Source of the DNA: Streptomyces sp. GS7
GTDB taxonomy: Bacteria > Actinomycetota > Actinomycetes > Streptomycetales > Streptomycetaceae
DNA length: 64,000 nt
NCBI RefSeq assembly: GCF_009834125.1
Contig: NZ_CP047146.1
Span: 1,667,501 to 1,731,500, forward strand
Direction of reading: 5' to 3'
Below the pieces are notes generated by a model, which saw only the letters and a program-made list of their open reading frames with translations, had not been told where the DNA came from and did no database searches. Both the position numbers and the translations under genes were made by a program. Positions 1 through 64,000 of this stretch are shown one piece after another; position 1 is the stretch's first letter; each line of letters opens with the position of its first letter.

Positions 1-110
1 TCGGCCAGGCGCGCCGCGATGAATTCCTCGTCGGCGTCCATCGCATGCCGTAGCAGGGCCAGTCCCTCAATGCCCAGTACCAGTTCCCTTACCCGGAATT
101 CACTGCCCAT
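1..110 (-). CDS. Partial CDS, N-terminus only (unassigned, possibly a methyltransferase)
   Basis: A leftward reading frame opens with ATG at 110-108 behind a strong ribosome binding site (GGAGG, about six bases upstream on the minus strand) and runs off the left edge. Only about 36 residues are visible; they begin MGSEFRVRELVLGIEGLALL and look like a soluble helical start. From memory, some actinobacterial class I SAM methyltransferases begin in a similar way, but no catalytic motif is inside the window, so function is not assigned. It is divergent from the dimethylformamidase-like gene with only 79 bp between the start codons. Confidence 0.5.
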   Translation of the reverse strand, partial: MGSEFRVRELVLGIEGLALLRHAMDADEEFIAARLA

Positions 111-189
111 TTTCTGCCTCCGTTGGCCGGAATTTTCGTTGTTGCGGACCGGTGCCGCACCTAGCATGGCGCGGGTGATCGAGGGATAT

Positions 190-1662
190 ATGGATCGTGA
201 GAGTGTGATAGCCGGACGGCGTCTCGGATTTCATGTGTCGACGGATGCCGGGGAATTCCGGGTCCGTTTCTACCGGCTGGGACGGGAACTCGCCTTCATG
301 GCGGAGACCGGCCCGTATCCGGGTGTCCCGGCCGCCGCGCCGCCGCATCCGGACGGCGTCCGGGAGCATGCCTCGCCGGCCGTGGACTGGGACTGGCCGC
401 CGTACGACCACCGCATCCCCGACGACTGGCCGCCGGGGATCTATCTCGCCCACTTCGTCGAGGAGGAGGGGAGGGGAGAGGGGGAGGAGAGGCGCGCCCG
501 GGACGTTGCGCTGTTGGACGACACGGGGATCGCCGGTTTCGGCCGGGAGTTCTTCGTGGTCCGGCCGCGGCATCCCGGCGCGGGCGGGGCCCGCATCCTC
601 TACAAGAAGTCGACCTACACCCGACACGCCTACAACCGCGCGGACCGCGCGGACGTCCAGCGGGCCGCCAGCCTCTACGACCACCCCGTCTATCAGGAGG
701 GCGGCGCCGACCGGCCCCGCGGCCATCAGCTCAGCCTGCACCGGCCCGGCGGCGTCGACGACCTCGCCTACTGGGACGCGCCGTTCATCGCCTGGCTGGA
801 ACGCAGCGGTTACGAGGTCGAGTACTGCACCGACCTCGACCTCCACGAGGACCCGGGGCTGCTCGCCCCGTACCGGCTGCTGCTGAGCGTCGGGCACGAC
901 GAGTACTGGAGCGCGGCGATGCGCGCCCAGGTCGCGGAGTTCGTGCGCGGGGGCGGCAACGTGGCGTTCCTCAGCGCCAACACCTGCTGGTGGCGGGTGC
1001 ATCCGGTGGACGGCAACAGCGCGTTCGTCTCCGACACCGACCACCACGTGGGCACCGAGTACCCGCATCTCCCGGCGACCGACCTGTGGTGGCCGGCGCC
1101 GCCGGACGGGGTCGGGGAGCCGGAGAACGCGCTCACCGGCGTCAGCTTCCGCAACGGCGGGATGTGGCCGGGGGACTGGCCCGGCGACCGGCCCCGCGAG
1201 GGGTACCGGGTCCAGCACGCCGACCACTGGGTCTACGAGGGCACCGGCCTGCGGGACGGCACGGACGGCGGCGCCCAGGACGCCCTGGGCGCCGGGACCG
1301 CGCTGATCGGCTACGAGTGCGACGGCGCGGCCTTCGCGACGGACGCGGACGGGGTGGCCCGCGCCACCGGGGCGGACGGCACTCCCGAGTCCTTCCTCAT
1401 CCTGGGGATCTACCTCCTGGATCCGGTGCACGACGACTTTCACCACCTGAGATGGGGGCACTGGAACTGCCCGGAGCGCGAGGCGGCGATCACCTCCCCG
1501 CGCGCCGCCACGATGGGGCTCTACACCGCCGGGGGCACGGTGTTCACGGCCGGAACCACCGACTGGCCGGTGGTCTGCGGCCGCGAACTGGACCCCGGGG
1601 TCGTCCGGGTGACCCGGAACGTACTGAACCGGCTGGCCGGCCCGGCTACAGCAGACCGCTGA
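190..1662 (+). CDS. N,N-dimethylformamidase large-subunit-like protein
   Basis: Encodes about 490 residues. The C-terminal two thirds match the family named after the large (beta) subunit of N,N-dimethylformamidase: KKSTYTRHAYN near residue 139, a tryptophan-rich segment, and the signature VGHDEYWS near residue 234 followed by RGGGNVAFLSANTCWWR. In the true enzyme this subunit works with a small subunit to hydrolyse dimethylformamide; no small subunit is visible nearby, so the substrate here is unknown. ATG at 190 is preferred over upstream ATGs (19, 166) because GAGGG lies just upstream and the earlier codons overlap the divergent gene. The 3' end overlaps the convergent HAD gene by 17 bp. 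No signal peptide is seen, so it is probably cytoplasmic. Confidence 0.75.
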   Translation: MDRESVIAGRRLGFHVSTDAGEFRVRFYRLGRELAFMAETGPYPGVPAAAPPHPDGVREHASPAVDWDWPPYDHRIPDDWPPGIYLAHFVEEEGRGEGEERRARDVALLDDTGIAGFGREFFVVRPRHPGAGGARILYKKSTYTRHAYNRADRADVQRAASLYDHPVYQEGGADRPRGHQLSLHRPGGVDDLAYWDAPFIAWLERSGYEVEYCTDLDLHEDPGLLAPYRLLLSVGHDEYWSAAMRAQVAEFVRGGGNVAFLSANTCWWRVHPVDGNSAFVSDTDHHVGTEYPHLPATDLWWPAPPDGVGEPENALTGVSFRNGGMWPGDWPGDRPREGYRVQHADHWVYEGTGLRDGTDGGAQDALGAGTALIGYECDGAAFATDADGVARATGADGTPESFLILGIYLLDPVHDDFHHLRWGHWNCPEREAAITSPRAATMGLYTAGGTVFTAGTTDWPVVCGRELDPGVVRVTRNVLNRLAGPATADR

Positions 1663-2380
1663 GCGCGGCCAGCGAGGAGATCCGCACGGCCCCGTCCGGC
1701 AGCGGCGGGGCCACCCCCTCGACGACGCGGTCGGCCCGCCACAGATGCGCGGCCCGCATCCCGCAGGCCAGCGGGCCCGCGACGTCCGGCTCCCACATGT
1801 CCCCGACGAACAGCGCCTGCCCGGCGGGCACTTGGCACCGTTCCAGCACCGCCCGGTAGATCAGCGGGTGCGGTTTGCGGGCGCCGGCGCGGGCCGAGGT
1901 GACCGCGGTGTCCACCAGCCCGGCCAGGCCGACGTCCTCGATGGCGCGGTCCAGGTCCCAGTACCAGTTGGAGCAGACCGCCACGCGCACGCCCCGGGCG
2001 CGCAGCTCCGCCAGCGTGTCCACGACGTCGTCGAAGAGCGCCAGCCGGAGGTCCTTCATCGCCCGGTCGAGTTCCACGGCGAGTTCGCCGGCCACCGGCT
2101 CCGGGACGCCGCAGTCCCGCGCCCGGCGCCGCAGCCGGTCCACCTCCCAGGCGCGGTAGGCCTGTTCGCTGACGGAGTGGGCGGTGTGCTCCTCGCCGTC
2201 CCGGGGCCCGACCGCCCACTGGTCGCCCCACCTTTCGGCGGCCTCGGTCAGGCCCCGGCGTGCGAACAGCGACCGGTGGCTGGGCGGCAGCGGTTCGACC
2301 AGCCGCACCAGGGTGCCGTAGAAGTCGAGGATCACGGCCCGGATGCCGCCCCGGGCGGTGTCCCCGCGGTCGTCCGGCAC
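1646..2380 (-). CDS. HAD superfamily hydrolase
   Basis: About 244 residues of a haloacid-dehalogenase-type hydrolase. Motif I is ILDFYGTL (nucleophile Asp19), motif II is the Ser in VAVCSNWYW, motif III is the Lys in GARKPHPLIY and motif IV is FVGDMWEPDVAG. The residue two after the nucleophile is Tyr rather than the Asp of typical phosphatases, an arrangement known from 2-haloacid dehalogenases, so phosphatase activity should not be assumed. The start is uncertain: GTG at 2380 lies six bases beyond the stop of the amidinotransferase gene, and translational coupling is likely because no clear ribosome binding site is present. The gene is probably co-transcribed with the amidinotransferase. 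Confidence 0.8.
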   Translation of the reverse strand: MPDDRGDTARGGIRAVILDFYGTLVRLVEPLPPSHRSLFARRGLTEAAERWGDQWAVGPRDGEEHTAHSVSEQAYRAWEVDRLRRRARDCGVPEPVAGELAVELDRAMKDLRLALFDDVVDTLAELRARGVRVAVCSNWYWDLDRAIEDVGLAGLVDTAVTSARAGARKPHPLIYRAVLERCQVPAGQALFVGDMWEPDVAGPLACGMRAAHLWRADRVVEGVAPPLPDGAVRISSLAALSGLL

Positions 2381-2385
2381 CGGCG

Positions 2386-3549
2386 TCAGTACCGTCCGTG
2401 GCGGTGCGGGAAGTAGTCCTCCAGCGTCCCGTCCCGTTCGATGTCGAAGGTCGCGCAGTGCAGCCCGCCGCCGAACGGGCCGACCGCTCGGAACGGCACC
2501 GGCACGATCTCGAAGCCGTACGAGGAGAGCTGGTCGGCCAGCGGCACTTCCTTCTCCTCGATGCACAGGGTGTTCGGGTCGAGGTTGAGCATGTTGCCGG
2601 CGAGCCACGGGCTGCAGTACGACAGCCTCGGCTGGTGCTCCCAACTGGCCGGCTGCACCGCCTCGATGACCTCCCAGTCGTTGCGGCGGAAGAACTCCAT
2701 CAGCTCGGCGTCCGCCAGCCGCTCACCGCAGTGCAGCACCAGTCCGGGGCGGAGCGGCACCCAGGTGGCGTCGATGTGCAGCGGGTGGGTGTTGGTGGAG
2801 GTCACCGCGTGCACCCGGAAGTCGGGGAAGTGGCTCTTGAGCCAGCGGTATCCGCCGCGGTTGGTGACGAACGACAGCTGGACGAACAGGTCCTTGCCGA
2901 AGCGCGCGATGTCGGCCGCGTCGAACAGCGGCTCGGCCTCGGTCAGCACCAGGTCGTAGTCGCGCACCCGGGCCAGCTGCTCCTCGGTGCCGAGGGTGTT
3001 GTAGGTGTCCCAGAAACCGGGCTTGTAGGAGGCGTCGGTCAGCCGCGGCTTGGGCGCCGCCTCCCAGCGCATGTTCTCGTCGGCGTCGAAGAGGCGCTGC
3101 AGGAGCGGCCGGTAGCAGAGGTACTCGAACCAGCGGCTGCGGTACGACATGGTCGCTTCGAGGATCTCGTTGCCGACGGTCAGCAGCAGATCGCGCGGCG
3201 GCATGCAGCCGGACATCGACTCCTGCGACCAGTCGGGCGTGCTGACCTGCTGACTGAAGTCGAGGGGGGTGGGGCGGTCGACGCGGATGCCGCGGCGGCG
3301 CAGCAACTCGGCGAAGTTGTCCAGCTGTTCGTTGGCCTCGGCGGTCATGTCGGCCGGCATCGGGCCGTAGGTGCCCAGCGGGAAGCCGTCGTCGGGGAAG
3401 TCCCGCCGGACGGCCGGTTCTGGGGCCTGTACGACCGTGTTGTCGGCGCGTCCGACGACGACATGCCGCAGGGGGTCCCAGCCGTTCCAGGAGTTGACCT
3501 TCAGGGGCCGGGTGGCCGGATCTGCGGCCGTCGTGCCGTACTCAGTCAC
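2386..3549 (-). CDS. Glycine / inosamine-type amidinotransferase
   Basis: About 387 residues, close in size to glycine amidinotransferases. These enzymes move the amidino group from arginine to an amine acceptor through a covalent Cys intermediate. The catalytic set is visible: Asp120 in PPRDLLLTVGN, His258 in THPLHIDATW and Cys365 in GGGLHCATFDI near the C-terminus. GTG at 3549 has GAAGGG about seven bases upstream. Family members serve creatine, phaseolotoxin/cylindrospermopsin and streptomycin-type aminocyclitol pathways. Which acceptor is used here cannot be read from sequence. The HAD gene follows in the same operon and a sugar importer gene is divergent, so an acceptor made from or with an imported sugar is possible (inference). 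Confidence 0.85.
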   Translation of the reverse strand: MTEYGTTAADPATRPLKVNSWNGWDPLRHVVVGRADNTVVQAPEPAVRRDFPDDGFPLGTYGPMPADMTAEANEQLDNFAELLRRRGIRVDRPTPLDFSQQVSTPDWSQESMSGCMPPRDLLLTVGNEILEATMSYRSRWFEYLCYRPLLQRLFDADENMRWEAAPKPRLTDASYKPGFWDTYNTLGTEEQLARVRDYDLVLTEAEPLFDAADIARFGKDLFVQLSFVTNRGGYRWLKSHFPDFRVHAVTSTNTHPLHIDATWVPLRPGLVLHCGERLADAELMEFFRRNDWEVIEAVQPASWEHQPRLSYCSPWLAGNMLNLDPNTLCIEEKEVPLADQLSSYGFEIVPVPFRAVGPFGGGLHCATFDIERDGTLEDYFPHRHGRY

Positions 3550-3847
3550 GTGCAAACCCTTCGATAGGGGACGTGGGAGACACCCGAGCAAAAGTGAGGC
3601 AGCGGGGGCGGCAGCGTCAAGAGCGGATCTCCGGAGTACCGGAGTTTTTGCGTCAATTCGCCGACGGGTTTGCGGTGGTGAACCCCGGAACGGAATGCGG
3701 CCCGGCCTGCCGTACGGGCGTTTCCGCTTTCCCCGGCCGGCCATTGGGGGGCGGTGGAATTTCTGGCCGGAAAGACTCCCGGGGGTGACGGGCGGGATAC
3801 GCGGGGTAGATAGCACGCCGGTTCCGACGACCCCGACGGAGGAGATC
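3550..3847. promoter_or_regulatory. Divergent intergenic region with a CTCCGG inverted repeat
   Basis: 298 bp between the divergent amidinotransferase and binding-protein genes. It holds an inverted repeat CTCCGG-AGTA-CCGGAG at 3629-3644, which may be an operator. A TAGATA-like -10 candidate lies near 3806 before the importer gene, and GGAGGAG at about 3838 is the importer's ribosome binding site. No coding potential is convincing. Confidence 0.35.
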
Positions 3848-5131
3848 ATGGTGGGACGTGTCTCCCGTTCAGCGGCGGCCCTGGGGGCTCTCGCGGTGCT
3901 GGGGCCGGCGGCCGGCTGCGGCGGGCCGGTCGCGGCGGGCCGCTCGGGGGACCTGACGGTGTGGCTGACCGTCGACGCCCAGGAGAGCTGGCCGGATCTG
4001 GTCTCGGAAGTCAACGACCGGTTCCGCCGGACACATCCCACCGCCCACGTCACCGTGCAGTACCAGCAGTGGACCAGCAAGAACCAGAAACTCGACGCGG
4101 CACTGTCCGGGCGGCAGGTGCCCGACGTGGTCGAGATGGGAAACAGCGAGACCACCAATTACGTCGTCAACGGGGCGTTCGCACCCGTCGATCCGGCGCG
4201 GTTCGACCATTCCGGAGAATGGCTCGGGGCGCTCCGCGACGCCTGCCGCAACGACGGAAAGACATACTGCGTGCCGTATTACGCGGGCCCCCGCGTCGGT
4301 ATCTACCGCACCGATCTCCTCCATCAGGTCGGCGTGGACCACGCGCCGCGCAGCTACCCGGAGTTGCGGGCGGATCTCGACAAGCTGAAGCGGAAGTTCG
4401 GCGCCGCCGACCGGAATTTCTCCGCGTTCTACATGCCGGGCCGCTACTGGTACGCGGCGATGGCGTTCGTCAAGGACGCGGGCGGCGAGATCGCGGTGCG
4501 CAAGGACGGCCGCTGGCAGGGGTCGCTGTCCTCGGCGGCGTCCGTCAGGGGCCTGGCCGCCTGGAAGGACCTGCTCGACGCGTACTACGTGGGCGACCGG
4601 TCCAAGGACAACGGCGACGAGCCGGCGGTGGTCGGCCAGGGCCGCGTCGGCATGTTCTACGGCACCACCTGGGAGGCCAGGGCCGCGACGGACAGCAGGT
4701 CGGGCGGCAGCCCGCAACTGCGCGGAAAGTTCGCCACGTTCGCCTTCCCCGGCCCCTCGGGCGGACCGCTGCCGCCGTTCCTGGGCGGCTCCACCCTCGC
4801 CGTCCCCGCCAAGTCCGCGCACCGGGACCTCGCCCAGGACTGGATCCGGCTGTTCACCGACCGCACCTCGCAGCGCCGGCTGATCGCCGCCGACACCCTG
4901 CCCAACAACACCGCCCAGCTGCGGGAGGTGGCCGCCGGCGGCATCGACGGCCCGGCCGCGCAGGCCGCCGGGCGCGGCTGGATGACCCCCCTGGCGCCGG
5001 GGTGGGGAGCCGTGGAGAAGTCCCAGGTCCTCCAGGAGATGCTCCAGGACATCGCGACCGGGAAGCGGTCGGTGGCGGATGCGGCACAGGCCGCGGACCG
5101 CCGGATCGACGCCGTGATCAACGAGAACTGA
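3848..5131 (+). CDS. Sugar ABC transporter substrate-binding lipoprotein
   Basis: About 427 residues. ATG at 3848 has GGAGGAG upstream. The N-terminus is a lipoprotein signal peptide (basic VGRVSR, hydrophobic ALGALAVLG, lipobox-like PAAGC with the modified Cys at residue 24). The mature part is a cluster-1 extracellular solute-binding protein: LTVWLTVDAQESW, a VVEMGNSET segment and YGTTWEARAA. Such proteins carry oligosaccharides or sugars to MalF/MalG-type permeases. The two permease genes follow directly (5-bp gap, then a 4-bp overlap). The ligand cannot be deduced. Confidence 0.88.
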   Translation: MVGRVSRSAAALGALAVLGPAAGCGGPVAAGRSGDLTVWLTVDAQESWPDLVSEVNDRFRRTHPTAHVTVQYQQWTSKNQKLDAALSGRQVPDVVEMGNSETTNYVVNGAFAPVDPARFDHSGEWLGALRDACRNDGKTYCVPYYAGPRVGIYRTDLLHQVGVDHAPRSYPELRADLDKLKRKFGAADRNFSAFYMPGRYWYAAMAFVKDAGGEIAVRKDGRWQGSLSSAASVRGLAAWKDLLDAYYVGDRSKDNGDEPAVVGQGRVGMFYGTTWEARAATDSRSGGSPQLRGKFATFAFPGPSGGPLPPFLGGSTLAVPAKSAHRDLAQDWIRLFTDRTSQRRLIAADTLPNNTAQLREVAAGGIDGPAAQAAGRGWMTPLAPGWGAVEKSQVLQEMLQDIATGKRSVADAAQAADRRIDAVINEN

Positions 5132-5136
5132 CGGCC

Positions 5137-6066
5137 GTGGGGACCGCGGAGCCGCAGCCGCGCGCGCGGCGCACCGCCCGGCGGCGGGTGCTGCCCTACC
5201 TGCTGATCGCGCCGACCGTGCTCGCCCTCGCCGCCGTCCTCGGCTACCCGCTCGCCGACCTGGTGCTGCTGTCCTTCCAGGACATGACCCGCCGCGAGCT
5301 CTTCTCCGGGACCGCGCCGCCCTGGGCCGGACTGGCGCACTACCGGTCGATCCTGACCGACGGGTTCTTCTGGACGGTCCTCGGGCGCACCGTGCTGTTC
5401 ACGGTGGTCTGCGCGTCGGCGACGATGGTGCTGTCGATGCTGGTGGCGCTGCTGATGCGGCGGGTGGCGCGTTGGGTGCGGACGGTCATGACCGGGGTGC
5501 TGGTCGCCGTGTGGGCGATGCCCGTCATGGTCGCGGCGTCCATCTTCCGCTGGTTGTCGGACGCCGACGACGGCGTCGTCAACTGGCTGCTGGGACAGCT
5601 GCCCGGACTGGACTTCGGCAAGCACAACTGGTTCGAGGACCCCTGGCAGGGATTCGCCGTGATCACCGGTGTCGTCGTCTGGGGCACCGTGCCGTTCGCC
5701 GCGGTCACCCTGCACGCCGCGCTCCTGCAGATCCCCGCGGAATGGGAGGAGGCGGCCCGCGTCGACGGTGCCCGCGGACTCCGGCTGTTCCGGCACGTCA
5801 CCTTCCCCGCGGTCAAACCGTCGGCGGTTCTGGTCACCTCGCTCTGCGCGATCTGGGATTTCGGGGTGTTCAACCAGATCTGGCTGATGCGCGGCGGCCA
5901 GCCCGAGAAGGACTACTACCTTCTCGGGGTCTATTCGTTCACCGAGTCCTTCGCCGTCAACCGCTACAGCGCGGGCGCGGCCCTCGCCGTCCTCACCGTC
6001 CTCATGCTGCTGGGCGGCGCAGTCGTCTACATCCGCCAGCTCGTCCACCTGGGGGAGACCGAGTGA
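5137..6066 (+). CDS. Sugar ABC transporter permease (MalF type)
   Basis: About 309 residues with six predicted membrane helices, the first in VLPYLLIAPTVLALAAVLGY. The cytoplasmic EAA loop that docks the ATPase is visible as EWEEAARVDGARGLRLFRHV, typical of carbohydrate uptake family 1 permeases. GTG at 5137 is six bases past the stop of the binding-protein gene. The 3' end overlaps the next permease by four bases (GTGA), so the three genes form one operon. No ATPase is encoded; streptomycete importers of this class commonly share MsiK. Confidence 0.88.
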   Translation: MGTAEPQPRARRTARRRVLPYLLIAPTVLALAAVLGYPLADLVLLSFQDMTRRELFSGTAPPWAGLAHYRSILTDGFFWTVLGRTVLFTVVCASATMVLSMLVALLMRRVARWVRTVMTGVLVAVWAMPVMVAASIFRWLSDADDGVVNWLLGQLPGLDFGKHNWFEDPWQGFAVITGVVVWGTVPFAAVTLHAALLQIPAEWEEAARVDGARGLRLFRHVTFPAVKPSAVLVTSLCAIWDFGVFNQIWLMRGGQPEKDYYLLGVYSFTESFAVNRYSAGAALAVLTVLMLLGGAVVYIRQLVHLGETE

Positions 6067-6953
6067 ACACAGCACCCCGCACCGGGAACCGGGGCGTTGC
6101 GCGGAACCGGGAACACCCGAAATCCCGGCACCGCGGAAAACGGCGACCCGCACCGAACGCACTGGGCCTGCTCTTCAGCGCGCTGATGGCGTTCCCGATC
6201 TACTGGATGCTGCTCACCGCATTCCGGCCGGCCGACGAGATCCACGCCAGTCCGCCGCGGTTCTGGCCGGACCGGCTGACCCTGGAACACTTCCACCGGG
6301 CCCTCGCCACCCCCACGTTCTGGGCCAATGTGCGGGCCAGCGTCCTCATCGGTGCCGGGACCGTCGCCGTCTCCCTGCTGATCGGCACGCTCGCCGCGTT
6401 CGCCCTCGCCCGCTTTGCGTTCGCCGGGCGCAAAGCCCTGGTCGTGGTGATCCTGGGAGTCCAGACGATTCCGTCGGCCGGGCTGATCATTCCGCTGTAT
6501 CTGCTGCTCAGCGACGCCGGACTGACCGACAGCCTGCCCGGGGTGATCCTCACCTACCTCGTCTTCCTGCTCCCCTTCACGGTCTGGCTGCTGCGCGGTT
6601 TCGTCGCCGCCGTCCCCGTCGAGCTGGAGGAGGCCGCGATGACCGACGGCTGCACCCGGCTGGGCGCCTTCCGCCGGGTCGTCCTGCCGCTGCTCGCACC
6701 GGGGCTGGTGGCCACCTCCATTTACGCCCTGGTCCAGGCGTGGAACGAGTACGTGCTCGCCTATGTCCTGCTGTCCAGCAACGACAAGCAGCCCCTCAGC
6801 GTCTGGCTGGTGTCCTTCCAGACCGGCTTCGGCACCGACTACGGCGGTCTGATGGCCGGCGCCACGCTCACCGCGCTGCCGGTGGCGGTCTTCTTCGCGC
6901 TCGTCCAGCGCCGGATCTCCGCGGGCCTGGCGACCGGCGCGGTCAAGGGATGA
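6063..6953 (+). CDS. Sugar ABC transporter permease (MalG type)
   Basis: About 296 residues. After a basic N-terminal extension of some 30 residues come six predicted membrane helices beginning ALGLLFSALMAFPIYWML. The EAA motif is ELEEAAMTDGCTRLGAFRRV. With the preceding MalF-type gene it makes the channel of a binding-protein-dependent sugar importer. GTG start overlaps the previous stop. It is the last gene of the importer operon; the radical SAM gene starts 87 bp later on the same strand and could share the transcript. Confidence 0.88.
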   Translation: MNTAPRTGNRGVARNREHPKSRHRGKRRPAPNALGLLFSALMAFPIYWMLLTAFRPADEIHASPPRFWPDRLTLEHFHRALATPTFWANVRASVLIGAGTVAVSLLIGTLAAFALARFAFAGRKALVVVILGVQTIPSAGLIIPLYLLLSDAGLTDSLPGVILTYLVFLLPFTVWLLRGFVAAVPVELEEAAMTDGCTRLGAFRRVVLPLLAPGLVATSIYALVQAWNEYVLAYVLLSSNDKQPLSVWLVSFQTGFGTDYGGLMAGATLTALPVAVFFALVQRRISAGLATGAVKG

Positions 6954-7040
6954 CCCGGACTTTCACCGTACGCGCTCACCGGTGCACCGCTGCCCCGGTG
7001 GACGGACCCTCCGCACGTACCCGACCTTGCAGGAGAACAC

Positions 7041-8153
7041 GTGACGTTCGACCGTCTCGACCTGGTGTCCAAGCTCTACCAGCCGACCGGCTGGCCGCGG
7101 ATCCTCGAAGCCGCCTCCGGAGGACCCTCCAGCGGCCCCCTGGTCGTGGACCTGGACCCGACGACCTTCTGCGATCTGGCCTGCCCGGAATGCATCAGCG
7201 GAAAACTGCTCAACCAGGGGCGCTTCACCCCCGAACGGCTCGCCGAACTGGCCGGGGAACTGGTGGAGATGAAGGTCAGGGCGGTGGTCCTCATAGGGGG
7301 CGGCGAACCGCTCGCCCACCGCGGCACCCGCACGGTGCTGCGGGTCCTCGGCGAGGCCGGCATCGCCATCGGCGTGGTCACCAACGGCACCCTGATCCGG
7401 CAGAACCTCGCCGAACTGGCCGCCTACGCCTCATGGGTACGGGTCTCCGTCGACGCCGGCACCAGCGACACCTACCGGCTCTTCCGGCCCGACCGCAAGG
7501 GCCGCAGCGTCTTCGACAAGGTCATCGGCAACATGCGGCTCCTCGCCGAGGCCAAAGCGGGCGCGCTCGGCTACTCGTTCCTCGTCATGACCCGCCAGGA
7601 ACCGGACGGCAGCGTCGTCAGCAACCACCACGAGGTCTTACAGGCCGCCGAACTCGCCCACGACATCGGGTGCGACTACTTCGAGACCAAGGCGATGTTC
7701 GACGACGGGCACCACGTCATCCAGGTGCCGGACGGCATCCTCGCCTCTGTGGAGGAGCAGCTCGCCAAGGCGCGGCAGTGGACGGGCGACGGCTTCGAGA
7801 TCGTCAACTCCTCGACCCTGACGTCCCTGCGGAACCGGGTGGGACCCGTCCAGGAGAAGGACTACCACCGCTGCCCCGTCGCCGAACTGCGCACCCTGGT
7901 GACGCCGTCGGGCGTCTATGTCTGCTCGTACCACCGGGGCAACGCCGGGGCCCGCATCGGCGACGCGGTGACCGAGAGCCTGGCGGACATCTGGCGCACC
8001 TCGGACCGCGGCATCGTCGACCCGAGCCGCGACTGCCGCTTCCACTGCGCGCGCCACCGCTCCAACCTCGAACTCGACAAGATCAGGTCCGGAACGGCGG
8101 CGGGGACCCTGGGGGTACCGGAGGCCGGGAGCGAGGAGGACCCGTTCATCTAG
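7041..8153 (+). CDS. Radical SAM protein with SPASM/twitch-like C-terminal cysteines
   Basis: About 370 residues. GTG at 7041 has AGGAG ten bases upstream. The 4Fe-4S SAM cluster motif C-x3-C-x2-C is at residues 44, 48 and 51 (TTFCDLACPEC), followed by the glycine motif VLIGGGEPLAH. Four further cysteines (278, 295, 332, 336) near the C-terminus suggest an auxiliary iron-sulphur cluster as in SPASM/twitch proteins that modify peptides or sugars. No precursor peptide is visible next to it. The codon at 7638-7640 is TTA, so translation should depend on the bldA tRNA. It follows the sugar importer and ends before a strong terminator shared with the convergent kinase gene. The substrate is unknown; the sugar-enzyme context favours a carbohydrate or nucleotide-sugar (inference). 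Confidence 0.85.
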   Translation: MTFDRLDLVSKLYQPTGWPRILEAASGGPSSGPLVVDLDPTTFCDLACPECISGKLLNQGRFTPERLAELAGELVEMKVRAVVLIGGGEPLAHRGTRTVLRVLGEAGIAIGVVTNGTLIRQNLAELAAYASWVRVSVDAGTSDTYRLFRPDRKGRSVFDKVIGNMRLLAEAKAGALGYSFLVMTRQEPDGSVVSNHHEVLQAAELAHDIGCDYFETKAMFDDGHHVIQVPDGILASVEEQLAKARQWTGDGFEIVNSSTLTSLRNRVGPVQEKDYHRCPVAELRTLVTPSGVYVCSYHRGNAGARIGDAVTESLADIWRTSDRGIVDPSRDCRFHCARHRSNLELDKIRSGTAAGTLGVPEAGSEEDPFI

Positions 8154-8284
8154 CGGAACCGTTCATCCGGCGGACCCGCTCATCCGGCCTCCCGCCCCGG
8201 GCAGTTGGCAGGCCGGCGGCCGCCGGAACCGCCGGCTCGCCGGGGCGGGACCGCCGGCCCCCGGTCCCGCGCACGGAACGGCCC

Positions 8285-8319
8285 GGGGCGCCGGCCCCGC
8301 CCTACGGGGCCGGCGCCCC
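8285..8319. terminator. Bidirectional hairpin terminator
   Basis: Perfect 14-bp inverted repeat GGGGCGCCGGCCCC / GGGGCCGGCGCCCC with a 7-base loop, between the convergent radical SAM and GHMP kinase genes. It lacks a clear T-tract, as is common in high-GC actinomycetes. Confidence 0.75.
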
Positions 8320-8330
8320 ACCGGCCGCGT

Positions 8331-9335
8331 CTACGGGGCCGGCGCCGCCGCCAGCTCCGGCGCCAGGCCCGCCGCCGCCCGGGTCACGAGCACCCGCGCC
8401 CGCGGATGCGCCGCCCCGAGAGCCCGCCGCAGCCGGGCGGCCGCCTCCTCCGCGTCGGCGGCCGGGCAGACCCCCACCAGCGCCCCGCCCCCGCCCGCCC
8501 CGCTCAGCTTCAGCGGCAGGCCGGCACCGCGCAGCGCCACCTCCCGCAGCTCCTCCAACAGCGGCGTGGACATGCCCTGGAGGTCGCGCATCGCGGCGTG
8601 CGCCTCGCCCATCGCACCGCCCAGAGCGGCCGGATCACGGCGGCGCACCGCCTCCCAGACGGCGGCGGACGCCGCGTCGCACCGCTCCCGGTACGCCGCG
8701 AGCCGGGCATCCCCGGCCGCCAGCTGCGCGCGCACCGAACGGATGTGGTCGCCGGTGTCCTTCCTGGTGGCCGAGTCGAGCACCACCACCGCCCAGTCGT
8801 CCGGGAAGTCCACCCGGCCCACGATCTCCGGCAGGCCGCTCGTCCGCCCGTCGAGCAGCAGCAGACCACCCGCGATCACCGCGAGGTGATCCATCCCGCC
8901 GCCGTTGAAGTACCCGAACTCGAACTCGTACGCCCACTGGGCCAGCGTCCGCGCGGACAGCGGCGCACCCGGCGCCGCCACCCCGGCGAACGCCCGGAAC
9001 AGCGCCACGATCAGCGCCGTCGACGACGACAGGCCGCTCGCCGCCGGCGCGTCGCTGCGCACCGTCACGGCCGGCGGGCGGGCCCCCGCTCCCGGCAGCC
9101 GCCGGCGCAGGAACGCCCACACCTCCTCCGCCCAACTGCCCGCCCCACCACCGGAACCGGACCCGCCCGGCGGCCGGGCACCCGGCGCCCGTACCGTCAC
9201 CGACGTGGTCAGATCCAGCGCCAGACTGACCGACCGGCCGCCCAGCCAGTCCAGATCCTCCCCGGACAGGCACGCCCGGCACGGCACCGCCGCGCCCCCC
9301 GCCGGAACCCCTCGAACCGCTCGCGTCATCGTCAT
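8331..9335 (-). CDS. GHMP-family sugar kinase
   Basis: About 334 residues. GHMP signatures are present in order: substrate-loop LSGEDLDWLGG (residues 23-33, a variant of the usual GEHxDYxGG), ATP loop APAASGLSSSTAL, a GGGMDHLAVIAGG segment that may carry the catalytic Asp, and the C-terminal SGAGGGGALVG loop. The family includes galactokinase, arabinokinase and heptose-7-phosphate kinase, so phosphorylation of a sugar hydroxyl is expected. The start at 9335 overlaps the stop of the NUDIX gene (ATGA), showing translational coupling. With the epimerase two genes upstream it looks like part of a sugar-activation route. Confidence 0.82.
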   Translation of the reverse strand: MTMTRAVRGVPAGGAAVPCRACLSGEDLDWLGGRSVSLALDLTTSVTVRAPGARPPGGSGSGGGAGSWAEEVWAFLRRRLPGAGARPPAVTVRSDAPAASGLSSSTALIVALFRAFAGVAAPGAPLSARTLAQWAYEFEFGYFNGGGMDHLAVIAGGLLLLDGRTSGLPEIVGRVDFPDDWAVVVLDSATRKDTGDHIRSVRAQLAAGDARLAAYRERCDAASAAVWEAVRRRDPAALGGAMGEAHAAMRDLQGMSTPLLEELREVALRGAGLPLKLSGAGGGGALVGVCPAADAEEAAARLRRALGAAHPRARVLVTRAAAGLAPELAAAPAP

Positions 9336-9826
9336 CGGGCCTGGAACTTTCCGGTCGAGCCGAACTCCCGGAACATCTCCAGGACCACAGCGGTGGGCGG
9401 ATGCAGCGGTCGCGGTGGATCCGCGAGCGCCCGGAACTGCGCACCGGTCACCTCGTCCCGGCCCGGGGACAGCTCCCCGGACCAGCGGCGGGCCCAGAAA
9501 CACAGCGCGAAGCAGTGCGTGACGTCCCCGTTGGGGTACGTCAGGGTGTGCACCTCCGGGTCGGACAGCGACCCGAAGGCTTCCAGGTCGGCCGGCGCCA
9601 CCCGCAGACCGGTCTCCTCCGCCAGCTCCCGCACGGCCGTCCCCGTGAAGTCGCTGCCCTCCTCGCACGCCCCGGCCGGCAGCTCCCACACGCCGTTGTC
9701 GGCGCGCCGCTGGAACAGCCCCCGGCCGGCCCCGTCCAGCAGCAGGACCTGCGCGCCCGGGACCAGCAGCGGCCGGCTGCCCACCTGCTGCCGCAGGGCC
9801 CAGAGATACGAGCCGACATAACTCAC
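9332..9826 (-). CDS. NUDIX hydrolase
   Basis: About 164 residues from GTG at 9826, chosen because AAGGTG lies seven bases upstream. The NUDIX box GACEEGSDFTGTAVRELAEE continues TGL. The metal-binding REL-x-EE core is intact, but the first Glu of the consensus (seven residues after the Gly) is Ser here, followed by Asp. NUDIX enzymes cleave nucleoside diphosphates linked to another group, for example nucleotide sugars. The gene sits between an epimerase and a GHMP kinase, with a 59-bp gap to the epimerase and a 4-bp overlap with the kinase, so a nucleotide-sugar substrate is a reasonable inference. Confidence 0.8.
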   Translation of the reverse strand: MSYVGSYLWALRQQVGSRPLLVPGAQVLLLDGAGRGLFQRRADNGVWELPAGACEEGSDFTGTAVRELAEETGLRVAPADLEAFGSLSDPEVHTLTYPNGDVTHCFALCFWARRWSGELSPGRDEVTGAQFRALADPPRPLHPPTAVVLEMFREFGSTGKFQAR

Positions 9827-9885
9827 CTGTACGTCACCTTGCTTCCGTTTCACGGGTATTCGTCCGCCTTCCCGGCGGCAGGCTG

Positions 9886-11016
9886 TCATGCGGCCGGCCC
9901 GGCGGCCAGCCACCCCGGCACCGCATGGGGTGTCGCGGACAGCCACCGCACATACCGCTCCACACCCGACCGGACGTCGATCCGCGGCTGCCAGCGCAGC
10001 AGTTCACGGGAGTGCGCGGTCGCGGCGTACCCCCCCAGCGGATCGCCCTGCGGCAGGGGGGTGGTGACGAACCGCGAGGCAGGGAAGTGCGGCGCGATCA
10101 GCTCACCCACCTCGCGCACCGAAGTCGGCACACCGGTACCGACGTTGACCGTCTCCCCGGCCATCCGCTCCTCGATCAGGGCCAGCGCGGTGGCCGCCGC
10201 GACATCCTCGACGTGCACCAGGTCCCGCACCTGCACCCCGCCCCCGTTGAGCCGCATCGGGCGGCCCAGCCGGGCCTGCATGGACAGCCAGGCCACCATC
10301 CACGAATGGCTGCCGGGTTTGGGGATCTGCGGATCGCCGTACACGGAGAAGTAGCGCAGCACCGCGTACTCCGGGGTGTCCGGGCCGCCCAGCAGCAGCC
10401 GCGTCTGGTGCTCGGCCCACAGCTTGGAGTTGGCGTACACCGACACCGGGAGCAGCCGCTGGTCCTCGCGGAACACCTGCGGCCCCCGTACGGAGGGATC
10501 GCCGTCCCCGTACACCGCCGCCGAGGACACCAGCACCAGCCGCCGCACCGTGGACGCCGCGGCCTCCTCCAGCACCACCTGGGTGCCCTGCACATTGGCC
10601 CGGAAGGCGATATCGGGCCGACGGGTGCAGGCGGCCACATCGGCGTACGCCGCGGCGTGCACCACATAGTCGGCGCCGTCGAGCACCGTACGCACCGCTT
10701 CGCGGTCGCAGATATCCCCGACCACCGTCTTCGCCCCGAGACCGTCCACCCCGAACAACGAGGTGTGCGCCGATTCGGGATAGGCGTCCAGCCGGTCCAG
10801 TACCGTCACCTCGGCATCCGCCCGGCGTAATAGGGCAACCAGCCGGCTGCCCACCAATCCGGCGCCACCGGTCACCACCACACGGGCGTCCCGCAGTTTC
10901 TCCAGCCGGGCCGCCACCGATTCCCCCGGATCGCCGCACGCCGCACTTCCCACGCCATTACCGGTGCCGATACCGATACCACCGGTGTTACCAGTGCCGT
11001 TCGCCGTCGCCGACAT
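9886..11016 (-). CDS. NAD-dependent epimerase/dehydratase (extended SDR)
   Basis: About 376 residues. ATG at 11016 has a GGGAGAGGG ribosome binding site. After a Gly/Thr-rich leader of about 40 residues comes the NAD fold VVVTGGAGLVGS, then VSSAAVYG and the catalytic Tyr/Lys in YANSK, as in UDP-glucose 4-epimerases and nucleotide-sugar dehydratases. It acts on a sugar nucleotide, most likely by C4 oxidation. The codon at 10830-10828 is TTA (a Leu in VALLRRA), predicting bldA control. It starts a leftward operon with the NUDIX hydrolase and GHMP kinase and is divergent from the glycosyltransferase fusion across 180 bp. Confidence 0.88.
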   Translation of the reverse strand: MSATANGTGNTGGIGIGTGNGVGSAACGDPGESVAARLEKLRDARVVVTGGAGLVGSRLVALLRRADAEVTVLDRLDAYPESAHTSLFGVDGLGAKTVVGDICDREAVRTVLDGADYVVHAAAYADVAACTRRPDIAFRANVQGTQVVLEEAAASTVRRLVLVSSAAVYGDGDPSVRGPQVFREDQRLLPVSVYANSKLWAEHQTRLLLGGPDTPEYAVLRYFSVYGDPQIPKPGSHSWMVAWLSMQARLGRPMRLNGGGVQVRDLVHVEDVAAATALALIEERMAGETVNVGTGVPTSVREVGELIAPHFPASRFVTTPLPQGDPLGGYAATAHSRELLRWQPRIDVRSGVERYVRWLSATPHAVPGWLAAGPAA

Positions 11017-11196
11017 GGAACCCTCTCCCTGTGCACGAGACCGCCCGACCTGGGCCAGCGGTCAGCATGTCGGTCGCGGAATGCCGCTACCAGAGCGCGA
11101 TTTCGGCAGTCTTGCCGCGCTCCCGGCCACCGCCGTACTGTCCGGATCCACCTGTGCCGGAATGCCCGGCACGGCGAAAAGCGCCGGAGGAAAACG

Positions 11197-13044
11197 ATGA
11201 CGCGATATCGGCTGAGCGGTGCCGTGATGACCCACCCGAAACGCCGCGCGGCAGCGGAACGCCTGGCGCAGGCCGCCCCGCCGGGCGCATTACGGGTCGT
11301 CATGGACCCGGACCCGGCCGGGAAACCGTCCGTTTTGCGGACCGCGCTGTGCGCCTGGTCGGCGATCGAGGACGGCGCCACTCATCAACTCGTCGTCCAG
11401 GACGACATGATCCTCTCCGATACGTTCTTCACCCGCGCCCGGATGGCGGTCGAAGAGATGCCGGACGCGGCCCTCGCGCTTTTCGCGCTCTGGGACTCCA
11501 GAAACGGCGCCGCGGTCCGATTCGGCGCGCTGGCCGGAGCGCGCTGGGTGGCCGCCGTCAACGAGTACTTTCCGTGCGTCGCCATCATTCTGCCCAGGGA
11601 AGTCGCCGCCGGATTCGTGGCTTTCGGCCGACGCCATCTTGACAGCTGGCCCGACGACATCCTGATGAACCACTACTTACGCGCGCACGGAATCCCCGCA
11701 TACGTTTCGGTACCCAGCCTCGCCGAACACGAGGACCACGGCAGCATCTCCGGCAATGCCTTCCGCGGACCGCGCCGTTCGGTCTGCTTTCTGCCCTCGG
11801 ACGTTCCCGGTCGCGAAGACGCCCGGCTGAGCGGACTGCGGGTGCTGCCGTTCTTCAAACACGGCGTCGCGCAGTGCGCGGTACGCGCCGGCGCCCCCGG
11901 CGACGACCCCGGCCACTGGCTCCATCTCACCTGCGCGCAATACCTGGAGGGCTGCGGCGTACGCCCCGGAAGACCGCAACCGGCCATCGTGGGAATGGCC
12001 GAAGCGAGCGGCCCCGCCGCGGCCACCGGGACCTGGCTGACGGCCTTCACGATGGGATTCGTCCAGCAGCGGGACGGCCACCGCACCACCGCACTCGACG
12101 GCGGCACCGCCCCCGCCCCCGACCCCGCCGTCCTCGCCGAGGCACTGGCCACCGTGGGCCCAGGGGGCATCAGTTACGCCCGGTCCGAGGAGCGCATCGC
12201 CGAACTGCGGGCGGAACTCGCGCAGATCACCCTCGCCGGCGTCGCGGCCGGCCGCGAGGCGGCCGACCGGCAGCGGGCCCGCCCGGCCCGCCCCCATACC
12301 GCAGCCCCCCTGCGGGTCGGCGTGCTCGGGACCGCGACCCCGCTCACGGAACACCTCGTACGGGGCCTGGCCGACGCCGGACACCGGATCACCCTCCTGG
12401 GGCGCCCCACCGCCCCCGACGAGCCCACCGCCCCCGCTCGGCCCGCCGGCCGCCCGTACGACGCGCTGCTCGACCTGACGGCCCTGACCCCCCAGCACCC
12501 GCCGGTTCCCGCCGCCGCCACTGCCGCCGACATCGTCTGCGGCACCTCCTCCACCCCCACCCTCACCCTCAAGTACCGGGACACCGCGGGGCAGTTCAGG
12601 GACGTGACCGTCCGCGTCGGGGAGCTGTACGGCCCCGGCTGCCCGCACGACACGCGGATCGGCCGCCTCGTCTGGGACGCGTTGCGCAGCTACCCGCTGA
12701 CCGTCGAGGACCCGGACGCGGAGCTGCGCCCCCTGCACGTCGGTGATCTGGTCGGCGCGCTGTCCGCGATGCTCCGCACGCCCCCGCCGGACGGGACGAC
12801 CGGGCTGGCCGACGCCCCGGTCACCGCCGCCGAACTGGCAACGGCGGTACAGACGGCGGTCCGCCCCGTACCGCTCGCCGAGGCACCGCCGACAGCGTCC
12901 GCGGCACCCCCGCGCCGTACGGAGGAGGCGCCCTGGCCCCCGGCCCCGCCCGGCTGGAAACCCGCCACGGACCTCGTCCACGGGCTGCACACCCACGCCC
13001 AGTGGCTGGCCTACGAGGGCATCCATCTCGCCCTGGACGTCTGA
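11197..13044 (+). CDS. Glycosyltransferase-like protein fused to an SDR/epimerase-like domain
   Basis: About 615 residues; ATG at 11197 follows GGAGGAAAACG. Residues 1 to about 250 resemble a small glycosyltransferase fold of the family 25/DUF type: SGAVMTHPKRR, acidic LVVQDDMILSD and WPDDILMNHYL. From about residue 365 a second part reads like a shortened Rossmann epimerase (VGVLGTATPLTEHLVRGLAD, then RVGELYGPG and LHVGDLVGALSAML), but the Gly-rich loop is poor and the Tyr-x3-Lys pair is not seen, so it may only bind. Two TTA codons (11290-11292, 11677-11679) fall in the first part. I do not recognise a named product; the activity assignment is tentative. Confidence 0.65.
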   Translation: MTRYRLSGAVMTHPKRRAAAERLAQAAPPGALRVVMDPDPAGKPSVLRTALCAWSAIEDGATHQLVVQDDMILSDTFFTRARMAVEEMPDAALALFALWDSRNGAAVRFGALAGARWVAAVNEYFPCVAIILPREVAAGFVAFGRRHLDSWPDDILMNHYLRAHGIPAYVSVPSLAEHEDHGSISGNAFRGPRRSVCFLPSDVPGREDARLSGLRVLPFFKHGVAQCAVRAGAPGDDPGHWLHLTCAQYLEGCGVRPGRPQPAIVGMAEASGPAAATGTWLTAFTMGFVQQRDGHRTTALDGGTAPAPDPAVLAEALATVGPGGISYARSEERIAELRAELAQITLAGVAAGREAADRQRARPARPHTAAPLRVGVLGTATPLTEHLVRGLADAGHRITLLGRPTAPDEPTAPARPAGRPYDALLDLTALTPQHPPVPAAATAADIVCGTSSTPTLTLKYRDTAGQFRDVTVRVGELYGPGCPHDTRIGRLVWDALRSYPLTVEDPDAELRPLHVGDLVGALSAMLRTPPPDGTTGLADAPVTAAELATAVQTAVRPVPLAEAPPTASAAPPRRTEEAPWPPAPPGWKPATDLVHGLHTHAQWLAYEGIHLALDV

Positions 13045-13084
13045 CCGGTCAACCGCCGAGACCTGTACGACGGGTCAGGTGGCC

Positions 13085-13101
13085 AGGGCCGGACAGGCCC
13101 T
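13085..13101. terminator. Weak hairpin between convergent genes
   Basis: AGGGCC-GGACA-GGCCCT stem of six base pairs, directly at the end of the family 2 glycosyltransferase gene and 40 bp after the fusion gene. It is short, so function as a terminator is only possible. Confidence 0.3.
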
Positions 13102-13975
13102 AGATGACCGGCGGCCGTCCCAGCCGCGTCATCCGCCACACCGTGCGCCAGCGCATCGGCCGCCGCCGTCCGCAGGGGGTCCGCACACCCTCCGCGAACC
13201 CGGCGGCCCATGCCCGCATGCCCGCCGCCGAGCGGCTGCGGACGGCCGTCAGGCCCGCCCAGACACCCAGATACAGCGGCACCAGCAGCACCGGCAGATG
13301 GCGCTTCGCCAGCCAGACGCGGTTTCTGGCCACCATCCGGTGGTAGACCGCGTGCCGGGTGGGCGAGGTGTACGGGTGCTGGAGCACGATCTCCGGCGCG
13401 TAGCGGATGCGCCAGCCGTCGTCCAGCGCCCGCCACGCCAGGTCGGTCTCCTCGTGTGCGTAGAAGAACTCGTCCGGCCAGCCGCCGATCCGGTCCAGCA
13501 TCGGCACGGACAGTGCGTGACCGCCGCCGAGGAAGGTGGTGACCAGGCCGCCGCGCTGCGGGTCGCCGACCCGCAGCCGGGGGACGTGGCGGCGCTGGGT
13601 CCGGCCCCGCTCGTCGGCGATGCGGAAGCTCACGACGCCCAACTGCGGGTCCCGCTCGTACAGTTCCGCCAGCCGGCTGAAGACGTCCGGGCTGATCAGC
13701 AGCCCGTCGTCGTCCAGGTCGACCACCACGTCCAGCTCGCCGAGCTTGCGCAGCTCGTCCAGGGCGACGTTCCGGCCACCGGAGACCCCCAGGTTCTCGC
13801 TCAGCGACAGGCCGGTCACGCCATCGGGAAGCGGGGGCAGCGGCGAGCCGTTGCCGACGACCACGATGTGCGTCGCCGGGAGGTCCTGCTTGGCCACCGA
13901 ATCCAGCAGCTCCTGGAGTTCGGCGGGGCGGTTCCCCATGGTCAAGATGGCGACGCCTACGCGCAGATGACGCAC
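13100..13975 (-). CDS. Family 2 glycosyltransferase
   Basis: About 291 residues from GTG at 13975, with GGACGGAG upstream. GT-A features: VGVAILTMGNRPAELQELL at the N-terminus, ENLGVSGGRNVAL, the metal/nucleotide motif VVDLDDDG, and YAHEETDLAWRA holding the likely catalytic acidic pair. A hydrophobic stretch near the C-terminus (PVLLVPLYLGVWAGL) may associate with the membrane. Such enzymes add a sugar from a nucleotide donor to a polysaccharide, lipid or small-molecule acceptor. It ends convergent with the fusion gene. No TTA codon is present, unlike three neighbouring genes. Membership in the same pathway is inferred from position. Confidence 0.85.
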   Translation of the reverse strand: MRHLRVGVAILTMGNRPAELQELLDSVAKQDLPATHIVVVGNGSPLPPLPDGVTGLSLSENLGVSGGRNVALDELRKLGELDVVVDLDDDGLLISPDVFSRLAELYERDPQLGVVSFRIADERGRTQRRHVPRLRVGDPQRGGLVTTFLGGGHALSVPMLDRIGGWPDEFFYAHEETDLAWRALDDGWRIRYAPEIVLQHPYTSPTRHAVYHRMVARNRVWLAKRHLPVLLVPLYLGVWAGLTAVRSRSAAGMRAWAAGFAEGVRTPCGRRRPMRWRTVWRMTRLGRPPVI

Positions 13976-14135
13976 AGATGAACACTCCGTCCTTGGCGGT
14001 CTCTCCAGCGATGCTAACCGCCGCCACGGACCGCGGAGTGCCACGACGCAGGCCCGGCGACATCGCCACCGGCTCGTTCCGTCGGGTCATCCCACGGGTC
14101 ATCCGCGGGTCATCCCACGAGGTCGTCCCGCGGAG

Positions 14136-14927
14136 TCATCCCTGCGGGGCGTCCTGGCCGGCGAGGGTGCTCGGTCGGCCGGCGAAGGCGATCTCCGGAC
14201 TGAACCGGTCCTCGTAGCCGTCGGCCAACTCGCGCAGCGCCGCCGCCCCGTCCCCGTAGTACGACGACCCGTGCATCACGGCCAGCGTCCTCGGCGACAG
14301 CCGGGCCAGCGACCGCATCGTGGCCACCGCCGCCGTCAGGCACGACGTCTGACGGAACAACTCCTCCGCGTCGAGCGCGGGCCCGACCAGGTCGTGATCG
14401 GTGATCGGCGGGCCGTCTCCGAGGTGGGTGAACAGATCGCCGCACAGCAGCGTGCCGGTGGTCTCCTCGAACAGTACCCGCGCCTCCCAATTGTGCGGCA
14501 CGTGCGGGGTGTTGAGGTTCATCACCCGGCGCCGCAGCACCTCCTTGCCGCCCAGGTCAAGCGTTTCACCGTGCGCCATCGGGCGCGGCGGCCGGTCGGC
14601 CAGGTCGTTGAGCGAGACCAGGCACCCCTGAAGGCCGTGCGCCACCTCGGCATGCGGGGCCGCGGCCAGGAACTCGTTCATCGCCCCGCACTCGTCGGCC
14701 TCCACATGCCCGAAGGCCAGCCAGCGCAGCTGGTCCAGCGGCACGACCCGGCCCACGGCCTCCGATACCAGGGGGAACAGCCGCCGCATGCCCGTGTGGA
14801 AGAGCAGCGGCTGCTCCGCGTCGATGAGGAACTGGTTGAACGTGAACCCCGCCGGTGCTGCCACGTCGGGAACGTAGGTGGAGATCCGGTAGATGCCGTC
14901 GGCGATCTCATCGACGCGCGTCTCCAT
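14136..14927 (-). CDS. Metallo-beta-lactamase fold protein of the oxygen-binding diiron (flavodiiron-like) type
   Basis: About 263 residues from ATG at 14927 behind a near-ideal GGAAGGAGGTG site. The metal motif is not the usual HxHxDH: GHVEADECG gives His74-x-Glu76-x-Asp78, then His145, Asp164 (18 residues later, in CGDLF) and His219 (VMHGSS). This ligand pattern is that of the diiron domain of flavodiiron proteins and ODP-type oxygen sensors. There is no C-terminal flavodoxin domain, so it is a stand-alone diiron module. Oxygen or NO binding or reduction is plausible but unproven. It is a single leftward gene. Confidence 0.82.
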   Translation of the reverse strand: METRVDEIADGIYRISTYVPDVAAPAGFTFNQFLIDAEQPLLFHTGMRRLFPLVSEAVGRVVPLDQLRWLAFGHVEADECGAMNEFLAAAPHAEVAHGLQGCLVSLNDLADRPPRPMAHGETLDLGGKEVLRRRVMNLNTPHVPHNWEARVLFEETTGTLLCGDLFTHLGDGPPITDHDLVGPALDAEELFRQTSCLTAAVATMRSLARLSPRTLAVMHGSSYYGDGAAALRELADGYEDRFSPEIAFAGRPSTLAGQDAPQG

Positions 14928-15109
14928 GGGCCGGCACCTCCTTCCGGGCAGGCCCCCCGTCCATCGTAGGGCGGCGATCCGGACCATCGCAGCCCACGCA
15001 CACACCGCGATACGCATCCTGATTCCCCCCCCGCACTCGCCAGGCAGCGCCGCGTACGTCGGGCAGCGCGGCGTACGGCTGCTGTCCGCAGCCCGCGCGG
15101 CGTGGGTGA
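14928..15109. other. Intergenic region upstream of the diiron gene
   Basis: About 180 bp holding the ribosome binding site and presumably the promoter of the leftward diiron-protein gene. I see no clear hexamers and no reading frame worth reporting. Confidence 0.3.
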
Positions 15110-15343
15110 GCACCGGCTGACTGCGGACGCCGGAGAGCCTGCTCGCCACCCGCCTGCGCGAACTGGACGCGAACTGGAGGTGCATCACGCCGATCCGGCT
15201 GCCGACCTGGCCGCCGGCTACACGTCCCCCGAAGTCCCGCCGGGCACCGCGCGCCGAGCTGACTCACCGGGCGCATCGCGGACGGCGCCGGCCTGTCGGT
15301 GCCCGGCCGCGCAACGGTGCCGCCGGCCCGTACTGGATCTGAC
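15110..15343 (+). pseudogene. Decayed mycothiol-dependent maleylpyruvate isomerase-like fragment
   Basis: Pieces of one protein family appear in different frames of the same strand: SLLATRLRELD, then after a frameshift RELEVHHAD and LAAGYTSPE, then TGRIADGAGLSVPG, and finally YWI before a stop. These are the middle and end signatures I associate with the maleylpyruvate isomerase (MDMPI/DinB-like) family. The first shift coincides with an 11-bp direct duplication, cgcgaactgga, at 15157-15178. The large middle part is missing. It is a relic with no coding function. Confidence 0.6.
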
Positions 15344-15541
15344 ACCGGAAGCACGGGACCGCGCGGCCGGGCGTCCAGGGGACCGGGTGTACCGCTCTCG
15401 GTGCCCGGCGCGGCCTGAATGGGGGCGTGCGCTTCTCCCAGGGCGCCGTGCGATGTGCCACACGGCGGTATGGCGATTCCCGAGGGGCGGGATGTCTAGG
15501 AGCGGCTGGGGTGGGCAGGGGAGCGGGACGGTCCGGTGTAC

Positions 15542-15567
15542 GGAATACGGTGCGGGTCGATCCCGTT
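15542..15567 (+). promoter_or_regulatory. Putative SigR promoter of thioredoxin gene
   Basis: GGAAT at 15542-15546 and GTT at 15565-15567 are separated by exactly 18 bases, which matches the Streptomyces SigR (thiol-oxidative stress) consensus. It lies 77 bp before the thioredoxin start codon. Thioredoxin genes are classical SigR targets, so the context supports the site. The leader downstream carries short GGACACCGACC direct repeats near 15586-15615. Confidence 0.7.
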
Positions 15568-15644
15568 GCGGATACCGGACACCGACCGGACCGACGGGAC
15601 ACCGACCCGGACATCGTCAGCAGACCGGAAGCAGGGAAGCGCGT

Positions 15645-16046
15645 ATGAGCACCGTGGAGCTCACCAAGGACAACTTCGACGAGATCGTCTCCGGCAACGA
15701 TTTCGTCCTGATCGACTTCTGGGCCGAGTGGTGCGGGCCCTGCAAGCGGTTCGGCCCGATCTTCGAGAAGTCGTCCGAGAAGCACGACGACCTGGTCTTC
15801 GCCAAGGTCGACACCGAAGCGGAGCCCGAGCTGGCCGCCGCCTTCGAGATCCAGTCCATCCCGACCCTGATGATCGTCCGGGACAACATCGCGGTGTTCG
15901 CCCAGCCCGGCGCGCTGCCGGAATCCGCCCTGGAGGACGTGATCGGCCAGGCCCGCGGACTCGACATGGACGAGGTCCGGGCGTCGGTCGCCGAAGCCCA
16001 GGCCCAGCAGGCGGCCCAGCAGGGAGAGCAGGCGCAGGCCGAGTGA
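15645..16046 (+). CDS. trx: Thioredoxin
   Basis: About 133 residues. The redox-active WCGPC motif has cysteines 30 and 33, in FWAEWCGPCKRFGP, and the cis-Pro loop is IQSIPTLMI. It reduces protein disulphides in the cytosol with electrons from thioredoxin reductase. Length is slightly above the 105-110 residue norm because of a C-terminal Ala/Gln/Glu-rich helix (EAQAQQAAQQGEQAQAE). A SigR-type promoter lies upstream. The stop overlaps the start of the next gene by four bases, so a phosphatase-like protein is co-translated. Confidence 0.92.
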   Translation: MSTVELTKDNFDEIVSGNDFVLIDFWAEWCGPCKRFGPIFEKSSEKHDDLVFAKVDTEAEPELAAAFEIQSIPTLMIVRDNIAVFAQPGALPESALEDVIGQARGLDMDEVRASVAEAQAQQAAQQGEQAQAE

Positions 16047-16639
16047 GCGAGCTGCTGCTGATCCGGCACGGCGAGACCGAGTGGAGCAGGGACGGCCGGC
16101 ACACCAGCTGGACCGACCTCCCGCTCACCGCCGACGGCGAGGAGCAGGCCCGCGCGCTGCGGCCGGTGCTGTCCGGCCGGAAGATCGGGCACGTCTACGC
16201 AAGCCCGATGGCCCGCGCACTGCGCACCGCCGAACTCGCCGGGCTCCCGACGCCGCAGATCCTCGACGACCTGCGGGAATGGGACTACGGCGGCGACGAG
16301 GGCGTCACCACCGCCGAGATCCACCGCAGCAGACCTGGCTGGTATCTGTTCAGCGACGGCGTCGCCCCCGGTCCCGCCGACCACCCGGGGGAGACACCCG
16401 AGGAGGTCGGTGCGCGCGCCGACCGCGTACTGGCCCGCATAGCGCCCCATCTGGAGGCCGAAGAGGGCGATGTGGCCCTGGTTGCGCATGCGCACTTCCT
16501 GCGCGTACTGACCGCCCGCCGCCTGGGCCTGCCGGCCGCGGCGGGCGGACTGTTCACGTTCGGCACCGGCGCGGTCGGCGTCCTGGGCACCGAACACGAC
16601 CGCCCCGCGGTCATCGCCTGGAACGCCCGGAGCCTGTGA
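16043..16639 (+). CDS. Histidine phosphatase (phosphoglycerate mutase-like)
   Basis: About 198 residues starting GTG in a GTGA overlap with thioredoxin. The family motif LLIRHGETEW gives catalytic His9 with Arg8, and the second His is in ALVAHAHFLRVL. Such proteins dephosphorylate sugar phosphates or related small molecules through a phospho-histidine. The true substrate is not predictable. Coupling to a thioredoxin gene suggests shared induction under thiol stress (inference). Confidence 0.88.
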   Translation: MSELLLIRHGETEWSRDGRHTSWTDLPLTADGEEQARALRPVLSGRKIGHVYASPMARALRTAELAGLPTPQILDDLREWDYGGDEGVTTAEIHRSRPGWYLFSDGVAPGPADHPGETPEEVGARADRVLARIAPHLEAEEGDVALVAHAHFLRVLTARRLGLPAAAGGLFTFGTGAVGVLGTEHDRPAVIAWNARSL

Positions 16640-16678
16640 CCGGAACGCCCGCCGGCCGGGCCCGCCCGGCCAGCCGGG

Positions 16679-16862
16679 CCGTCGCACCGCCTCTGTAGCC
16701 GTCGCACCGCCTCTGTAGCCGTCCCACCGCGCGTCGGACTTCCCACTACGTCGGACTTCCCACTACCGAGCCACAGGGCTACGGAGTCACCGAGCCACAG
16801 AGCTACCGAGCCACAGAGCCACAGAGCTGCGGAGCTACCGATCTACCGATCTACTGGGCTAC
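16679..16862. repeat. Short tandem repeats between phosphatase and mbl
   Basis: A 20-bp unit gtcgcaccgcctctgtagcc is repeated at 16681-16700 and 16701-16720; a 17-bp unit containing gtcggacttcccacta is repeated at about 16732-16765; then a run of degenerate cgagccacagag and ctaccgat units reaches the end of mbl. No reading frame or single stable hairpin was found. It may be replication-slippage sequence serving as a weak terminator. Confidence 0.7.
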
Positions 16863-17890
16863 GGAGCCATCGGATCGAGGTGCAGGGGCTGCACCTTGCC
16901 CTCGATCATGGCGCCCAGCCCCTGCACCGCGCAGGTGCCGGGCCGGTCCGCGATGTGCACCGGCATCGTCGTCGCCTCGTGGATCATCGGCTCCAGCCCC
17001 GGGATCACCGCGCTGCCGCCCGCCAGCATGATGCCGCGCTCCCCGAGATCGGCCACGAGGTCCGGCGGGCAGCGCCGCAGCACCGCCCCGATACCGTCGA
17101 GGATCGCGGTCAGCGGCGTGATGATCGCGCGCCGTACCCTCTCGGTGTCGACGTGCACGGAGCGCGCCAGTCCACTCACCACATCCCGCCCGTGCACCTC
17201 GGTGGTGCCCGGCGTCAGCTCGCCCTCCCCGGCGAACATCAGATGCAGCGGGCGTACCGACTGGCCGGGCAGCATCAGCTCGTGGTGCAGCCGCAGATGC
17301 TGGATGACCGCGTGATCGATGGCATTGCCGCCCACGGGGACGGTCTCGGCGGCCACGATGGAGCCGAGGGACAGCACCGCGACCTGGGTGGTGCCCGCGC
17401 CGCACACCACGATCATCGTCGCCTCCGGCTGCTCCACCGGCAGCCCGCAGCCGACGGCGGCGGCGACCAGCGTGTCGACCAGTTCGACCCGCCGCGCACC
17501 CAGCCCGGTGAGGGTCTCCACGGCCGCCCGCTGGGCCAGCGGCTCACTGCCGTACGGCAGGCAGACCGCGGCCCGCATACTCGGCCGGCGCCGCCACGTC
17601 TTGCGCAGCTTGTCGCCGACCAGGTGGCGCAGCAGCCGCTGCGCCATGTCGATGTCCACGACCGTCCCGTTGGAGACCGGCCGGACCACCTTGATGTAGT
17701 CGGGGGTGCGGCCCTCCATCACCTCGGCCTGAGCGCCGACGGCCAGCAGCGAGCCGGAACGGGTGTTGACCGCGGCGACGGTCGGTTCGTCGACGACCAG
17801 CCCCTGGTTCTTGACGTACACCCTGGTCCGGGCCGCACCGAGGTCGACGGCGGCCGAGCAGCGCCGCAGTTGGGCGAGGCAGATGGTCAT
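16859..17890 (-). CDS. mbl: MreB-like actin homologue (Mbl)
   Basis: About 343 residues from ATG at 17890, with GGGGAGGA upstream. MreB/Mbl features: phosphate-1 loop AAVDLGAARTRVYVKNQGLV, RPVSNGTVVDID, the conserved LVDTLVAAAVGCGL, the phosphate-2 region MIVVCGAGTTQVAVLSLG and adenosine motif GIMLAGGSAVIPGL. It is a membrane-associated actin-like filament protein; in Streptomyces, Mbl acts in spore wall assembly rather than rod shape. No mreC/mreD or rodA is adjacent, which separates it from mreB. The symbol rests on this context and on remembered location near the fab operon in S. coelicolor. Confidence 0.8.
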   Translation of the reverse strand: MTICLAQLRRCSAAVDLGAARTRVYVKNQGLVVDEPTVAAVNTRSGSLLAVGAQAEVMEGRTPDYIKVVRPVSNGTVVDIDMAQRLLRHLVGDKLRKTWRRRPSMRAAVCLPYGSEPLAQRAAVETLTGLGARRVELVDTLVAAAVGCGLPVEQPEATMIVVCGAGTTQVAVLSLGSIVAAETVPVGGNAIDHAVIQHLRLHHELMLPGQSVRPLHLMFAGEGELTPGTTEVHGRDVVSGLARSVHVDTERVRRAIITPLTAILDGIGAVLRRCPPDLVADLGERGIMLAGGSAVIPGLEPMIHEATTMPVHIADRPGTCAVQGLGAMIEGKVQPLHLDPMAP

Positions 17891-18417
17891 GGTGGATTCC
17901 TCCCCGATGGGCCGGTCTGGCCGTCCCCGGTGGGCCGGTAATGGACGCAAGCGCCCACACGGGAGCGCTCGTGCGCCATCCTCCGGGCCCGATTCCCACC
18001 CCGCTCGTCGAGCGCGTCCGCCCGGGGGACGGAAGAGGGGAAGGCGGGGCGAAGGGGTGACGGGAACGGTGACGCGGGCGGCACGGCGACGGAGACGGAG
18101 GCGGGGAGGGGGTCGGGGAAGGAGCCGGGAGCCGGGGGAGGTACGGGGCAAGGCGCGAGGGAAGGCGCGAGGGAACGCGGCGGGGCTGCCCGGCCCGGCC
18201 CGCCTCGGCGACTCACGTGCTCATGCCGCACCGACGCACGTACAACCCGGCCTAGGGATGTCCCGGCTCACCGACGTCCCGGCTCACGGACGCACCGCCC
18301 CCATGGTCTCCGACGAGCCGGACGCATACCTGACGCCATGTCACCACCGCGCTACCGCCGTCCACATCGGCGGGCTCCCCACGCCATCGATCGCTCGCGT
18401 CCGCACCCGCCGGTCCG
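17891..18417. other. Intergenic region with GA-rich low-complexity tract
   Basis: About 527 bp upstream of mbl and downstream of the leftward hypothetical gene. The part at 18000-18190 is purine-rich, with a direct repeat aaggcgcgaggg near 18150-18175. No convincing gene, tRNA or hairpin terminator is visible. The mbl promoter should lie here. Confidence 0.4.
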
Positions 18418-19038
18418 TCAGCCCACCCTCCGTTGGAACAGTCCCCAGGTGAACTCCGCGACGACGTCCTGTCGTTTTCCGTCCGGACCGTGGGCGGTGC
18501 AAGCCAGCTGCCAGCGGTTGGGGGCGCTGCCCTCCATGGGGCGGGCCGGAGCGAAGGCGCGGGCGACCTCGTCGACCGTGCACGACCACGGGGTGAGGTC
18601 CTCCGTCGTACGCAGCACGGGGGTGGCTGCGTCAGGCGCCCGGACGAGCCACGCGTTCCACACGGCGCCCCCCGGGGCGGTGAGGACCTCGAACCGCAGA
18701 TCGGGCCAGAGGGGTACCGGCCAGGTCAGCGCCTCGCAGGTCAGATCGCCGACGCGGCGACCGGCGACGGTCTCGGGGGCGCCGAGCAGCGCACGGTACG
18801 GCTGGACGCCGGCCCGCGCCCGCGGGGCGTGCATCCGGGCCTGCCAGCGGCGGTTGGCCTCACGCATCTCGGCCCGGGAGACCCCCAGTTCACGGAGTGC
18901 GTCCTCGACGAGCCCGGACTGGTGGTCGGCCATCCGGCGCAGCAGTACGAGCTGGAAGGCGAGGGGGCCCGGCAGGTCTGCGGAGGCGCCGGAGCCGGCG
19001 GGCGGGTCGTTGTCAGTGGCGGGGTTCATGATGGACAT
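18418..19038 (-). CDS. Hypothetical protein
   Basis: About 206 residues, or 203 if the second ATG (19029) is used. It is soluble, with an Arg/Ala-rich helical first half (LVEDALRELGVSRAEMREANRRWQ written around residues 42-65) and a Trp-containing second half (TWPVPLWPDLRFEV, GAVWNAWLVRAPDA, WQLACTAHGPDG). I recognise no domain. The start overlaps the end of the FkbM methyltransferase gene by 17-26 bp, so it is the last gene of a four-gene operon. It has no signal peptide. Confidence 0.7.
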   Translation of the reverse strand: MSIMNPATDNDPPAGSGASADLPGPLAFQLVLLRRMADHQSGLVEDALRELGVSRAEMREANRRWQARMHAPRARAGVQPYRALLGAPETVAGRRVGDLTCEALTWPVPLWPDLRFEVLTAPGGAVWNAWLVRAPDAATPVLRTTEDLTPWSCTVDEVARAFAPARPMEGSAPNRWQLACTAHGPDGKRQDVVAEFTWGLFQRRVG

Positions 19039-19852
19039 GGTCGCGGACGGACGCGGCGGACCCGGCGGAGGCGGCGGCCGGCGCGGAGGCGACGGGTCCG
19101 GGGCGGGCGCCGTCGGGGAGGAAGAGCACGGAATTGACGTAGCGGCGGTGCGGGGCGAGGGAGCGCCTCAGCAGGCCGTGTTCGGCGACATGGGAGGTGC
19201 GGGACTGATGGGCGGGCAGATCGAAGTCGGCCAGCGGCAACCAGCGGTCGTGCGGCAGGACCCAGCCGCGGTACCCGCGGGCGGCCGTCCACTCCAGCAC
19301 GGGCGCGAGCGGCTGAATGCGTGTCTCCAACTCGACGAACAATGCGGGTAGTTCTCGCTCGACGGTGCGTACCGCGCCGCGCAGCACCGCCAGTTCGCCA
19401 CCGTCCACATCGATCTTGATGAGGGTGACGGCCGACAACTCCAGCCCGTCCAGGGGAAGGCAAGGGACGTCCAGAGCGGTGGTGTGCAGCTCACGGCGTA
19501 CGAGCGAGGAGACCCCGCGGTCGCCACGGCCGTTCGGGGGCAGCCAGAGCGTGGCGCAACCGGCGTGATCCGTGGCCGCCGCGGGGACGACATCGACATG
19601 GGCGGGGGTGACGGAGGCGATCAGCCGGGCCAGATGGGGGACGGGCTCGATGGTGACGACCCGGTCGGCGCGCCGCGCCAGACGCCGGGTCCACGGGCCG
19701 TACCACCCGCCGACGTCCACGGCCGTCCCGCCCGCCGGACAGAAGTCCGCCAGCCGCCCGAGCTCCGGCTCGAACCGCGGATAGAGCCCGCCCGCCACGG
19801 CAGCCACCCACCGCCCCGGCAACCGCGGCCCCAACCACGCCGCCAACGTCAC
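19013..19852 (-). CDS. FkbM family methyltransferase
   Basis: About 279 residues. The SAM-binding motif is GGTAVDVGGWYGPWTRRLA (near residue 41), and the FkbM post-motif is LIKIDVDGGELAVLRGA, with VELETR beyond. Family members O-methylate hydroxyls of natural products or glycans. It overlaps the upstream Trm112-like gene by 4 bp (ATGA), and Trm112 proteins are known to stabilise several methyltransferases, so a functional pair is an attractive inference. The C-terminus is Ala/Ser-rich and disordered. Confidence 0.85.
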   Translation of the reverse strand: MTLAAWLGPRLPGRWVAAVAGGLYPRFEPELGRLADFCPAGGTAVDVGGWYGPWTRRLARRADRVVTIEPVPHLARLIASVTPAHVDVVPAAATDHAGCATLWLPPNGRGDRGVSSLVRRELHTTALDVPCLPLDGLELSAVTLIKIDVDGGELAVLRGAVRTVERELPALFVELETRIQPLAPVLEWTAARGYRGWVLPHDRWLPLADFDLPAHQSRTSHVAEHGLLRRSLAPHRRYVNSVLFLPDGARPGPVASAPAAASAGSAASVRDHVHHEPRH

Positions 19853-20376
19853 GACGCTGCCTCCGAGTCCACAGGGCCGGTGGCCCCGGCTCCTGGGGAG
19901 GCCCCGGCCCCAGCAGAATTTCCGGGCAACGTGGCGTGGGTGTGGGCGTGGGTGGGGGTGTGGGCAGGGGCAGAGGCGGCAGGCTCACCAGAGGAGGCAG
20001 TGTCGGCACGGACATCAGCCTCCCCATCGCATCCCACGTCACCCTCGGAGCCCGCGTCACCCCCGTAAGCCACACCCCCACCGAAGCCGGCACCCTCCCC
20101 CAAGAGAGCGTCCTCCCCCAAGAGGGCATCCTGCCCGTCGCCGGTGCCCTCCCTCTTGTCGGCGTCCTCCTCCGCGATCTGCCGTAGCACACGCTCATGT
20201 TCTTCGTCGGTGACCTGCACGCCGGAGGACGGCAGGAGTTGGGGAATACCGTCGAGGATCGGATAACGGCGCCGCAGCCGCGGGTTGTAGAGGGCGTCGT
20301 CCGGCGCGAGCAGGCGGAGCGGCCCCTTGTCGATCGGGCAGGCAAGAATCCTCAGCAGCGGGTCATCGCGCTTCAT
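19849..20376 (-). CDS. Trm112-like protein with long repetitive tail
   Basis: About 175 residues. Residues 1-60 match the Trm112/YcaR small-domain family: LLRILACPIDKGPLRLL, then YNPRLRRRYPILDGIPQLLP. Only the first Cys of the usual CPxC pair remains (CPID), so zinc binding is probably lost. The remaining 115 residues are low complexity: DALLGEDALLGEG (from a DNA duplication of cctcccccaagag units at 20094-20131), Gly/Asp runs and HTPTHAHTHAT. It overlaps the DMT gene by 14 bp upstream and the FkbM gene by 4 bp downstream. Confidence 0.78.
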   Translation of the reverse strand: MKRDDPLLRILACPIDKGPLRLLAPDDALYNPRLRRRYPILDGIPQLLPSSGVQVTDEEHERVLRQIAEEDADKREGTGDGQDALLGEDALLGEGAGFGGGVAYGGDAGSEGDVGCDGEADVRADTASSGEPAASAPAHTPTHAHTHATLPGNSAGAGASPGAGATGPVDSEAAS

Positions 20377-21733
20377 GGCTCAACTCCGTTGTCTTGGCGA
20401 TGGATTGATCGGTGCGGCCGAGTGATCCCTCGTGCGACCGCCCGCCCGCCCCCGGTGCGTCCGAGGGACATCGGAAGGAGGCCGAACGGCGCGCAGAGGT
20501 GGCCGAAGGGTGTGGGGCGACGGCCGAAGAACGTGAGGCGAAGGCCGAAGGGTGTGGGGCGGAGGCGGCGGCCGGTGGGGCGGCAAAGTCGGTTGGCGAG
20601 GCGACAAGGTCGGTTGGCGGGGCGGCGAAGGCGCCGGGGGTGCCGGCGTCCTGACCGGTCGAGGTGTCGCTGCTCTGCCCCGTCGAGGCGCCGGCGTCAT
20701 GCCTGTCATGACTCCCACGACTGGCATGCCTGCCATGACTCTCACAACTGCCGTGACTGCCACCACTGCCGTGACTGCCACCACTGCCGTGACTGCCACC
20801 ACTGCCGTGACTGCGATGACGATCACGACCGTCACGACGGTCACGACCGTCATGGTCGTCATGACGGGGCAGCGCCAGGAGAACGGACAGTGCGACGACG
20901 GTGCCGCCCAGCCGCAATGCCAGCCGTACGGGGTTGGCGGGCAGCGGCTCGCCGAAGGCGACCGTGCCGCAGGCGACCGTGAACACGCAGGTCACGGTGG
21001 AGCAGACGGGGACGATGACCGAGGCTCGGCAGCGCTGCAGGGCCGTCTGCGACAGAACCAGCCCCGTCGCGCCGGTGAACAGGAGCAGATACGGGTACGG
21101 CGACCGGAAGAGCGCCCCGACCGCGGCGGGGATGTCGTGGGTGCCGAGCAGCCCGGACACGCCCTTGATGGCGAGCGAGCTGACCCCGTAGAGCAGCCCC
21201 ACCGCAACCCCGTACGGCACGCCCGCGGTGGGCAGGCGGTGGCGGCGCCGTGCCCGGCGTTCGGCGGAGCGGTACAGCAGCAACCCCGCGCCGAGCGATG
21301 GCACGGCTATGGCGAGCAGTGTCGCGGGCGGTGCCGTACGGGCGATGGCCTGTGCGTCCTGGCCCTGTAAGGAGGCGACGACCATCACCAGCGCGACGAG
21401 GATCGTCACGATGCTCTGCCGTTCCCGGCCGCTGGTCCGCTCGCCCAGCACGACCGAGGACAGGAGCAGCAGGAGCACCAGACCCGAGACGAAGATGCCT
21501 TGTGCGGCGGCTATGGGGAGGGTGCGGTAGACGGCGAGTTGGGCGGCGAAACCGGCGGCGAGGGCGAGTGAGCCGACGATCCACAGCGGGCTGCTGAGGA
21601 GGTGGCGGACGACCCGGGCGGGCCGGCGGGTGCTGAGCGCGGGCAGCCCGGACAGGGCGCGCTTCTCCAACACGAAGCCCGTGCTGTACAGGACGTTGGC
21701 GAGCAGCGCGGATGCCACGCCCCACCAGAGCAT
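20363..21733 (-). CDS. DMT-type (EamA-like) membrane protein with repetitive His/Gly/Asp tail
   Basis: About 456 residues. ATG at 21733 has GGGAG upstream. Residues 1 to about 285 hold nine or ten hydrophobic helices beginning WWGVASALLANVLYSTGFVLEKRAL, as in drug/metabolite transporter family proteins. From about residue 288 a soluble tail starts with HDDHDGRDRRDGRDRHRSHG and continues with repeated GGSHGS units, then Ala/Pro-rich sequence. The tail could bind metal ions (inference). A TTA codon lies at 21370-21368. It leads the operon with Trm112-like, FkbM and hypothetical genes, and could export a lipid or sugar intermediate. Confidence 0.75.
   Translation of the reverse strand: MLWWGVASALLANVLYSTGFVLEKRALSGLPALSTRRPARVVRHLLSSPLWIVGSLALAAGFAAQLAVYRTLPIAAAQGIFVSGLVLLLLLSSVVLGERTSGRERQSIVTILVALVMVVASLQGQDAQAIARTAPPATLLAIAVPSLGAGLLLYRSAERRARRRHRLPTAGVPYGVAVGLLYGVSSLAIKGVSGLLGTHDIPAAVGALFRSPYPYLLLFTGATGLVLSQTALQRCRASVIVPVCSTVTCVFTVACGTVAFGEPLPANPVRLALRLGGTVVALSVLLALPRHDDHDGRDRRDGRDRHRSHGSGGSHGSGGSHGSGGSHGSCESHGRHASRGSHDRHDAGASTGQSSDTSTGQDAGTPGAFAAPPTDLVASPTDFAAPPAAASAPHPSAFASRSSAVAPHPSATSARRSASFRCPSDAPGAGGRSHEGSLGRTDQSIAKTTELSHEAR
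20746..20815. repeat. 18-bp tandem repeat inside the DMT gene
   Basis: The unit gactgccaccactgccgt occurs at 20755-20772, 20773-20790 and 20791-20808 with partial copies on each side. On the coding strand it encodes six-residue units of the GGSHGS tail, so copy number changes stay in frame. Confidence 0.9.
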
Positions 21734-22086
21734 CGCTGCACTCCCTTCTCTTCGGCTCGCCAGCCCGGTAGCTGGCCGGCGTCGTGGCCCTCCAGTCCGC
21801 TGGCTCGGCTCGCTGGTTCTCCGCGATTCGTCCTTTGCGGCTGGGCGGCGTTGGGTGTCGGGCGTGGGGCGCCTTGCCTTGGGTGTCGGGCGTCGGGCGT
21901 CGAATGTTGGGCGCTCTGCGTCGTGGCTTGCGGGTTGCGGGTTGTGGGTTGTGGGTGTGTGTCGCGTGTTGCGTGCTGTGTATCAGGTGGTGTGTGGCTG
22001 GGTGGGGTGCCGTGTGCGTTCTGCGGTGTGCCTTGCGGGCCTCCTCTTACTCCGGCAACGATTACGGAGAGTAGTCGGTTCCCAGG
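21734..22086. repeat. G/T-rich degenerate repeat spacer
   Basis: 353 bp between two leftward operons. From about 21840 to 22000 the plus strand is built of imperfect ttgggtgtcgggcg and gcgggttgtgggt units, unlike the coding DNA on both sides. No hairpin terminator or frame with actinomycete codon bias was found. The promoter of the DMT-Trm112-FkbM operon should lie in the first 100 bp. Confidence 0.5.
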
Positions 22087-22920
22087 TTATCTCACTTTGC
22101 GTGGTGGGGCTTTGGGCGGTGGGGCTTTGCGTGGTGGGGGTGTGGGTGACCGGCGGGCGTGGGCGAGGAGGATGGAGGCCAGGGGTGGGATGTGGCAGGC
22201 GGCGCGGTCCAACGGGCGTAGGGGGCGCGGGACGTCGTGGTAGGGCGCGCCCGCGATCTGTACGACGTCGAAGCCGGAAGCGGTGAGGAAGCCGCGTAGT
22301 GCGCGGGCGGTGTAGAGGCGCAGGTGGCCGACGACCTGGGTGCCGGGGCGGCCGTGGATCGCGCGCAGGCTCACCTCCGAGAAGACGGGTTGGATGCCGG
22401 CGAGGAGGAGCCCGCGGTTGTACCAGGCGGCGAGGTTGGGGGTGGAGAGCATCAGGTGCCCGCCCGGGCGGAGTACGCGGCGGAGTTCGTCCAGGGCGGC
22501 ATCGGGGTCGACGAGGTGCTCGATGACCTCGCTGAAGAGCACCGCGTCGGCGGATCCGGTCGTGAACGGGAGCCCGCCGTCGGTGAGTTCGCCGCGTACG
22601 ACGGCGGGGATGCGGGTCGCGGCACGGCGTAGCGCGTCCTGGGACCAGTCGACGCCGATGATCCGGTGGCCGGCGAGGGGTGTTGCGGCGGTGGCGGCCG
22701 CGGTGCCGTCGCCGCAGCCGATGTCCAGGACGGTGGCGGGCGGTGCCCCCACGCGTGCGGGTCCCAGGGCGCGCGCCAGGAGCAGGGCCTGTCGTCGGCT
22801 CCGGGCGTCGCCGGATGCGACCGGCACGGAGGGGTTCTCGTAGAAGTCCCGTAGTTGGGAGGGGAGGTGGGGGGTGGGAGGGGAGGGGGCGGGGCTGGTG
22901 GTGGGGGGTGGCGGGGTCAT
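22087..22920 (-). CDS. Class I SAM-dependent methyltransferase
   Basis: About 277 residues. After a Pro-rich start come DFYENPSVPVASGDARSRRQ, the SAM motif TVLDIGCGDGTAAA (near residue 66), VLFSEVIEHLVDPDAAL and LRPGGHLMLSTPN. This is the UbiE/Methyltransf_11 pattern; the acceptor is unknown. A basic, Pro-rich tail (PPPRKAPPPKAPPRK) follows. The ATG overlaps the stop of the condensation-protein gene (ATGA), so it is the last gene of the envelope operon. Confidence 0.85.
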   Translation of the reverse strand: MTPPPPTTSPAPSPPTPHLPSQLRDFYENPSVPVASGDARSRRQALLLARALGPARVGAPPATVLDIGCGDGTAAATAATPLAGHRIIGVDWSQDALRRAATRIPAVVRGELTDGGLPFTTGSADAVLFSEVIEHLVDPDAALDELRRVLRPGGHLMLSTPNLAAWYNRGLLLAGIQPVFSEVSLRAIHGRPGTQVVGHLRLYTARALRGFLTASGFDVVQIAGAPYHDVPRPLRPLDRAACHIPPLASILLAHARRSPTPPPRKAPPPKAPPRKVR

Positions 22921-24635
22921 CGGGCGCCTCCTTCGGGCGCGGTCGGGGCCGGCGGGGTGGTTGGGGGTGCGGGGTGGGCGGTGGCGGCGAGGGAGGAGCG
23001 GAAGAGGGCGGCCAGGTGGTTGGCGGCCGGGGCGTCGAGGAGGGCGTGCGACCAGCGGAGTGCCAGCTGGATCCGGTTGCCGACCGAGACGGTGGTGACG
23101 GTCACTCCGCGGGGCATGCGGGCGGGGGCGGAGAACCATACGGCGGTTGCCCGGCCGGCGTCGCCGAAGTCCAGTGGGTAGGGGATGCGGCCGATGTTGG
23201 AGAGGAGCGTGGTCGACGTCCAGGGTGCGGCGGCGGAGCGCAGTGTGCGGGTGAGGGCGGCGCGCAGGCCGACGGGGAGTGCGGGGGTGGTCAAGAGCGT
23301 TCCGGAAAGCCCGAGTTGGGGTCCGGGTGCGGACTTCAGGGCGCGGGTGCGGGTGGCCGTGTGGTGCAGCAGGCGGGACAGCGCGGCAGGGTCGGGCGGG
23401 TCGGCGGTGAGAAGCGCGGCGTCCCGGCGTTCGGCGTCCGGTCCGAAGTCGACGGAGACCAGCCGGGTGCCGTTGCCGATGGGCATCTCGGTACCGCGTG
23501 GCCGGTCGTCGACGGGCATGGTGACGACGACCGGGGCGGTGCGGCGGCCGTGGAGCCGGTTCCAGCGGGCGGCCATCAGGCAGGTGGCGACGAGGAGTTG
23601 GTCGTTGACCGTGTACGGGGGCGGGGCGTCGGCGGTGCGTGGCGGACGGGCCGGGACGGGGAGTTCGGTGAGCAGCATCCCGTTGCTGGTGCCGTTGCAG
23701 ATGACGTCGCTGCCGGTGCCGGTGCCGGTGCCGCTGCCGGTCCCGGTGCTGATGTGGTGGGGGGTGATGCGGGCGGGGCGGGTCAGGGGGTGGGTGCGGC
23801 CTGTGGGTGGTGTGGCGCCGTTGGGGTCGGGGTGGTCCGGAGCGGGGTGGCGCGATGTGGGGGTGGGGCCGGGGGCGCGTACGGGGGGTGGTGCGGGGGA
23901 GTTGTCGGCGCCGCCGTACAGCTCGGCGGTGGTGGCGAGCACGCGGAGGCAGGCCGGGCCGTCCAGTGCGGTGTGGTTGATGGTGAGGAGCAGTACGGTG
24001 CCGGCCGAGGCGCCCGGTTGGGCTGTGTGCTCGACGACCTCCAGGCGTACGGGGGGCGAGAGGTGCAGGGGCGGGCAGTGGGTGAGGGCGCGTTCCCGGG
24101 CGCGTTCGAGGGCGTCGGGGCCCGGAGGGGGGAAGGAGACCGGGTCGACGTCGGGGGTGGCGGTGAGCTGCCAGGTGTAGCGGCGATGCCACCAGTGGGC
24201 CGGGGCCTGGCGCATGAGGATCCGGGGGTGTAGGGCGAGTGCCTGGTGGAACGCGGTACGTAGCCGGCAGTGATCGACCGGCCTGGGGAGGTGCACCTCG
24301 ATGTGTACGGTCTCCGGCTCGCCGTCCGCCAGGCAGTGCCGGGAGATCTCGTCGACCACGGGGAAGGGGACGTGGGCGATGGTGGGTTGGGTGGGGAGTT
24401 GGGGGGCGGGGGGAAGTCCGGCGGGGGTTCGGAGGGCGGCGCGCGGCGCCTTGGCGCGGTTGCCGGGTGAGGTGCTGTCGGGGGTTTCGGAGGGTGTGCC
24501 GGAGCGGCTGCCGGGCGGCTCGCCGGGCCGGTCGTCCGGTACGGCGAGGGACGGTTCGCCGCCCGGACTATCGGGCGGTGGGCCGCTGTGCAAGGCGCTG
24601 GGCGGGTCGTGCGGGGCCGGTTGCAGTGCGGTCAT
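22917..24635 (-). CDS. Condensation-domain / PapA-like acyltransferase
   Basis: About 572 residues. A Pro/Ser-rich leader of about 90 residues precedes a chloramphenicol-acetyltransferase-type fold. The catalytic motif HHxxxDG appears as NHTALDG in LLLTINHTALDGPACLRVL: the first His is Asn while the catalytic second His and the DG pair remain. Later SNIGRIPYPLDFG and HALLDAPAANHLAALF are typical of PapA/WS-DGAT and condensation proteins. It probably moves an acyl group from a thioester to a hydroxyl of a glycolipid or glycan, given its coupling (4-bp overlap) with the AftD-like gene. A Gly/Thr insert lies near residues 295-310. Confidence 0.72.
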   Translation of the reverse strand: MTALQPAPHDPPSALHSGPPPDSPGGEPSLAVPDDRPGEPPGSRSGTPSETPDSTSPGNRAKAPRAALRTPAGLPPAPQLPTQPTIAHVPFPVVDEISRHCLADGEPETVHIEVHLPRPVDHCRLRTAFHQALALHPRILMRQAPAHWWHRRYTWQLTATPDVDPVSFPPPGPDALERARERALTHCPPLHLSPPVRLEVVEHTAQPGASAGTVLLLTINHTALDGPACLRVLATTAELYGGADNSPAPPPVRAPGPTPTSRHPAPDHPDPNGATPPTGRTHPLTRPARITPHHISTGTGSGTGTGTGSDVICNGTSNGMLLTELPVPARPPRTADAPPPYTVNDQLLVATCLMAARWNRLHGRRTAPVVVTMPVDDRPRGTEMPIGNGTRLVSVDFGPDAERRDAALLTADPPDPAALSRLLHHTATRTRALKSAPGPQLGLSGTLLTTPALPVGLRAALTRTLRSAAAPWTSTTLLSNIGRIPYPLDFGDAGRATAVWFSAPARMPRGVTVTTVSVGNRIQLALRWSHALLDAPAANHLAALFRSSLAATAHPAPPTTPPAPTAPEGGAR

Positions 24636-27600
24636 CGGGCGGTGTCCTCCCCGGTGTCGGCCGGTCGTACGGGACCTGTCGGACGGCTCGGAGACGGGTC
24701 GGTTGCGGCCTCCGGGGTGGGGCGCCGATACGGGGCGGCCCAGGAGGGGCCGGCACCGGGAGTCCGCCCGCGGGCCGTGATCAGACGCCCGGCCCGGGCG
24801 GGAGGGCCGGCAGGGGAGCGAGGACGGGAGTCAGGAAGGGAGTTGGGAGAGGAGCCGGGAGGGGAGCCGGGAGGGGAGCCAGTAGGGGGTTCGGTGGAGG
24901 TGTCGGCAGCGGAGGTGGTTGACGGGGTGTCATGAGGAGTCGGCGGTGGTGTGAAGGGGCGGAGGGGCGGGCCAGTCGGGGGTGTGTGGGTCGGCCGGTC
25001 GACTGGCCCGCCGGTCTCTGTGGCGGCTCCCTGAGCGCTTCCCGGGCCGCCGTTCGCTGCCGCTCCGGATCCGCCCGGCCTGTCCAACCCTCCTGATCCG
25101 CCGGGCAGTCGGACACTCGGGCGTCCACCAGGTGCGCCCGCACCCGTCCCCGCATCTCCGCCTGTCCCCGCATCTCCGCCCCGATCGCGTCGCGGCAGGG
25201 GAGGGCGAACGGTTGATGTCGTGGTCCGTGCGGACGGTGCTGAGAGCGCTGACGGTGTGGAGGGCGTAGACGGTGTGGACGGTGACGAGGGTGCGGAGCC
25301 AGGGGGAGTTCCGGACGGCGTGGGTAGGTGTGAAGCGTTTGGCGGGGCCGGGACCGTGACCACGGCTGCGGTCAGGGCGAGCAGGGCGAGGGCCTGGGCG
25401 GTGGCGCTGAAGGCTCCGGTGTGTTCGGCGACGGGGTGGCCCGCGCCCAGGGCCGCGGTGATGCCGGCGCCCAGCATGGCCACGAAGGCGAGGGGGGCCA
25501 GTACCCGCGGCCGGTAGCGGGCCGCCACGGCCAGCAGCGGCACGATCACCGCGTACGGGCCGGCCGCCATGGCGACCACCGCGGTCAGGGCGAGTGTGCC
25601 CAGGACCCAGGAGGGGGCGGGCGGTGGTTGTGGGGCGGGCGGCGGGGTGCGTGGGGTGCGGCGGATGAGGGCGGCGGCGATGAGTACGGCGACACCCAGT
25701 ACGCCGCCGATGAGGCCGAGGTCGTAGAAGGTGGCCGGGGTGTAGGTGAGTTCGACGGTGCCGCCGGCGCCGGCCGGGACGAGGAACGCCTGCTGCCAGC
25801 CGTCGACGCGGAGCGGGGTCAGCTCGTGGCCGTCGAGGGTGGCGTGCCAGCCGTCGTTGGCGTTCTCGTACATCTGGAGGTAGGCGGCCTGACCCGCGCC
25901 GATGGCGACGGTGCGGTGGTCACCCGTCCACTTCCCGGCAGTGACCGGACGTGCGGCAGCGGTATCGGGAGAGGGAGAGGAAGAGGAGGAAGCGGCAGAG
26001 CGGGCTTTGTTCGTCCTGTCCGTCCCATCCGTCTTGTCCACCGTGCTCGCCCTATCCACCGTGCTCGCCCTATCCGCCGTGCTCGTCGCGCTCGCGGTGC
26101 TCGTCCCACTCGCCTCCCCCCGTTGGAGCACCACGTCCGTCAGGGCCAGCGGGCCCTGGTCGCCGGCTTCGACGCGGTGGCGGCCGGAGGGGAGGAGGAG
26201 GCGGCCGTCGGGGGCCTCGTCGGCGCAGAGTTGGACGGTGATGGGGCGGCGGTCGGTGAGGTCGCGGACGGAGCCGCTGGCCTTGGTGGCGTGCAGGACG
26301 CCGTCGACGGCGAGCATCGGGCCCTGGCCGCAGGCGAGGGAGAAGCGTTTGCCGGGGTCGGGGCGCGGGGTGCGGTAGGAGTCGAGGGCGGGGATGTAGA
26401 TCTCGCTGAGGCCGACCGGGAGTTGCAGGGGCTGGCCGGCGACCGGGTTGTTGAGGGTGAGTTCCTTGACCTTGCTGATGGTGATGTCGAGGCGGTCGGT
26501 GGTGATCGGGTCGAAGCGGGCCTGGCCGTTCTCGTCGACGCCCGCGGTGGCCGCCCCGTAGGGGGAGTTGATCAGGATCTGTTCGGGGCGGGTGGAGATG
26601 CCGCCGGCCGCGGCCAGCACGATCTGGTCGATCTTCTTCTTGCCGGGCCAGCGCAGGTGGACGGTGGGTTTGTCGCCCGCGATCCAGGCGGTGGTCAGGT
26701 CGCCGTCGACGAGGTTGCGGGGGCTGAGGGACTGCCCGAAGCCGAAGCTGGTGGAGTCGGCGGTGGCGGTGATGCGGTCCTTCTGGTCGGGGGCGATGCG
26801 GTCCAACAGGTGGTCGAGTTCGGTGCCGGGGACGGCCAGTGCCTTGCCGGTGACGGTGTACGAGGCGCTGCGGCCGGTGAGGAACTGGCGGTGGAGTCCG
26901 ACCTCGGCGGAGACGGGGGACAGGCCGCCGGGGTCGCTGCCCCGGTGGAGGGAGATGGTCTGTGCGGGGGAGTCGGATGCGGTGGCGTCGGTGGGGAGTT
27001 GGAGGAGCCGGGTGACCTGGACGCCGGGGATGGAGATCTCGGAGAAGCCGGCGCCGGAGAGGCCGGCGCGCGGGGTCTGCGAGCCGAGGATGGTGAGTTT
27101 GAGCCAGGCCGCCTTCCCGGGTGGGGCGGCGATCTGCTGGCGGGTGCCGTCGGGACGGAGGGGGCTGTCGGCGCTGCCGTGGTCGGTCTGGATGCGTACG
27201 GAGGTGGGGGCGGCGCGGAGGCCGTCGCCGGGGAGGGGGGTGACGGAGAGGGTGGCGGGGATGTCGGTGGGCTTGGTGAAGGCGATGCGGATCCACTGGC
27301 CCACGGGGTCGCCGGCGCTGCCTTCGGCCCAGGCGGTGTCGGGGTTGCCGTCGAAGGCGTTGACGGGGTCGTACTGGGGGAGGTGGAAGAGCCAGTTGCC
27401 GCTGGTGGAGGCGGTGACGGAGGCGGCGCCGCGGAGGACGGCGGTGGTCTGGTGCTCGATGCCGGTGGTGGGCAGGATCTGCCGGGGCGGGCGGCCGGGG
27501 TCCTGGACGCTGTCGGGGTGGTTTCGTTCGTCGGCGGTGTAGGTGTACGAGGTGTTGCTGTTGACGAGCCCGAAGCGGGTGTCGGCGCGGCGCAGGCCGT

Positions 27601-29614
27601 CGGCGGTGAGTTGGAGCGGTGGGGTGCCGAGGCCGGGGTGGCGGTCGCCGGTGAGGACGGTGGGCCGGTTGCGCAGGGTGGGGTCGGCGGAGAGCTGGAG
27701 CAGGGATTCGGGGCCGCCGCTGAGCTGTGCGGTGCCGGCGACGGCCTTGGCGGTGGCCGGGCCGGGTTCGGGGATGCCCTGGGGGCGGTAGATCTCGACG
27801 GAGCGCTGGCGCGGGTAGAGGCCCTGGATCTGGACGGGGGCCTCGGCGGGGATCCGGCCGCTGGTCGTCAGGGGGCCGAACGCGGCGACCTTGCGGTAGC
27901 CGGACGCCTCCAGGGTGCGGGTGACGGTGCGCGGGGGGACGTAGCCGATCTGGTCGGGGTCGAGGTCGTTGCGTACCACGACGTCGTGGATGCCGGCGCG
28001 GTCCAAGTAGTCGCGGAGGCCCGGGACTTCGGCTCCGGTGAGGAGGGCCTGCTCGACGGCGTCCAGGGTGCGGCGGGAGCCGGGGGTGCCGAAGGGGACG
28101 AAGTCGCGTTGTGCCCAGGGGGATCGGGCGAGGACGTCGAGGGGTTCGTCGATGGGGGAGCCCCAGGTGTAGATGCCGTGGGCGGTGGCGGGGACGACCA
28201 GGGCGCGGCTGCGCGGGGTGTGGGCGGCGAGCCAGTTCGCGGTCTGCTGCCAGTAGGCGGGCAGTTTGGTGAAGGCGCCGGGCTGGAGGACGGTGCCGGT
28301 CAGGTACGGCAGGGCGAGCGCGGGCAGGACGAGCAGCGCGGCGGCGGCCGGGAGGGCGCGGTGGCCGGGGAGGCCGCGTGCGCGGCGGCCTTCGGGGCCG
28401 TTGCGGCGGGCGGTGCCCAGCAGGTGGGCGAGGCCGAGGGTGAGTGCGAGGGCGAGTCCGGGGGTGAACTTGTAGATGTTGCGGAACGGGCGGAGCCAGC
28501 CGTTCAGCCAGTCCTGCCAGAGTCCGTGGGCGGGGCCGCCGAGCGCTCCGCCGTAGCCGGCGAGGGCGATCAGGGCGATGGTCAGGGTGGTCAGCAGCAG
28601 CCAGCGCCGTTCGGGCAGGTCGCGGCGGACCAGGCCGGCGAGGCCGAGTGCGGCGGCGAGTGCGGAGCCGAGGACGGCGAAGGCGTTGGCGGTCAGGGTC
28701 CAGCCGGCCGGCAGCCAGGGTTTGCCGAAGTTGAGGTAGCCGACCCAGTTGCCGGCGCCGCGCAGCATCTCGGTGGCGGACATGGTGCCGGTGGTGGTGT
28801 CGGCCTGCTCGATGAACGGCATGAAGTTCTCGCCGTGGATGCCCAGCAGGAGCAGCGGGACCACCCACCAGACGGTGGCCAGGGCGACGCCGGGCAGCCA
28901 CCAGGCGAGCAGGGCGCGGCGGCGCGGCCCGGTCCGGGACAGCAGGTACAGGAGGGCGGGCAGCAGGGAGGCGAGGGTGGAGGCCGCGTTGACGCCGCCC
29001 ATGAAGGGGATCAGCAGTGCCGAGCGGGTGGCGGCGGTGCGGGCGCTGTGGCGCGGGTCGGTGAGCGGCAGCAGGACCCAGGGCAGCAGGGCGCCGGGCA
29101 GGGCGGCGGCGGAGGTGGAGCCGATGACGAGGGTGAAGGTCGGCCACAGGGCGTAGCAGGCGGCGGCGAGGAGCCGGGTGGGCGGGGTGCCGAAGCGGAG
29201 CCGTTCGGCGAGTCGTAACGCGCCCCAGAACGCGGCGGTGACGATCAGCGACATCCACAGCCGTTCGGCGAGCCAGACGGGCAGGTGGACGAGGTGGGTC
29301 AGGCCGTAGTACGGGAGGGTGGGGAAGGCGTAGCCGAAGTACTGGTCGGCGATGCCGCCGAACCCGGCGCGGTCGTGCCAGAGTTGGCCGAGGTCGCCGA
29401 GGAACGCCCAGGGGTCGGTGGTCACCCCGAGTTTGGTCTCGAAGGTCATCCTGCCGGGGGCGGGGGCCAGGAATCCGGCCAGGACGGCGGCCCAGAACGC
29501 GAACGGCCAGCGCCGGCGGCGGGGTCCGTCGGGTGGTGGGGCGGGGGCGGTGGCCGGGTTGCCTCCGGCGTCCGGTGAGCCCGGTGACAGGTACATCTTC
29601 AGCGTCTGGGTCAT
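24632..29614 (-). CDS. AftD-like alpha-(1->3)-arabinofuranosyltransferase, multi-membrane-pass
   Basis: About 1660 residues, the largest gene here. The N-terminal 450 residues hold a GT-C membrane domain (about 11 helices; early acidic loop TFETKLGVTTDPWAFLGDL, then HLVHLPVWLAERLW). A long extracytoplasmic part has carbohydrate-binding-like segments (NAFDGNPDTAWAEG, NLVDGDLTTAWIAGD) as in AftD/DUF3367 proteins, followed by three or four C-terminal helices and a Pro/Ser-rich cytoplasmic tail. In mycobacteria AftD adds arabinofuranose to arabinan in the cell wall; the donor is decaprenyl-phosphoryl-arabinose. Streptomyces has no arabinogalactan of that type, so the acceptor is open. A TTA codon lies at 29218-29216. 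Both ends overlap neighbours by 4 bp. Confidence 0.85.
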   Translation of the reverse strand: MTQTLKMYLSPGSPDAGGNPATAPAPPPDGPRRRRWPFAFWAAVLAGFLAPAPGRMTFETKLGVTTDPWAFLGDLGQLWHDRAGFGGIADQYFGYAFPTLPYYGLTHLVHLPVWLAERLWMSLIVTAAFWGALRLAERLRFGTPPTRLLAAACYALWPTFTLVIGSTSAAALPGALLPWVLLPLTDPRHSARTAATRSALLIPFMGGVNAASTLASLLPALLYLLSRTGPRRRALLAWWLPGVALATVWWVVPLLLLGIHGENFMPFIEQADTTTGTMSATEMLRGAGNWVGYLNFGKPWLPAGWTLTANAFAVLGSALAAALGLAGLVRRDLPERRWLLLTTLTIALIALAGYGGALGGPAHGLWQDWLNGWLRPFRNIYKFTPGLALALTLGLAHLLGTARRNGPEGRRARGLPGHRALPAAAALLVLPALALPYLTGTVLQPGAFTKLPAYWQQTANWLAAHTPRSRALVVPATAHGIYTWGSPIDEPLDVLARSPWAQRDFVPFGTPGSRRTLDAVEQALLTGAEVPGLRDYLDRAGIHDVVVRNDLDPDQIGYVPPRTVTRTLEASGYRKVAAFGPLTTSGRIPAEAPVQIQGLYPRQRSVEIYRPQGIPEPGPATAKAVAGTAQLSGGPESLLQLSADPTLRNRPTVLTGDRHPGLGTPPLQLTADGLRRADTRFGLVNSNTSYTYTADERNHPDSVQDPGRPPRQILPTTGIEHQTTAVLRGAASVTASTSGNWLFHLPQYDPVNAFDGNPDTAWAEGSAGDPVGQWIRIAFTKPTDIPATLSVTPLPGDGLRAAPTSVRIQTDHGSADSPLRPDGTRQQIAAPPGKAAWLKLTILGSQTPRAGLSGAGFSEISIPGVQVTRLLQLPTDATASDSPAQTISLHRGSDPGGLSPVSAEVGLHRQFLTGRSASYTVTGKALAVPGTELDHLLDRIAPDQKDRITATADSTSFGFGQSLSPRNLVDGDLTTAWIAGDKPTVHLRWPGKKKIDQIVLAAAGGISTRPEQILINSPYGAATAGVDENGQARFDPITTDRLDITISKVKELTLNNPVAGQPLQLPVGLSEIYIPALDSYRTPRPDPGKRFSLACGQGPMLAVDGVLHATKASGSVRDLTDRRPITVQLCADEAPDGRLLLPSGRHRVEAGDQGPLALTDVVLQRGEASGTSTASATSTADRASTVDRASTVDKTDGTDRTNKARSAASSSSSPSPDTAAARPVTAGKWTGDHRTVAIGAGQAAYLQMYENANDGWHATLDGHELTPLRVDGWQQAFLVPAGAGGTVELTYTPATFYDLGLIGGVLGVAVLIAAALIRRTPRTPPPAPQPPPAPSWVLGTLALTAVVAMAAGPYAVIVPLLAVAARYRPRVLAPLAFVAMLGAGITAALGAGHPVAEHTGAFSATAQALALLALTAAVVTVPAPPNASHLPTPSGTPPGSAPSSPSTPSTPSTPSALSAPSARTTTSTVRPPLPRRDRGGDAGTGGDAGTGAGAPGGRPSVRLPGGSGGLDRPGGSGAAANGGPGSAQGAATETGGPVDRPTHTPPTGPPLRPFTPPPTPHDTPSTTSAADTSTEPPTGSPPGSPPGSSPNSLPDSRPRSPAGPPARAGRLITARGRTPGAGPSWAAPYRRPTPEAATDPSPSRPTGPVRPADTGEDTAR

Positions 29615-30336
29615 GGCAACCGCCGGAGGATGAGGAGGAGGTTCCAGGTGGCGATCTCGCGGACGCCCGGGAGGCGGGGGATGGCCTCGGCGAGGAAGGG
29701 GGCGTAGCGGGAGCGGGCGGTGACGACGGCGACGTCGTCCCGGGCGCGTACCTGGCGGAGGGTGCGGCCGATGTGGACGGCGAAGAGGTTCTCGCCGAGG
29801 GTGTGCTTGGCGGGTCGGCCGGTGCGCCGCCGGTAGCGGGTACGGGCCCGTTCGGCGCCCAGGTAGTGCCAGGGCGCGGTCTCGTGGCCGCCCCAGGGGG
29901 ACAGCCAGTTGGTGAACGCGACGTAGATCAGGCCGCCGGGGCGGGTGACCCGGACCAGTTCGCTGAGGAAGGTCTGGGGGTCGGCGACGTGTTCCAGGAC
30001 GTTGGAGGAGAAGCAGACGTCGGCGGCGCCGTCGGCCAGCGGCAGCAGGTAGCCGTCGGCGACCACCGCTCCTTGGGGGGCGTGCCCGCGGGCGGTGAGT
30101 TCGGCCGTGTCGGGCTCGAAGAGGTAGCCGTGGGCGCCGCGGCGGCGGAACTCCTCGGTGAAGTGGCCGCTGCCGCCGCCGACGTCGGCGACCACCGCGC
30201 CGTCCAGCGGGACGTACCGTTCGACCTGGTCGGCGGCGTCGCGGGCGAGCAGCCGGTAGCAGTGCTCCGGTTCGGTCTGTTCGCGCAGGAAGGCGCGGAA
30301 GAGGGCGTAGGACCTGCGCAGCGAGGGGTCGCGCAC
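29611..30336 (-). CDS. Class I SAM methyltransferase (Rv0224c-like)
   Basis: About 241 residues from GTG at 30336, with GGTGAGG five bases upstream. SAM motif AVVADVGGGSGHFTEEF (near residue 45), then VCFSSNVLEHVADPQTFL, VTRPGGLIYVAFTNWLSPWG and HETAPWHYLGAERARTRYRR. The SSNVxEH and GGHE-x-HYLG segments closely recall the mycobacterial protein Rv0224c as I remember it. The substrate is unknown. It sits between a GT4 glycosyltransferase and AftD, overlapping the latter by 4 bp. Confidence 0.85.
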   Translation of the reverse strand: MRDPSLRRSYALFRAFLREQTEPEHCYRLLARDAADQVERYVPLDGAVVADVGGGSGHFTEEFRRRGAHGYLFEPDTAELTARGHAPQGAVVADGYLLPLADGAADVCFSSNVLEHVADPQTFLSELVRVTRPGGLIYVAFTNWLSPWGGHETAPWHYLGAERARTRYRRRTGRPAKHTLGENLFAVHIGRTLRQVRARDDVAVVTARSRYAPFLAEAIPRLPGVREIATWNLLLILRRLP

Positions 30337-30344
30337 GGCGGGCC

Positions 30345-31628
30345 TCACCGGCCGGGCGGGGTGTGGCGGACCGCCTCCGCGGCGACTGCGCGGAAGCTGC
30401 GGACGGTGCGGCTCCATCGGAAGCGGGCGGCGCGCTGGGCCGCGGCCAGGCCGAGGGCGTTCCGCCGCCGGGCGCTCAGGGCGAGGGTGCACCAGTGCGC
30501 GGCGAACGCGCTCTCGCCGCGCGCCAGCAGGCCGGTGACCCCGTCCTCGACGGAGTCCCGCAGTCCGGGGATGTCGAAGCCCACGGCGGGGGTGCGGCGC
30601 GCGGCGGCCTCCATCACCACCAGGCCCCATCCTTCGACGACCGAGGGGTGCAGCAGCAGCCAGGCGGAGCACAGCAGTTGGTGTTTGCGTTGTTCGGAGA
30701 TCCGCCCGGTGAAGGTGACGTCCGGGCCGGCCAGGGCCGCCAGCCGGTCGCGTTCCGGTCCGTCGCCGACGATCACCAGCCGGCCGCCGGTCACCGGCCG
30801 CACCCGTTCCCAGAGCCGCAGCAGCAGGTCGATCCGCTTGTACTCGACGAGCCGGCCCATGGCCAGGAACAGCGGCTCGGGGGCCTTGGGGGCGAGCGGC
30901 CCCGGTTCGGCAACGCCGTTGTGGACGAGCCGGATCCGGTCCGGGGCGACGCCCAGGTCGTGCAGTGCGGACGCGGTGGAGCCGGAGACGGCGACCATCA
31001 GGTTGCGGCGGTGGGTGCCGGCCAGCGCCCAGTGCTCCAGGCGGCGGCCGAGCCGGGCCGCGGGCGCCGGGTAGCGCATCCCCCACAGGTCCGTGTGGAC
31101 GTGGTTGACCAGGCACAGCGTCGGGCCGCGGTGCCACAGCGGCGCCAGGTACGGCATGCCGTTGCAGACCTCGACCAGCAGGTCGCAGGCCCCGACGTGG
31201 CGCGCCAACCGGCCGGGGGCGCGCAGGAAGTGGGCGGCGTCGCCGCCCGCGGACACCACCCGGTAGCGGCGGGTGGGGGCACCTCCCTGGTCATGGGGGT
31301 CCCCCCGGTCGAGCGCAGTCGAGAGTGGGGGAGCAGTCGAGAGTGGGGGAGGAGCCGAGACCTTGGGGGAGACGGGCCCGCCGCACAGCAGGGTGACGTC
31401 GTGGCCGTACGCGGTGAGCCCGTCGGCGATCCGGTCCACCAGCAGTTCGGAGCCGCCGGCGGCGGGGTTGCCCAGGTCGCGGCGGGCCAGGAAGACGATG
31501 CGGCGGGGGAGCGGGGGTGCGCCGGCGGCCGGGGCCGCGGCCGGCGCGGGGGGTGCGGGTGGTGCGAGCGGGCCCGCCGCGGGGGGAGCGGCGGGCGGGG
31601 CGGGGGAGGCGGGGACATGCTGGGGCAT
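30345..31628 (-). CDS. GT4 family glycosyltransferase
   Basis: About 427 residues. After an Ala/Pro-rich leader of about 40 residues comes IVFLARRDLGNPAAGGSELLVDRIADGL, an N-domain typical of GT-B enzymes. VAVSGSTASALHDLGVAPDR and the donor-site signature EGWGLVVMEAAARRTPAVGFD (broken here for length: EGWGLVVMEAAARRT then PAVGFD) place it in family GT4. In mycobacteria the equivalent position is held by Rv0225. It is cytoplasmic and uses a nucleotide sugar. A repeat element at 31275-31371 is read in frame near residues 87-119 and is unlikely to be ancestral. The start ATG at 31628 has only a weak GGAT site. Confidence 0.82.
   Translation of the reverse strand: MPQHVPASPAPPAAPPAAGPLAPPAPPAPAAAPAAGAPPLPRRIVFLARRDLGNPAAGGSELLVDRIADGLTAYGHDVTLLCGGPVSPKVSAPPPLSTAPPLSTALDRGDPHDQGGAPTRRYRVVSAGGDAAHFLRAPGRLARHVGACDLLVEVCNGMPYLAPLWHRGPTLCLVNHVHTDLWGMRYPAPAARLGRRLEHWALAGTHRRNLMVAVSGSTASALHDLGVAPDRIRLVHNGVAEPGPLAPKAPEPLFLAMGRLVEYKRIDLLLRLWERVRPVTGGRLVIVGDGPERDRLAALAGPDVTFTGRISEQRKHQLLCSAWLLLHPSVVEGWGLVVMEAAARRTPAVGFDIPGLRDSVEDGVTGLLARGESAFAAHWCTLALSARRRNALGLAAAQRAARFRWSRTVRSFRAVAAEAVRHTPPGR
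31275..31371. repeat. REP-like repeat element inside the GT4 gene
   Basis: The stretch contains GGGGGTCCCCCC hairpin sequence followed by cggtcgagcgcagtcgagag and a tandem 18-bp unit agtcgagagtgggggagc at 31317-31352. This composition (ggggga/tcccccc hairpin next to a tcgag-rich arm) is what I recall of a short palindromic repeat scattered in Streptomyces genomes, mostly between genes. Here it lies in coding sequence, in frame. Confidence 0.65.
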
Positions 31629-31803
31629 GTGCGATCCAACTCGTCTCAGGGTGCGGTACCGGTGGTGGGGGGACGTACTGCGTGCTGAGTCGTGCGGGTC
31701 GTGCAGCGTGTGGGAGGCACAGTTTTCGCCGACGGACCGGCGGCGGCTACTCACCGGGATGACAAAATCCGGTCCGATCCAGGCCGCCTGTTCATCACTT
31801 CGC

Positions 31804-32793
31804 TCAGATCCGGCCACCCGGCCGTCTGCCCCGTACGACCAGCAGTCCGCCGGCGAGCGCGAGCACCGCGCCGGCGGCCGCGGCGCCCGCCGGCAGCGTC
31901 CGGCCGACCAGCGCCAGCTTGCCGCTGTCCGCCTTCGCCAGCCCGACCTGGGCGCGCTGCGTGGCGGGGGTGAACTCCAGGTCGCGGCCGCGCAGCAGGG
32001 TGACCGCGTCGTGCCGGGAGCCGGGTGCCCGCAGCGTCTTGTGCGGGGAGATCGACGCGTCGATGATCCGGCCGGTGCGCTGGTCGGCGACCAGGGTGAT
32101 CGAGGAGTTGGCGTACCACTCCTCGGCCTGGATCTGCCCTTGCTGCGGTCGTCCGACCAGCCGTCCGGGCACCTGCCGGCTGCCGGTCCGGGTGGCCGGC
32201 ACGGTTCCGGTGAAGCGGTAGCCGGGGTAGCCCTGCACCCGTGTCGTGCCGGCGAAGCGGAGCGGGACGGCGGCGCCGAGCGTGTCGTCCCACCAGCGGT
32301 AGGTCTTCTTCTGCACGTCGAAGGGGAACTTGAGGTACGCGTCGCCGTCATAGCGGGTGGGGGCCTCGCCGCAGCAGTGCACCGGGGCGTTGCTGGCCCG
32401 GTCGGTGACCCAGCGGCCGGTGGTCCACTGGAACGCCCGGCGCGGGTCCTTCAGGGCCAGCGTCGGCGGGGTGTCGACCGTCGTGGACACGTCCCAGACC
32501 GCCCGCCCGCTCTTCCCGCTCGCCGCGACATCGCCCAGCACATGCCGGGTGATGGTGATCCGCTGCCCGTTCCTGGTGGTCAGCGAGCCGGTGTCGAAGT
32601 AGCTGCCGGTGCCGGTGAAGACGGTGGTGACATCGACGTCGACCGGGGTGCGAGCGGCCCGCGGCGTGACGTACCGGACCAGCAGCGGGGCCAGGACCAG
32701 CAGGAACACCCCGGCGCCCAGGAGGATCAGCGACAGCGGTGAGGCGGTGCGGGGGGCGGCGGCGGGCGCCGCGGGGTTGCCGGATTCACGCAT
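31804..32793 (-). CDS. DUF3068 (PorA-like family) membrane protein
   Basis: About 329 residues from ATG at 32793, with AGGAG seven bases upstream. One membrane helix near the N-terminus (PLSLILLGAGVFLLVLAPLL), a large external domain with RITITRHVLGD and KFPFDVQKKTYRWWDDTL, and a closing helix (AAAGAVLALAGGLLVV) followed by a basic end. The KTYRWWD block is typical of DUF3068; the mycobacterial relative is Rv0227c. Function is unknown, but the family is confined to actinobacteria and linked to envelope loci. It begins the leftward operon, with a 175-bp gap to the GT4 gene. Confidence 0.82.
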   Translation of the reverse strand: MRESGNPAAPAAAPRTASPLSLILLGAGVFLLVLAPLLVRYVTPRAARTPVDVDVTTVFTGTGSYFDTGSLTTRNGQRITITRHVLGDVAASGKSGRAVWDVSTTVDTPPTLALKDPRRAFQWTTGRWVTDRASNAPVHCCGEAPTRYDGDAYLKFPFDVQKKTYRWWDDTLGAAVPLRFAGTTRVQGYPGYRFTGTVPATRTGSRQVPGRLVGRPQQGQIQAEEWYANSSITLVADQRTGRIIDASISPHKTLRAPGSRHDAVTLLRGRDLEFTPATQRAQVGLAKADSGKLALVGRTLPAGAAAAGAVLALAGGLLVVRGRRPGGRI

Positions 32794-33110
32794 ACGGGCA
32801 CTCCTGGAAGCGGTGAGGGGAACACGCCCTGGTGCACGTGCGGCGCCGCGACGCGGCGCCATGGGGCGGGAACGTAAGCGAACCCTTGACAGCGCGTCAA
32901 TGCCCTTCCACACTCGGCAGGCACCCCGACCGAAGGGGCGCCGCGCTGTGGGAACGCGTCGCCGCCGCCGGTCATGTGAGCCGTGAGGCCGCCCCCTGAG
33001 GGCCGCTGTGGTGTGAGCCGTACGCCCGTGTCGTGCCGTGCCGTGTGCCGCACCGTGCCCCCTCACCGACGCACTCCCGCCTCGGCTGCCGACGAAGGGA
33101 TCGCCGCGCC
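32794..33110. promoter_or_regulatory. Divergent promoter region of the envelope operon
   Basis: 317 bp between DUF3068 and the small DUF2613-like gene. It holds an inverted repeat TTGAC-AGCGC-GTCAA at 32886-32900 about 93 bp upstream of the DUF3068 start; TTGACA there can also be read as a plus-strand -35 element. Direct repeats of gtgccg(t) occur near 33030-33055. No gene is seen. Confidence 0.4.
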
Positions 33111-33257
33111 ATGCACCGAACGCTCGCCGCCGCACTGACCGCGCTGGCCGCCGCCGCCCTGGCCGTCGGCGCCGCGCTCGGCATCGTCGCCGCCCTGGAG
33201 GCCACCCCCGAGCAGCCGAACGTGCCGCTGGTGACCTTCGACCGGACCGGCGGATAG
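33111..33257 (+). CDS. Small DUF2613-like membrane/secreted protein
   Basis: 48 residues: one hydrophobic segment (TLAAALTALAAAALAVGAAL) and a short external tail TPEQPNVPLVTFDRTGG. GAAGGGA lies ten bases before the ATG. Size, single helix and position beside an AftD/DUF3068 locus match the DUF2613 family, which in M. tuberculosis is Rv0236A next to aftD. Function is unknown. A longer frame starting at 33033 is less likely because it lacks a ribosome binding site. Confidence 0.65.
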   Translation: MHRTLAAALTALAAAALAVGAALGIVAALEATPEQPNVPLVTFDRTGG

Positions 33258-33384
33258 GCGGTACGGGCGTGCTGACGAAGGCCGTTCGCGCCGGGGCGGA
33301 GCGCGGGGTGCGGACCGGGTCCCGCCGGGAGGCGGCGGGCCCCGGCGCCGCCGGGGAACGGGGGACGCCGGGGAGGGCCGCGCC

Positions 33385-34692
33385 GTGGTGACCGCCGTCC
33401 GCTCGGCGTGGCGGGAGGTGCCGCCCCATCAGGTACGGCGGTTCGCCGCCCAGGCGATGGAGGAGGTGCCCGCGCTCGCCCGGGACATCCTGCGGGAGAT
33501 CCGCCGGGAGTACCCGCAACTCCCGCTGATCCCCGACGAGTTCGGGGAGCCGCGGGCGCTGGTGGGGATCCGGCAGTCGCTGGAGCACTTCGTGGCCCAT
33601 ATGACCGTCGGCCTGGACCGCCCGCACGTCCATCCGCGGGTCTTCCAGGAGTTCGGGCGCGGCGAGGGCATGCAGGGCCGCAGCCTGGACGTCCTCCAGG
33701 CGATCTACCGGCTCGGCGTCCGGCTCGCCTGGCGGCGGCTCGCCGAGATCGGCCAGCAGGTCGCCATCCCGGCCCCCGCGATGTACGAGCTGGCCGAGTC
33801 CGGTTTCGAGTACCTCGACGGCCTGGTCGCCGAATCCGTCCGCGGCTACGCGGAGGCCGCCGCCCGCCAGGCGGGGGAGCGGCTCCAGCTGCAACGCCGC
33901 CTGATGGAGCAGCTGTTCGCCGAAGCGCCCCCGGGAGCCGGCCGCGGCCGCGGGTACCGGCGGCCCGCCGCCGCCCCCCGGCACGGCCCGCCGGCCCCGG
34001 CCGCCGGTGCCTTCCCCCCGGCCCCGGCTTCCCGCCCGGGTGCTCCGCCGCTTGCCGAATACGCCGCCCGGATCGCATGGCCGCTGCCCGAACGGGTCGC
34101 GGTGGCGGTGCTGTTGCGCCCCGCCCGGGACGCGGTGGCGCCCGCCGTGGCCGACGGCGTGCTGCTCGACATGGAGTGCGAACGGCCCCGGATGGTGGTG
34201 CCGGAACCGGACGCGCCCGGCCGGCGGGAACTCCTCGCCCGGGCTGCGGCCGGCTGGTCGGGCGCCATCGGCCCCGCCGTACCGCTGCCCGACGCCGCCA
34301 AGTCGCTGCGCTGGGCCGCCTCCGCGGTCGACCTGATGGAGCGCGGACTGCTGCCCACGGGTGAACTGCTGCAGTGCACCGAGCACACCGAGGCGCTGGT
34401 CCTGCTGCCGCCCGAGGAGCTGATCGAGGACCTCACCCGCCGCCGGCTCGCCCCCCTGGAGCGGTGCGGCCCCACCCACGGCCGGCGCCTCGCGGAGACC
34501 CTGCTGGCCTGGCTGGAGACCCGTGGCGGCGCCCCCGAGGTCGCCGCCCGGCTCGGCGTCCACCCGCAGACCGTGCGCTACCGGCTGCGCCAGATAAGGG
34601 AGTTGTGGGGCGGGGACGTCGACGACCCGGACCGCCGCTTCGAACTGGAGCTGGTGCTACGGGCCCGGCGCCTCCGCGGCGAACTCGGCTGA
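33385..34692 (+). CDS. PucR-type transcriptional regulator
   Basis: About 435 residues from GTG at 33385, with GGGAGGG upstream. The C-terminus carries the PucR/CdaR helix-turn-helix (LLAWLETRGGAPEVAARLGV, then HPQTVRYRLRQIRELWG). The N-terminal half is all-helical (RDILREIRREYPQLPLIPDEF, LDVLQAIYRLGVRLAWRR), a form common in Streptomyces paralogues of FasR-like proteins. A Pro/Ala-rich linker lies near residues 185-225. No ligand is known. Its target may be local, but no clear operator is seen. Confidence 0.85.
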   Translation: MVTAVRSAWREVPPHQVRRFAAQAMEEVPALARDILREIRREYPQLPLIPDEFGEPRALVGIRQSLEHFVAHMTVGLDRPHVHPRVFQEFGRGEGMQGRSLDVLQAIYRLGVRLAWRRLAEIGQQVAIPAPAMYELAESGFEYLDGLVAESVRGYAEAAARQAGERLQLQRRLMEQLFAEAPPGAGRGRGYRRPAAAPRHGPPAPAAGAFPPAPASRPGAPPLAEYAARIAWPLPERVAVAVLLRPARDAVAPAVADGVLLDMECERPRMVVPEPDAPGRRELLARAAAGWSGAIGPAVPLPDAAKSLRWAASAVDLMERGLLPTGELLQCTEHTEALVLLPPEELIEDLTRRRLAPLERCGPTHGRRLAETLLAWLETRGGAPEVAARLGVHPQTVRYRLRQIRELWGGDVDDPDRRFELELVLRARRLRGELG

Positions 34693-34721
34693 CGGCGCCT
34701 CCACCGGCCCCGCCCCCGCCG

Positions 34722-35654
34722 CTACGTGCCCCGCTCGACCAGCATCCCCATCCCGTCCAGCAGCCGCGCCAGCCCGAACTCGAAGATGGTGTCCAGGGTG
34801 ACCGCGTTCCGCGGGGCCCCGTCGACCCCCGCGTACATGGGGTACGCGCCGGACCGCAGGATGCTCTCGAACGCCGGCTCCATCGCCGCCATCCACTGGC
34901 CCTGGTCCATCCCGGTCTCCTGCTCCGCCTCCAGGTCGTCCTCGAACCCGGCGGCGGTGGCCCGCACATGGTTCAGCAGCGTCACGGCCATGTGGATCAG
35001 CGTCAGCGGGTCCACCCCCTCGACCCGCCCCATGGTCCACTCGATCAGCGCCATCGCCCGCGGCATCGGCTGCGGCCGGCTGATCGACAGGTACTGCGCC
35101 AGCCACGGGTGCCGCTGGTAGAGCGCCCACTGGAGGCGCGCGCCCGCCTCCATCCGCTCCCGCCAGCCCGTCGGCGCGGGCTCCGGAAGCCGTACGTCGG
35201 CGAACGCGGCGTCCGCCATCAGCAGCACCAGCTCGTCCTTGTTGGCCACATGCCGGTAGAGCGCCATCGAGGACACCCCGAACTCCGCCGCCACCCGGCG
35301 CATCGACAGCGCCCGCAGCCCCTCCGCGTCGGCGACCTTGATCCCGGCCCGCACCACCCGCTCACGGTTGAGCCCGCCGTCCGTGTCCCGGGCCCGCCGC
35401 TCCTTCGGGGCGTCACCGCGCGCGGCCCGCGGCGGCTCGGCGACCACCGTGCCCACGCCGGGGACGGTCCGGACAACTCCCTCCTGCCGCAGGGTGGTCA
35501 GCACCTTCGTCGCGGTCGCCATCGCCACCCCCCACTCCCGGGTGATCCGCCGGGTGGACGGCACCCGGTCGCCCGGCGCCAGCTCACCGGCGTCGATGCG
35601 GCCCCGGATCTCCTCGACGATCCGGCGGTAGGGCGGCGGAGCGGACTGGTCCAC
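34722..35654 (-). CDS. Regulator with GntR winged helix fused to a TetR-type domain
   Basis: About 310 residues from GTG at 35654, with GGAGG seven bases upstream. Residues 1-72 are a GntR winged helix (YRRIVEEIRGRIDAGELAPG, then STRRITREWGVAMATATKVL). Residues about 95-140 add a TetR helix-turn-helix (AEGLRALSMRRVAAEFGVSS then MALYRHVANKDEL), followed by a TetR C-terminal domain (FGLARLLDGMGMLVE). Two DNA-binding domains in one chain are a known but less common design. It is divergent from an MFS exporter with ACTAGT operator-like sites between them, so it most likely represses the exporter. Confidence 0.87.
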   Translation of the reverse strand: MDQSAPPPYRRIVEEIRGRIDAGELAPGDRVPSTRRITREWGVAMATATKVLTTLRQEGVVRTVPGVGTVVAEPPRAARGDAPKERRARDTDGGLNRERVVRAGIKVADAEGLRALSMRRVAAEFGVSSMALYRHVANKDELVLLMADAAFADVRLPEPAPTGWRERMEAGARLQWALYQRHPWLAQYLSISRPQPMPRAMALIEWTMGRVEGVDPLTLIHMAVTLLNHVRATAAGFEDDLEAEQETGMDQGQWMAAMEPAFESILRSGAYPMYAGVDGAPRNAVTLDTIFEFGLARLLDGMGMLVERGT

Positions 35655-35666
35655 GAGGTGACCTCC

Positions 35667-35756
35667 GTACTAGTGCGCCAACGGTCCTGAAACGCCCCGA
35701 TCCTACCAGCGCCTCCCCACGTCACCACCCCCACCACTCCGAGGTGCACTAGTGTG
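35667..35756. promoter_or_regulatory. Paired ACTAGT operator candidates
   Basis: GTACTAGTGC at 35667-35676 overlaps the leader of the GntR-TetR gene, and CACTAGTG at 35747-35754 lies upstream of the MFS gene. Both share the palindrome ACTAGT with GC-flanks in opposite orientation and centres about 79 bp apart. They are good candidates for autoregulation and exporter control. Confidence 0.55.
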
Positions 35757-35825
35757 ACGAACCCCCAACTGCCTTCCATCATCTATCGTTTGCGCCGTAA
35801 ACACCCCCTGCCTACGCTGTCCGGC

Positions 35826-37544
35826 ATGACGTTTACCCCGTACACATCCCCGGCGCCGGACGCGCCCGCCCCGAAGGCCGGCCGCCGCGAATGGCTCGCC
35901 CTGGCCGTCCTCCTGCTGCCCTGCCTGCTCGTCTCCATGGACGTCTCGGTCCTCTACTTCGCGGTGCCGTTCCTGACCGCCCAACTGGAGCCCAGCAGCG
36001 TCCAGCAGCTGTGGATCCTCGACGTCTACGGATTCGTCCTCGCCGGCCTGCTGATCACCATGGGCGCGCTCGGCGACCGCATCGGCCGCCGCCGGCTGCT
36101 GCTCACCGGCGCCGCCCTCTTCGCCCTCGCCTCCGGGCTCGCCGCCTACGCACGCAGCGCCGAGACGCTCATCGCCGCCCGCGCCCTGCTCGGCGTCGGC
36201 GGCGCGACCCTGATGCCCTCGACCCTCGCCCTGATCCGCAACCTCTTCCACGACGCCACCCAGCGCGGCAAGGCGGTCGCCATCTGGTCGGTGGCGGTCA
36301 CCGGCGGCATCGCGATCGGCCCGGTCCTCAGCGGCGTCCTCCTGGAACACTTCTGGTGGGGCTCGGTCTTCCTGGTCAACACCCCCGCGATGGCGCTGCT
36401 GCTGCTCTGCGGCCCGCTGCTGCTCCCCGAGTTCAAGAACCCCGCGACCGGCCGCTTCGACCTCCTCGGCAGCGCACTCTCCCTGGCCGCGATGCTCCCC
36501 GCCGTCTACGGCATCAAGGAGATCGCCCGCAACGGCGTGACCGCGCCGCCCGTCGCCGCCCTGGTCGTCGGGCTGCTCGCCGCCCTCGCGTTCGTCCGCC
36601 GGCAGCGCACCGCCCGCCACCCGATGCTCGACCTGGAACTCTTCCGGCACCGGGGCTTTTGCGGCTCGATCCTGATGAACCTGCTGGCGATGTTCGCCGT
36701 CGTCGGCTGCGCCGTGTTCTTCACCCAGTACCTCCAGTCCGTACGGGGCATGAGCCCCCTGGAGGCCGCGCTGTGGAATCTGGTCCCGACCCTCGCCGTC
36801 GGCGGCGTGGCACCGCTGTCCGCCGCACTCGCCCGGCGCATCGACCGGGCCCACGTCATCGCCCTCGGCTTCGCCCTCGCCACCGGCGGCTTCATCTGGC
36901 TGTCCTGGCTGGAACCCGCCTCGCCCCTGTGGCTCGTCCTGGCCGGCTCCGCCGTCTACGCCTCCGGGCTGGTGACGGTGATGTCCCTCGGAAACGAACT
37001 CGCCATCGGCATCGCCCCACCCGAGCGGGCGGGTTCCGCCTCGGCCCTCCTGGAGTCCGGCACCGAACTGGGCGGCGCCCTGGGGATGGCGATCCTGGGC
37101 AGCATCGGCGGCGCCGTCTACCGCGGCGACATCGGCGGCGCACTGCCCACCGGCCTTCCCGCCCGCGTCGCCGACGCCGCCCGCGAAACCCTCGCCGGCG
37201 CCACCGCGGTCGCCGCCCACCTCCCCGGCCGGGTCGGCACGGCCCTGCTGACCGCCGCCCGCACGGCCTTCACCCACGGCCTGCACACCGCCGTCCTGTG
37301 CGCCGCGGCCGTGATGGCCGCGGCCGCCGTCCTGGCGGTGGCCCTCCTACGGGGCGTACGGACCCCCGGGACCGCGCACGACGGAGCTGCGGGGGAGACG
37401 GGGGAGACGGGAGATCCGGCCGCGGCCGACGGCGCTGCCGGGAACGGAGCCGGCGGGGCGGGGGAGCGTGAGGGGCGACCCGCCGCCACGGGAACGACCG
37501 CCCCGGCACCGACGACCACAACAGGCACCCCCACCCGCCCCTGA
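35826..37544 (+). CDS. MFS multidrug exporter, DHA2 (14-helix) type
   Basis: About 572 residues with 14 predicted helices. Family motifs: LYFAVPFLTAQLEPSSVQQL (motif D-like first helix), the loop motif MGALGDRIGRRRLLLTGAAL and motif C-like SVAVTGGIAIGPVLSGVLL. Such proteins expel drugs or antiseptics with protons. The C-terminal 60 residues are soluble, Gly/Ala/Thr-rich. ATG at 35826 lacks a good ribosome binding site; a GTG at 35754 is possible but would place the operator at its start. Regulated probably by the divergent GntR-TetR protein. Confidence 0.88.
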   Translation: MTFTPYTSPAPDAPAPKAGRREWLALAVLLLPCLLVSMDVSVLYFAVPFLTAQLEPSSVQQLWILDVYGFVLAGLLITMGALGDRIGRRRLLLTGAALFALASGLAAYARSAETLIAARALLGVGGATLMPSTLALIRNLFHDATQRGKAVAIWSVAVTGGIAIGPVLSGVLLEHFWWGSVFLVNTPAMALLLLCGPLLLPEFKNPATGRFDLLGSALSLAAMLPAVYGIKEIARNGVTAPPVAALVVGLLAALAFVRRQRTARHPMLDLELFRHRGFCGSILMNLLAMFAVVGCAVFFTQYLQSVRGMSPLEAALWNLVPTLAVGGVAPLSAALARRIDRAHVIALGFALATGGFIWLSWLEPASPLWLVLAGSAVYASGLVTVMSLGNELAIGIAPPERAGSASALLESGTELGGALGMAILGSIGGAVYRGDIGGALPTGLPARVADAARETLAGATAVAAHLPGRVGTALLTAARTAFTHGLHTAVLCAAAVMAAAAVLAVALLRGVRTPGTAHDGAAGETGETGDPAAADGAAGNGAGGAGEREGRPAATGTTAPAPTTTTGTPTRP

Positions 37545-37720
37545 GGCACCCGGCAAGCGCCACACCCCGACAAGCGCCACACCCCGACAATGTGACGCAC
37601 CTTCAGACCGCATGCCCCGGGGCCCTGCCCCGGACCGCCGCCCCGGACCCTTGTCATCGGATCGATGCCACTGGATCGACGCCCCCGGATCGACGCCTCG
37701 CCCTCGCGGCCCCGGGCCCC
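37545..37720. repeat. Short direct repeats after the MFS gene
   Basis: A 17-bp unit caagcgccacaccccga is repeated in tandem at about 37554-37587, followed by ggatcgacgcc-like units. It separates the convergent MFS and nitroreductase-like genes and shows no strong hairpin. Confidence 0.5.
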
Positions 37721-38344
37721 TCAGCTGAAGTCGAACTCTCCCGTGCGGGTCCGCTTCAGCTCGAAGAACCTGTCGTAACCGGCGAGCAGCCGGGCGCCGT
37801 CGAAGACCCGCACCGCGTCCTCGCCCCGCGGGATCGCCATCAGAACCGGTCCGAAGAACGCGACCCCGTCGATGTGGATCGTGGGCGTGCCGACATCCTC
37901 GCCGACCGGGTCCATGCCCTCGTGGTGGCTCTTGCGCAGCGCATCGTCGTAGGTGTCCCGATCGGCGGCCTGCGCCAGCTCGGCGGGGAGCCCGACCTCG
38001 GCCAGCGCCTCCTCGATGACGGCCGCGGTGTCCTCGCGGCCGTTGTTGTGGATACGGGTGCCGAGCGCGGTGTACAGATCCCGCAGGACCTCTTCCCCGT
38101 GCTCCTGGGCGGCCGCGATGCACACCCGCACCGGGCCCCAGCCCTTGTCCAGCAGTTCGCGGTACCTCTCGGGAAGGTCCTCGCGGCCTTCGTTGAGCAC
38201 GGACAGGCTCATGACCCGGAAGCGCAGGTCCAGGTCGCGGTGGCGCTCGACCTCCAGGATCCAGCGCGAGGAGATCCAGGCGAACGGGCAGATGGGGTCG
38301 AAGTAGAAGTCAACGGTGTGGCGGGTGTTGCTCTGGAGCGTCAT
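37721..38344 (-). CDS. Mycothiol-dependent nitroreductase-like DsbA-family protein
   Basis: About 207 residues. The sequence follows the mycobacterial Rv2466c family: [55 protein letters not shown] and [20 protein letters not shown]. Rv2466c uses a CPWC motif with mycothiol and F420-independent nitro-drug reduction; here the motif is CPFA (Cys19 only), so the resolving Cys is absent and mycothiol would be needed for turnover. The protein is cytoplasmic with a thioredoxin fold. It is a single leftward gene. Confidence 0.85.
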
Positions 38345-38476
38345 GCCGACCAGATTAGAACGCCACCGGCCCAACCTCCTGGGACACTCCACGGCGGAAT
38401 CCCTGGGCCAATTCGCCCACGCACGCCCACGCCCCAACGGCCGGCCCCGCCCCCTCCCCAAGCCCCACCGCCGCCC

Positions 38477-38977
38477 CTACTCCCCCTGCTCCCGCTTCTT
38501 CTCCCCCTTCCCTCCCTTTTTCTCTTCCTGCTCCGGATTCTGCGACGGCTCGGGGGTGATACCCAGCATCCGCTGGAGGAGCTGCTTGAGCAGGGTGCGC
38601 TCGGCGACGGTCAGCTGCCCCAGCGGCTCGCGCGCGAAGTCCAGGGAGGCCCGCAGCCGTTCGGCCGTCCGCGCGCCTTCGGCCGTCGGGGCGGCCAGCT
38701 TGACGCGGCGGTCGTCCGGGTCGGGGCGGCGCTCCACCAGGCCGCGCGACTCCAGGCGGTCCACGATGCCGGTCACGTTCGACGGCTCGCACTTCAGCCG
38801 CTGGGCGAGCCGGCGCATGGGCAGCGGCTCGACGGCCAGCAGGCTGAGCAGCCGCGCCTGGGCGCCGGTGAGCGAGTGCTCGGCCGCGGCGTGCTCGTAC
38901 TCCTCGTGGAAACGGACGACGACGGTGCCGATCAGGTCGACGACGTCGACGGTCAGGGGGTCTGCGCGCGGGGTCAT
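38477..38977 (-). CDS. MarR family regulator
   Basis: About 166 residues from ATG at 38977. Winged helix: LTGAQARLLSLLAVEPLPMR, RLAQRLKCEPSNVTGIVDRL, then the wing ERRPDPDDRRVKLAAPTAEG. A Lys/Glu-rich tail ends the protein. It is divergent from a medium-chain oxidoreductase across 87 bp holding a perfect palindrome, so it probably controls both. A single Cys (in RLKCEPSN) lies in the recognition region, but it is not the N-terminal sensing Cys of OhrR. Confidence 0.88.
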   Translation of the reverse strand: MTPRADPLTVDVVDLIGTVVVRFHEEYEHAAAEHSLTGAQARLLSLLAVEPLPMRRLAQRLKCEPSNVTGIVDRLESRGLVERRPDPDDRRVKLAAPTAEGARTAERLRASLDFAREPLGQLTVAERTLLKQLLQRMLGITPEPSQNPEQEEKKGGKGEKKREQGE

Positions 38978-38999
38978 ACACACCAGGATAGCCAATTGC

Positions 39000-39048
39000 T
39001 TGACACCATGAAATATCGATGCGCATCATTGTTTCAGTACCTGAAACA
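39000..39048 (+). promoter_or_regulatory. Promoter and MarR operator of the oxidoreductase gene
   Basis: TTGACA at 39000-39005 and CATCAT at 39024-39029 (18-bp spacing) form a plausible promoter. Directly after it, TGTTTCAG-TAC-CTGAAACA at 39030-39048 is a perfect inverted repeat with 8-bp arms, covering the likely transcription start. This is the usual place for a repressor site. GGAGG of the oxidoreductase follows at 39051. Confidence 0.7.
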
Positions 39049-39064
39049 TTTGGAGGACCAGCTC

Positions 39065-40087
39065 ATGTCCGCACCGCTGCCCACCACCAGCCGCGAATGG
39101 CACCTCGTCGCCCGCCCGCAGGGCTGGCCCACCCCCGACGACTTCGCGCTCCGCGAGGCCGCGCTGCCCGAACTCGCCGACGGCCAGATCCTCGTCAAGA
39201 ACGCGTACTTCTCCGTCGACCCGTACATGCGCGGCCGGATGAACGACGTGAAGTCCTACGTCCCGCCCTTCCAGCTCGACCAGCCGATGGACGGCGGTGC
39301 GGTCGGCGAGGTCCTCGCCTCGCGCGCCGAGGGCATCGCGGTCGGCGACCACGTCCTGCACGGCCTCGGATGGCGTGAGTACGCGGTCGTCGACGGCAGC
39401 CACACCGCCAAGGCGGACCCGTCGCTCGCCCCGCTGACCGCCTACCTCGGCGTCCTGGGCATGCCCGGCCTGACCGCGTACGCGGGCCTGCTGGAGGTCG
39501 CCTCGTTCAAGGAGGGCGACGCCGTCTTCGTCTCCGGCGCGGCCGGCGCGGTGGGCAGCGAGGTCGGCCAGATCGCCCGCCTCAAGGGCGCCTCCCGGGT
39601 CATCGGCTCCGCCGGTACCGACGAGAAGGTCAAGCTCCTGGTGGAGGAGTACGGCTTCGACGCGGCCTTCAACTACAAGAACGGCGATGTCACCCAGCAG
39701 CTCAAGGAAGCCGCCCCCGACGGCATCGACGTCTACTTCGACAACGTCGGCGGCGACCACCTCGAAGCCGCCATCAGCGCGCTCAACGTCCACGGCCGGG
39801 TCGCCATCTGCGGCATGATCTCGATGTACAACGCCACGGAGCCCAGCCCCGCCCCGCGCAACCTCGCCATGGTCATCGGCAAGCGCCTGCGCCTCCAGGG
39901 GCTGCTGGTCAGCGACCACTCCGCGCTGCGCCCCCGGTTCGTCGAGGAGGTCTCCGGCTGGATCCGCTCCGGCGACCTCAAGTACGCCGAGACCAAGGTG
40001 CACGGCATCGAGAACGGCGCCGAGGCGTTCCTGGGCCTGCTCCGCGGCGACAACACCGGAAAGATGATCGTGAGCCTCACCGACTGA
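39065..40087 (+). CDS. NADP-dependent medium-chain oxidoreductase (CurA/PTGR-like)
   Basis: About 340 residues. ATG at 39065 has GGAGG eight bases upstream. Zinc-free MDR features: YFSVDPYMRGRMN at the N-terminal domain, LGMPGLTAYAGLLEV, and the cofactor loop VFVSGAAGAVGSEVGQIARL, then DVYFDNVGGDHLEAAISAL and GRVAICGMISMYN. Relatives reduce the alkenal or enone double bond of reactive carbonyl compounds such as curcumin or leukotriene derivatives. Divergent MarR control fits detoxification of an electrophile. Confidence 0.9.
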   Translation: MSAPLPTTSREWHLVARPQGWPTPDDFALREAALPELADGQILVKNAYFSVDPYMRGRMNDVKSYVPPFQLDQPMDGGAVGEVLASRAEGIAVGDHVLHGLGWREYAVVDGSHTAKADPSLAPLTAYLGVLGMPGLTAYAGLLEVASFKEGDAVFVSGAAGAVGSEVGQIARLKGASRVIGSAGTDEKVKLLVEEYGFDAAFNYKNGDVTQQLKEAAPDGIDVYFDNVGGDHLEAAISALNVHGRVAICGMISMYNATEPSPAPRNLAMVIGKRLRLQGLLVSDHSALRPRFVEEVSGWIRSGDLKYAETKVHGIENGAEAFLGLLRGDNTGKMIVSLTD

Positions 40088-40467
40088 GGCTCCTCAGGAC
40101 AGGCCAACCACCCCTCAGCGAGCGGGCGTTGGAGGGGACGGGTGGACGGGAGCGGTGGACGGGGCGGCTACCGACCGCCGACCGCCGACTACCGGCTACC
40201 GGTTGCCTGTGGCTGGTGGCTGGTGGCTGATGACTGGCGGCTGCTGGCCCGTGACTGGTGCCCGCTGGCTGGTCGCCGCTGATTCCGTTGACTGCTGACT
40301 GGCGGGTGGGGTGGGGTGGGTGGGCCGGGGGGGGGGGGGAGGGCAAGAAGCCTGTCTGCGGCTCTGTGAGCCTCGCCTCCCTCCTCCCCGCCCCCGCCCG
40401 TTAGGCTCGGCGGCAAGCCGTCGCGATCCGTGGGCGCGAGTCGCGGCGAATCACAGGAGGATTCGGT
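40088..40467. repeat. Intergenic low-complexity DNA with 13-base G run
   Basis: 380 bp with degenerate tandem units (ccgaccgccgac/taccgg near 40168-40200; tggctggtggctgatgactgg near 40205-40300), gggtgggtg repeats and an unbroken G run at 40327-40339. No gene is visible. AGGAGG before ohr lies at the right end. The G run is a likely slippage site. Confidence 0.55.
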
Positions 40468-40896
40468 ATGTCCATCCAGACCGTCGACGTCGTCTACACC
40501 GCCGTCGCCACCGCTGAGAACGGCCGTGACGGCCGCGTCGCCAGCGACGACGGCAAGCTCGACGTCGTCGTCAACCCGCCCAAGGAGCAGGGTGGCAGCG
40601 GTGCCGGCACCAACCCGGAGCAACTCTTCGCGGCGGGTTACAGCGCTTGCTTCCAGGGTGCGCTCAGCGTTGTCGCCCGCCGGGAGAATGCGGATGTCTC
40701 CGGCTCGCGGGTGACCGCCAAGGTCGGCATCGGCAAGACCCCGGACGGCGGTTTCGGCCTCACGGTCGAGATCTCCGCCTCGATTCCCAACGTCGACGCG
40801 GCCACCGCCAAGGACCTCGTGGAGAAGGCGCACCAGGTGTGCCCGTACTCCCACGCCACCCGAGGCAACATCGAGGTCAAGCTGACCGTCGCCTGA
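40468..40896 (+). CDS. ohr: Organic hydroperoxide resistance protein (Ohr/OsmC family)
   Basis: 142 residues, the usual Ohr length. The two redox cysteines are Cys61 in GYSACFQGAL and Cys125 in HQVCPYSHATRGN; the nearby Glu51 in NPEQLF is also conserved. Ohr reduces organic peroxides with lipoyl proteins as electron donor. ATG has AGGAGG upstream. No OhrR is directly adjacent; the MarR regulator 1.5 kb away binds, if at all, a different palindrome, and no Ohr-type operator (TACAATT-like) is seen. Confidence 0.93.
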   Translation: MSIQTVDVVYTAVATAENGRDGRVASDDGKLDVVVNPPKEQGGSGAGTNPEQLFAAGYSACFQGALSVVARRENADVSGSRVTAKVGIGKTPDGGFGLTVEISASIPNVDAATAKDLVEKAHQVCPYSHATRGNIEVKLTVA

Positions 40897-41203
40897 CGCG
40901 TCGAGCCGACCGCCGCCCGGGGCGCGGGTGCCGGCGCGTAGCCGCGTTCCCCCTCCCCGCGCACAGTGCGCAGAAGTCGAGGGCCGTACCCCCAGCGGGT
41001 GCGGCTCTCGGCCGTTCCGCCCCGCCGCAGCCCGCAGGCGATGGTGGCCCGTGTGGCCGAGACGGTCGTCGCGACCGAGACGGTCGTCGTGACCTGGATG
41101 ACCGAGGCGACCGACGTGATCGAAGCGGTCGATGTGGCCGCGGCATGGACGCCGTGACGACACCCGGCGTGGCCGCTGTGACGCAGGCAACAATCACGGA
41201 GTC
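40897..41203. other. Intergenic region with degenerate repeats
   Basis: About 307 bp between ohr and the LacI operators. It contains an imperfect stem around 40979-41010 and ccgagacggtcgtc-type repeats at 41055-41135. No gene with typical codon bias is found. Confidence 0.4.
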
Positions 41204-41265
41204 TTGACGCGACCGCCATGTAATCGATTACGTAGGGCCTCGCGAAACCGCGCGTAATCGATTAC
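41204..41265 (+). promoter_or_regulatory. Promoter with two LacI-family operators
   Basis: Two identical perfect palindromes GTAATCGATTAC lie at 41220-41231 and 41254-41265, centres 34 bp apart. TTGACG at 41204-41209 is a -35 candidate that would put the -10 element (GATTAC/ATTACG) inside the first box. This arrangement suits repression by the LacI protein encoded next. The leader to the start codon is about 185 bp. Confidence 0.75.
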
Positions 41266-41451
41266 ACCCACTCCTTGACCACGTACCCGACGGGCAAGCG
41301 CCCACGGGGCACGCGCCCACCGGGCACGGATCCATCCAGCACGTACGCATCGATCGCGCCGGCCGCTCGGACCGCATCGCGCGTTCCGGGCGGATCGCAC
41401 GGGCAGGTCGACGGCGATCAGCACACCCACCGACAGGACGGCAACGGCGCC

Positions 41452-42534
41452 ATGGCGAACATCAAGGATGTGGCAGAGCGGGCGGGGGTCTCCGTCGCCA
41501 CCGTCTCCCGGGTCCTCAACGGCAACAGCCCGGTCGCGGAGACCCGCGAGCGGGTGCTCGCCGCCGTACGGGAGCTGGGCTACCGCCCCAACAACGTCGC
41601 CCGGGCCCTGCGTACCGCCCGCACCGGCGCACTCGGCCTGGTCATCAGCGACCTGACCAATCCGTTCTTCACCGAGCTCGCCGACGCCGTCGAGGACGCG
41701 GCCCGCAGCCTCGGCTACAGCCTGGTCATCGGCAACGCCGGCGAACGCCCCGAGCAGCAGGACGACTACATCCGCACCCTGCTCGACCGCCGGATCGACG
41801 GCCTGCTGGTCAGCTCGGCCGGTACCGGCTCGGCGATGCTCCGCGAGGTCGTCGCCTCCGGCACCCCGCTGGTCCTGCTGGACCGCGCCGTGCCCGGTAT
41901 CGACGCCCCGTGCGTCCGCGCCGACGGCCGCGCCGCGCTCACCGACCTCGCCGCCCATCTCGCCGCCCTCGGCCGCCGCCGCCCCGCGATCATCGTCGCC
42001 CCGGCCGGCACCCCCACCGGCGACGAACGCCTGGAACTCTTCCGTGCGGCACTGGCCGCGCACGGCATTCCGCTGCCCGACGAACGGGTCGGCGCCACCC
42101 CGGACCTCCAACCCACCGGCGGCCGGCGGGTGATGAGCGACTTCCTCGACCTTCCCGAACCGCCGGACGCGGTGCTGGCCACCGACAACCTGATGGCGCT
42201 GGGCGCGATGGACGAACTGCGGGCGCGCGGGCTGCGGGTCCCCGACGACATGGCGCTGGTGGTCTACGACGACGTGCCGTGGTTCGCGCACACCGATCCG
42301 CCGCTGACCGCCATCGCCCAGCCGACCCGCGAGCTGGGCCGTGCCGCGGTGCACGCCCTGCTGGAACGTATCGAGGGCCGCCCCGCCTCAACGGTGCTGC
42401 TGTCCGCCCGACTTGTCACCCGCCACTCCTGCGGCGAGCCGGGCACGGAGCAGCCGGCCGGCGGACCGGCCACCCGGCAGCCGGCCGACGGGACCACCAC
42501 GGTCCGGCCCGCCGACGAGCCGCCCACCGGCTGA
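41452..42534 (+). CDS. LacI family transcriptional regulator (RbsR-like)
   Basis: About 360 residues. The helix-turn-helix opens the protein, NIKDVAERAGVSVATVSRVL, followed by hinge YRPNNVARALRTARTG and a periplasmic-binding-protein-like sensor domain (LVISDLTNPFFTELADAVED, LLVSSAGTGS, VYDDVPWFAHTDPPLTAIAQ). ATG at 41452 is chosen because the helix-turn-helix starts there. A low-complexity tail (Gly/Pro/Thr) ends it. The gene leads a ribose-type transport operon and has paired palindromes upstream, so it most likely senses the imported pentose or its phosphate. Confidence 0.9.
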   Translation: MANIKDVAERAGVSVATVSRVLNGNSPVAETRERVLAAVRELGYRPNNVARALRTARTGALGLVISDLTNPFFTELADAVEDAARSLGYSLVIGNAGERPEQQDDYIRTLLDRRIDGLLVSSAGTGSAMLREVVASGTPLVLLDRAVPGIDAPCVRADGRAALTDLAAHLAALGRRRPAIIVAPAGTPTGDERLELFRAALAAHGIPLPDERVGATPDLQPTGGRRVMSDFLDLPEPPDAVLATDNLMALGAMDELRARGLRVPDDMALVVYDDVPWFAHTDPPLTAIAQPTRELGRAAVHALLERIEGRPASTVLLSARLVTRHSCGEPGTEQPAGGPATRQPADGTTTVRPADEPPTG

Positions 42535-42746
42535 TCCCGCCCGCACGCTTCCCGCCGAGGCCCCTGGCCCGAAGGCCCCCCGATCGACCGGCCCACCCGG
42601 CCCCGGCCCCGTCGCCCCGCCCGAGCAATCCACCCGGCATCCCCCCGACCCCAGCTCCCCATACCCCCGACCCCGCCGCCGAGCACCCCACCCCACCCAC
42701 CCCACCCGAAGACGACCGCACCACCCGAAGGAGAGAGGGGCAGCGT
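42535..42746. other. C-rich spacer between regulator and ATPase genes
   Basis: 212 bp of strongly C-rich plus strand (ccccac and ccacccg units near 42680-42730) with no gene. A ribosome binding site, GAAGGAGAGAGGGG, closes it. No hairpin or separate promoter is obvious. Confidence 0.35.
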
Positions 42747-44390
42747 ATGACCGGCGTCAACGACGACGTACCGGGCCGCCGCGAACTGCTGCGCGTGGAG
42801 GGGGTGAGGAAGTCGTTCCCCGGCGTGCGCGCGCTGGACGGTGTGGACCTGAGTCTGCGCACCGGCGAGGTGCACGTCCTGCTCGGCGAGAACGGCGCGG
42901 GCAAGAGCACCCTGATCAAGATGCTCTCCGGCGCCCACCGCCCCGACAGCGGGCGGATCCTCGCCGACGGCGGCCCGGACGGCTCGTACGACGGGCTCCA
43001 CGAGGTGCAGATCCGCTCCGCGCAGGACGCCGAACGGCTCGGCATCGCCACCATCTACCAGGAGTTCAACCTCGTCCCCGGGCTGACCGTCGCCGAGAAC
43101 ATCTTCCTGGGCCGCCAGCCGCGCACCGCGCTCGGCCTCGTCGACCGGAAGACCATGCGCGCCCGCGCCGCCGAACTCCTGCGCCGGGTACGCCTGGACG
43201 TCTCCCCGAACGCCCCGGTCGCCGAACTCGGTATCGCCCGGCTCCAGATGGTGGAGATCGCCAAGGCGCTCAGCCTGAACGCCCGGGTACTGATCATGGA
43301 CGAGCCGACCGCGGTCCTCACCTCCGAAGAGGTCGAGACGCTCTTCGGCATCGTCCGCGAACTGCGCTCCTCGGGCGTCGGGATCATCTTCATCACCCAC
43401 CACCTCGACGAGATCGGCGCGCTCGGCGACCGGGTCACCGTGCTGCGCGACGGCCGCTCGGTCGACGAGGTGCCCGCCGGAACCGGCGAGGACGAGCTGA
43501 TCCGGCTGATGGTCGGCCGGGACATCGCCGAGCAGTACCCGCGCCGCCGCCCCGACCAGGAGGAGCCGGGTACGCCGCTGCTGCGCGTACGGGGCCTGAC
43601 CCGGTACGGCGCCAAGGGCCCCAACGGCGCGTCGGCCCGGCCGGTCTTCGAGGGCATCGACTTCGACATCCGGGCCGGTGAGGTCGTCGGTCTCGCCGGG
43701 CTGGTCGGTGCGGGCCGTACCGAGGTCGCCCGGGCGATATGCGGTGTCGACCGCTACGACGCCGGCACGGTCGAGGTCGCGGGCACCGAGCTGGTGCGCG
43801 GCGACGTCCGGGCGGCGATGCGGGCCGGGCTGGGCCTGGTCCCCGAGGACCGCAAGGGCCAGGGGCTGGTGCTGGACGCCTCGCTGCAGGACAACCTGAC
43901 GCTGGCGCGGCTCGACCGGGACACCCGCGGCGGGCTGGTCGACCGGAGTGGCCAGCGGCGCGAAGCGGCGGCCGTCGCCGGGCGGTTGAAGGTCCGGATG
44001 AGCGGCCTGGGGCAGCATGCCCGCACCCTCTCCGGCGGCAACCAGCAGAAGATCGTCATCGGCAAGTGGCTGCTGGCCGAGACCAGGCTGCTGATCCTGG
44101 ACGAGCCGACGCGCGGCATCGATGTCGGCGCCAAGGTCGAGATCTACCAGATCGTCAACGAGCTGACGGCGGCCGGCTGCGCGGTGCTGATGATCTCCAG
44201 CGATCTGCCCGAGGTGCTCGGTATGAGCGACCGGGTGCTGGTGATGGCACAGGGACGGCTGACCGGTGAGCTGCGGGCCGGGGAGGCCACCCAGGACGCC
44301 GTGATGGAGCTCGCGCTCCAGTCCCCGCACGGCACTCCCGACGGCAGGAACACGAACGAGAGCGCGATGGAGGGCTCCGATGTCCGCTGA
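42747..44390 (+). CDS. rbsA: Ribose-type sugar ABC transporter ATP-binding protein
   Basis: About 547 residues with two tandem ATPase domains. First domain: Walker [15 protein letters not shown]-loop [15 protein letters not shown], a degenerate signature ([16 protein letters not shown]) and Walker [16 protein letters not shown]. Second domain: degenerate Walker [14 protein letters not shown], signature [14 protein letters not shown] and [16 protein letters not shown]. This is the RbsA/MglA/XylG layout. It energises uptake with the permease and binding protein encoded next (11-bp overlap with the permease frame). The symbol reflects family; ribose is inferred from the ribokinase in the operon. 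Confidence 0.88.
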
Positions 44391-45387
44391 GGTGAAGACG
44401 GCAGCCGCCCCGGAGGCGGCGGGCGGGGCACCGTCCCCGGACGGTCTCGGGCCGTGGTTCTCCCGGGCCGTGCTGCGGAACGGCCCGCTCGGCGGCCTGA
44501 TCGCCCTGGCCGTCGTGATGGCGGTGCTGTCCCGGGACTTCCTCAACGGCCAGAACCTCCTCAACGTCGGTGTCCAGGCGTCGGTCACCGCGATCCTGGC
44601 CTTCGGCGTCACCTTCGTGATCGTCTCGGCCGGTATCGACCTGTCGGTCGGCTCGGTCGCCGCGCTGTCCGCCACCGTGGTCGCCTGGGCCGCCACCAAG
44701 GAGGGTCTGCCCGTCTGGCTCGCGGTGCTGCTCGGCCTCGCGGTCGGCGTGGCGGCCGGACTGGTCTCCGGCGCCCTGGTCGCGTACGGCAGGCTGCCCG
44801 CCTTCATCGCCACCCTGGCGATGCTCTCCGTCGGCCGCGGCCTGGCCCTGGTCATCTCCGGCGGCTCACCGATCCCCTTCCCCGGTGCGGTCGACGCGCT
44901 CGGCGACACTCTGGGCGGCTGGCTGCCGGTGCCGGTCCTCGTCATGATCGCCATGGGGCTGATCGCCGCACTCATCCTGGCCCGTACGTACTCGGGCCGC
45001 GCGATGTTCGCGATCGGCGGCAACGAGGAGGCCGCCCGGCTCTCCGGCATCAACGTCAGGCGCCGCAAACTCGTCATCTACGCGCTGTCCGGGCTGTTCG
45101 CCGCGGTCGCCGGCATCGTGCTGGCCGCCCGGCTCACCTCCTCCTAGCCGCAGGCCGCGGGCGGTTACGAGCTGGATGCCATCGCCGCCGTCGTCATCGG
45201 CGGCGCCAGCCTCTCGGGCGGTTCCGGCAAGGCGTCCGGCACCCTGATCGGGGCGCTGATCCTCGCCGTGCTGCGCAACGGCCTCAACCTGCTGAGCGTC
45301 TCCGCGTTCTGGCAGCAGGTCGCCACCGGTCTGGTGATCGCGCTCGCCGTCCTCCTGGACACCCTGCGGCGCCGGAGCGCGCGATGA
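44380..45387 (+). pseudogene. rbsC: Ribose-type ABC permease interrupted by an in-frame TAG
   Basis: The reading frame encodes an RbsC-like permease of about 335 residues: several helices (GLIALAVVMAVLS, AGIDLSVGSVAALSATVVAW, GRLPAFIATLAMLSVGRGLA, GGNEEAARLSGINV). After RLTSS the codon at 45145-45147 is TAG (codon 256). The same frame then continues with the expected family sequence [20 protein letters not shown] to a normal TGA at 45385-45387. The family usually has Gln near this position, so a single CAG-to-TAG change explains it. The truncated product would lack the last two or three helices. It could be a true recent null, a sequencing error, or be read through. Confidence 0.85.
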
Positions 45388-46301
45388 GGCGGCGAACCGC
45401 ACTCATCGGCGCGGCACTTCTGGTGGGCGCGCTCGCCCTCTCCGGCTGCGACCGCGGCGGCGACACCGACCTGGGGCTGGCGCTGTCCACGATGAACAAC
45501 CCGTTCTTCGTCGGTATCAAGGAGGGTGCGCAGGCCGAGGCGGACGCCCGCGGACTGCACATCAACATCACCGACGCGCAGAACGACCCGATGCAGCAGA
45601 TCAACCAGATGGAGACGTTCACCAGCCAGCAGGTGAAGGCGGCCATCATCAACCCGGTGGATTCCGACGCCGCCGTCCCGGCCGTCGGCGTCGCCAACCG
45701 GGCGAAGGTGCCGGTCATCTCCATCGACCGCGGTGTCAACGGCGGCACGGTCGGCTCGACCATCGCGTCCGACAACGTCGCCGGCGGCCGGCTCGCCGCG
45801 AAGACGCTGGCCACGGCGCTCGGCGGCAGGGGCACGGTGGCCTTCCTCGAAGGCCAGCCCGGCACCTCCGCCGCCCGCGAACGCGGCCAGGGCTTCGAGG
45901 AGGGCATCGGCCAGTACCCCGGTATCCAGGTCGTCGCCCGGCAGCCCGCCGACTTCGACCGCACCAAGGGCATGGACGTGATGTCCAATATGCTCCAGGC
46001 GCACCGCGGCATCGACGGGGTGTTCGCCGCCAACGACGAGATGGCGCTCGGTGCCGCCAAGGCGCTGGGGGCCCGCTCCGGCAGGGACGTGAAGGTGGTC
46101 GCCTTCGACGGCACCCCGGACGGCGTCCGGGCGGTCCGCGACGGGACCCTGACCGCCACCGTCGCCCAGCAGCCGAAACTCCTCGGCAAGCAGGCGGTGG
46201 ACTGGGCGCTGCGGGCATCCCGCGGCGAGCGGCTGCCGCGGACGGTGAAGGTGCCGGTGGTCCTGGTGACGGCGGCGAACGCCGCGCGCTTCGGCGGCTG
46301 A
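45384..46301 (+). CDS. rbsB: Ribose-type sugar-binding lipoprotein
   Basis: About 305 residues; the ATG overlaps the permease stop (ATGA). Signal peptide: [20 protein letters not shown] with lipobox ALSGC (Cys22). The mature protein is a type I periplasmic-binding-protein fold: [32 protein letters not shown], the pocket residues in [10 protein letters not shown] and [15 protein letters not shown]. Such proteins bind ribose or a related pentose. It may be expressed even though the permease is broken, since the downstream frame is intact. Confidence 0.88.
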
Positions 46302-46426
46302 CGGTGCGGCCCGGCGGCAGCGACGGGCCGCCGGGCGGCAACAGGCGGGAAGAGACGGGAAAGCGGCGTACGGACACGCGGGAGCAACGCGCGGACCGGC
46401 GCTCGGACAAGGGAGAAGAACGGCGC

Positions 46427-47353
46427 ATGTACGACGTCCTGGTGGTCGGCTCGGCCAACGCGGATCTGACGGTACGGGTGGCACGGCGGCCCGGCGCGGG
46501 CGAGACCGTGCTCGGCACGGACCTGGTCGAGACGGCCGGCGGCAAGGGCGCCAACCAGGCAGCCGCCGCGGCCCGGATCGGTGGGCGCACCGCGCTGCTC
46601 GCGCGGGTCGGCGGTGACGCGTACGGTGAACTGCTGCTCGCCGCCCAGCGCATGGCGGGCACCGACGTCACACCGGTCATCGTGGACGAGAGCGCCCGCA
46701 CCGGCACCGCGATGATCATCGTCGACCCGGACGGCGACAACAGCATCGTCGTCTCGCCGGGAGCCAACGCCGCGCTCACCCCACACGACGTCACCGCGGC
46801 CAGGGACGTCATCGCGGCCTCGTCGGTGGTCTCCCTCCAGCTGGAGGTGCCGATGGAGACCGTACGGGCCGCCGCCGCGACGGCCGAGGCCGCCGGCACC
46901 CGGGTGGTCCTCAACCCCTCGCCGGCACCCGAGACCCTCGACCGCGAACTCCTCGCCGTGGCCGACCCGTTGGTGGTCAACGAGCACGAGGCCCGGCAGC
47001 TGTCCGGCCGCACCGACGGCAGGCCCGCGGACTGGGCGTCCGCGCTGCGCGAGCAGGGCGCCCGGTCGGTCGTGGTCACCCTCGGCGGGGACGGCGCCCT
47101 GGTCCTGGACGCGTCCGGGACGGCGGAGATCCCGGGCGTACGCGTCAAGGCCGTGGACACCACCGGCGCCGGCGACGCCTTCACCGGCGCGCTCGCCACC
47201 CGCCTGGCCGCCGGAGCGACCCTGCCCGAAGCGGCCCGCTTCGCGGTGCGCGTCGGGGCCGCGGCCGTCACCAAGCCGGGCGCACAGCCGTCGTACCCCA
47301 CGGCGGAGGACCTGGCGCAGCTGCCGGAGACGCCGGAGCTGCCGGAGAACTGA
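46427..47353 (+). CDS. rbsK: Ribokinase
   Basis: About 308 residues from ATG at 46427, with GGGAGAAG nine bases upstream. PfkB signatures: VVGSANADLTVRVARRPGAG, ETAGGKGANQAAAAARIGG and DTTGAGDAFTGALATRLAAG with the catalytic Asp in GAGDAF. It phosphorylates ribose at C5 for entry to the pentose phosphate pathway. The gene ends the operon; a 125-bp spacer precedes it. Its intact state beside a broken permease is worth noting. Confidence 0.9.
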   Translation: MYDVLVVGSANADLTVRVARRPGAGETVLGTDLVETAGGKGANQAAAAARIGGRTALLARVGGDAYGELLLAAQRMAGTDVTPVIVDESARTGTAMIIVDPDGDNSIVVSPGANAALTPHDVTAARDVIAASSVVSLQLEVPMETVRAAAATAEAAGTRVVLNPSPAPETLDRELLAVADPLVVNEHEARQLSGRTDGRPADWASALREQGARSVVVTLGGDGALVLDASGTAEIPGVRVKAVDTTGAGDAFTGALATRLAAGATLPEAARFAVRVGAAAVTKPGAQPSYPTAEDLAQLPETPELPEN

Positions 47354-47354
47354 T

Positions 47355-47515
47355 CCGGCGGGAACCGGCCCGGCGGGAACCGATCCGGCACGAGCTGCTC
47401 CGGCACGAGCTGCTCCGGCGGGATCCGAGCCGGCGACAGCTGCTACGGCGGAAATCGCCCTGGCGGGATGCGATCCGGAGGGAACTGCTCCGGCGGGATC
47501 CGATCCGGTGGAGGG
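47355..47515. repeat. Tandem repeats after ribokinase
   Basis: Imperfect 15-17-bp units. A perfect tandem of ccggcacgagctgct lies at 47385-47399 and 47400-47414, and variants of ccggcgggatccga / ccggcgggaaccga fill the rest. The pattern covers most of the gap between the convergent rbsK and vanX-like genes. No gene is present. Confidence 0.8.
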
Positions 47516-47613
47516 AGGAGCGGGGCTGAGGGACGCCAGGGCGCCGGAGGTCCCGACGGGGCGGCGCGATACGGCGGTTACCCACCGGCTCGCCGCACCC
47601 CGCCGCCCGCACC

Positions 47614-48399
47614 TCACCGCTCGGCCCCTTCCCTCAGGAGGACGGGCTCCGCCCCCGCCTCCGTGCCGCGCGCCTCCGGCTTTCCGCCACGCTCGGCGCC
47701 CTGCTCCTCGCCGAACTCCGCGGGCCCGTACAGCGCATGCGCCGCACCGGTCGTCAGCGCCCAGTAGCGGTCCCCGTAGGACCAGTGCCACCACTCGGTC
47801 GGGTAGTTGACCGGGCCCGCCCCGTGCAGCGCCGCGGCCAGCACCCGGCGGTTGGCGCGGGCGGCAGGCGTCAGGTCCGGGGCCGACGTATAGCAGGCGC
47901 CGTCGCTCTCCTCCGGGGACGTGTCGATCGGAGTCCCCATGTCGACAGAGCCGCCGTCGGTCGTGACCAGGGTGAGGTCCACCGCACCGCCCGCGCTGTG
48001 CGGTGCGATCTCGGGCGGCGACACAAAGCGGCTGGCGGCCTGACGGACCCGTGCCGTGTCCCAGTCGGGGTGCGCGGCGCGCAGTTCGCGCCCGTGCCGC
48101 TCGAAGTACCGGCGCTGGAGGGCCGGTGGGCGGTATCCCTCGACGACCTGGAGCCGCAGCCCGTCCGGGAGTGCCCGCTGCGCCGCCAGCAGCCGCCGCA
48201 GCACGCCTTCCCGCAGATACGCGAAGGCGCCCGTCCCGCCGTCCTCCTCGTCGTTGGGTCCGTCCGCCTTGAGTCCGTCCGCCTTGAGCCCGTCCGCCTT
48301 GAGCCCGTCCGCGAGGAGCGCGGGCGCGGCGGTCCGGAGATCCACCAGCGGCTCACCGCACTCCCGGACCGGCACCGCGGCCACCGCGGGGTCGGCCAT
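47614..48399 (-). CDS. D-alanyl-D-alanine dipeptidase (VanX-like)
   Basis: About 261 residues from ATG at 48399. M15 zinc-peptidase motifs: LRLQVVEGYRP, SPPEIAPHSAGGAVDLTLV (zinc ligands His and Asp in PHSAGGAVDL) and the catalytic EWWHW. VanX hydrolyses D-Ala-D-Ala; chromosomal relatives serve D-Ala recycling. The protein is probably cytoplasmic. Near residues 31-48 it carries ADGLK units repeated three to four times, encoded by a 15-bp tandem repeat at about 48257-48312. No vanHA or sensor kinase is adjacent, so glycopeptide resistance is not implied. Confidence 0.87.
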   Translation of the reverse strand: MADPAVAAVPVRECGEPLVDLRTAAPALLADGLKADGLKADGLKADGPNDEEDGGTGAFAYLREGVLRRLLAAQRALPDGLRLQVVEGYRPPALQRRYFERHGRELRAAHPDWDTARVRQAASRFVSPPEIAPHSAGGAVDLTLVTTDGGSVDMGTPIDTSPEESDGACYTSAPDLTPAARANRRVLAAALHGAGPVNYPTEWWHWSYGDRYWALTTGAAHALYGPAEFGEEQGAERGGKPEARGTEAGAEPVLLREGAER

Positions 48400-48411
48400 C
48401 AGCGTGACCGC

Positions 48412-49182
48412 CTACCGGACATCGCTCAGCACCAGTTCGCCGTCGCTGACGTCGCCGCCGCCGTCGCCGCGATCGTCGGCACCCGCTCCCGTCCCCGGCC
48501 ACGCGGACGCCCCCGCCACCCGCTCACCGGAAGGCAGCCAGCCGCCGCTGAGCCCGCAGGCCGGGCCGGGGCTTCCGACCTCGATCCCATTGGCGAGCAG
48601 CACATACAGCCCGTGCTCCCGGGCCAGTTCCGCATACCGCGCCACCCGCTCCGCGCCGTCGTGGAAGGCGCTGGAGAGATAGACCCGGCAACCGTCCGCC
48701 ACGGCCCGCTCCGGCACCTCGGGGAAACTGCTGTCGAAGCAGGTGGCGAGCGCGAACCGGATGCCGCCCAGCGTGAACCGGCCGTGTGCGGTCCCCGGTG
48801 CGAAGACCTTCGACTCGCTCTCTGCCAGATGCCGCTTGTCGTAGCGGGTGAGCAGCGCGCCGTCCGGCCCGTACACGAACGTCGCGATGGTCGGCGCGGC
48901 CCCGTCGCCGGCGCCCCGTCCCGCGGCGTTCACCACCGCCGCGATCCCGGCCGTCCGGCACGCCTCCCGCACGGGCTCCAGCCGGGCGTCGTCGGGCAGC
49001 ACCGCCAGACCCGCCGGATCGGCGGCTATCAGATGCAGGTCGTAGTGGGTCAGCGCCAGTTCGGAGAAGACCACCAGCCCGGCGCCGCGCTCGCCGGCGT
49101 CGGCGATGAGGGCGGCCATCCGTGCGGCGTTGGTGGCGATATCGCCTGGTACGGAGGGGAATTGTGCGGCAGCAATGATCAT
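48412..49182 (-). CDS. Carbon-nitrogen hydrolase (nitrilase superfamily)
   Basis: About 256 residues from ATG at 49182. Catalytic triad signatures: Glu in LVVFSELALTHYDLH, Lys in LTRYDKRHLAESE and Cys in RFALATCFDSSFPE. The start MIIAAAQFPSVPGDI is typical of the family. It probably hydrolyses an amide or N-carbamoyl bond. Start choice rests on homology, because no strong ribosome binding site is seen. It lies 12 bp before the VanX-like gene on the same strand, so they may form a two-gene operon. Confidence 0.85.
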   Translation of the reverse strand: MIIAAAQFPSVPGDIATNAARMAALIADAGERGAGLVVFSELALTHYDLHLIAADPAGLAVLPDDARLEPVREACRTAGIAAVVNAAGRGAGDGAAPTIATFVYGPDGALLTRYDKRHLAESESKVFAPGTAHGRFTLGGIRFALATCFDSSFPEVPERAVADGCRVYLSSAFHDGAERVARYAELAREHGLYVLLANGIEVGSPGPACGLSGGWLPSGERVAGASAWPGTGAGADDRGDGGGDVSDGELVLSDVR

Positions 49183-49419
49183 TCGCCCATGATGCCCGGC
49201 CCGCCCGCGACGCGTCCGGGCCTGTGGACAACTCCCGCCCGCACGCTCCGGGCCCCGTCCGTGCGCGTCATCAGGCGTGCCCTGCCGCCCAGCCCGGCTG
49301 CGCCGGCACCTCGCCCGCCGCACCTGCCGCCGCCTCTGAACTCCCGCCCCGGACGCGGCAGTACGCGCAGCAGCGCGCCGGCGGCCCTGCCCCCCCGGGT
49401 CCTGGCCGGACCCGCCGGC

Positions 49420-50163
49420 CTAGGGACTGTCCGGCGGGCCGGGGGCGGACCGGCCCTGGTCGGCCCCCGCGCCGGGTTTCTCGGTAGTCCCCTGGCCCGG
49501 CTCTTCGGCGGGCTCGTCGTCCTGTCCGGCCATGCTTCCGAGCAGCGTCAGGAAATCCCGGAACGCGGCGGGCATGTCGACGTTCTCGGGGTCCAGCAGC
49601 CATTGCAGCTGAAGTCCGTCCATCACTGCGACGAGCAGCGGCGCCGCCTGCTCCGGGGTCAGCCCGCCGGGCAGGGTGTCGCCGAACTCGGCCCGCAGCG
49701 CCCCGGCCAGCGCCCGGCGCACGGCACGGAAACGGGTCTCGAAGAACTCGCGTGCCGGATGGTCCTCGGTGACGCTGTCGGCCGACAGCACGGTGTACGT
49801 CTGGACGATGCCGGGACGGGTGGCGTTGTAGTCGACGAGCTGGGCGAGGGTGCCGGTGCGCCAGGCGCCGGACGCCGCGGCGGCCGCGTCCCAGCGGTCG
49901 CGCGCCTCCAGCACGCCGATGAGCAGCAGCTCCTTCGTCGGGAAGTGGTGCAGCAGCCCCTGCTGGGTCAGCCCGGCGCGCTCGGCGATGGCGGCGAGGG
50001 AGGTGCGGCGGTAGCCGCGCTCGGCGATCAGCTCCATGGCGGCCTCCATGATCGCCGCACGCCGCTCGGCGCCCTGGACCTCCCGTCCGCCGCCGCCCCT
50101 CCGGGGTCCCCGGGAGAGGCCCTGATCTCGTGCGCTCACGAGCCGAGCGTAACTCTCCCGCAT
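49420..50163 (-). CDS. TetR family regulator
   Basis: About 247 residues from ATG at 50163 (an in-frame GTG at 50139 is another option). Helix-turn-helix: AAMELIAERGYRRTSLAAIA then ERAGLTQQGLLHHFPTKEL. The C-terminal domain holds LVAVMDGLQLQWLLDPENVD, common in Streptomyces regulators next to glycosidases. An acidic, Gly/Pro-rich tail ends it. It is divergent from the GH3 gene with a 22-bp palindrome between, so it probably represses the glucosidase and itself. Confidence 0.9.
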   Translation of the reverse strand: MRESYARLVSARDQGLSRGPRRGGGGREVQGAERRAAIMEAAMELIAERGYRRTSLAAIAERAGLTQQGLLHHFPTKELLLIGVLEARDRWDAAAAASGAWRTGTLAQLVDYNATRPGIVQTYTVLSADSVTEDHPAREFFETRFRAVRRALAGALRAEFGDTLPGGLTPEQAAPLLVAVMDGLQLQWLLDPENVDMPAAFRDFLTLLGSMAGQDDEPAEEPGQGTTEKPGAGADQGRSAPGPPDSP

Positions 50164-50233
50164 GCACTCTCAGTGCTCTACACCCCCTATATGTAACGTA
50201 CTGCTAACGATCCCTACCGTGTGCACGGTAGGG
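50164..50233. promoter_or_regulatory. TetR operator candidate between regulator and GH3 genes
   Basis: CCCTACCGTG-TG-CACGGTAGGG at 50212-50233 is a 22-bp inverted repeat with perfect 10-bp arms, 52 bp before the GH3 start. A shorter GCACT-CTC-AGTGC repeat lies at 50164-50176 beside the regulator start. AT-rich sequence between them (tatatgtaacgtac) may contain promoter -10 elements. Confidence 0.72.
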
Positions 50234-50285
50234 AGGTGAGAATTCGGCCAGGGGGCCCGCACGTCCAGTCAAGGGAGCGCCGCAG

Positions 50286-52847
50286 ATGACCGACCAGCCC
50301 CGTACCCACCGCAGCCACACCCGGCTCCACGACTACTCCGCCGTGGTGGAGCGGGCGCTCGACGCTCTCGACCTGGACACCAAGGCCCGGCTGCTGTCCG
50401 GCCAGGACATGTGGACCCTGCCCGCCGTGCCCGCGATCGGGCTGCGGTCGCTGGTGATGTCGGATGGCCCGATCGGCGTGCGGGGCGGGCAGTGGAGCGC
50501 CGAGGACCCGTCGATCGCCCTGCCCAGCCCCACGGCCCTGGCCGCCACCTGGGACCCCGAACTCGCCCGCCGGGCCGGCCAACTGCTCGCACAGGAGGCC
50601 CGCCGCAAGGGCGTCCATGTCCTCCTGGCGCCGACCGTCAACCTGCACCGCTCGCCGCTCGGCGGGCGGCACTTCGAGTGCTACTCGGAAGACCCGCTGC
50701 TGACCGGCGTGATCGGCGCCGGATATGTGCGGGGCGTGCAGGAGGGCGGGGTCGGTACGACGGTCAAGCACTTCGTCGGCAACGACGCCGAGACCGACCG
50801 CTTCACGGTCGACAACCGCATCGCCCCGCGCCCGCTGCGCGAGCTGTATCTCGCCCCCTTCGAGCACATCGTCAAGACCGCCCGCCCCTGGGGCATCATG
50901 ACCGCCTACAACCAGGTCAACGGTGCGACGATGACCGAACACCGCCCGCTCGTCGCCGAAGTGCTGCGCGGCGAATGGGGCTTCGACGGCTGCAACGTCT
51001 CCGACTGGGTGGCGGCCCGGCACACCGTGCGCGCGCTGCGCGGCGGCCTGGACGTGGCGATGCCGGGGCCCCGCACGGTCTTCGGCCCCCCGCTCGCGGC
51101 GGCCGTCCGCGCGGGCGAGGTCGCGGAGGCGGAGGTCGACGACGCGGTCCGCCGGGTGCTGCTGCTCGCCGCCCGCACCGGCTGCCTGGACGGGGCACCG
51201 CCCGCCGTGCCGCCGGCCGACGTGCCGCAGGGCATCGACGGCCGGGCCGTGGCCCGCGACCTCGCCCGCCGCGCGGTCGTCCTGCTGCGCAACGAGCCCG
51301 TCGGCGACGGGCAGTTGGCCGGCGAGCCGGCGGGCGGCGCGGCGCAGGGCGCCGACCCGGCAGGCCGTACCCGCCGTGCTCTTCCCCTCGACGCCTCCGT
51401 CATGCGCCGCATCGCCGTCGTCGGGGCGGCTGCCCGCGACGCCCGGGTGCTCGGCGGCGGCTCCGCCACCGTCTTCCCCGAGCAGATCGTCTCCCCGCTC
51501 GCCGGACTGCGGGCCGCGCTCCCCGACGGCGTGGAGGTCACCTTCGCGACCGGCGCCGACCCGCGCACCCGGGTCCCGTACGCCCGTGACGGATTCACCC
51601 TGCGTGCCCGCTACCTGGCCGCCGACGGGCAACTGCTGGCCGAGAACGCGCAGTTCGACGGTCAGGTCCAGGTGATGGGCAGCCTCCCCGACGGCGTCAC
51701 CCGGCAGAGCCTGCACGCCGTCGAACTCACCGGCAGCTACACCCCGCAGCGCACCGGCGGCCACACCCTGGCCGTCTCGGGCACCGGCCGCCTCCGGCTG
51801 ACCGTCGACGGCGCGGTGCTCTTCGACGACCAGTGCGCCCCGGCCGGCGGCGATCCGTTCGAGGCGTTCATGCACCCCGTGGAGCACCGGGTCACCGCGG
51901 AGCTGACGGCCGGCCGGACCGTGCCGCTCACCCTGCGGTTCGTGCCCCGCGCCCTCGGCCTGGGCGAGGGCCTGGACGTCCTGAACTTCGCACTCGGGCA
52001 CCGTGAGCCGCAGCTCGACGCCGACGCCGAGATCGAGGAGGCGGTCCGCGCGGCGGCCGGTGCCGATGCCGCGATCGTCGTCGTCGCGACGACGGAGGAG
52101 GTGGAATCGGAGGGCTTCGACCGCACGGACCTGACGCTGCCGGGCCGCCAGGACGAGCTGGTCACCCGGGTCGCCGCCGCCAACCCCCGCACCGTCGTGG
52201 TCGTCAACGCCGGCTCGCCGGTGGAGCTGCCGTGGCGGGAACAGGTCCCCGCGGTGCTGCTGAGCTGGTTCCCCGGCCAGGAAGCGGGCGCCGCGCTGGC
52301 GGACGTCCTGCTCGGCTCGCACGAACCCGGCGGCCGGCTCCCCACCACCTGGCCTGCCCGCTTCGCCGACGCCCCGGTGACCACCGTAACCCCTGCCGAC
52401 GGCCGACTTTCGTACGAGGAGGGGCTGTTCATCGGCTACCGGGCCTGGCAGCGGTCCGCCGTCGCGCCCGCGTACGCCTTCGGCCACGGGCTCGGCTACA
52501 CCGACTGGGAGTACGAGTCCCTGGACACCACCCCCGACTCGGTCCGGGTCCGGCTGCGCAACACCGGCCGGCGTCCCGGCCGCGAGGTCGTCCAGATCTA
52601 CCTCGCCCCCGCCCCCGCCCCCGACGCCGGCGCGCCCGAGCGCCCGGACCGCTGGCTGGCCGGCTTCGCCGCCGTCGAGGCGGGCCCCGGCGAGAGCGCC
52701 GAGACCGAAATCCCCCTGCCGGCACGGGCCTTCGAGGTCTGGTCGGAACCGGACGGCCATTGGCGCCGGGTCCCGGGCGTCTACACCGTCGAGGCGGCGC
52801 ACAGCATCGACGACATCCGGCTGACGGCGCAGGTCACTTCTGGCTGA
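50286..52847 (+). CDS. GH3 family beta-glucosidase with PA14 insert
   Basis: About 853 residues. ATG at 50286 has AAGGGAG eight bases upstream. The GH3 N-domain has VLLAPTVNLHRSPLGGRHFE and TTVKHFVGNDAE; nucleophile Asp240 is in GCNVSDWVAA. Residues about 420-535 are a PA14-type carbohydrate-binding insert (GSYTPQRTGGHTLAVSGTGR). A fibronectin III-like end (RVRLRNTGRRPGREVVQIYL) follows. No signal peptide is visible, so it is likely intracellular and cleaves imported beta-glucosides. The 3' end overlaps the convergent DUF4097 gene by 14 bp. Confidence 0.92.
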   Translation: MTDQPRTHRSHTRLHDYSAVVERALDALDLDTKARLLSGQDMWTLPAVPAIGLRSLVMSDGPIGVRGGQWSAEDPSIALPSPTALAATWDPELARRAGQLLAQEARRKGVHVLLAPTVNLHRSPLGGRHFECYSEDPLLTGVIGAGYVRGVQEGGVGTTVKHFVGNDAETDRFTVDNRIAPRPLRELYLAPFEHIVKTARPWGIMTAYNQVNGATMTEHRPLVAEVLRGEWGFDGCNVSDWVAARHTVRALRGGLDVAMPGPRTVFGPPLAAAVRAGEVAEAEVDDAVRRVLLLAARTGCLDGAPPAVPPADVPQGIDGRAVARDLARRAVVLLRNEPVGDGQLAGEPAGGAAQGADPAGRTRRALPLDASVMRRIAVVGAAARDARVLGGGSATVFPEQIVSPLAGLRAALPDGVEVTFATGADPRTRVPYARDGFTLRARYLAADGQLLAENAQFDGQVQVMGSLPDGVTRQSLHAVELTGSYTPQRTGGHTLAVSGTGRLRLTVDGAVLFDDQCAPAGGDPFEAFMHPVEHRVTAELTAGRTVPLTLRFVPRALGLGEGLDVLNFALGHREPQLDADAEIEEAVRAAAGADAAIVVVATTEEVESEGFDRTDLTLPGRQDELVTRVAAANPRTVVVVNAGSPVELPWREQVPAVLLSWFPGQEAGAALADVLLGSHEPGGRLPTTWPARFADAPVTTVTPADGRLSYEEGLFIGYRAWQRSAVAPAYAFGHGLGYTDWEYESLDTTPDSVRVRLRNTGRRPGREVVQIYLAPAPAPDAGAPERPDRWLAGFAAVEAGPGESAETEIPLPARAFEVWSEPDGHWRRVPGVYTVEAAHSIDDIRLTAQVTSG

Positions 52848-53535
52848 GCACCGACACGTCACCGCCGCTCGTCCGCGCCGATATTTTGTGCTCCGAGCCG
52901 GGATCCGTCGGGACGGAGACCCTGCGGGTCCCGCCGCTCGTCACCGCCTGGACCGCGTACGAGCCCTTCGGCAGCCGGATGGTGACATTGCCTCCGCTGG
53001 TCCGCCCCGACACCTCGTCGGGCACCGCGGCCAGCGCGAGATCCACATCCCCGCCGCTGGTCTTCACCTTCGCCGTACGGGCCGTGGAGTCGGCGACGGT
53101 GATGTCGCCGCCGCTGGTCTCCGCGCTGATGCCGCCCGAGGCGCCGTGGACGGTGATGTCGCCGCCGTTGGTGTGCAGATCGACCGAGGCGCTGCGCGGC
53201 AGCAGCACGCGGTAGCTCACCTCGCAGCGGCGGCCGGTCTCCGGGCAGTCCCCGGCCGTCAGCGTCAGCGTGCCGTCCTTGACCGTGTGGGTGGGGGTGG
53301 GCTTCTGCCCGTCGTACTTGTACTTCTCCGTCACTTTGACCGATCCCCCGGCGTCGATCGGCACGATCTCGATGTCCCCGCCGTGGGTCGTCGCCGACAG
53401 TGCGCCGACCTTGCCGTCGACGCCGTACGTCCGCTCCGCGGTCTTCGGCGGACCGATCGTCAGCGAGCAGCCGGTCATCAGGACGGTCAGTGCCGCGCTC
53501 GGCAGCACGAGATGAGAGGCGCGGAGACGGGCCAT
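52834..53535 (-). CDS. DUF4097 family lipoprotein
   Basis: About 233 residues from ATG at 53535, with GGGGGGAAAA upstream. Lipoprotein signal: RLRASHLVLPSAALTVLMTG then the lipobox Cys. The mature part is a right-handed beta-helix-like DUF4097/adhesin-like domain with repeated Ser-Gly-Gly turns (NGGDITV, SGGISAE, SGGDITV, SGGDVDL, SGGNVTI, SGGDVSV). Function is unknown; related proteins lie in the cell envelope. It is a single leftward gene. Confidence 0.85.
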   Translation of the reverse strand: MARLRASHLVLPSAALTVLMTGCSLTIGPPKTAERTYGVDGKVGALSATTHGGDIEIVPIDAGGSVKVTEKYKYDGQKPTPTHTVKDGTLTLTAGDCPETGRRCEVSYRVLLPRSASVDLHTNGGDITVHGASGGISAETSGGDITVADSTARTAKVKTSGGDVDLALAAVPDEVSGRTSGGNVTIRLPKGSYAVQAVTSGGTRRVSVPTDPGSEHKISARTSGGDVSVLSQK

Positions 53536-53693
53536 GGCGTTTTCCCCCCGGGACAGGTGACGAACAGGTCGGAACAGATCGGAGCGGCGCGGACCATGCC
53601 GGAACCGCTCACCCCTCATCGTTCCGTCCCCGCGCCCCGCGTTCGTCGCCGCACGGTATGACCTTCCCCGTCCCCGCAGGGTATGACCTGCGC

Positions 53694-53749
53694 CGCGGTG
53701 CCCTTAGGGGTATCCCTGACGTCTCAGGGATACCCCTAAGGGCACCGCG
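53694..53749 (-). terminator. Perfect 26-bp hairpin terminator
   Basis: Left arm 53694-53719 pairs without mismatch with right arm 53724-53749 around a 4-base loop. It begins four bases after the stop of the leftward SGNH gene. The long stem without T-tract would terminate strongly in this GC-rich genome; at 26 bp it is unusually long. Upstream copies of ggtatgacc(t) occur at 53656 and 53680. Confidence 0.8.
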
Positions 53750-53753
53750 TCCC

Positions 53754-54677
53754 TCACGCGTTCTCCCGGCGGGTGATCGTCCGGAACGCCAGCTCCGCCA
53801 GCTGCTGCTGGCCGCGGGCGCCCGGGTGGAACCAGTCCCAGGTGCTCAACTGCCGCTCGGTGAAGCGGTAGTCGAAGACCGACCGGTCGAACCGGCACAG
53901 CGCGTCCCGGGCGCAGACCTCCGACAGCGCCTCGTTGTACGCCATGACCCGCTCCCGGACCCCGTTCCGCCGGTCTTGCGCCGGCTTCGTCAGATCGTCC
54001 GGGTCGCGCAGCATCGACCCGCAGATGCCCAGCTTCCACACCTGCTTGCCGAGCGGGTTCTTGCGCCCCTCGGACCACAGCCGCAGCAGATCGGGCACCG
54101 CGGCGACATACACCTGGGTGTGCGGCAGCGCCCGCCGCAACGTCTTCATGGACCGCTCGAAGCCGGCGCGGAAGGCAGCCTGGGAGGTCATCGCCCGTAC
54201 GTCGCTGCGGCAGGCGTCATTGGCGCCGATCAGGAGCGTGACCAGCTCGGGCCGGCGCGCGGCGGCCTCGGTGATCTGCTCCGGCAGATCGCTCATCAGG
54301 GCGCCGGTCCGGGCGTAGTTCCAGCTGTGCGCGGCGGGGTTCGCCTTCACCAGCCGCCGGGCGAGGCTGTCGACCCTGGGGTCGGTGCCGGTGGCCCAGG
54401 AGACCTCGGGGCAGTCGGAGAGCACCGTGCAGGCGTCGAAGCCGACGGTGATGGAGTCGCCGAGGGCGGCGATCGAGTGGGGGTCCGTGCGCCATGCGGG
54501 TGCCCGTTTCGCGGCGGGGTGCTTGGTCTTCGCCCCGCCGTGCGCGGTGCCGGAACCGCCGTCGCCGCCACAGCCGGTGAGCGCGGCCAGCAGCACGGTG
54601 GCGGTGGCCGCGGCCAGCCCCGCGCGGGCCGCGAGGCGGTGACGCCGAGGGCGAACGGGCCGATTGATCGTCGTCAT
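53754..54677 (-). CDS. SGNH/GDSL-type lipase/esterase lipoprotein
   Basis: About 307 residues from ATG at 54677, with GGAGGGGACAGGGG upstream. Signal peptide with lipobox (GLAAATATVLLAALTGC). SGNH blocks: block I IAALGDSITVGFD (nucleophile Ser), block III IGANDAC and block V DWFHPGARG with the catalytic His. It is a secreted, membrane-anchored esterase; substrates in this family include lipids, acetylated glycans and peptidoglycan. It is monocistronic between the strong hairpin and a 325-bp promoter region. Confidence 0.88.
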   Translation of the reverse strand: MTTINRPVRPRRHRLAARAGLAAATATVLLAALTGCGGDGGSGTAHGGAKTKHPAAKRAPAWRTDPHSIAALGDSITVGFDACTVLSDCPEVSWATGTDPRVDSLARRLVKANPAAHSWNYARTGALMSDLPEQITEAAARRPELVTLLIGANDACRSDVRAMTSQAAFRAGFERSMKTLRRALPHTQVYVAAVPDLLRLWSEGRKNPLGKQVWKLGICGSMLRDPDDLTKPAQDRRNGVRERVMAYNEALSEVCARDALCRFDRSVFDYRFTERQLSTWDWFHPGARGQQQLAELAFRTITRRENA

Positions 54678-55002
54678 CCCCTGTCCCCTCCGGCGTGCGA
54701 GTGATATCTCTTCCGGTACCGACGGTACGTCACTTGCCGTCCGGTGCCGCGCGGTAGCTTTGCCCTGTAACTGCCGGTCTGTGACCCAAAGTGGCAAGTG
54801 CAGTCGGTGCAGGCAAATGACATCACGTCATTTCCTGTCCCTTTTGCGGCAAATTCCGCCTCATGGTGTTTACTGTAGGTCACCTGGCATGCTGGTGCCG
54901 AAGTGATCACTGGGGCAGAATGTCGGCAACTGTCCCGGCCGTAACCGGAACGGGCACGAGGCCGCTGGGGAAGGCGAACCTCGAACCGCACGGGAGGTCC
55001 CG
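54678..55002. promoter_or_regulatory. Divergent promoter region with AAATGAC inverted repeat
   Basis: 325 bp between the divergent SGNH and DUF3145 genes. It contains the inverted repeat AAATGAC-ATCAC-GTCATTT at 54815-54833 in DNA that is AT-richer than its surroundings (54810-54880). A tttact -10-like element lies near 54867. GGGAGG before the DUF3145 start closes the region. No gene is found. Confidence 0.5.
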
Positions 55003-55497
55003 GTGACGACACGTGGAGTTCTGTACGTCCACTCCGCTCCGCGCGCGCTGTGCCCGCACGTCGAATGGGCAGTGGCGGGCGTCCTCGGGGTGCGCGTCAA
55101 CCTCGACTGGATCCGCCAGCCGGCGGCGCCCGGCACCTGGAGAGCGGAGTTCTCCTGGCAGGGCGAGGCCGGCACCGCCTCCAAGCTCGCCTCCGCACTG
55201 CGCGGCTGGCACCTGCTCCGCTTCGAGGTGACCGCCGAGCCCTGCTCCACCGCCGAGGGCGAGCGCTACAGCTCCACCCCCGACCTGGGCATCTTCCACG
55301 CGGTCACCGGCATCCACGGCGACATCCTCATCCCCGAGGACCGGCTGCGCGCCGCCGCCGACCGCTCCGCCCGAGGTGAGACCGAGCTGGCCGACGAGGT
55401 CGCCAAGCTGCTCGGCAAGCCCTGGGACGACGAACTGGAGCCCTTCCGGTACGCCGGGGAGGGCGCGCCTGTCCGCTGGCTCCATCAGGTCGTGTGA
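55003..55497 (+). CDS. DUF3145 family protein
   Basis: 164 residues from GTG at 55003, with GGGAGG five bases upstream. The opening TTRGVLYVHSAPRALCPHVE, the middle FSWQGEAGTASKLASALRGW and FEVTAEPCSTAEGERYSSTP match the DUF3145 family, a conserved actinobacterial protein of about this length. Function is unknown. It has no membrane segment. The gene is monocistronic or leads into the dehydrogenase gene 56 bp downstream. Confidence 0.88.
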   Translation: MTTRGVLYVHSAPRALCPHVEWAVAGVLGVRVNLDWIRQPAAPGTWRAEFSWQGEAGTASKLASALRGWHLLRFEVTAEPCSTAEGERYSSTPDLGIFHAVTGIHGDILIPEDRLRAAADRSARGETELADEVAKLLGKPWDDELEPFRYAGEGAPVRWLHQVV

Positions 55498-55553
55498 CGG
55501 CGACATCCGGCCGCGGTTGCCTTCGAGCGCCCTCCACGGCCTAGCGTGCCGCC

Positions 55554-56444
55554 ATGGCCGACAACAACAATTCCCACGCACCGTCAGTCGCCGTGCTCGG
55601 CACCGGGATCATGGGCGCCGCGATGGCCCGCAACCTCGCCCGTGCCGGGCTGGACGTCCGCGCCTGGAACCGCACCCGCGCCAAGGCCGAGCCACTGGCC
55701 GCCGACGGGGCCCGTATCACCGACACCCCGGCGGAGGCGGTGGACGGCGCCGATGTCGTCCTCACCATGCTGCTCGACGGTCCCGCCGTCCTGGACGCCC
55801 TGCGGCAGGCCGCCCCGCGGCTCGCCCCCGGCACCCTCTGGCTCCAGATGAGCACAGTGGGCCCCGAAGCGCTCGTCCCCCTCGCCCGGTTCGCCGCCGA
55901 ACACGACCTGCGGTTCGTCGACGCCCCCGTGGTGGGCACCAAGGCACCCGCGGAAAAGGGCGAGTTGACCATCCTGGCCGCCGGTCCGCAGGAGCTGCGG
56001 GAGCGCGCGGGGCGGGTCTTCGACATCGTCGGCAGCCGCACCCAATGGGTCGGCGAGGACGGTACCGGCGGCGCCGCCAGCCGCCTCAAGCTCGTCGTCA
56101 ACACCTGGGTGCTCACCGTCATCAGCGGCACGGGGGAGGCCCTGGCGCTCGCCGAGGGGCTCGGTGTCGACCCCCGGGACTTCCTGGCCACGGTCGCGGG
56201 CGGGGCGCTCGACATGCCGTATCTGCGGATGAAGGCGGAGATGATCCTGTCCGGGGACTTCCCGGCGAGCTTCACGGTGTCCGCGGCGCGCAAGGACGTC
56301 CGGCTCATCACGGAGGCCGCCGGGGCGGCCGGCGTACGGGTGGACCTGGTGGCCGGCGCCGCGGAGCGCTTCCGCCGTGCCGAGGAGCAGGGGCACGGCG
56401 ACGAGGACGGCTCGGCGGCGTACTACGCCAGCTTCGACGGCTGA
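55554..56444 (+). CDS. NAD(P)-dependent beta-hydroxyacid dehydrogenase
   Basis: About 296 residues. Rossmann loop SVAVLGTGIMGAAMARNLAR, substrate loop VDAPVVGTKAPAEKGELTIL and the catalytic Lys in RLKLVVNTW define the 3-hydroxyisobutyrate dehydrogenase-like family. The usual substrate loop GGVxGA is replaced by VVGTKAPAE, so the substrate may differ (for example succinic semialdehyde or imine reduction). It is followed by a strong terminator shared with fabF. Confidence 0.88.
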   Translation: MADNNNSHAPSVAVLGTGIMGAAMARNLARAGLDVRAWNRTRAKAEPLAADGARITDTPAEAVDGADVVLTMLLDGPAVLDALRQAAPRLAPGTLWLQMSTVGPEALVPLARFAAEHDLRFVDAPVVGTKAPAEKGELTILAAGPQELRERAGRVFDIVGSRTQWVGEDGTGGAASRLKLVVNTWVLTVISGTGEALALAEGLGVDPRDFLATVAGGALDMPYLRMKAEMILSGDFPASFTVSAARKDVRLITEAAGAAGVRVDLVAGAAERFRRAEEQGHGDEDGSAAYYASFDG

Positions 56445-56466
56445 CCAGAGCCCGCCCGCAAACGCG

Positions 56467-56499
56467 CGGGCCCGCCCGGTCGGTGACCGGGCGGGCCCG
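56467..56499. terminator. Bidirectional hairpin terminator after fabF
   Basis: CGGGCCCGCCCGGTC pairs perfectly with GACCGGGCGGGCCCG around a 3-base loop, between the convergent dehydrogenase and fabF genes. Short T pair follows on the plus side. Confidence 0.85.
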
Positions 56500-56514
56500 T
56501 TGCGGACGACGGGG

Positions 56515-57801
56515 TCAGACCGTACGGAACGCCAGCACCACGTTGTGGCCGCCGAAGCCGAACGAGTCGTTCAGCGCCGCGACCCGGCCCTCGGCCGGCA
56601 GCGCGCGGGGCTCGCCGCGGACGATGTCCGCGTCCGCCTCCGGGTCGAGGTTCTCGATGTTGATCGTCGGCGGCGCCGTCCGGTGGTACAGCGCCAGGAT
56701 CGAGGCGACCGTCTCGATGCCGCCCGCGCCACCCAGGAGGTGACCGGTCATCGACTTGGTCGCGGAGACCGCCATGTGGTCGACGTCGTCGCCGAAGACC
56801 TTGCGCAGCGCCTTCAGTTCGGCCAGGTCGCCCTGCGGGGTCGAGGTGGCGTGCGCGTTGACGTGCACGATCTCGGCCGGGTCGAGGTCGCTGCTGTCGA
56901 GCAGGTTCTGCAGCGCGTGCGCGATGCCGTTGCCGGACGGCTCGGGCTGCACGATGTCGTGGCTGTCGGCGGAGATGCCCTGGCCGACGGCCTCGGCGTA
57001 GACCCGGGCACCGCGCTTGGCGGCGTGCTCGGCCGACTCCAGGACGATCACGCCGGCGCCCTCGCCGAGGACGAAGCCGTTGCGCTCGGTGTCGAACGGG
57101 CGGGAGGCGCCCTGCGGGTCCTCGTTGTTCTTCGACATCGCCATCATGTTGCCGAACGCGGCGATCGGCAGCGGGTGGATGGCCGCCTCCGTACCGCCCG
57201 CGACGACGATGTCGGCACGGCCCGTACGGATCATCTCGATGGCGTAGCCGATGGCCTCGGAGCCGGACGCGCAGGCGCTGACCGGGGTGTGCACACCGGC
57301 GCGGGCGTTGACGTCCAGGCCGACGTTGGCGGACGGCCCGTTCGGCATCAGCATCGGGACGGTGTGCGGGGAGACGCGGCGGACGCCCTTCTCCTTGAGC
57401 ACGTCGTACTGGCCGAGCAGGGTGGTCACGCCGCCGATGCCGGAGGCGATGACGGTGCCCAGCCGGTCCGGGTTGACCGAGCCGGCCGCGCCGGCGCCGG
57501 AGTCCGGCTCGCCGGCCTTGGCGGTGAAACCGGCGTCCGCCCAGGCTTCACGGGCCGCGATCAGCGCGAACTGTGCCGAGCGGTCCAACTTGCGGGCCTG
57601 GGCCCGGGGCAGGACGTCGGCCGGATCGACGGCGGCCTGCGCGGCGATCCGGACGGGCAGTTCGGCTGCCCACTCCTGGTCGAGGCTGCCCACACCGGAC
57701 GTGCCGGCGAGCAGGGCCTCCCAGGTTGAAGCGCTGTCGCCACCCAGCGGTGTGGTTGCGCCGATACCGGTGACGACCACGGTGCGATTGGTCGCGTTCA
57801 C
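56515..57801 (-). CDS. fabF: Beta-ketoacyl-ACP synthase II
   Basis: About 428 residues from GTG at 57801, following the usual NATNRTVVVTGIGATTPLGG start. The Cys-His-His triad is seen in VSACASGSEAIGYA, NAHATSTPQGD and MTGHLLGGAGG. It elongates acyl-ACP with malonyl-ACP in type II fatty acid synthesis. It is the last gene of the fabD-fabH-acpP-fabF operon, 76 bp after acpP. GGAG lies about 11 bases before the start. Confidence 0.97.
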   Translation of the reverse strand: MNATNRTVVVTGIGATTPLGGDSASTWEALLAGTSGVGSLDQEWAAELPVRIAAQAAVDPADVLPRAQARKLDRSAQFALIAAREAWADAGFTAKAGEPDSGAGAAGSVNPDRLGTVIASGIGGVTTLLGQYDVLKEKGVRRVSPHTVPMLMPNGPSANVGLDVNARAGVHTPVSACASGSEAIGYAIEMIRTGRADIVVAGGTEAAIHPLPIAAFGNMMAMSKNNEDPQGASRPFDTERNGFVLGEGAGVIVLESAEHAAKRGARVYAEAVGQGISADSHDIVQPEPSGNGIAHALQNLLDSSDLDPAEIVHVNAHATSTPQGDLAELKALRKVFGDDVDHMAVSATKSMTGHLLGGAGGIETVASILALYHRTAPPTINIENLDPEADADIVRGEPRALPAEGRVAALNDSFGFGGHNVVLAFRTV

Positions 57802-57877
57802 GGGAATTCTTACTCCACGGGTAGAGGGGTCTGAATCGACGGCGCCACCGCGGGGTGGCGACATGCGCTGCGCCAGA

Positions 57878-58126
57878 TCAGGACTGGTGCTTGAGGATGT
57901 AGTCGGTCGCGTCGCCGACGGTCTTGAGGTTCTTGACGTCGTCGTCCGGGATCTTCACGTCGAAGCGCTCCTCGGCGGCGACGACGACCTCGACCATGGA
58001 CAGCGAGTCAACGTCCAGGTCGTCGGTGAAGGACTTGTCCACCTGGACGTCCTCGGTGGGGATGCCGGCGATCTCGTTCACGATCTCGGCGAGACCCTTG
58101 ACGATCTCTTCCTGAGTGGCGGCCAT
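57878..58126 (-). CDS. acpP: Acyl carrier protein
   Basis: 82 residues, the standard length. Ser41 in DLDVDSLSMVEVVVAAEERF carries the phosphopantetheine arm. The sequence is acidic and helical. It carries the growing chain for the fatty acid synthase. The gene sits 111 bp downstream of fabH and 76 bp upstream of fabF on the minus strand, matching the order known from S. coelicolor. Confidence 0.97.
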   Translation of the reverse strand: MAATQEEIVKGLAEIVNEIAGIPTEDVQVDKSFTDDLDVDSLSMVEVVVAAEERFDVKIPDDDVKNLKTVGDATDYILKHQS

Positions 58127-58237
58127 GATGGCGCTCCTTCGGTCATTTTAGGGGGAAACTGCTTTTTACGGTGAAGCGGTGAAGCTCTGGACAGCAACCG
58201 ACACTTACTGCTTGGTGCCGTGCTGCGCAGATCTTGC

Positions 58238-59284
58238 CTAGGGGAGAGTAACGACCGTCGCGGCGTACACGAGACCCGCCCCGAAGCCGATGACCAGCGC
58301 GGTGTCCCCGCTCTTGGCCTGACCGGTCGCCAGGAGCCGCTCCATGGCGAGCGGAATCGAGGCGGCCGAGGTGTTGCCGGTGGTCTCCACGTCGCGGGCG
58401 ACCGTCACGCTCTCCGGCAGCTTCAGAGTCTTCACCATCGAGTCGATGATCCGCATGTTGGCCTGGTGCGGAATGAAGACGTCCAGGTCGTCCGGGCTGA
58501 CCCCGGCCGCGTCCAGCGCCTGCTGGGCGACCTTCGCCATCTCGAACACCGCCCAGCGGAAGACCGCCTGGCCTTCCTGGGTGATGGCGGGGTAGCGGAT
58601 CGCCTCGGGGGCGGTGCGCTCCCCCGGGCCGTCACCGCCGGGCACCGGCGTGGTGCGGTACGCGTCCCAGGCGATGGTCTGCTTGATGGTCTCGGCCTTG
58701 TCGCCCTCCGAGCCCCACACGGTCGGGCCGATCGCGGGCTCGGTGGCGGGGCCGACGATCACCGCGCCGGCGCCGTCGCCGAACAGGAAGGCCGTCGCGC
58801 GGTCCTCCAGGTCCGTCAGGTCCGAGAGCCGCTCGACGCCGATGACCAGGACGTGCCCGGCGGAGCCCTCGGTGACCATGCCCTTGGCCAGCGTCAGCCC
58901 GTAGCCGAAGCCCGCGCAGCCGGCGGAGATGTCGAACGCGGCCGGCTTGCCCGCGCCGATCAGGTGCGCGATCTCGGTCGCGATGGCCGGGGTCTGCTTG
59001 AAGTGGGAGACCGTGGAGACGACCACCGCGTCGATCTGCTCGGGCGTGATGCCGGCGTCGGCGATGGCCTTGCCGGCCGCCTCGACCGACATCGTCGCGA
59101 CGGTCTCGTCGGGGCCCGCCCAGTGGCGCGTGGCGATGCCCGAGCGCGAGCGGATCCACTCGTCGGACGAGTCGATGTGCTTGAGGATCTCCTCGTTGGG
59201 CACGACACGGGTCGGGCGGTAGCCGCCGACACCCATGATGCGCGCGTACGGGGCGCCCTTGGAGGGCTTGATCTTCGAGGTCAT
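58238..59284 (-). CDS. fabH: Beta-ketoacyl-ACP synthase III
   Basis: About 348 residues from ATG at 59284. Cys-His-Asn triad: FDISAGCAGFGYGL, IPHQANMRIIDSMV and ETTGNTSAASIPLAM. It starts chains from acyl-CoA primers; streptomycete FabH accepts branched primers. The start lies 13 bases after the fabD stop. Confidence 0.97.
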   Translation of the reverse strand: MTSKIKPSKGAPYARIMGVGGYRPTRVVPNEEILKHIDSSDEWIRSRSGIATRHWAGPDETVATMSVEAAGKAIADAGITPEQIDAVVVSTVSHFKQTPAIATEIAHLIGAGKPAAFDISAGCAGFGYGLTLAKGMVTEGSAGHVLVIGVERLSDLTDLEDRATAFLFGDGAGAVIVGPATEPAIGPTVWGSEGDKAETIKQTIAWDAYRTTPVPGGDGPGERTAPEAIRYPAITQEGQAVFRWAVFEMAKVAQQALDAAGVSPDDLDVFIPHQANMRIIDSMVKTLKLPESVTVARDVETTGNTSAASIPLAMERLLATGQAKSGDTALVIGFGAGLVYAATVVTLP

Positions 59285-59297
59285 GCGCTTCGGACTC

Positions 59298-60233
59298 CTA
59301 TTCGGCCGATACCGCGGCGATGAGCTCGCGGGCCGCATCGAGATCGTCGGGCGTCTTGAGGGCCAGCGTCTTCACGCCGGGCAGGGCGCGCTTGGCCAGG
59401 CCGGTGAGCGTGCCGCCCGGGGCCGCCTCGATCAGCGCGGTGACGCCGAGCTCCTTGAAGGTCTCCATGCACCGGTCCCAGCGCACCGGGTTGGCCACCT
59501 GGCCCACCAGCCGCTGCACCAGTTCCCGGCCGGAAGTGACCACCTGTCCGTCCTTGTTGGAGACGTAACGGGTGAGCGGGTCGGCGACCGCCAGCTCCGC
59601 GGTGGCCGACTCCAGGGCCGAAACGGCGGGTGCCATGTGGTGAGTATGGAACGCGCCGGCGACCTTCAACGGCACGACCCGGCGGGTGCCTTCCGGCTTG
59701 TTCTCGACCAGCGCGGCGATCTGCTCGGCGGTGCCCGCGGCCACGATCTGGCCGGCGCCGTTCACGTTCGCCGGCGTCAGGCCGAGCTTCTCCAGGTGGG
59801 GCAGCACGACGGCCTCGTCGCCGCCGAGCAGCGCCGCCATACCGGTCTCGGTGACCGCGGCGGCCTCGGCCATGGCCTGCCCGCGGCGGCGCACCAGGCT
59901 CATCGCGGCGCCGTCGGAGACGGCGCCGGTCAGTGCCGCGGCGGCCAGCTCGCCGACGCTGTGCCCGGCCGCCGCGCCCACCTGGGCGGCGACGTCGTCG
60001 GCGGTCGCGAACAGCTGCCGCGCGGAGATCAGGGAGGCCGCCACCAGCAGCGGCTGGGCGACCGCGGTGTCGCGGATCTCGTCTTCGGTGGCCTTGGTGC
60101 CGTAGTGGACGAGGTCCAGGTCGATAGCGTCGGACCACTCACGGAGCTGGTCCTCGACTCCGGGGAGGTCGAGCCAGGGGATCAGGAAGCCGGGCGTCTG
60201 AGCGCCTTGGCCGGGAGCGACGAGTACGAGCAC
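59298..60233 (-). CDS. fabD: Malonyl-CoA:ACP transacylase
   Basis: About 311 residues. Nucleophile Ser in AAGHSVGELAAAAL, with VAPGQGAQTPGF at the start and the catalytic His in GAFHTHHMAPAV. GTG at 60233 is preferred over the GTG at 60239, because homologues as I recall begin (M)LVLVAPGQGAQ and GAGAGAG lies about seven bases upstream. It loads malonyl on ACP and leads the operon. Confidence 0.96.
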   Translation of the reverse strand: MLVLVAPGQGAQTPGFLIPWLDLPGVEDQLREWSDAIDLDLVHYGTKATEDEIRDTAVAQPLLVAASLISARQLFATADDVAAQVGAAAGHSVGELAAAALTGAVSDGAAMSLVRRRGQAMAEAAAVTETGMAALLGGDEAVVLPHLEKLGLTPANVNGAGQIVAAGTAEQIAALVENKPEGTRRVVPLKVAGAFHTHHMAPAVSALESATAELAVADPLTRYVSNKDGQVVTSGRELVQRLVGQVANPVRWDRCMETFKELGVTALIEAAPGGTLTGLAKRALPGVKTLALKTPDDLDAARELIAAVSAE

Positions 60234-60239
60234 CCTCAC

Positions 60240-60322
60240 ACTCTCTCTTGGGGGAGGTCCCGCCCGCCCGTGGGGACAGGGACGAAGAACCATCGGGGGA
60301 ATTGTTGGTGTCCGACAAAAGT
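60240..60322 (-). promoter_or_regulatory. fasR-fabD intergenic region
   Basis: 83 bp, with both genes on the minus strand. In S. coelicolor FasR binds the fabDHPF promoter region, so its site is expected here. On the minus strand CTTTTGTCGGACACCAACAA is a candidate core, but I could not define exact hexamers. Confidence 0.4.
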
Positions 60323-61507
60323 CTAGGGTTGCGCCTCACCGTCAGCCAGACGCCCCAGAATCAGCGCGATACGCAGCGTAAAGGCCGAGCGCACATCCGA
60401 CGGTGACCAGCCGGTGACGTCCGTCACACGACGCAGCCGATAGCGCACGGTGTTGGGGTGGACGAACAACATCCGGGCGGCGCCCTCCAGACTGCTGGCC
60501 TGCTCCAGATAGACGCTCAGCGTCTCCAGGAGAGCCGACCCCGCTTCCTCCAGCGGTCTGTAGATCTCCTCCACCAACTGCTCGCGCGCGACCGGGTCCG
60601 AGGCCATCGCGCGCTCCGGCAGCAGATCGTCGGCGAGCACCGGCCGCGGGGCGTCCGGCCACGCGGCGCAGGCCCGCAGCCCGGCCGCCGCGGCCTGCGC
60701 CGAGCGGGTCGCGGCGAGCAGGTCGGAGACCACCGGGCCGGCCACCACGGGCCCCGCGGCATAGGGGCCGATCAGCGCCTTCGCGGCCTTGAGCGGGTTG
60801 TCCGAGCCGCCCGCGATCACCACCAGGCGGCTGCCCAGGACCCCGGTCAGCACCTGGAGTTTGGCGTGCCGGGCGGCCCGCCGGATCGCCTCGACGGTCA
60901 GCTCGCTGTCCCCGTCCGGGGCGGTGCCCAGTACCACGCACACATGCTCCGGCGCGTTCCAGCCCAGCGCCGCGGCCCGCGAGACCGCGCCCTCGTCGGC
61001 CTCCCCGGAGAGCACCGCGTTGACCACCAGCGACTCCAGCCGCGCGTCCCAGGCGCCGCGCGCCTCGGCGGCCTGCGCGTAGACCTGGGCGGTGGCGAAG
61101 GCGATCTCCCGGGCGTAGACCAGCAGCGCCTCGCGCAGCACGGACTCGTCGCCCGGCGCCGCGACATCGTCGATCGCGGCCTCCATGACCTCGATCGTCG
61201 TGCGGACCATCTCCACGGTCTGCCGCAGGGTGATCGCCCGGGTCAGCTCGCGGGGTGCCGTGCCGAAGACGTCGGTGCTGATCGCCTGCGGCGTCTCGGG
61301 GTGCCGGAACCACTCGGTGAAGGCGGCGATACCGGCCTGCGCGACCAGCCCGATCCAGGAACGGTTCTCCGGGGGCATCGCGCGGTACCACGGCAGCGTG
61401 GCGTCCATACGGGAGATGGCCGCCGCCGCCAGTTTGCCGGACGAGTTCTCCAGGCGCCGGAGGGTCGCCGAGTGCGGGTGCGCGTCGCGCGATGCGGGTT
61501 CAGACAC
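60323..61507 (-). CDS. fasR: PucR/CdaR-type activator of fatty acid synthesis genes
   Basis: About 394 residues from GTG at 61507. The C-terminal helix-turn-helix is SSLEGAARMLFVHPNTVRYR, then LRRVTDVTGWSPSDVRSAF. The middle carries a GGDEF-like PucR fold. In S. coelicolor the gene directly upstream of fabD (SCO2386) is fasR, an activator of the operon, and position and family agree here. It is divergent from the pirin gene with only 57 bp between the start codons. Confidence 0.92.
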   Translation of the reverse strand: MSEPASRDAHPHSATLRRLENSSGKLAAAAISRMDATLPWYRAMPPENRSWIGLVAQAGIAAFTEWFRHPETPQAISTDVFGTAPRELTRAITLRQTVEMVRTTIEVMEAAIDDVAAPGDESVLREALLVYAREIAFATAQVYAQAAEARGAWDARLESLVVNAVLSGEADEGAVSRAAALGWNAPEHVCVVLGTAPDGDSELTVEAIRRAARHAKLQVLTGVLGSRLVVIAGGSDNPLKAAKALIGPYAAGPVVAGPVVSDLLAATRSAQAAAAGLRACAAWPDAPRPVLADDLLPERAMASDPVAREQLVEEIYRPLEEAGSALLETLSVYLEQASSLEGAARMLFVHPNTVRYRLRRVTDVTGWSPSDVRSAFTLRIALILGRLADGEAQP

Positions 61508-61564
61508 GGGACAAGCCTGCCCTATCGGGATGAGGGGGTGCGGCGGCGGGGCTACGGTGGGCCG

Positions 61565-62236
61565 ATGATTCAGGTGCGCAGAGGTGAGGAACGCTATCGG
61601 GGCGGCGACGCGGACGGCGGGATCACGTCGCTGCACGCGTTCTCCTTCGGGCCCCACTACGACCCGGAGAACCTGCGTTTCGGCGCGCTGATCGCCTGCA
61701 ACGAGGAGCGCCTCGCGCCCGGCGCCGGCTTCGACGAGCATCCGCACCGGGACACCGAGATCGTCACCTGGGTCGTCGAGGGCGAACTGACCCACCGCGA
61801 TTCGGCGGGCCACGAAACGACCGTACGCCCCGGCGACCTCCAGCGGCTCAGCTCGGCCGGTGGCGTGCGGCACGTCGAGCGCAACTCCGGTGCGGAGCCG
61901 CTGTGCTTCGTCCAGATGTGGCTGGCCCCGCTCTCCCACGGGGGCGACCCGTCGTACGAGGTGGTCCGCGGTATCGCCGACGGCACCCCGTACGCGCTGC
62001 CGCGGGCCGGCGCCATGTTGCACGTGCGCCGCCTCGCGGACGGCGAGCGCACCGCCCTCCCGGATGCCGCCCGGGTGTACGTGCAGGTGGCACGCGGTGC
62101 GGTGCGGCTCGGATCGGAGCGCCTGGCGGCCGGCGACGCGGCGCGGATCACGGACGCCGAAGGGCTGGAGCTGGTGGGGCTGACGGCGGCGGAGTGCCTG
62201 GTGTGGGAGATGCGGCCGGAGTCGGTCTACGGATAG
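61565..62236 (+). CDS. Pirin family protein (bicupin)
   Basis: About 223 residues. N-terminal cupin motif: FDEHPHRDTEIVTWVVEGEL with metal-binding histidines, then the VRPGDLQRLSSAGGVRHVER segment. Pirins of this YhaK-like kind may oxidise quercetin-type flavonols or act as redox sensors; the role is unproven. The ATG has only a weak GGTGGG upstream. It is a single gene divergent from fasR. Confidence 0.87.
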   Translation: MIQVRRGEERYRGGDADGGITSLHAFSFGPHYDPENLRFGALIACNEERLAPGAGFDEHPHRDTEIVTWVVEGELTHRDSAGHETTVRPGDLQRLSSAGGVRHVERNSGAEPLCFVQMWLAPLSHGGDPSYEVVRGIADGTPYALPRAGAMLHVRRLADGERTALPDAARVYVQVARGAVRLGSERLAAGDAARITDAEGLELVGLTAAECLVWEMRPESVYG

Positions 62237-62297
62237 GGGAGCGGGCGGCATACGGGAGGGCCGGGTGCCGCTCACTCCGTACCGGGCCCCGGAGCGG

Positions 62298-63116
62298 TCA
62301 GTGGGCGGCCAGTTCGGCTAGTACCGCATCGGTCAGTTTCGGCCATGCCTCGATGGCCCACGGCCCGAAGTCCCGGTCGGTCAGCGCGACGCACGCCGCC
62401 CGCGCGTCCGGGTCCACCCACAGGAACGTCCCCGACTGCCCGAAGTGCCCGAAGGTGCGCGGCGAGGACCCGGCGCCCGTCCAGTGCGGCGACTTCCCGT
62501 CGCGGATCTCGAAGCCCAGCCCCCAGTCGTTGGGCTTCTGGTGGCCGTAGCCCGGCAGCACGCCGGTGAGCCCCGGGAAGGCGACCCCGGTCGCCGCCGC
62601 GAGCGTCTGCGGCGCGAGCAGCCGGGGCGCCTGGAGTTCGGCCGCGAAGCGGATCAGGTCCGCGACCGTGGAGACGCCGTCCTTGGCCGGTGAGCCCTGC
62701 AGGTCCGTCGCGGTCATGCCGAGCGGGGTGAGCACCGCCTCGTGCAGATACTGCGGGAAGGGGATGTCGGTCGCCTTGGCGATGTGGTCGCCGAGCGCCT
62801 CGAAACCGGCGTTGGAATATATTCGGCGCGTGCCTGGCGCGGCCATCGCGCGCTGCTCGTCGAAGGCCAGCCCTGAGGTGTGGGCGAGCAGATGACGGAC
62901 CGTGGCACCCTCGGGACCGGCCGGTTCGTCCAGTTCGACGGCGCCCTCCTCGACGGCGAGCAGCGCGGCGTAGGCGGCCAGCGGCTTGGTGACCGACGCC
63001 AGCGGGAAGCGGTGCTCCAGCGGGCCGTACGCTCCGGCCACCGAGCCATCGGCTCGTACGACGGCGGCCGAGGCGGTGGGCACCGGCCAGTTCTCGATCA
63101 TCCGCAGGCTCTCCAT
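62298..63116 (-). CDS. Serine hydrolase, beta-lactamase/class C type
   Basis: About 272 residues from ATG at 63116. Motif 1 is Ser41-Val-Thr-Lys44 (FPLASVTKPLAAYAALLA), motif 2 is YSNAG (RRIYSNAGFEALGDHIAK), with HLLAHTSGL between them and HFGQSG near the C-terminus as a third-motif equivalent. No signal peptide is seen, so it is a cytoplasmic esterase or peptidase-like enzyme rather than a secreted antibiotic-resistance enzyme. Confidence 0.88.
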   Translation of the reverse strand: MESLRMIENWPVPTASAAVVRADGSVAGAYGPLEHRFPLASVTKPLAAYAALLAVEEGAVELDEPAGPEGATVRHLLAHTSGLAFDEQRAMAAPGTRRIYSNAGFEALGDHIAKATDIPFPQYLHEAVLTPLGMTATDLQGSPAKDGVSTVADLIRFAAELQAPRLLAPQTLAAATGVAFPGLTGVLPGYGHQKPNDWGLGFEIRDGKSPHWTGAGSSPRTFGHFGQSGTFLWVDPDARAACVALTDRDFGPWAIEAWPKLTDAVLAELAAH

Positions 63117-63180
63117 GGTCCGAGCCTACGGGGTGCCCTGACGGCCTCAAATTCCGGTCAAGTCTCTCCGCGATCGGCGC

Positions 63181-63211
63181 TTGCTTGGAGTGCACTCCAG
63201 GTCTCTAGCGT
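63181..63211 (+). promoter_or_regulatory. MerR-type promoter with operator
   Basis: TTGCTT at 63181-63186 and TAGCGT at 63206-63211 are 19 bp apart, the long spacing typical of MerR-controlled promoters. The palindrome TGGAGTGCACTCCA at 63186-63199 fills the spacer. It lies 93 bp upstream of the MerR gene, which is followed by an aldo/keto reductase gene. Confidence 0.78.
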
Positions 63212-63303
63212 TGGGGAGGTCGAGAGGCATCCGACCAGAGTCCGGACGGCGGCGCGGTGTCTGGGGACGAACGAGCCATCCGGCGAAGAGGGGGAGACGC
63301 GGT

Positions 63304-63819
63304 ATGACCGTGACGCAGAGCGGGCCGGCGACCGACGGCGCGACCATGACCAGGGGGCTGCCGGAGGTGCCGTGCCCCCGGCCGCGGCCGGCGACGCTGC
63401 AGGGGTGCGCGACCTCGCCCGCCCATCCGCGTCCCACCGGCCACGACCGGTACACGATCAGCGAGGTGGCCGAGCACACCGGCCTGAGCGCGCACACCCT
63501 GCGCTGGTACGAGCGGATCGGCCTGATGCCGCATGTGGACCGTACGCACACAGGGCAGCGCCGCTTCACCAACCGCGATCTGGACTGGCTGAATCTGGTC
63601 GCCAAGCTGCGGCTGACCGGCATGCCGGTCGCCGACATGGTCCGTTACGCGGAGCTGGTGCGGGCCGGCGAGAGCACCTTCGCCGAGCGCGAGCGGTTGC
63701 TGACCGAGCACCGCGAGGACGTACGGCAGCGGATAGCCGAGCTGCAGAGCACGCTGGACGTACTCGACTACAAGATCGACATCTATGCCGACGCCCGGCG
63801 GGCGTCCGAGAGGTTCTGA
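63304..63819 (+). CDS. MerR family regulator
   Basis: About 171 residues from ATG at 63304, with AGGGGGAG upstream. After an unusual 48-residue leader comes the winged helix YTISEVAEHTGLSAHTLRWY then ERIGLMPHVDRTHTGQRRFT, and a coiled-coil dimer helix to the C-terminus (LLTEHREDVRQRIAELQSTL). No Cys follows the coiled coil in the metal-sensing position, so it is closer to the aldehyde/electrophile-sensing subgroup. It likely controls its own promoter and the reductase gene 6 bp downstream. Confidence 0.92.
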   Translation: MTVTQSGPATDGATMTRGLPEVPCPRPRPATLQGCATSPAHPRPTGHDRYTISEVAEHTGLSAHTLRWYERIGLMPHVDRTHTGQRRFTNRDLDWLNLVAKLRLTGMPVADMVRYAELVRAGESTFAERERLLTEHREDVRQRIAELQSTLDVLDYKIDIYADARRASERF

Positions 63820-63825
63820 GGTCTC

Positions 63826-64000
63826 ATGGGGAGCGAGAAGATCGGCACGGTGGAGCTGGGCACCGGCGGCCCGCGGGTGGGGGTCCAGGGCCTCGGCTGC
63901 ATGGGCATGAGCTGGGCCTATGGGCCGACCGACGCCGACGAGGCACGGGCCACCCTGGAGCGCGCCCTCGAACTGGGCGTCACGCTCTACGACACCGCCG
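63826..64000 (+). CDS. Aldo/keto reductase, N-terminus only (partial)
   Basis: 58 residues visible before the window ends. GPRVGVQGLGCMGMSWAYGP and LELGVTLYDTA are the classical aldo/keto reductase start; the Asp in YDTA is the first catalytic residue. It is 6 bp behind the MerR gene, so co-transcribed. The rest of the gene lies outside the window. Confidence 0.92.
   Translation, partial: MGSEKIGTVELGTGGPRVGVQGLGCMGMSWAYGPTDADEARATLERALELGVTLYDTA

Follow-up and report, generated by a model that had tools for sequence, protein, structure and literature searches.

A conserved, putatively bldA-linked gene cluster of Streptomyces as a candidate for the biosynthesis of allosamidin or a very close allosamidin

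Allosamidin is a chitinase inhibitor, a sugar-like molecule blocking chitin-digesting enzymes. It consists of a cyclopentitol and two N-acetylallosamines, and isotope feeding indicated that both the cyclopentitol and the allosamine derive from glucosamine, while the (CH3)2N-C group combines methyl from methionine with the guanidino carbon of arginine (PMC6269690). The same source describes a 6-aldehyde as a probable intermediate, names AJ9463 and S. halstedii MF425 as producers and reports that about 5% of random Streptomyces isolates make the compound (PMC6269690). No gene cluster for allosamidin was found in the open-access literature searched.

The window analysed here is a stretch of 64,000 nucleotides from Streptomyces sp. 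GS7. From its gene content, we infer that it carries, on balance probably, biosynthetic genes for allosamidin or a very closely related allosamidin. The initial annotation had described a sugar-modification unit of six genes (7041..13975). All six were found where it had placed them, and Pfam agreed with five of the six labels (Radical_SAM, GHMP kinase N and C domains, NUDIX, Epimerase and GT2), the fusion protein having no Pfam match. The boundaries were wrong: judged by comparison of the window with 26 related loci, the six-gene unit is a miscut of a cluster of 14 genes. From left to right, these encode a glycosyltransferase-like protein (GTb), a GNAT-like protein, a methyltransferase, a DMFA2 amidase-like protein, a HAD hydrolase, an amidinotransferase, the binding protein and two permeases of an importer, a radical SAM enzyme, a GHMP kinase, a NUDIX hydrolase, an SDR and a GT/pseudo-SDR fusion. 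This compact set of about 14 genes recurs in Streptomyces, and a plasmid search also located it on an unannotated linear replicon of 2.8 Mb. A tightly packed plasmid copy of the 14 genes spans L089:16121-31746. The amidinotransferase and importer, correctly noticed as neighbours but placed just upstream of the unit, lie inside the conserved block by synteny. The GT2 gene (13100..13975, - strand; PF00535) is present but is not a core member, since outside the window it occurs in only 6 of the 26 loci. Exceptions to the common arrangement are locus L028, without importer, and locus L027, which has the importer, radical SAM and kinase genes and in which none of the five left-hand genes, from the GNAT-like gene through the amidinotransferase gene, was found nearby.

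The left-hand genes begin outside the window. The weakly GNAT-like gene (about -1511 to -747; Acetyltransf_1, E 0.0032, below cut-off), whose label is correspondingly weak, is next after a SAM-dependent methyltransferase (Methyltransf_11, 5e-25), of which the 5′ end occupies 1..110 (- strand, ATG at 110) and the remainder extends to about -750. The methyltransferase is kept in 23/26 loci, as are the DMFA2-like protein, the HAD hydrolase, the amidinotransferase and the importer binding protein. The DMFA2-like protein (166..1662, + strand; PF20254 DMFA2_C, 4.9e-64) is related to a PDB entry for N-acetyl-(R)-beta-phenylalanine acylase (1.1e-7, residues 204-279 only) and is proposed to be an amide hydrolase acting in sugar N-deacetylation. 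In the HAD-superfamily hydrolase (1646..2380, - strand; PF00702, 3.5e-20), the motif reads DFYGT, in which the second Asp usual for phosphatases is substituted. The AGAT-family amidinotransferase (387 aa; 2386..3549, - strand) was assigned from PDB matches to AGAT (3e-70), SxtG (2.8e-69), HsvA (2.9e-58) and StrB1 (6.5e-55). The cysteine of its GGGLHC motif aligns with the catalytic cysteine of AGAT, and the enzyme is proposed to move the amidino group of arginine. The sugar ABC importer, on the + strand with corrected starts, comprises a solute-binding protein (3848..5131; SBP_bac_1/8), matching sugar-binding proteins in the PDB (6e-21), and two BPD_transp_1 permeases (5137..6066 and 6063..6953, the Pfam query for the latter having begun at 6117).

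The radical SAM protein (7041..8153, + strand; PF04055, 2.9e-16) carries the CxxxCxxC motif. The initial annotation had called it SPASM-like. The radical SAM assignment stands but a full SPASM domain does not: SPASM domains hold two auxiliary clusters and about seven C-terminal cysteines, and an alignment of 15 sequences revealed four invariant ones (C278, C295, C332 and C336), with C211 also invariant further upstream. Because four cysteines are a single auxiliary cluster's worth, the protein appears Twitch-like. Its core resembles cytosylglucuronate decarboxylase (1.4e-9, profile positions 45-162), but its NCBIfam BlsE score is 38.7 against a cut-off of 400. The family has at least 120 relatives, at 52-96% identity among the matches listed, and occurs in several other gene contexts. 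One of these comprises 18 loci between L038 and L066 (family identity 48-55%), where Pfam identifies a flavin monooxygenase as a partner and inspection by eye adds an MFS exporter, a GT2 and a GH3 glycosidase, as well as a PIG-L-like deacetylase in 8 of the 18. No relative of the window amidinotransferase was found in these 18 loci. The sister cluster at locus L051 belongs to a MAG labelled Deltaproteobacteria. The family probably makes several related products, as it is found with other sets of partners. As a tentative extension, which we consider possible but less than even, the enzyme may found an unrecognised Twitch-type family turning glucosamine derivatives into cyclopentane pseudo-sugars, of which allosamidin would be one product and undescribed glycosidase-inhibitor pseudo-sugars those of the sister clusters.

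Three genes follow on the - strand. The GHMP sugar kinase (8331..9335, start corrected to 9335; PF00288/PF08544) is present in 25/26 loci and has as nearest PDB matches a D-glycero-D-manno-heptose 1-phosphate kinase (2e-9) and galactokinases (2e-8). The NUDIX hydrolase (9332..9946; PF00293, 2.8e-17; 24/26 loci) indeed has the altered box noticed earlier: the first Glu is substituted in each of the 24 orthologues whose box can be read, the 25th (L024) being fragmentary, while the REUxEExGU part is unbroken. The extended SDR (9886..11016; PF01370; 24/26 loci), of the UDP-sugar epimerase type, has complete GxxGxxG and YANSK motifs and a UDP-GlcNAc C4-epimerase as best PDB match (6wjb, 5e-30). An SDR of this kind was not found in the fetched DNA of loci L034 and L035, that of L034 stopping inside the kinase gene, beyond which an SDR or NUDIX gene may lie; both loci carry a Gfo/Idh/MocA-SDR fusion. 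The Gfo/Idh half from L034 matches a sugar 3-ketoreductase (1.2e-10) and a glucuronide 3-dehydrogenase (2e-8), matches that are weak: of the 53 in all, the best is to an uncharacterised oxidoreductase, and many of the rest are to inositol dehydrogenases or unrelated ones. They would be compatible with C3 chemistry.

The fusion protein (11197..13044, + strand; 24/26 loci) combines a glycosyltransferase-like N-terminus with a QDDM motif and a degenerate SDR. In an AlphaFold (AF2) model (pLDDT 78.9), the C-terminus adopts an epimerase-type SDR fold, and its fold matches are NDP-sugar epimerases, TunA among them. YxxxK is missing in 22/22 sequences and the GxxGxxG string in 19/22, being present in the other three; this half looks like a pseudo-enzyme. 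The GT part is only weakly GT-A-like, through its relative GTb. In a fold search with the GTb model, the best match (E 0.012) was weakly GT-A-like and not significant, so that the name glycosyltransferase draws on this likeness and a DxD-like motif. Both related proteins are found in 11/11 carriers. GTb lies apart from the cluster in 3/11, the window's genome among them (about 300 kb away in G000, on another contig in G207 and about 36 kb away in G240), yet it is retained. The GTb of the window's genome is 87% identical to that of G207 and 52-57% identical to those of the nine other carriers, and adjoins a carbamoyltransferase and another glycosyltransferase. This divergence and these neighbours suggest that it may serve another pathway there. 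A GTb homologue is also present in S. amakusaensis, a nagstatin producer. Nagstatin, with one sugar-like unit and no arginine guanidine, was discarded as a product.

In a sample of 392 Streptomyces genomes, the radical SAM, amidinotransferase and GTb proteins have their close orthologues in the same 11 (2.8%). Independent occurrence was not seen for close orthologues; distant relatives stand in other contexts, such as amidinotransferases of 64-66% identity in three genomes without a close radical SAM (context judged by eye). The four TTA codons noticed earlier (7638, 10828, 11290 and 11677) are confirmed: one at 7638-7640 in the radical SAM gene, one at 10828-10830 in the SDR gene and two in the fusion gene. 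In the window and the 26 loci, TTA makes up 69 of the 11,428 Leu codons of cluster-family genes, against 5 of 5,111 in the remaining called genes of these 27 sequences, a 6.2-fold difference (Fisher p 8e-7, an optimistic value since the genomes are related). At least one TTA is found in 26/29 sequences, most commonly in the radical SAM gene, where it falls at residue 56, 100 or 200 in 17/27. Such recurring, above-chance TTA codons support a predicted link of the cluster to bldA. Conserved synteny, co-occurrence and TTA enrichment together uphold the idea of a dedicated bldA-linked pathway to an unusual, probably guanidylated sugar product. Control by DasR (GlcNAc) was dropped: an operator scan detected no DasR/GlcNAc operator in the window cluster, and near-matches (at most 2 mismatches) in the amidinotransferase/importer promoter were found in only 2 of 29 sequences (L018 and L033). 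Footprinting of this intergenic region in 23 sequences revealed only promoter-like conservation among the alignment columns listed.

Allosamidin calls for amidino transfer from arginine, methylation, a ring made from glucosamine, a hexosamine epimerized at C3 and two glycosylations. The cluster appears to offer a matching enzyme class for each of these except ring closure, for which the radical SAM enzyme is no more than a candidate. In favour of this product are the amidinotransferase with its cysteine, the methyltransferase, the UDP-GlcNAc-epimerase-like SDR and the two related glycosyltransferase-like proteins, together with a cluster frequency of 2.8% of genomes beside the reported 5% or so of isolates. 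We infer each of the following steps. The DMFA2-like amidase would free the 2-amine of a GlcNAc-derived precursor, to which the amidinotransferase would transfer arginine's amidino group. The radical SAM enzyme, with or without redox partners, would oxidize C6 and close C1-C5 to give the cyclopentitol; because a purely aldol ring closure needs no radical SAM enzyme, this role is a guess. Closure of the guanidino ring would yield the aminooxazoline, followed by dimethylation; N-methylation of the guanidino/aminooxazoline group is a role proposed for the methyltransferase that its fold does not reveal. The SDR would epimerize UDP-GlcNAc at C3 to UDP-N-acetylallosamine, the fusion and GTb would add the two allosamine units, the kinase, NUDIX and HAD proteins would act on phosphates or nucleotide sugars, and uptake of the product or a chitin fragment may be the task of the importer. 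No known product of any cluster carrier, S. clavuligerus, S. noursei, S. natalensis and S. tsukubensis among them, was found in the literature searched, and none of the loci from the genome scan bore the title S. halstedii.

Another cyclic-guanidine (aminooxazoline) pseudo-oligosaccharide of the trehazolin type, in which a sugar-derived aminocyclopentitol bears an arginine-derived isourea and is glycosylated by the cluster glycosyltransferases, would suit the amidinotransferase, the radical SAM enzyme and the glycosyltransferase-like proteins equally well, and the varied partners of the radical SAM family also speak for it. However, trehazolin has no N-methyl group and one sugar, and its producers are Micromonospora and Amycolatopsis rather than mainly Streptomyces, whereas the methyltransferase is retained in 23/26 loci beside two glycosyltransferase-like genes; we regard such a product as rather unlikely. 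Lower still is the probability of an undescribed sugar or sugar-nucleotide product without cyclopentitol, in which the radical SAM protein would epimerize or dehydrogenate a sugar and an amino sugar would be guanidylated by the amidinotransferase. The core likeness to cytosylglucuronate decarboxylase and the several other contexts of the family speak for it, but Pfam assigned none of the cluster proteins to a nucleobase, NRPS or deoxysugar family, and allosamidin better explains the combination of amidino transfer from arginine, methylation, two glycosyltransferase-like proteins and a UDP-GlcNAc-type SDR. Very improbable is a guanidino aminoglycoside resembling streptomycin, in which a six-membered inosamine would be the substrate of the amidinotransferase: StrB1 is among the PDB relatives but is outscored by AGAT, SxtG and HsvA, and none of the 14 proteins was identified by Pfam as an inositol dehydrogenase, cyclitol synthase, PLP aminotransferase or dTDP-deoxysugar enzyme.

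If the allosamidin assignment is true, direct tests of ring closure, aminooxazoline formation and allosamine supply become possible, also with strains available from culture collections, and likely producers can be listed from public genomes. A first function would then be assigned both to the radical SAM family and to the unclassified glycosyltransferase-like family, and the recurrent TTA codon of the radical SAM gene would link the making of a chitinase signal to bldA developmental control. The first reading as a whole is partly supported. Its statement that no described pathway has this gene set agrees with the literature searched at the level of genes, but the chemistry fits that described for allosamidin.

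Among described systems, the solved structures of the blasticidin S enzyme BlsE, a cytosylglucuronate decarboxylase, match the window radical SAM protein weakly and in the core only, and the cluster has no cytosine chemistry. Tunicamycin-like clusters unite a radical SAM enzyme, an extended SDR and a glycosyltransferase. The window cluster shares this neighbourhood, known from TunA/TunB, and the SDR half of the fusion has TunA as one of its fold matches; the cluster differs in having an amidinotransferase and a methyltransferase, with no acyl carrier protein among the Pfam matches. Both readings were set aside since the radical SAM match is limited to the core domain. The literature searched contained nothing linking pactamycin with a radical SAM enzyme. 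Streptomycin-type clusters contain the inosamine-phosphate amidinotransferase StrB1, of the same superfamily as that of the window; unlike them, the window cluster lacks cyclitol, aminotransferase and dTDP-sugar genes and has the radical SAM enzyme, the DMFA2-like protein and the pseudo-SDR fusion.

The six genes that the initial annotation had grouped as a sugar-modification unit (7041..13975) are all present in the window, which occupies positions 1,667,501-1,731,500 of a 9.07 Mb genome assembled as one contig; start sites of the window genes were corrected. Pfam bears out the families proposed for the radical SAM protein, GHMP kinase, NUDIX protein, epimerase and GT2, but the glycosyltransferase/pseudo-SDR fusion (hereafter the fusion) has no Pfam match. 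The four TTA codons reported in three genes fall in the radical SAM gene (one), the extended SDR gene at 9886..11016 (one) and the fusion gene (two). The earlier observation is confirmed, and its interpretation is improved to that of a larger, TTA-rich cluster of 14 genes.

Alignment of 15 radical SAM relatives against one genome per species yielded 59 loci, 26 of which (L009-L033 and L064) show a radical SAM identity of 76-96%. Partner genes were sought in these 26 loci by tblastn with the window and left-flank proteins as queries. Within the proposed six-gene unit, the kinase (25/26), NUDIX, SDR and fusion genes (24/26 each) accompany the radical SAM gene, but GT2 follows the fusion in only six of the 26, the window not counted. 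To the left, the genes encoding a GNAT-like protein, a methyltransferase, an amidase-like protein (DMFA2-like, 166..1662), a HAD protein and an amidinotransferase each occur in the identical 23 loci, and the importer binding protein is also found in 23. Two loci, L012 and L019, are short contigs. True exceptions number three: in L027, none of the five left genes lies near the importer and radical SAM genes and the right side is cut; L028 has no importer; and in L033 the left block and importer are inverted and displaced. Kinase, NUDIX and fusion matches are fragmentary in L024. In the window's genome, the methyltransferase gene straddles the window edge; the GNAT-like gene is further left, at about -1511 to -747, followed by what, by eye, seem to be housekeeping genes. 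A linear plasmid, p1 of Streptomyces sp. BHT-5-2, carries the 14 genes as a single 15.6 kb block (L089:16121-31746). When five genome stretches and the plasmid were compared, genes left of the cluster were common to pairs at most.

Co-occurrence was assessed across 392 Streptomyces genomes. The radical SAM gene was found in 11 of them (E 1.5e-192 or better, 78-100% identity), with relatives at 53-54% in two more. Exactly these 11 carry the amidinotransferase (E 5.9e-233 or better, 84-100%; next-best genome 4.5e-174, 66%) and GTb, a shorter relative of the fusion N-terminus (E 1.3e-99 or better, 52-100%; next-best genome 5.0e-65, 42%), the genomes being related to one another, so that identical gene sets are not convertible to a simple probability. 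A weaker match that represents the fusion is likewise present in all 11 carriers, but distant relatives exist in other genomes as well, and the fusion is not put forward as exclusive to the carriers.

In 16 of the 26 loci, GTb closes the cluster on the left, with at least 54% identity; several of the others end too early on that side or have GTb elsewhere. Among the carriers, G207 has it on a different contig and G240 at a distance of about 36 kb, and in the window's genome it is about 300 kb to the left. That GTb is separated from the cluster yet retained argues for a joint function. In the window's genome, the stretch L085:8493-13287 holds GTb next to genes for a Glyco_transf_7C-domain glycosyltransferase and a carbamoyltransferase, as well as a kinase/phosphotransferase-like gene assigned by eye. 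These neighbours allow that GTb serves another pathway there; the group might decorate or extend the cluster product. A GTb homologue (P0262) is listed for Streptomyces amakusaensis, a producer of nagstatin, another glycosidase-type inhibitor.

A possible bldA link lies in the codon usage: TTA accounts for 69 of 11,428 leucine codons in the cluster-family genes of 27 sequences, compared with 5 of 5,111 in their other called genes (Fisher p 8e-7, kinship of sequences ignored), and at least one TTA occurs in 26 of 29 sequences. In the radical SAM gene, TTA is found at residue 56, 100 or 200 depending on the group, in a total of 17 of 27 orthologues; leucine is conserved at these residues in 27, 26 and 27 of the 27, respectively. 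That TTA recurs within a single gene in this way would point to selection more than to drift. Elsewhere in the window, a TTA at 17939-17941 falls within the long ORF of an MreB/Mbl-like gene (Pfam, 16859-18151), but the likelier start, at 17890, lies downstream of it, so that the codon is probably outside the gene proper.

The amidinotransferase matches AGAT (3e-70), SxtG, HsvA and StrB1, and the active cysteine lines up. The radical SAM cysteines C44, C48, C51, C278, C295, C332 and C336 are invariant among the 15 aligned relatives. The SDR has intact motifs and best matches structure 6wjb, named UDP-GlcNAc C4-epimerase. The SDR half of the fusion lacks YxxxK in 22 of 22 cases, and the predicted fusion model (pLDDT 78.9) has an epimerase-like C-terminus; for the GTb model (pLDDT 82.1), matches of the GT-A type are weak (best E 0.012). 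Across 76 residues, the DMFA2-like protein can be matched to an N-acyl amino acid acylase. The HAD protein of the window, like most of its orthologues, has DFYGT in place of DxDGT.

Two variant loci, L034 (Catenuloplanes) and L035 (a MAG), share the radical SAM, amidinotransferase, DMFA2-like, methyltransferase, GNAT-like, fusion and kinase genes; HAD is in L034 and missing from L035. An SDR like that of the Streptomyces loci was not detected in the DNA retrieved for them, which in L034 stops inside the kinase gene. Both encode a Gfo/Idh/MocA-SDR fusion (by Pfam in L034, by clustering with that protein in L035). The 53 listed matches of the L034 Gfo/Idh half include a sugar 3-ketoreductase, in second place (1.2e-10), and a glucuronide 3-dehydrogenase, which is suggestive, not proof, of C3 chemistry.

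Relatives of the radical SAM protein and of the fusion also occur in other contexts. A second, widespread context of the same radical SAM family (18 loci: L038, L039, L041, L043-L045, L048-L056, L058, L065 and L066, e.g., L038:8192-18425, with L051 in a MAG labelled Deltaproteobacteria) contains a flavin monooxygenase (Pfam) and, by eye, an MFS exporter, a GT2 and a GH3 glucosidase, often GH1, in some cases a sugar importer and in eight a PIG-L-like deacetylase; we know of no product. The radical SAM gene adjoins cupin and GHMP kinase genes at L062:10067-12465 and L063:10088-11549 (the L063 kinase by tblastn), and accompanies kinase, NUDIX and GalT-like genes at L037:10007-17081. Distant fusion relatives (34-35% to the L028 copy) lie on two large plasmids (L090:11110-15172, L091:11102-16616), preceded by a PhyH-like dioxygenase gene; by eye, genes for a UDP-sugar dehydrogenase and an MFS protein are close by, which makes this a probable further small sugar pathway.

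The product of the 14-gene cluster is probably allosamidin; if not, it would be either a cyclic-guanidine pseudo-sugar related to allosamidin or a different sugar product. The literature searched reports no product for any carrier, and operator scans of the cluster sequences revealed no chitin-regulon link. Full-text searches (including PMC6269690, PMC6691824, PMC9824969 and PMC5979581) returned no paper on an allosamidin gene cluster; most subscription papers and preprints were out of their reach, so a published assignment is possible. As described in the review PMC6269690, allosamidin is built from two N-acetylallosamine units plus a cyclopentitol to which a dimethylaminooxazoline is fused; glucosamine supplies the ring and allosamine carbons, methionine and the guanidino group of arginine give the (CH3)2N-C part, and a 6-aldehyde is probable on the route. 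The cluster offers a candidate enzyme class for each of these needs. Its frequency, 2.8% of the sampled genomes, compares with the about 5% of random Streptomyces isolates that make allosamidin according to the same review (PMC6269690).
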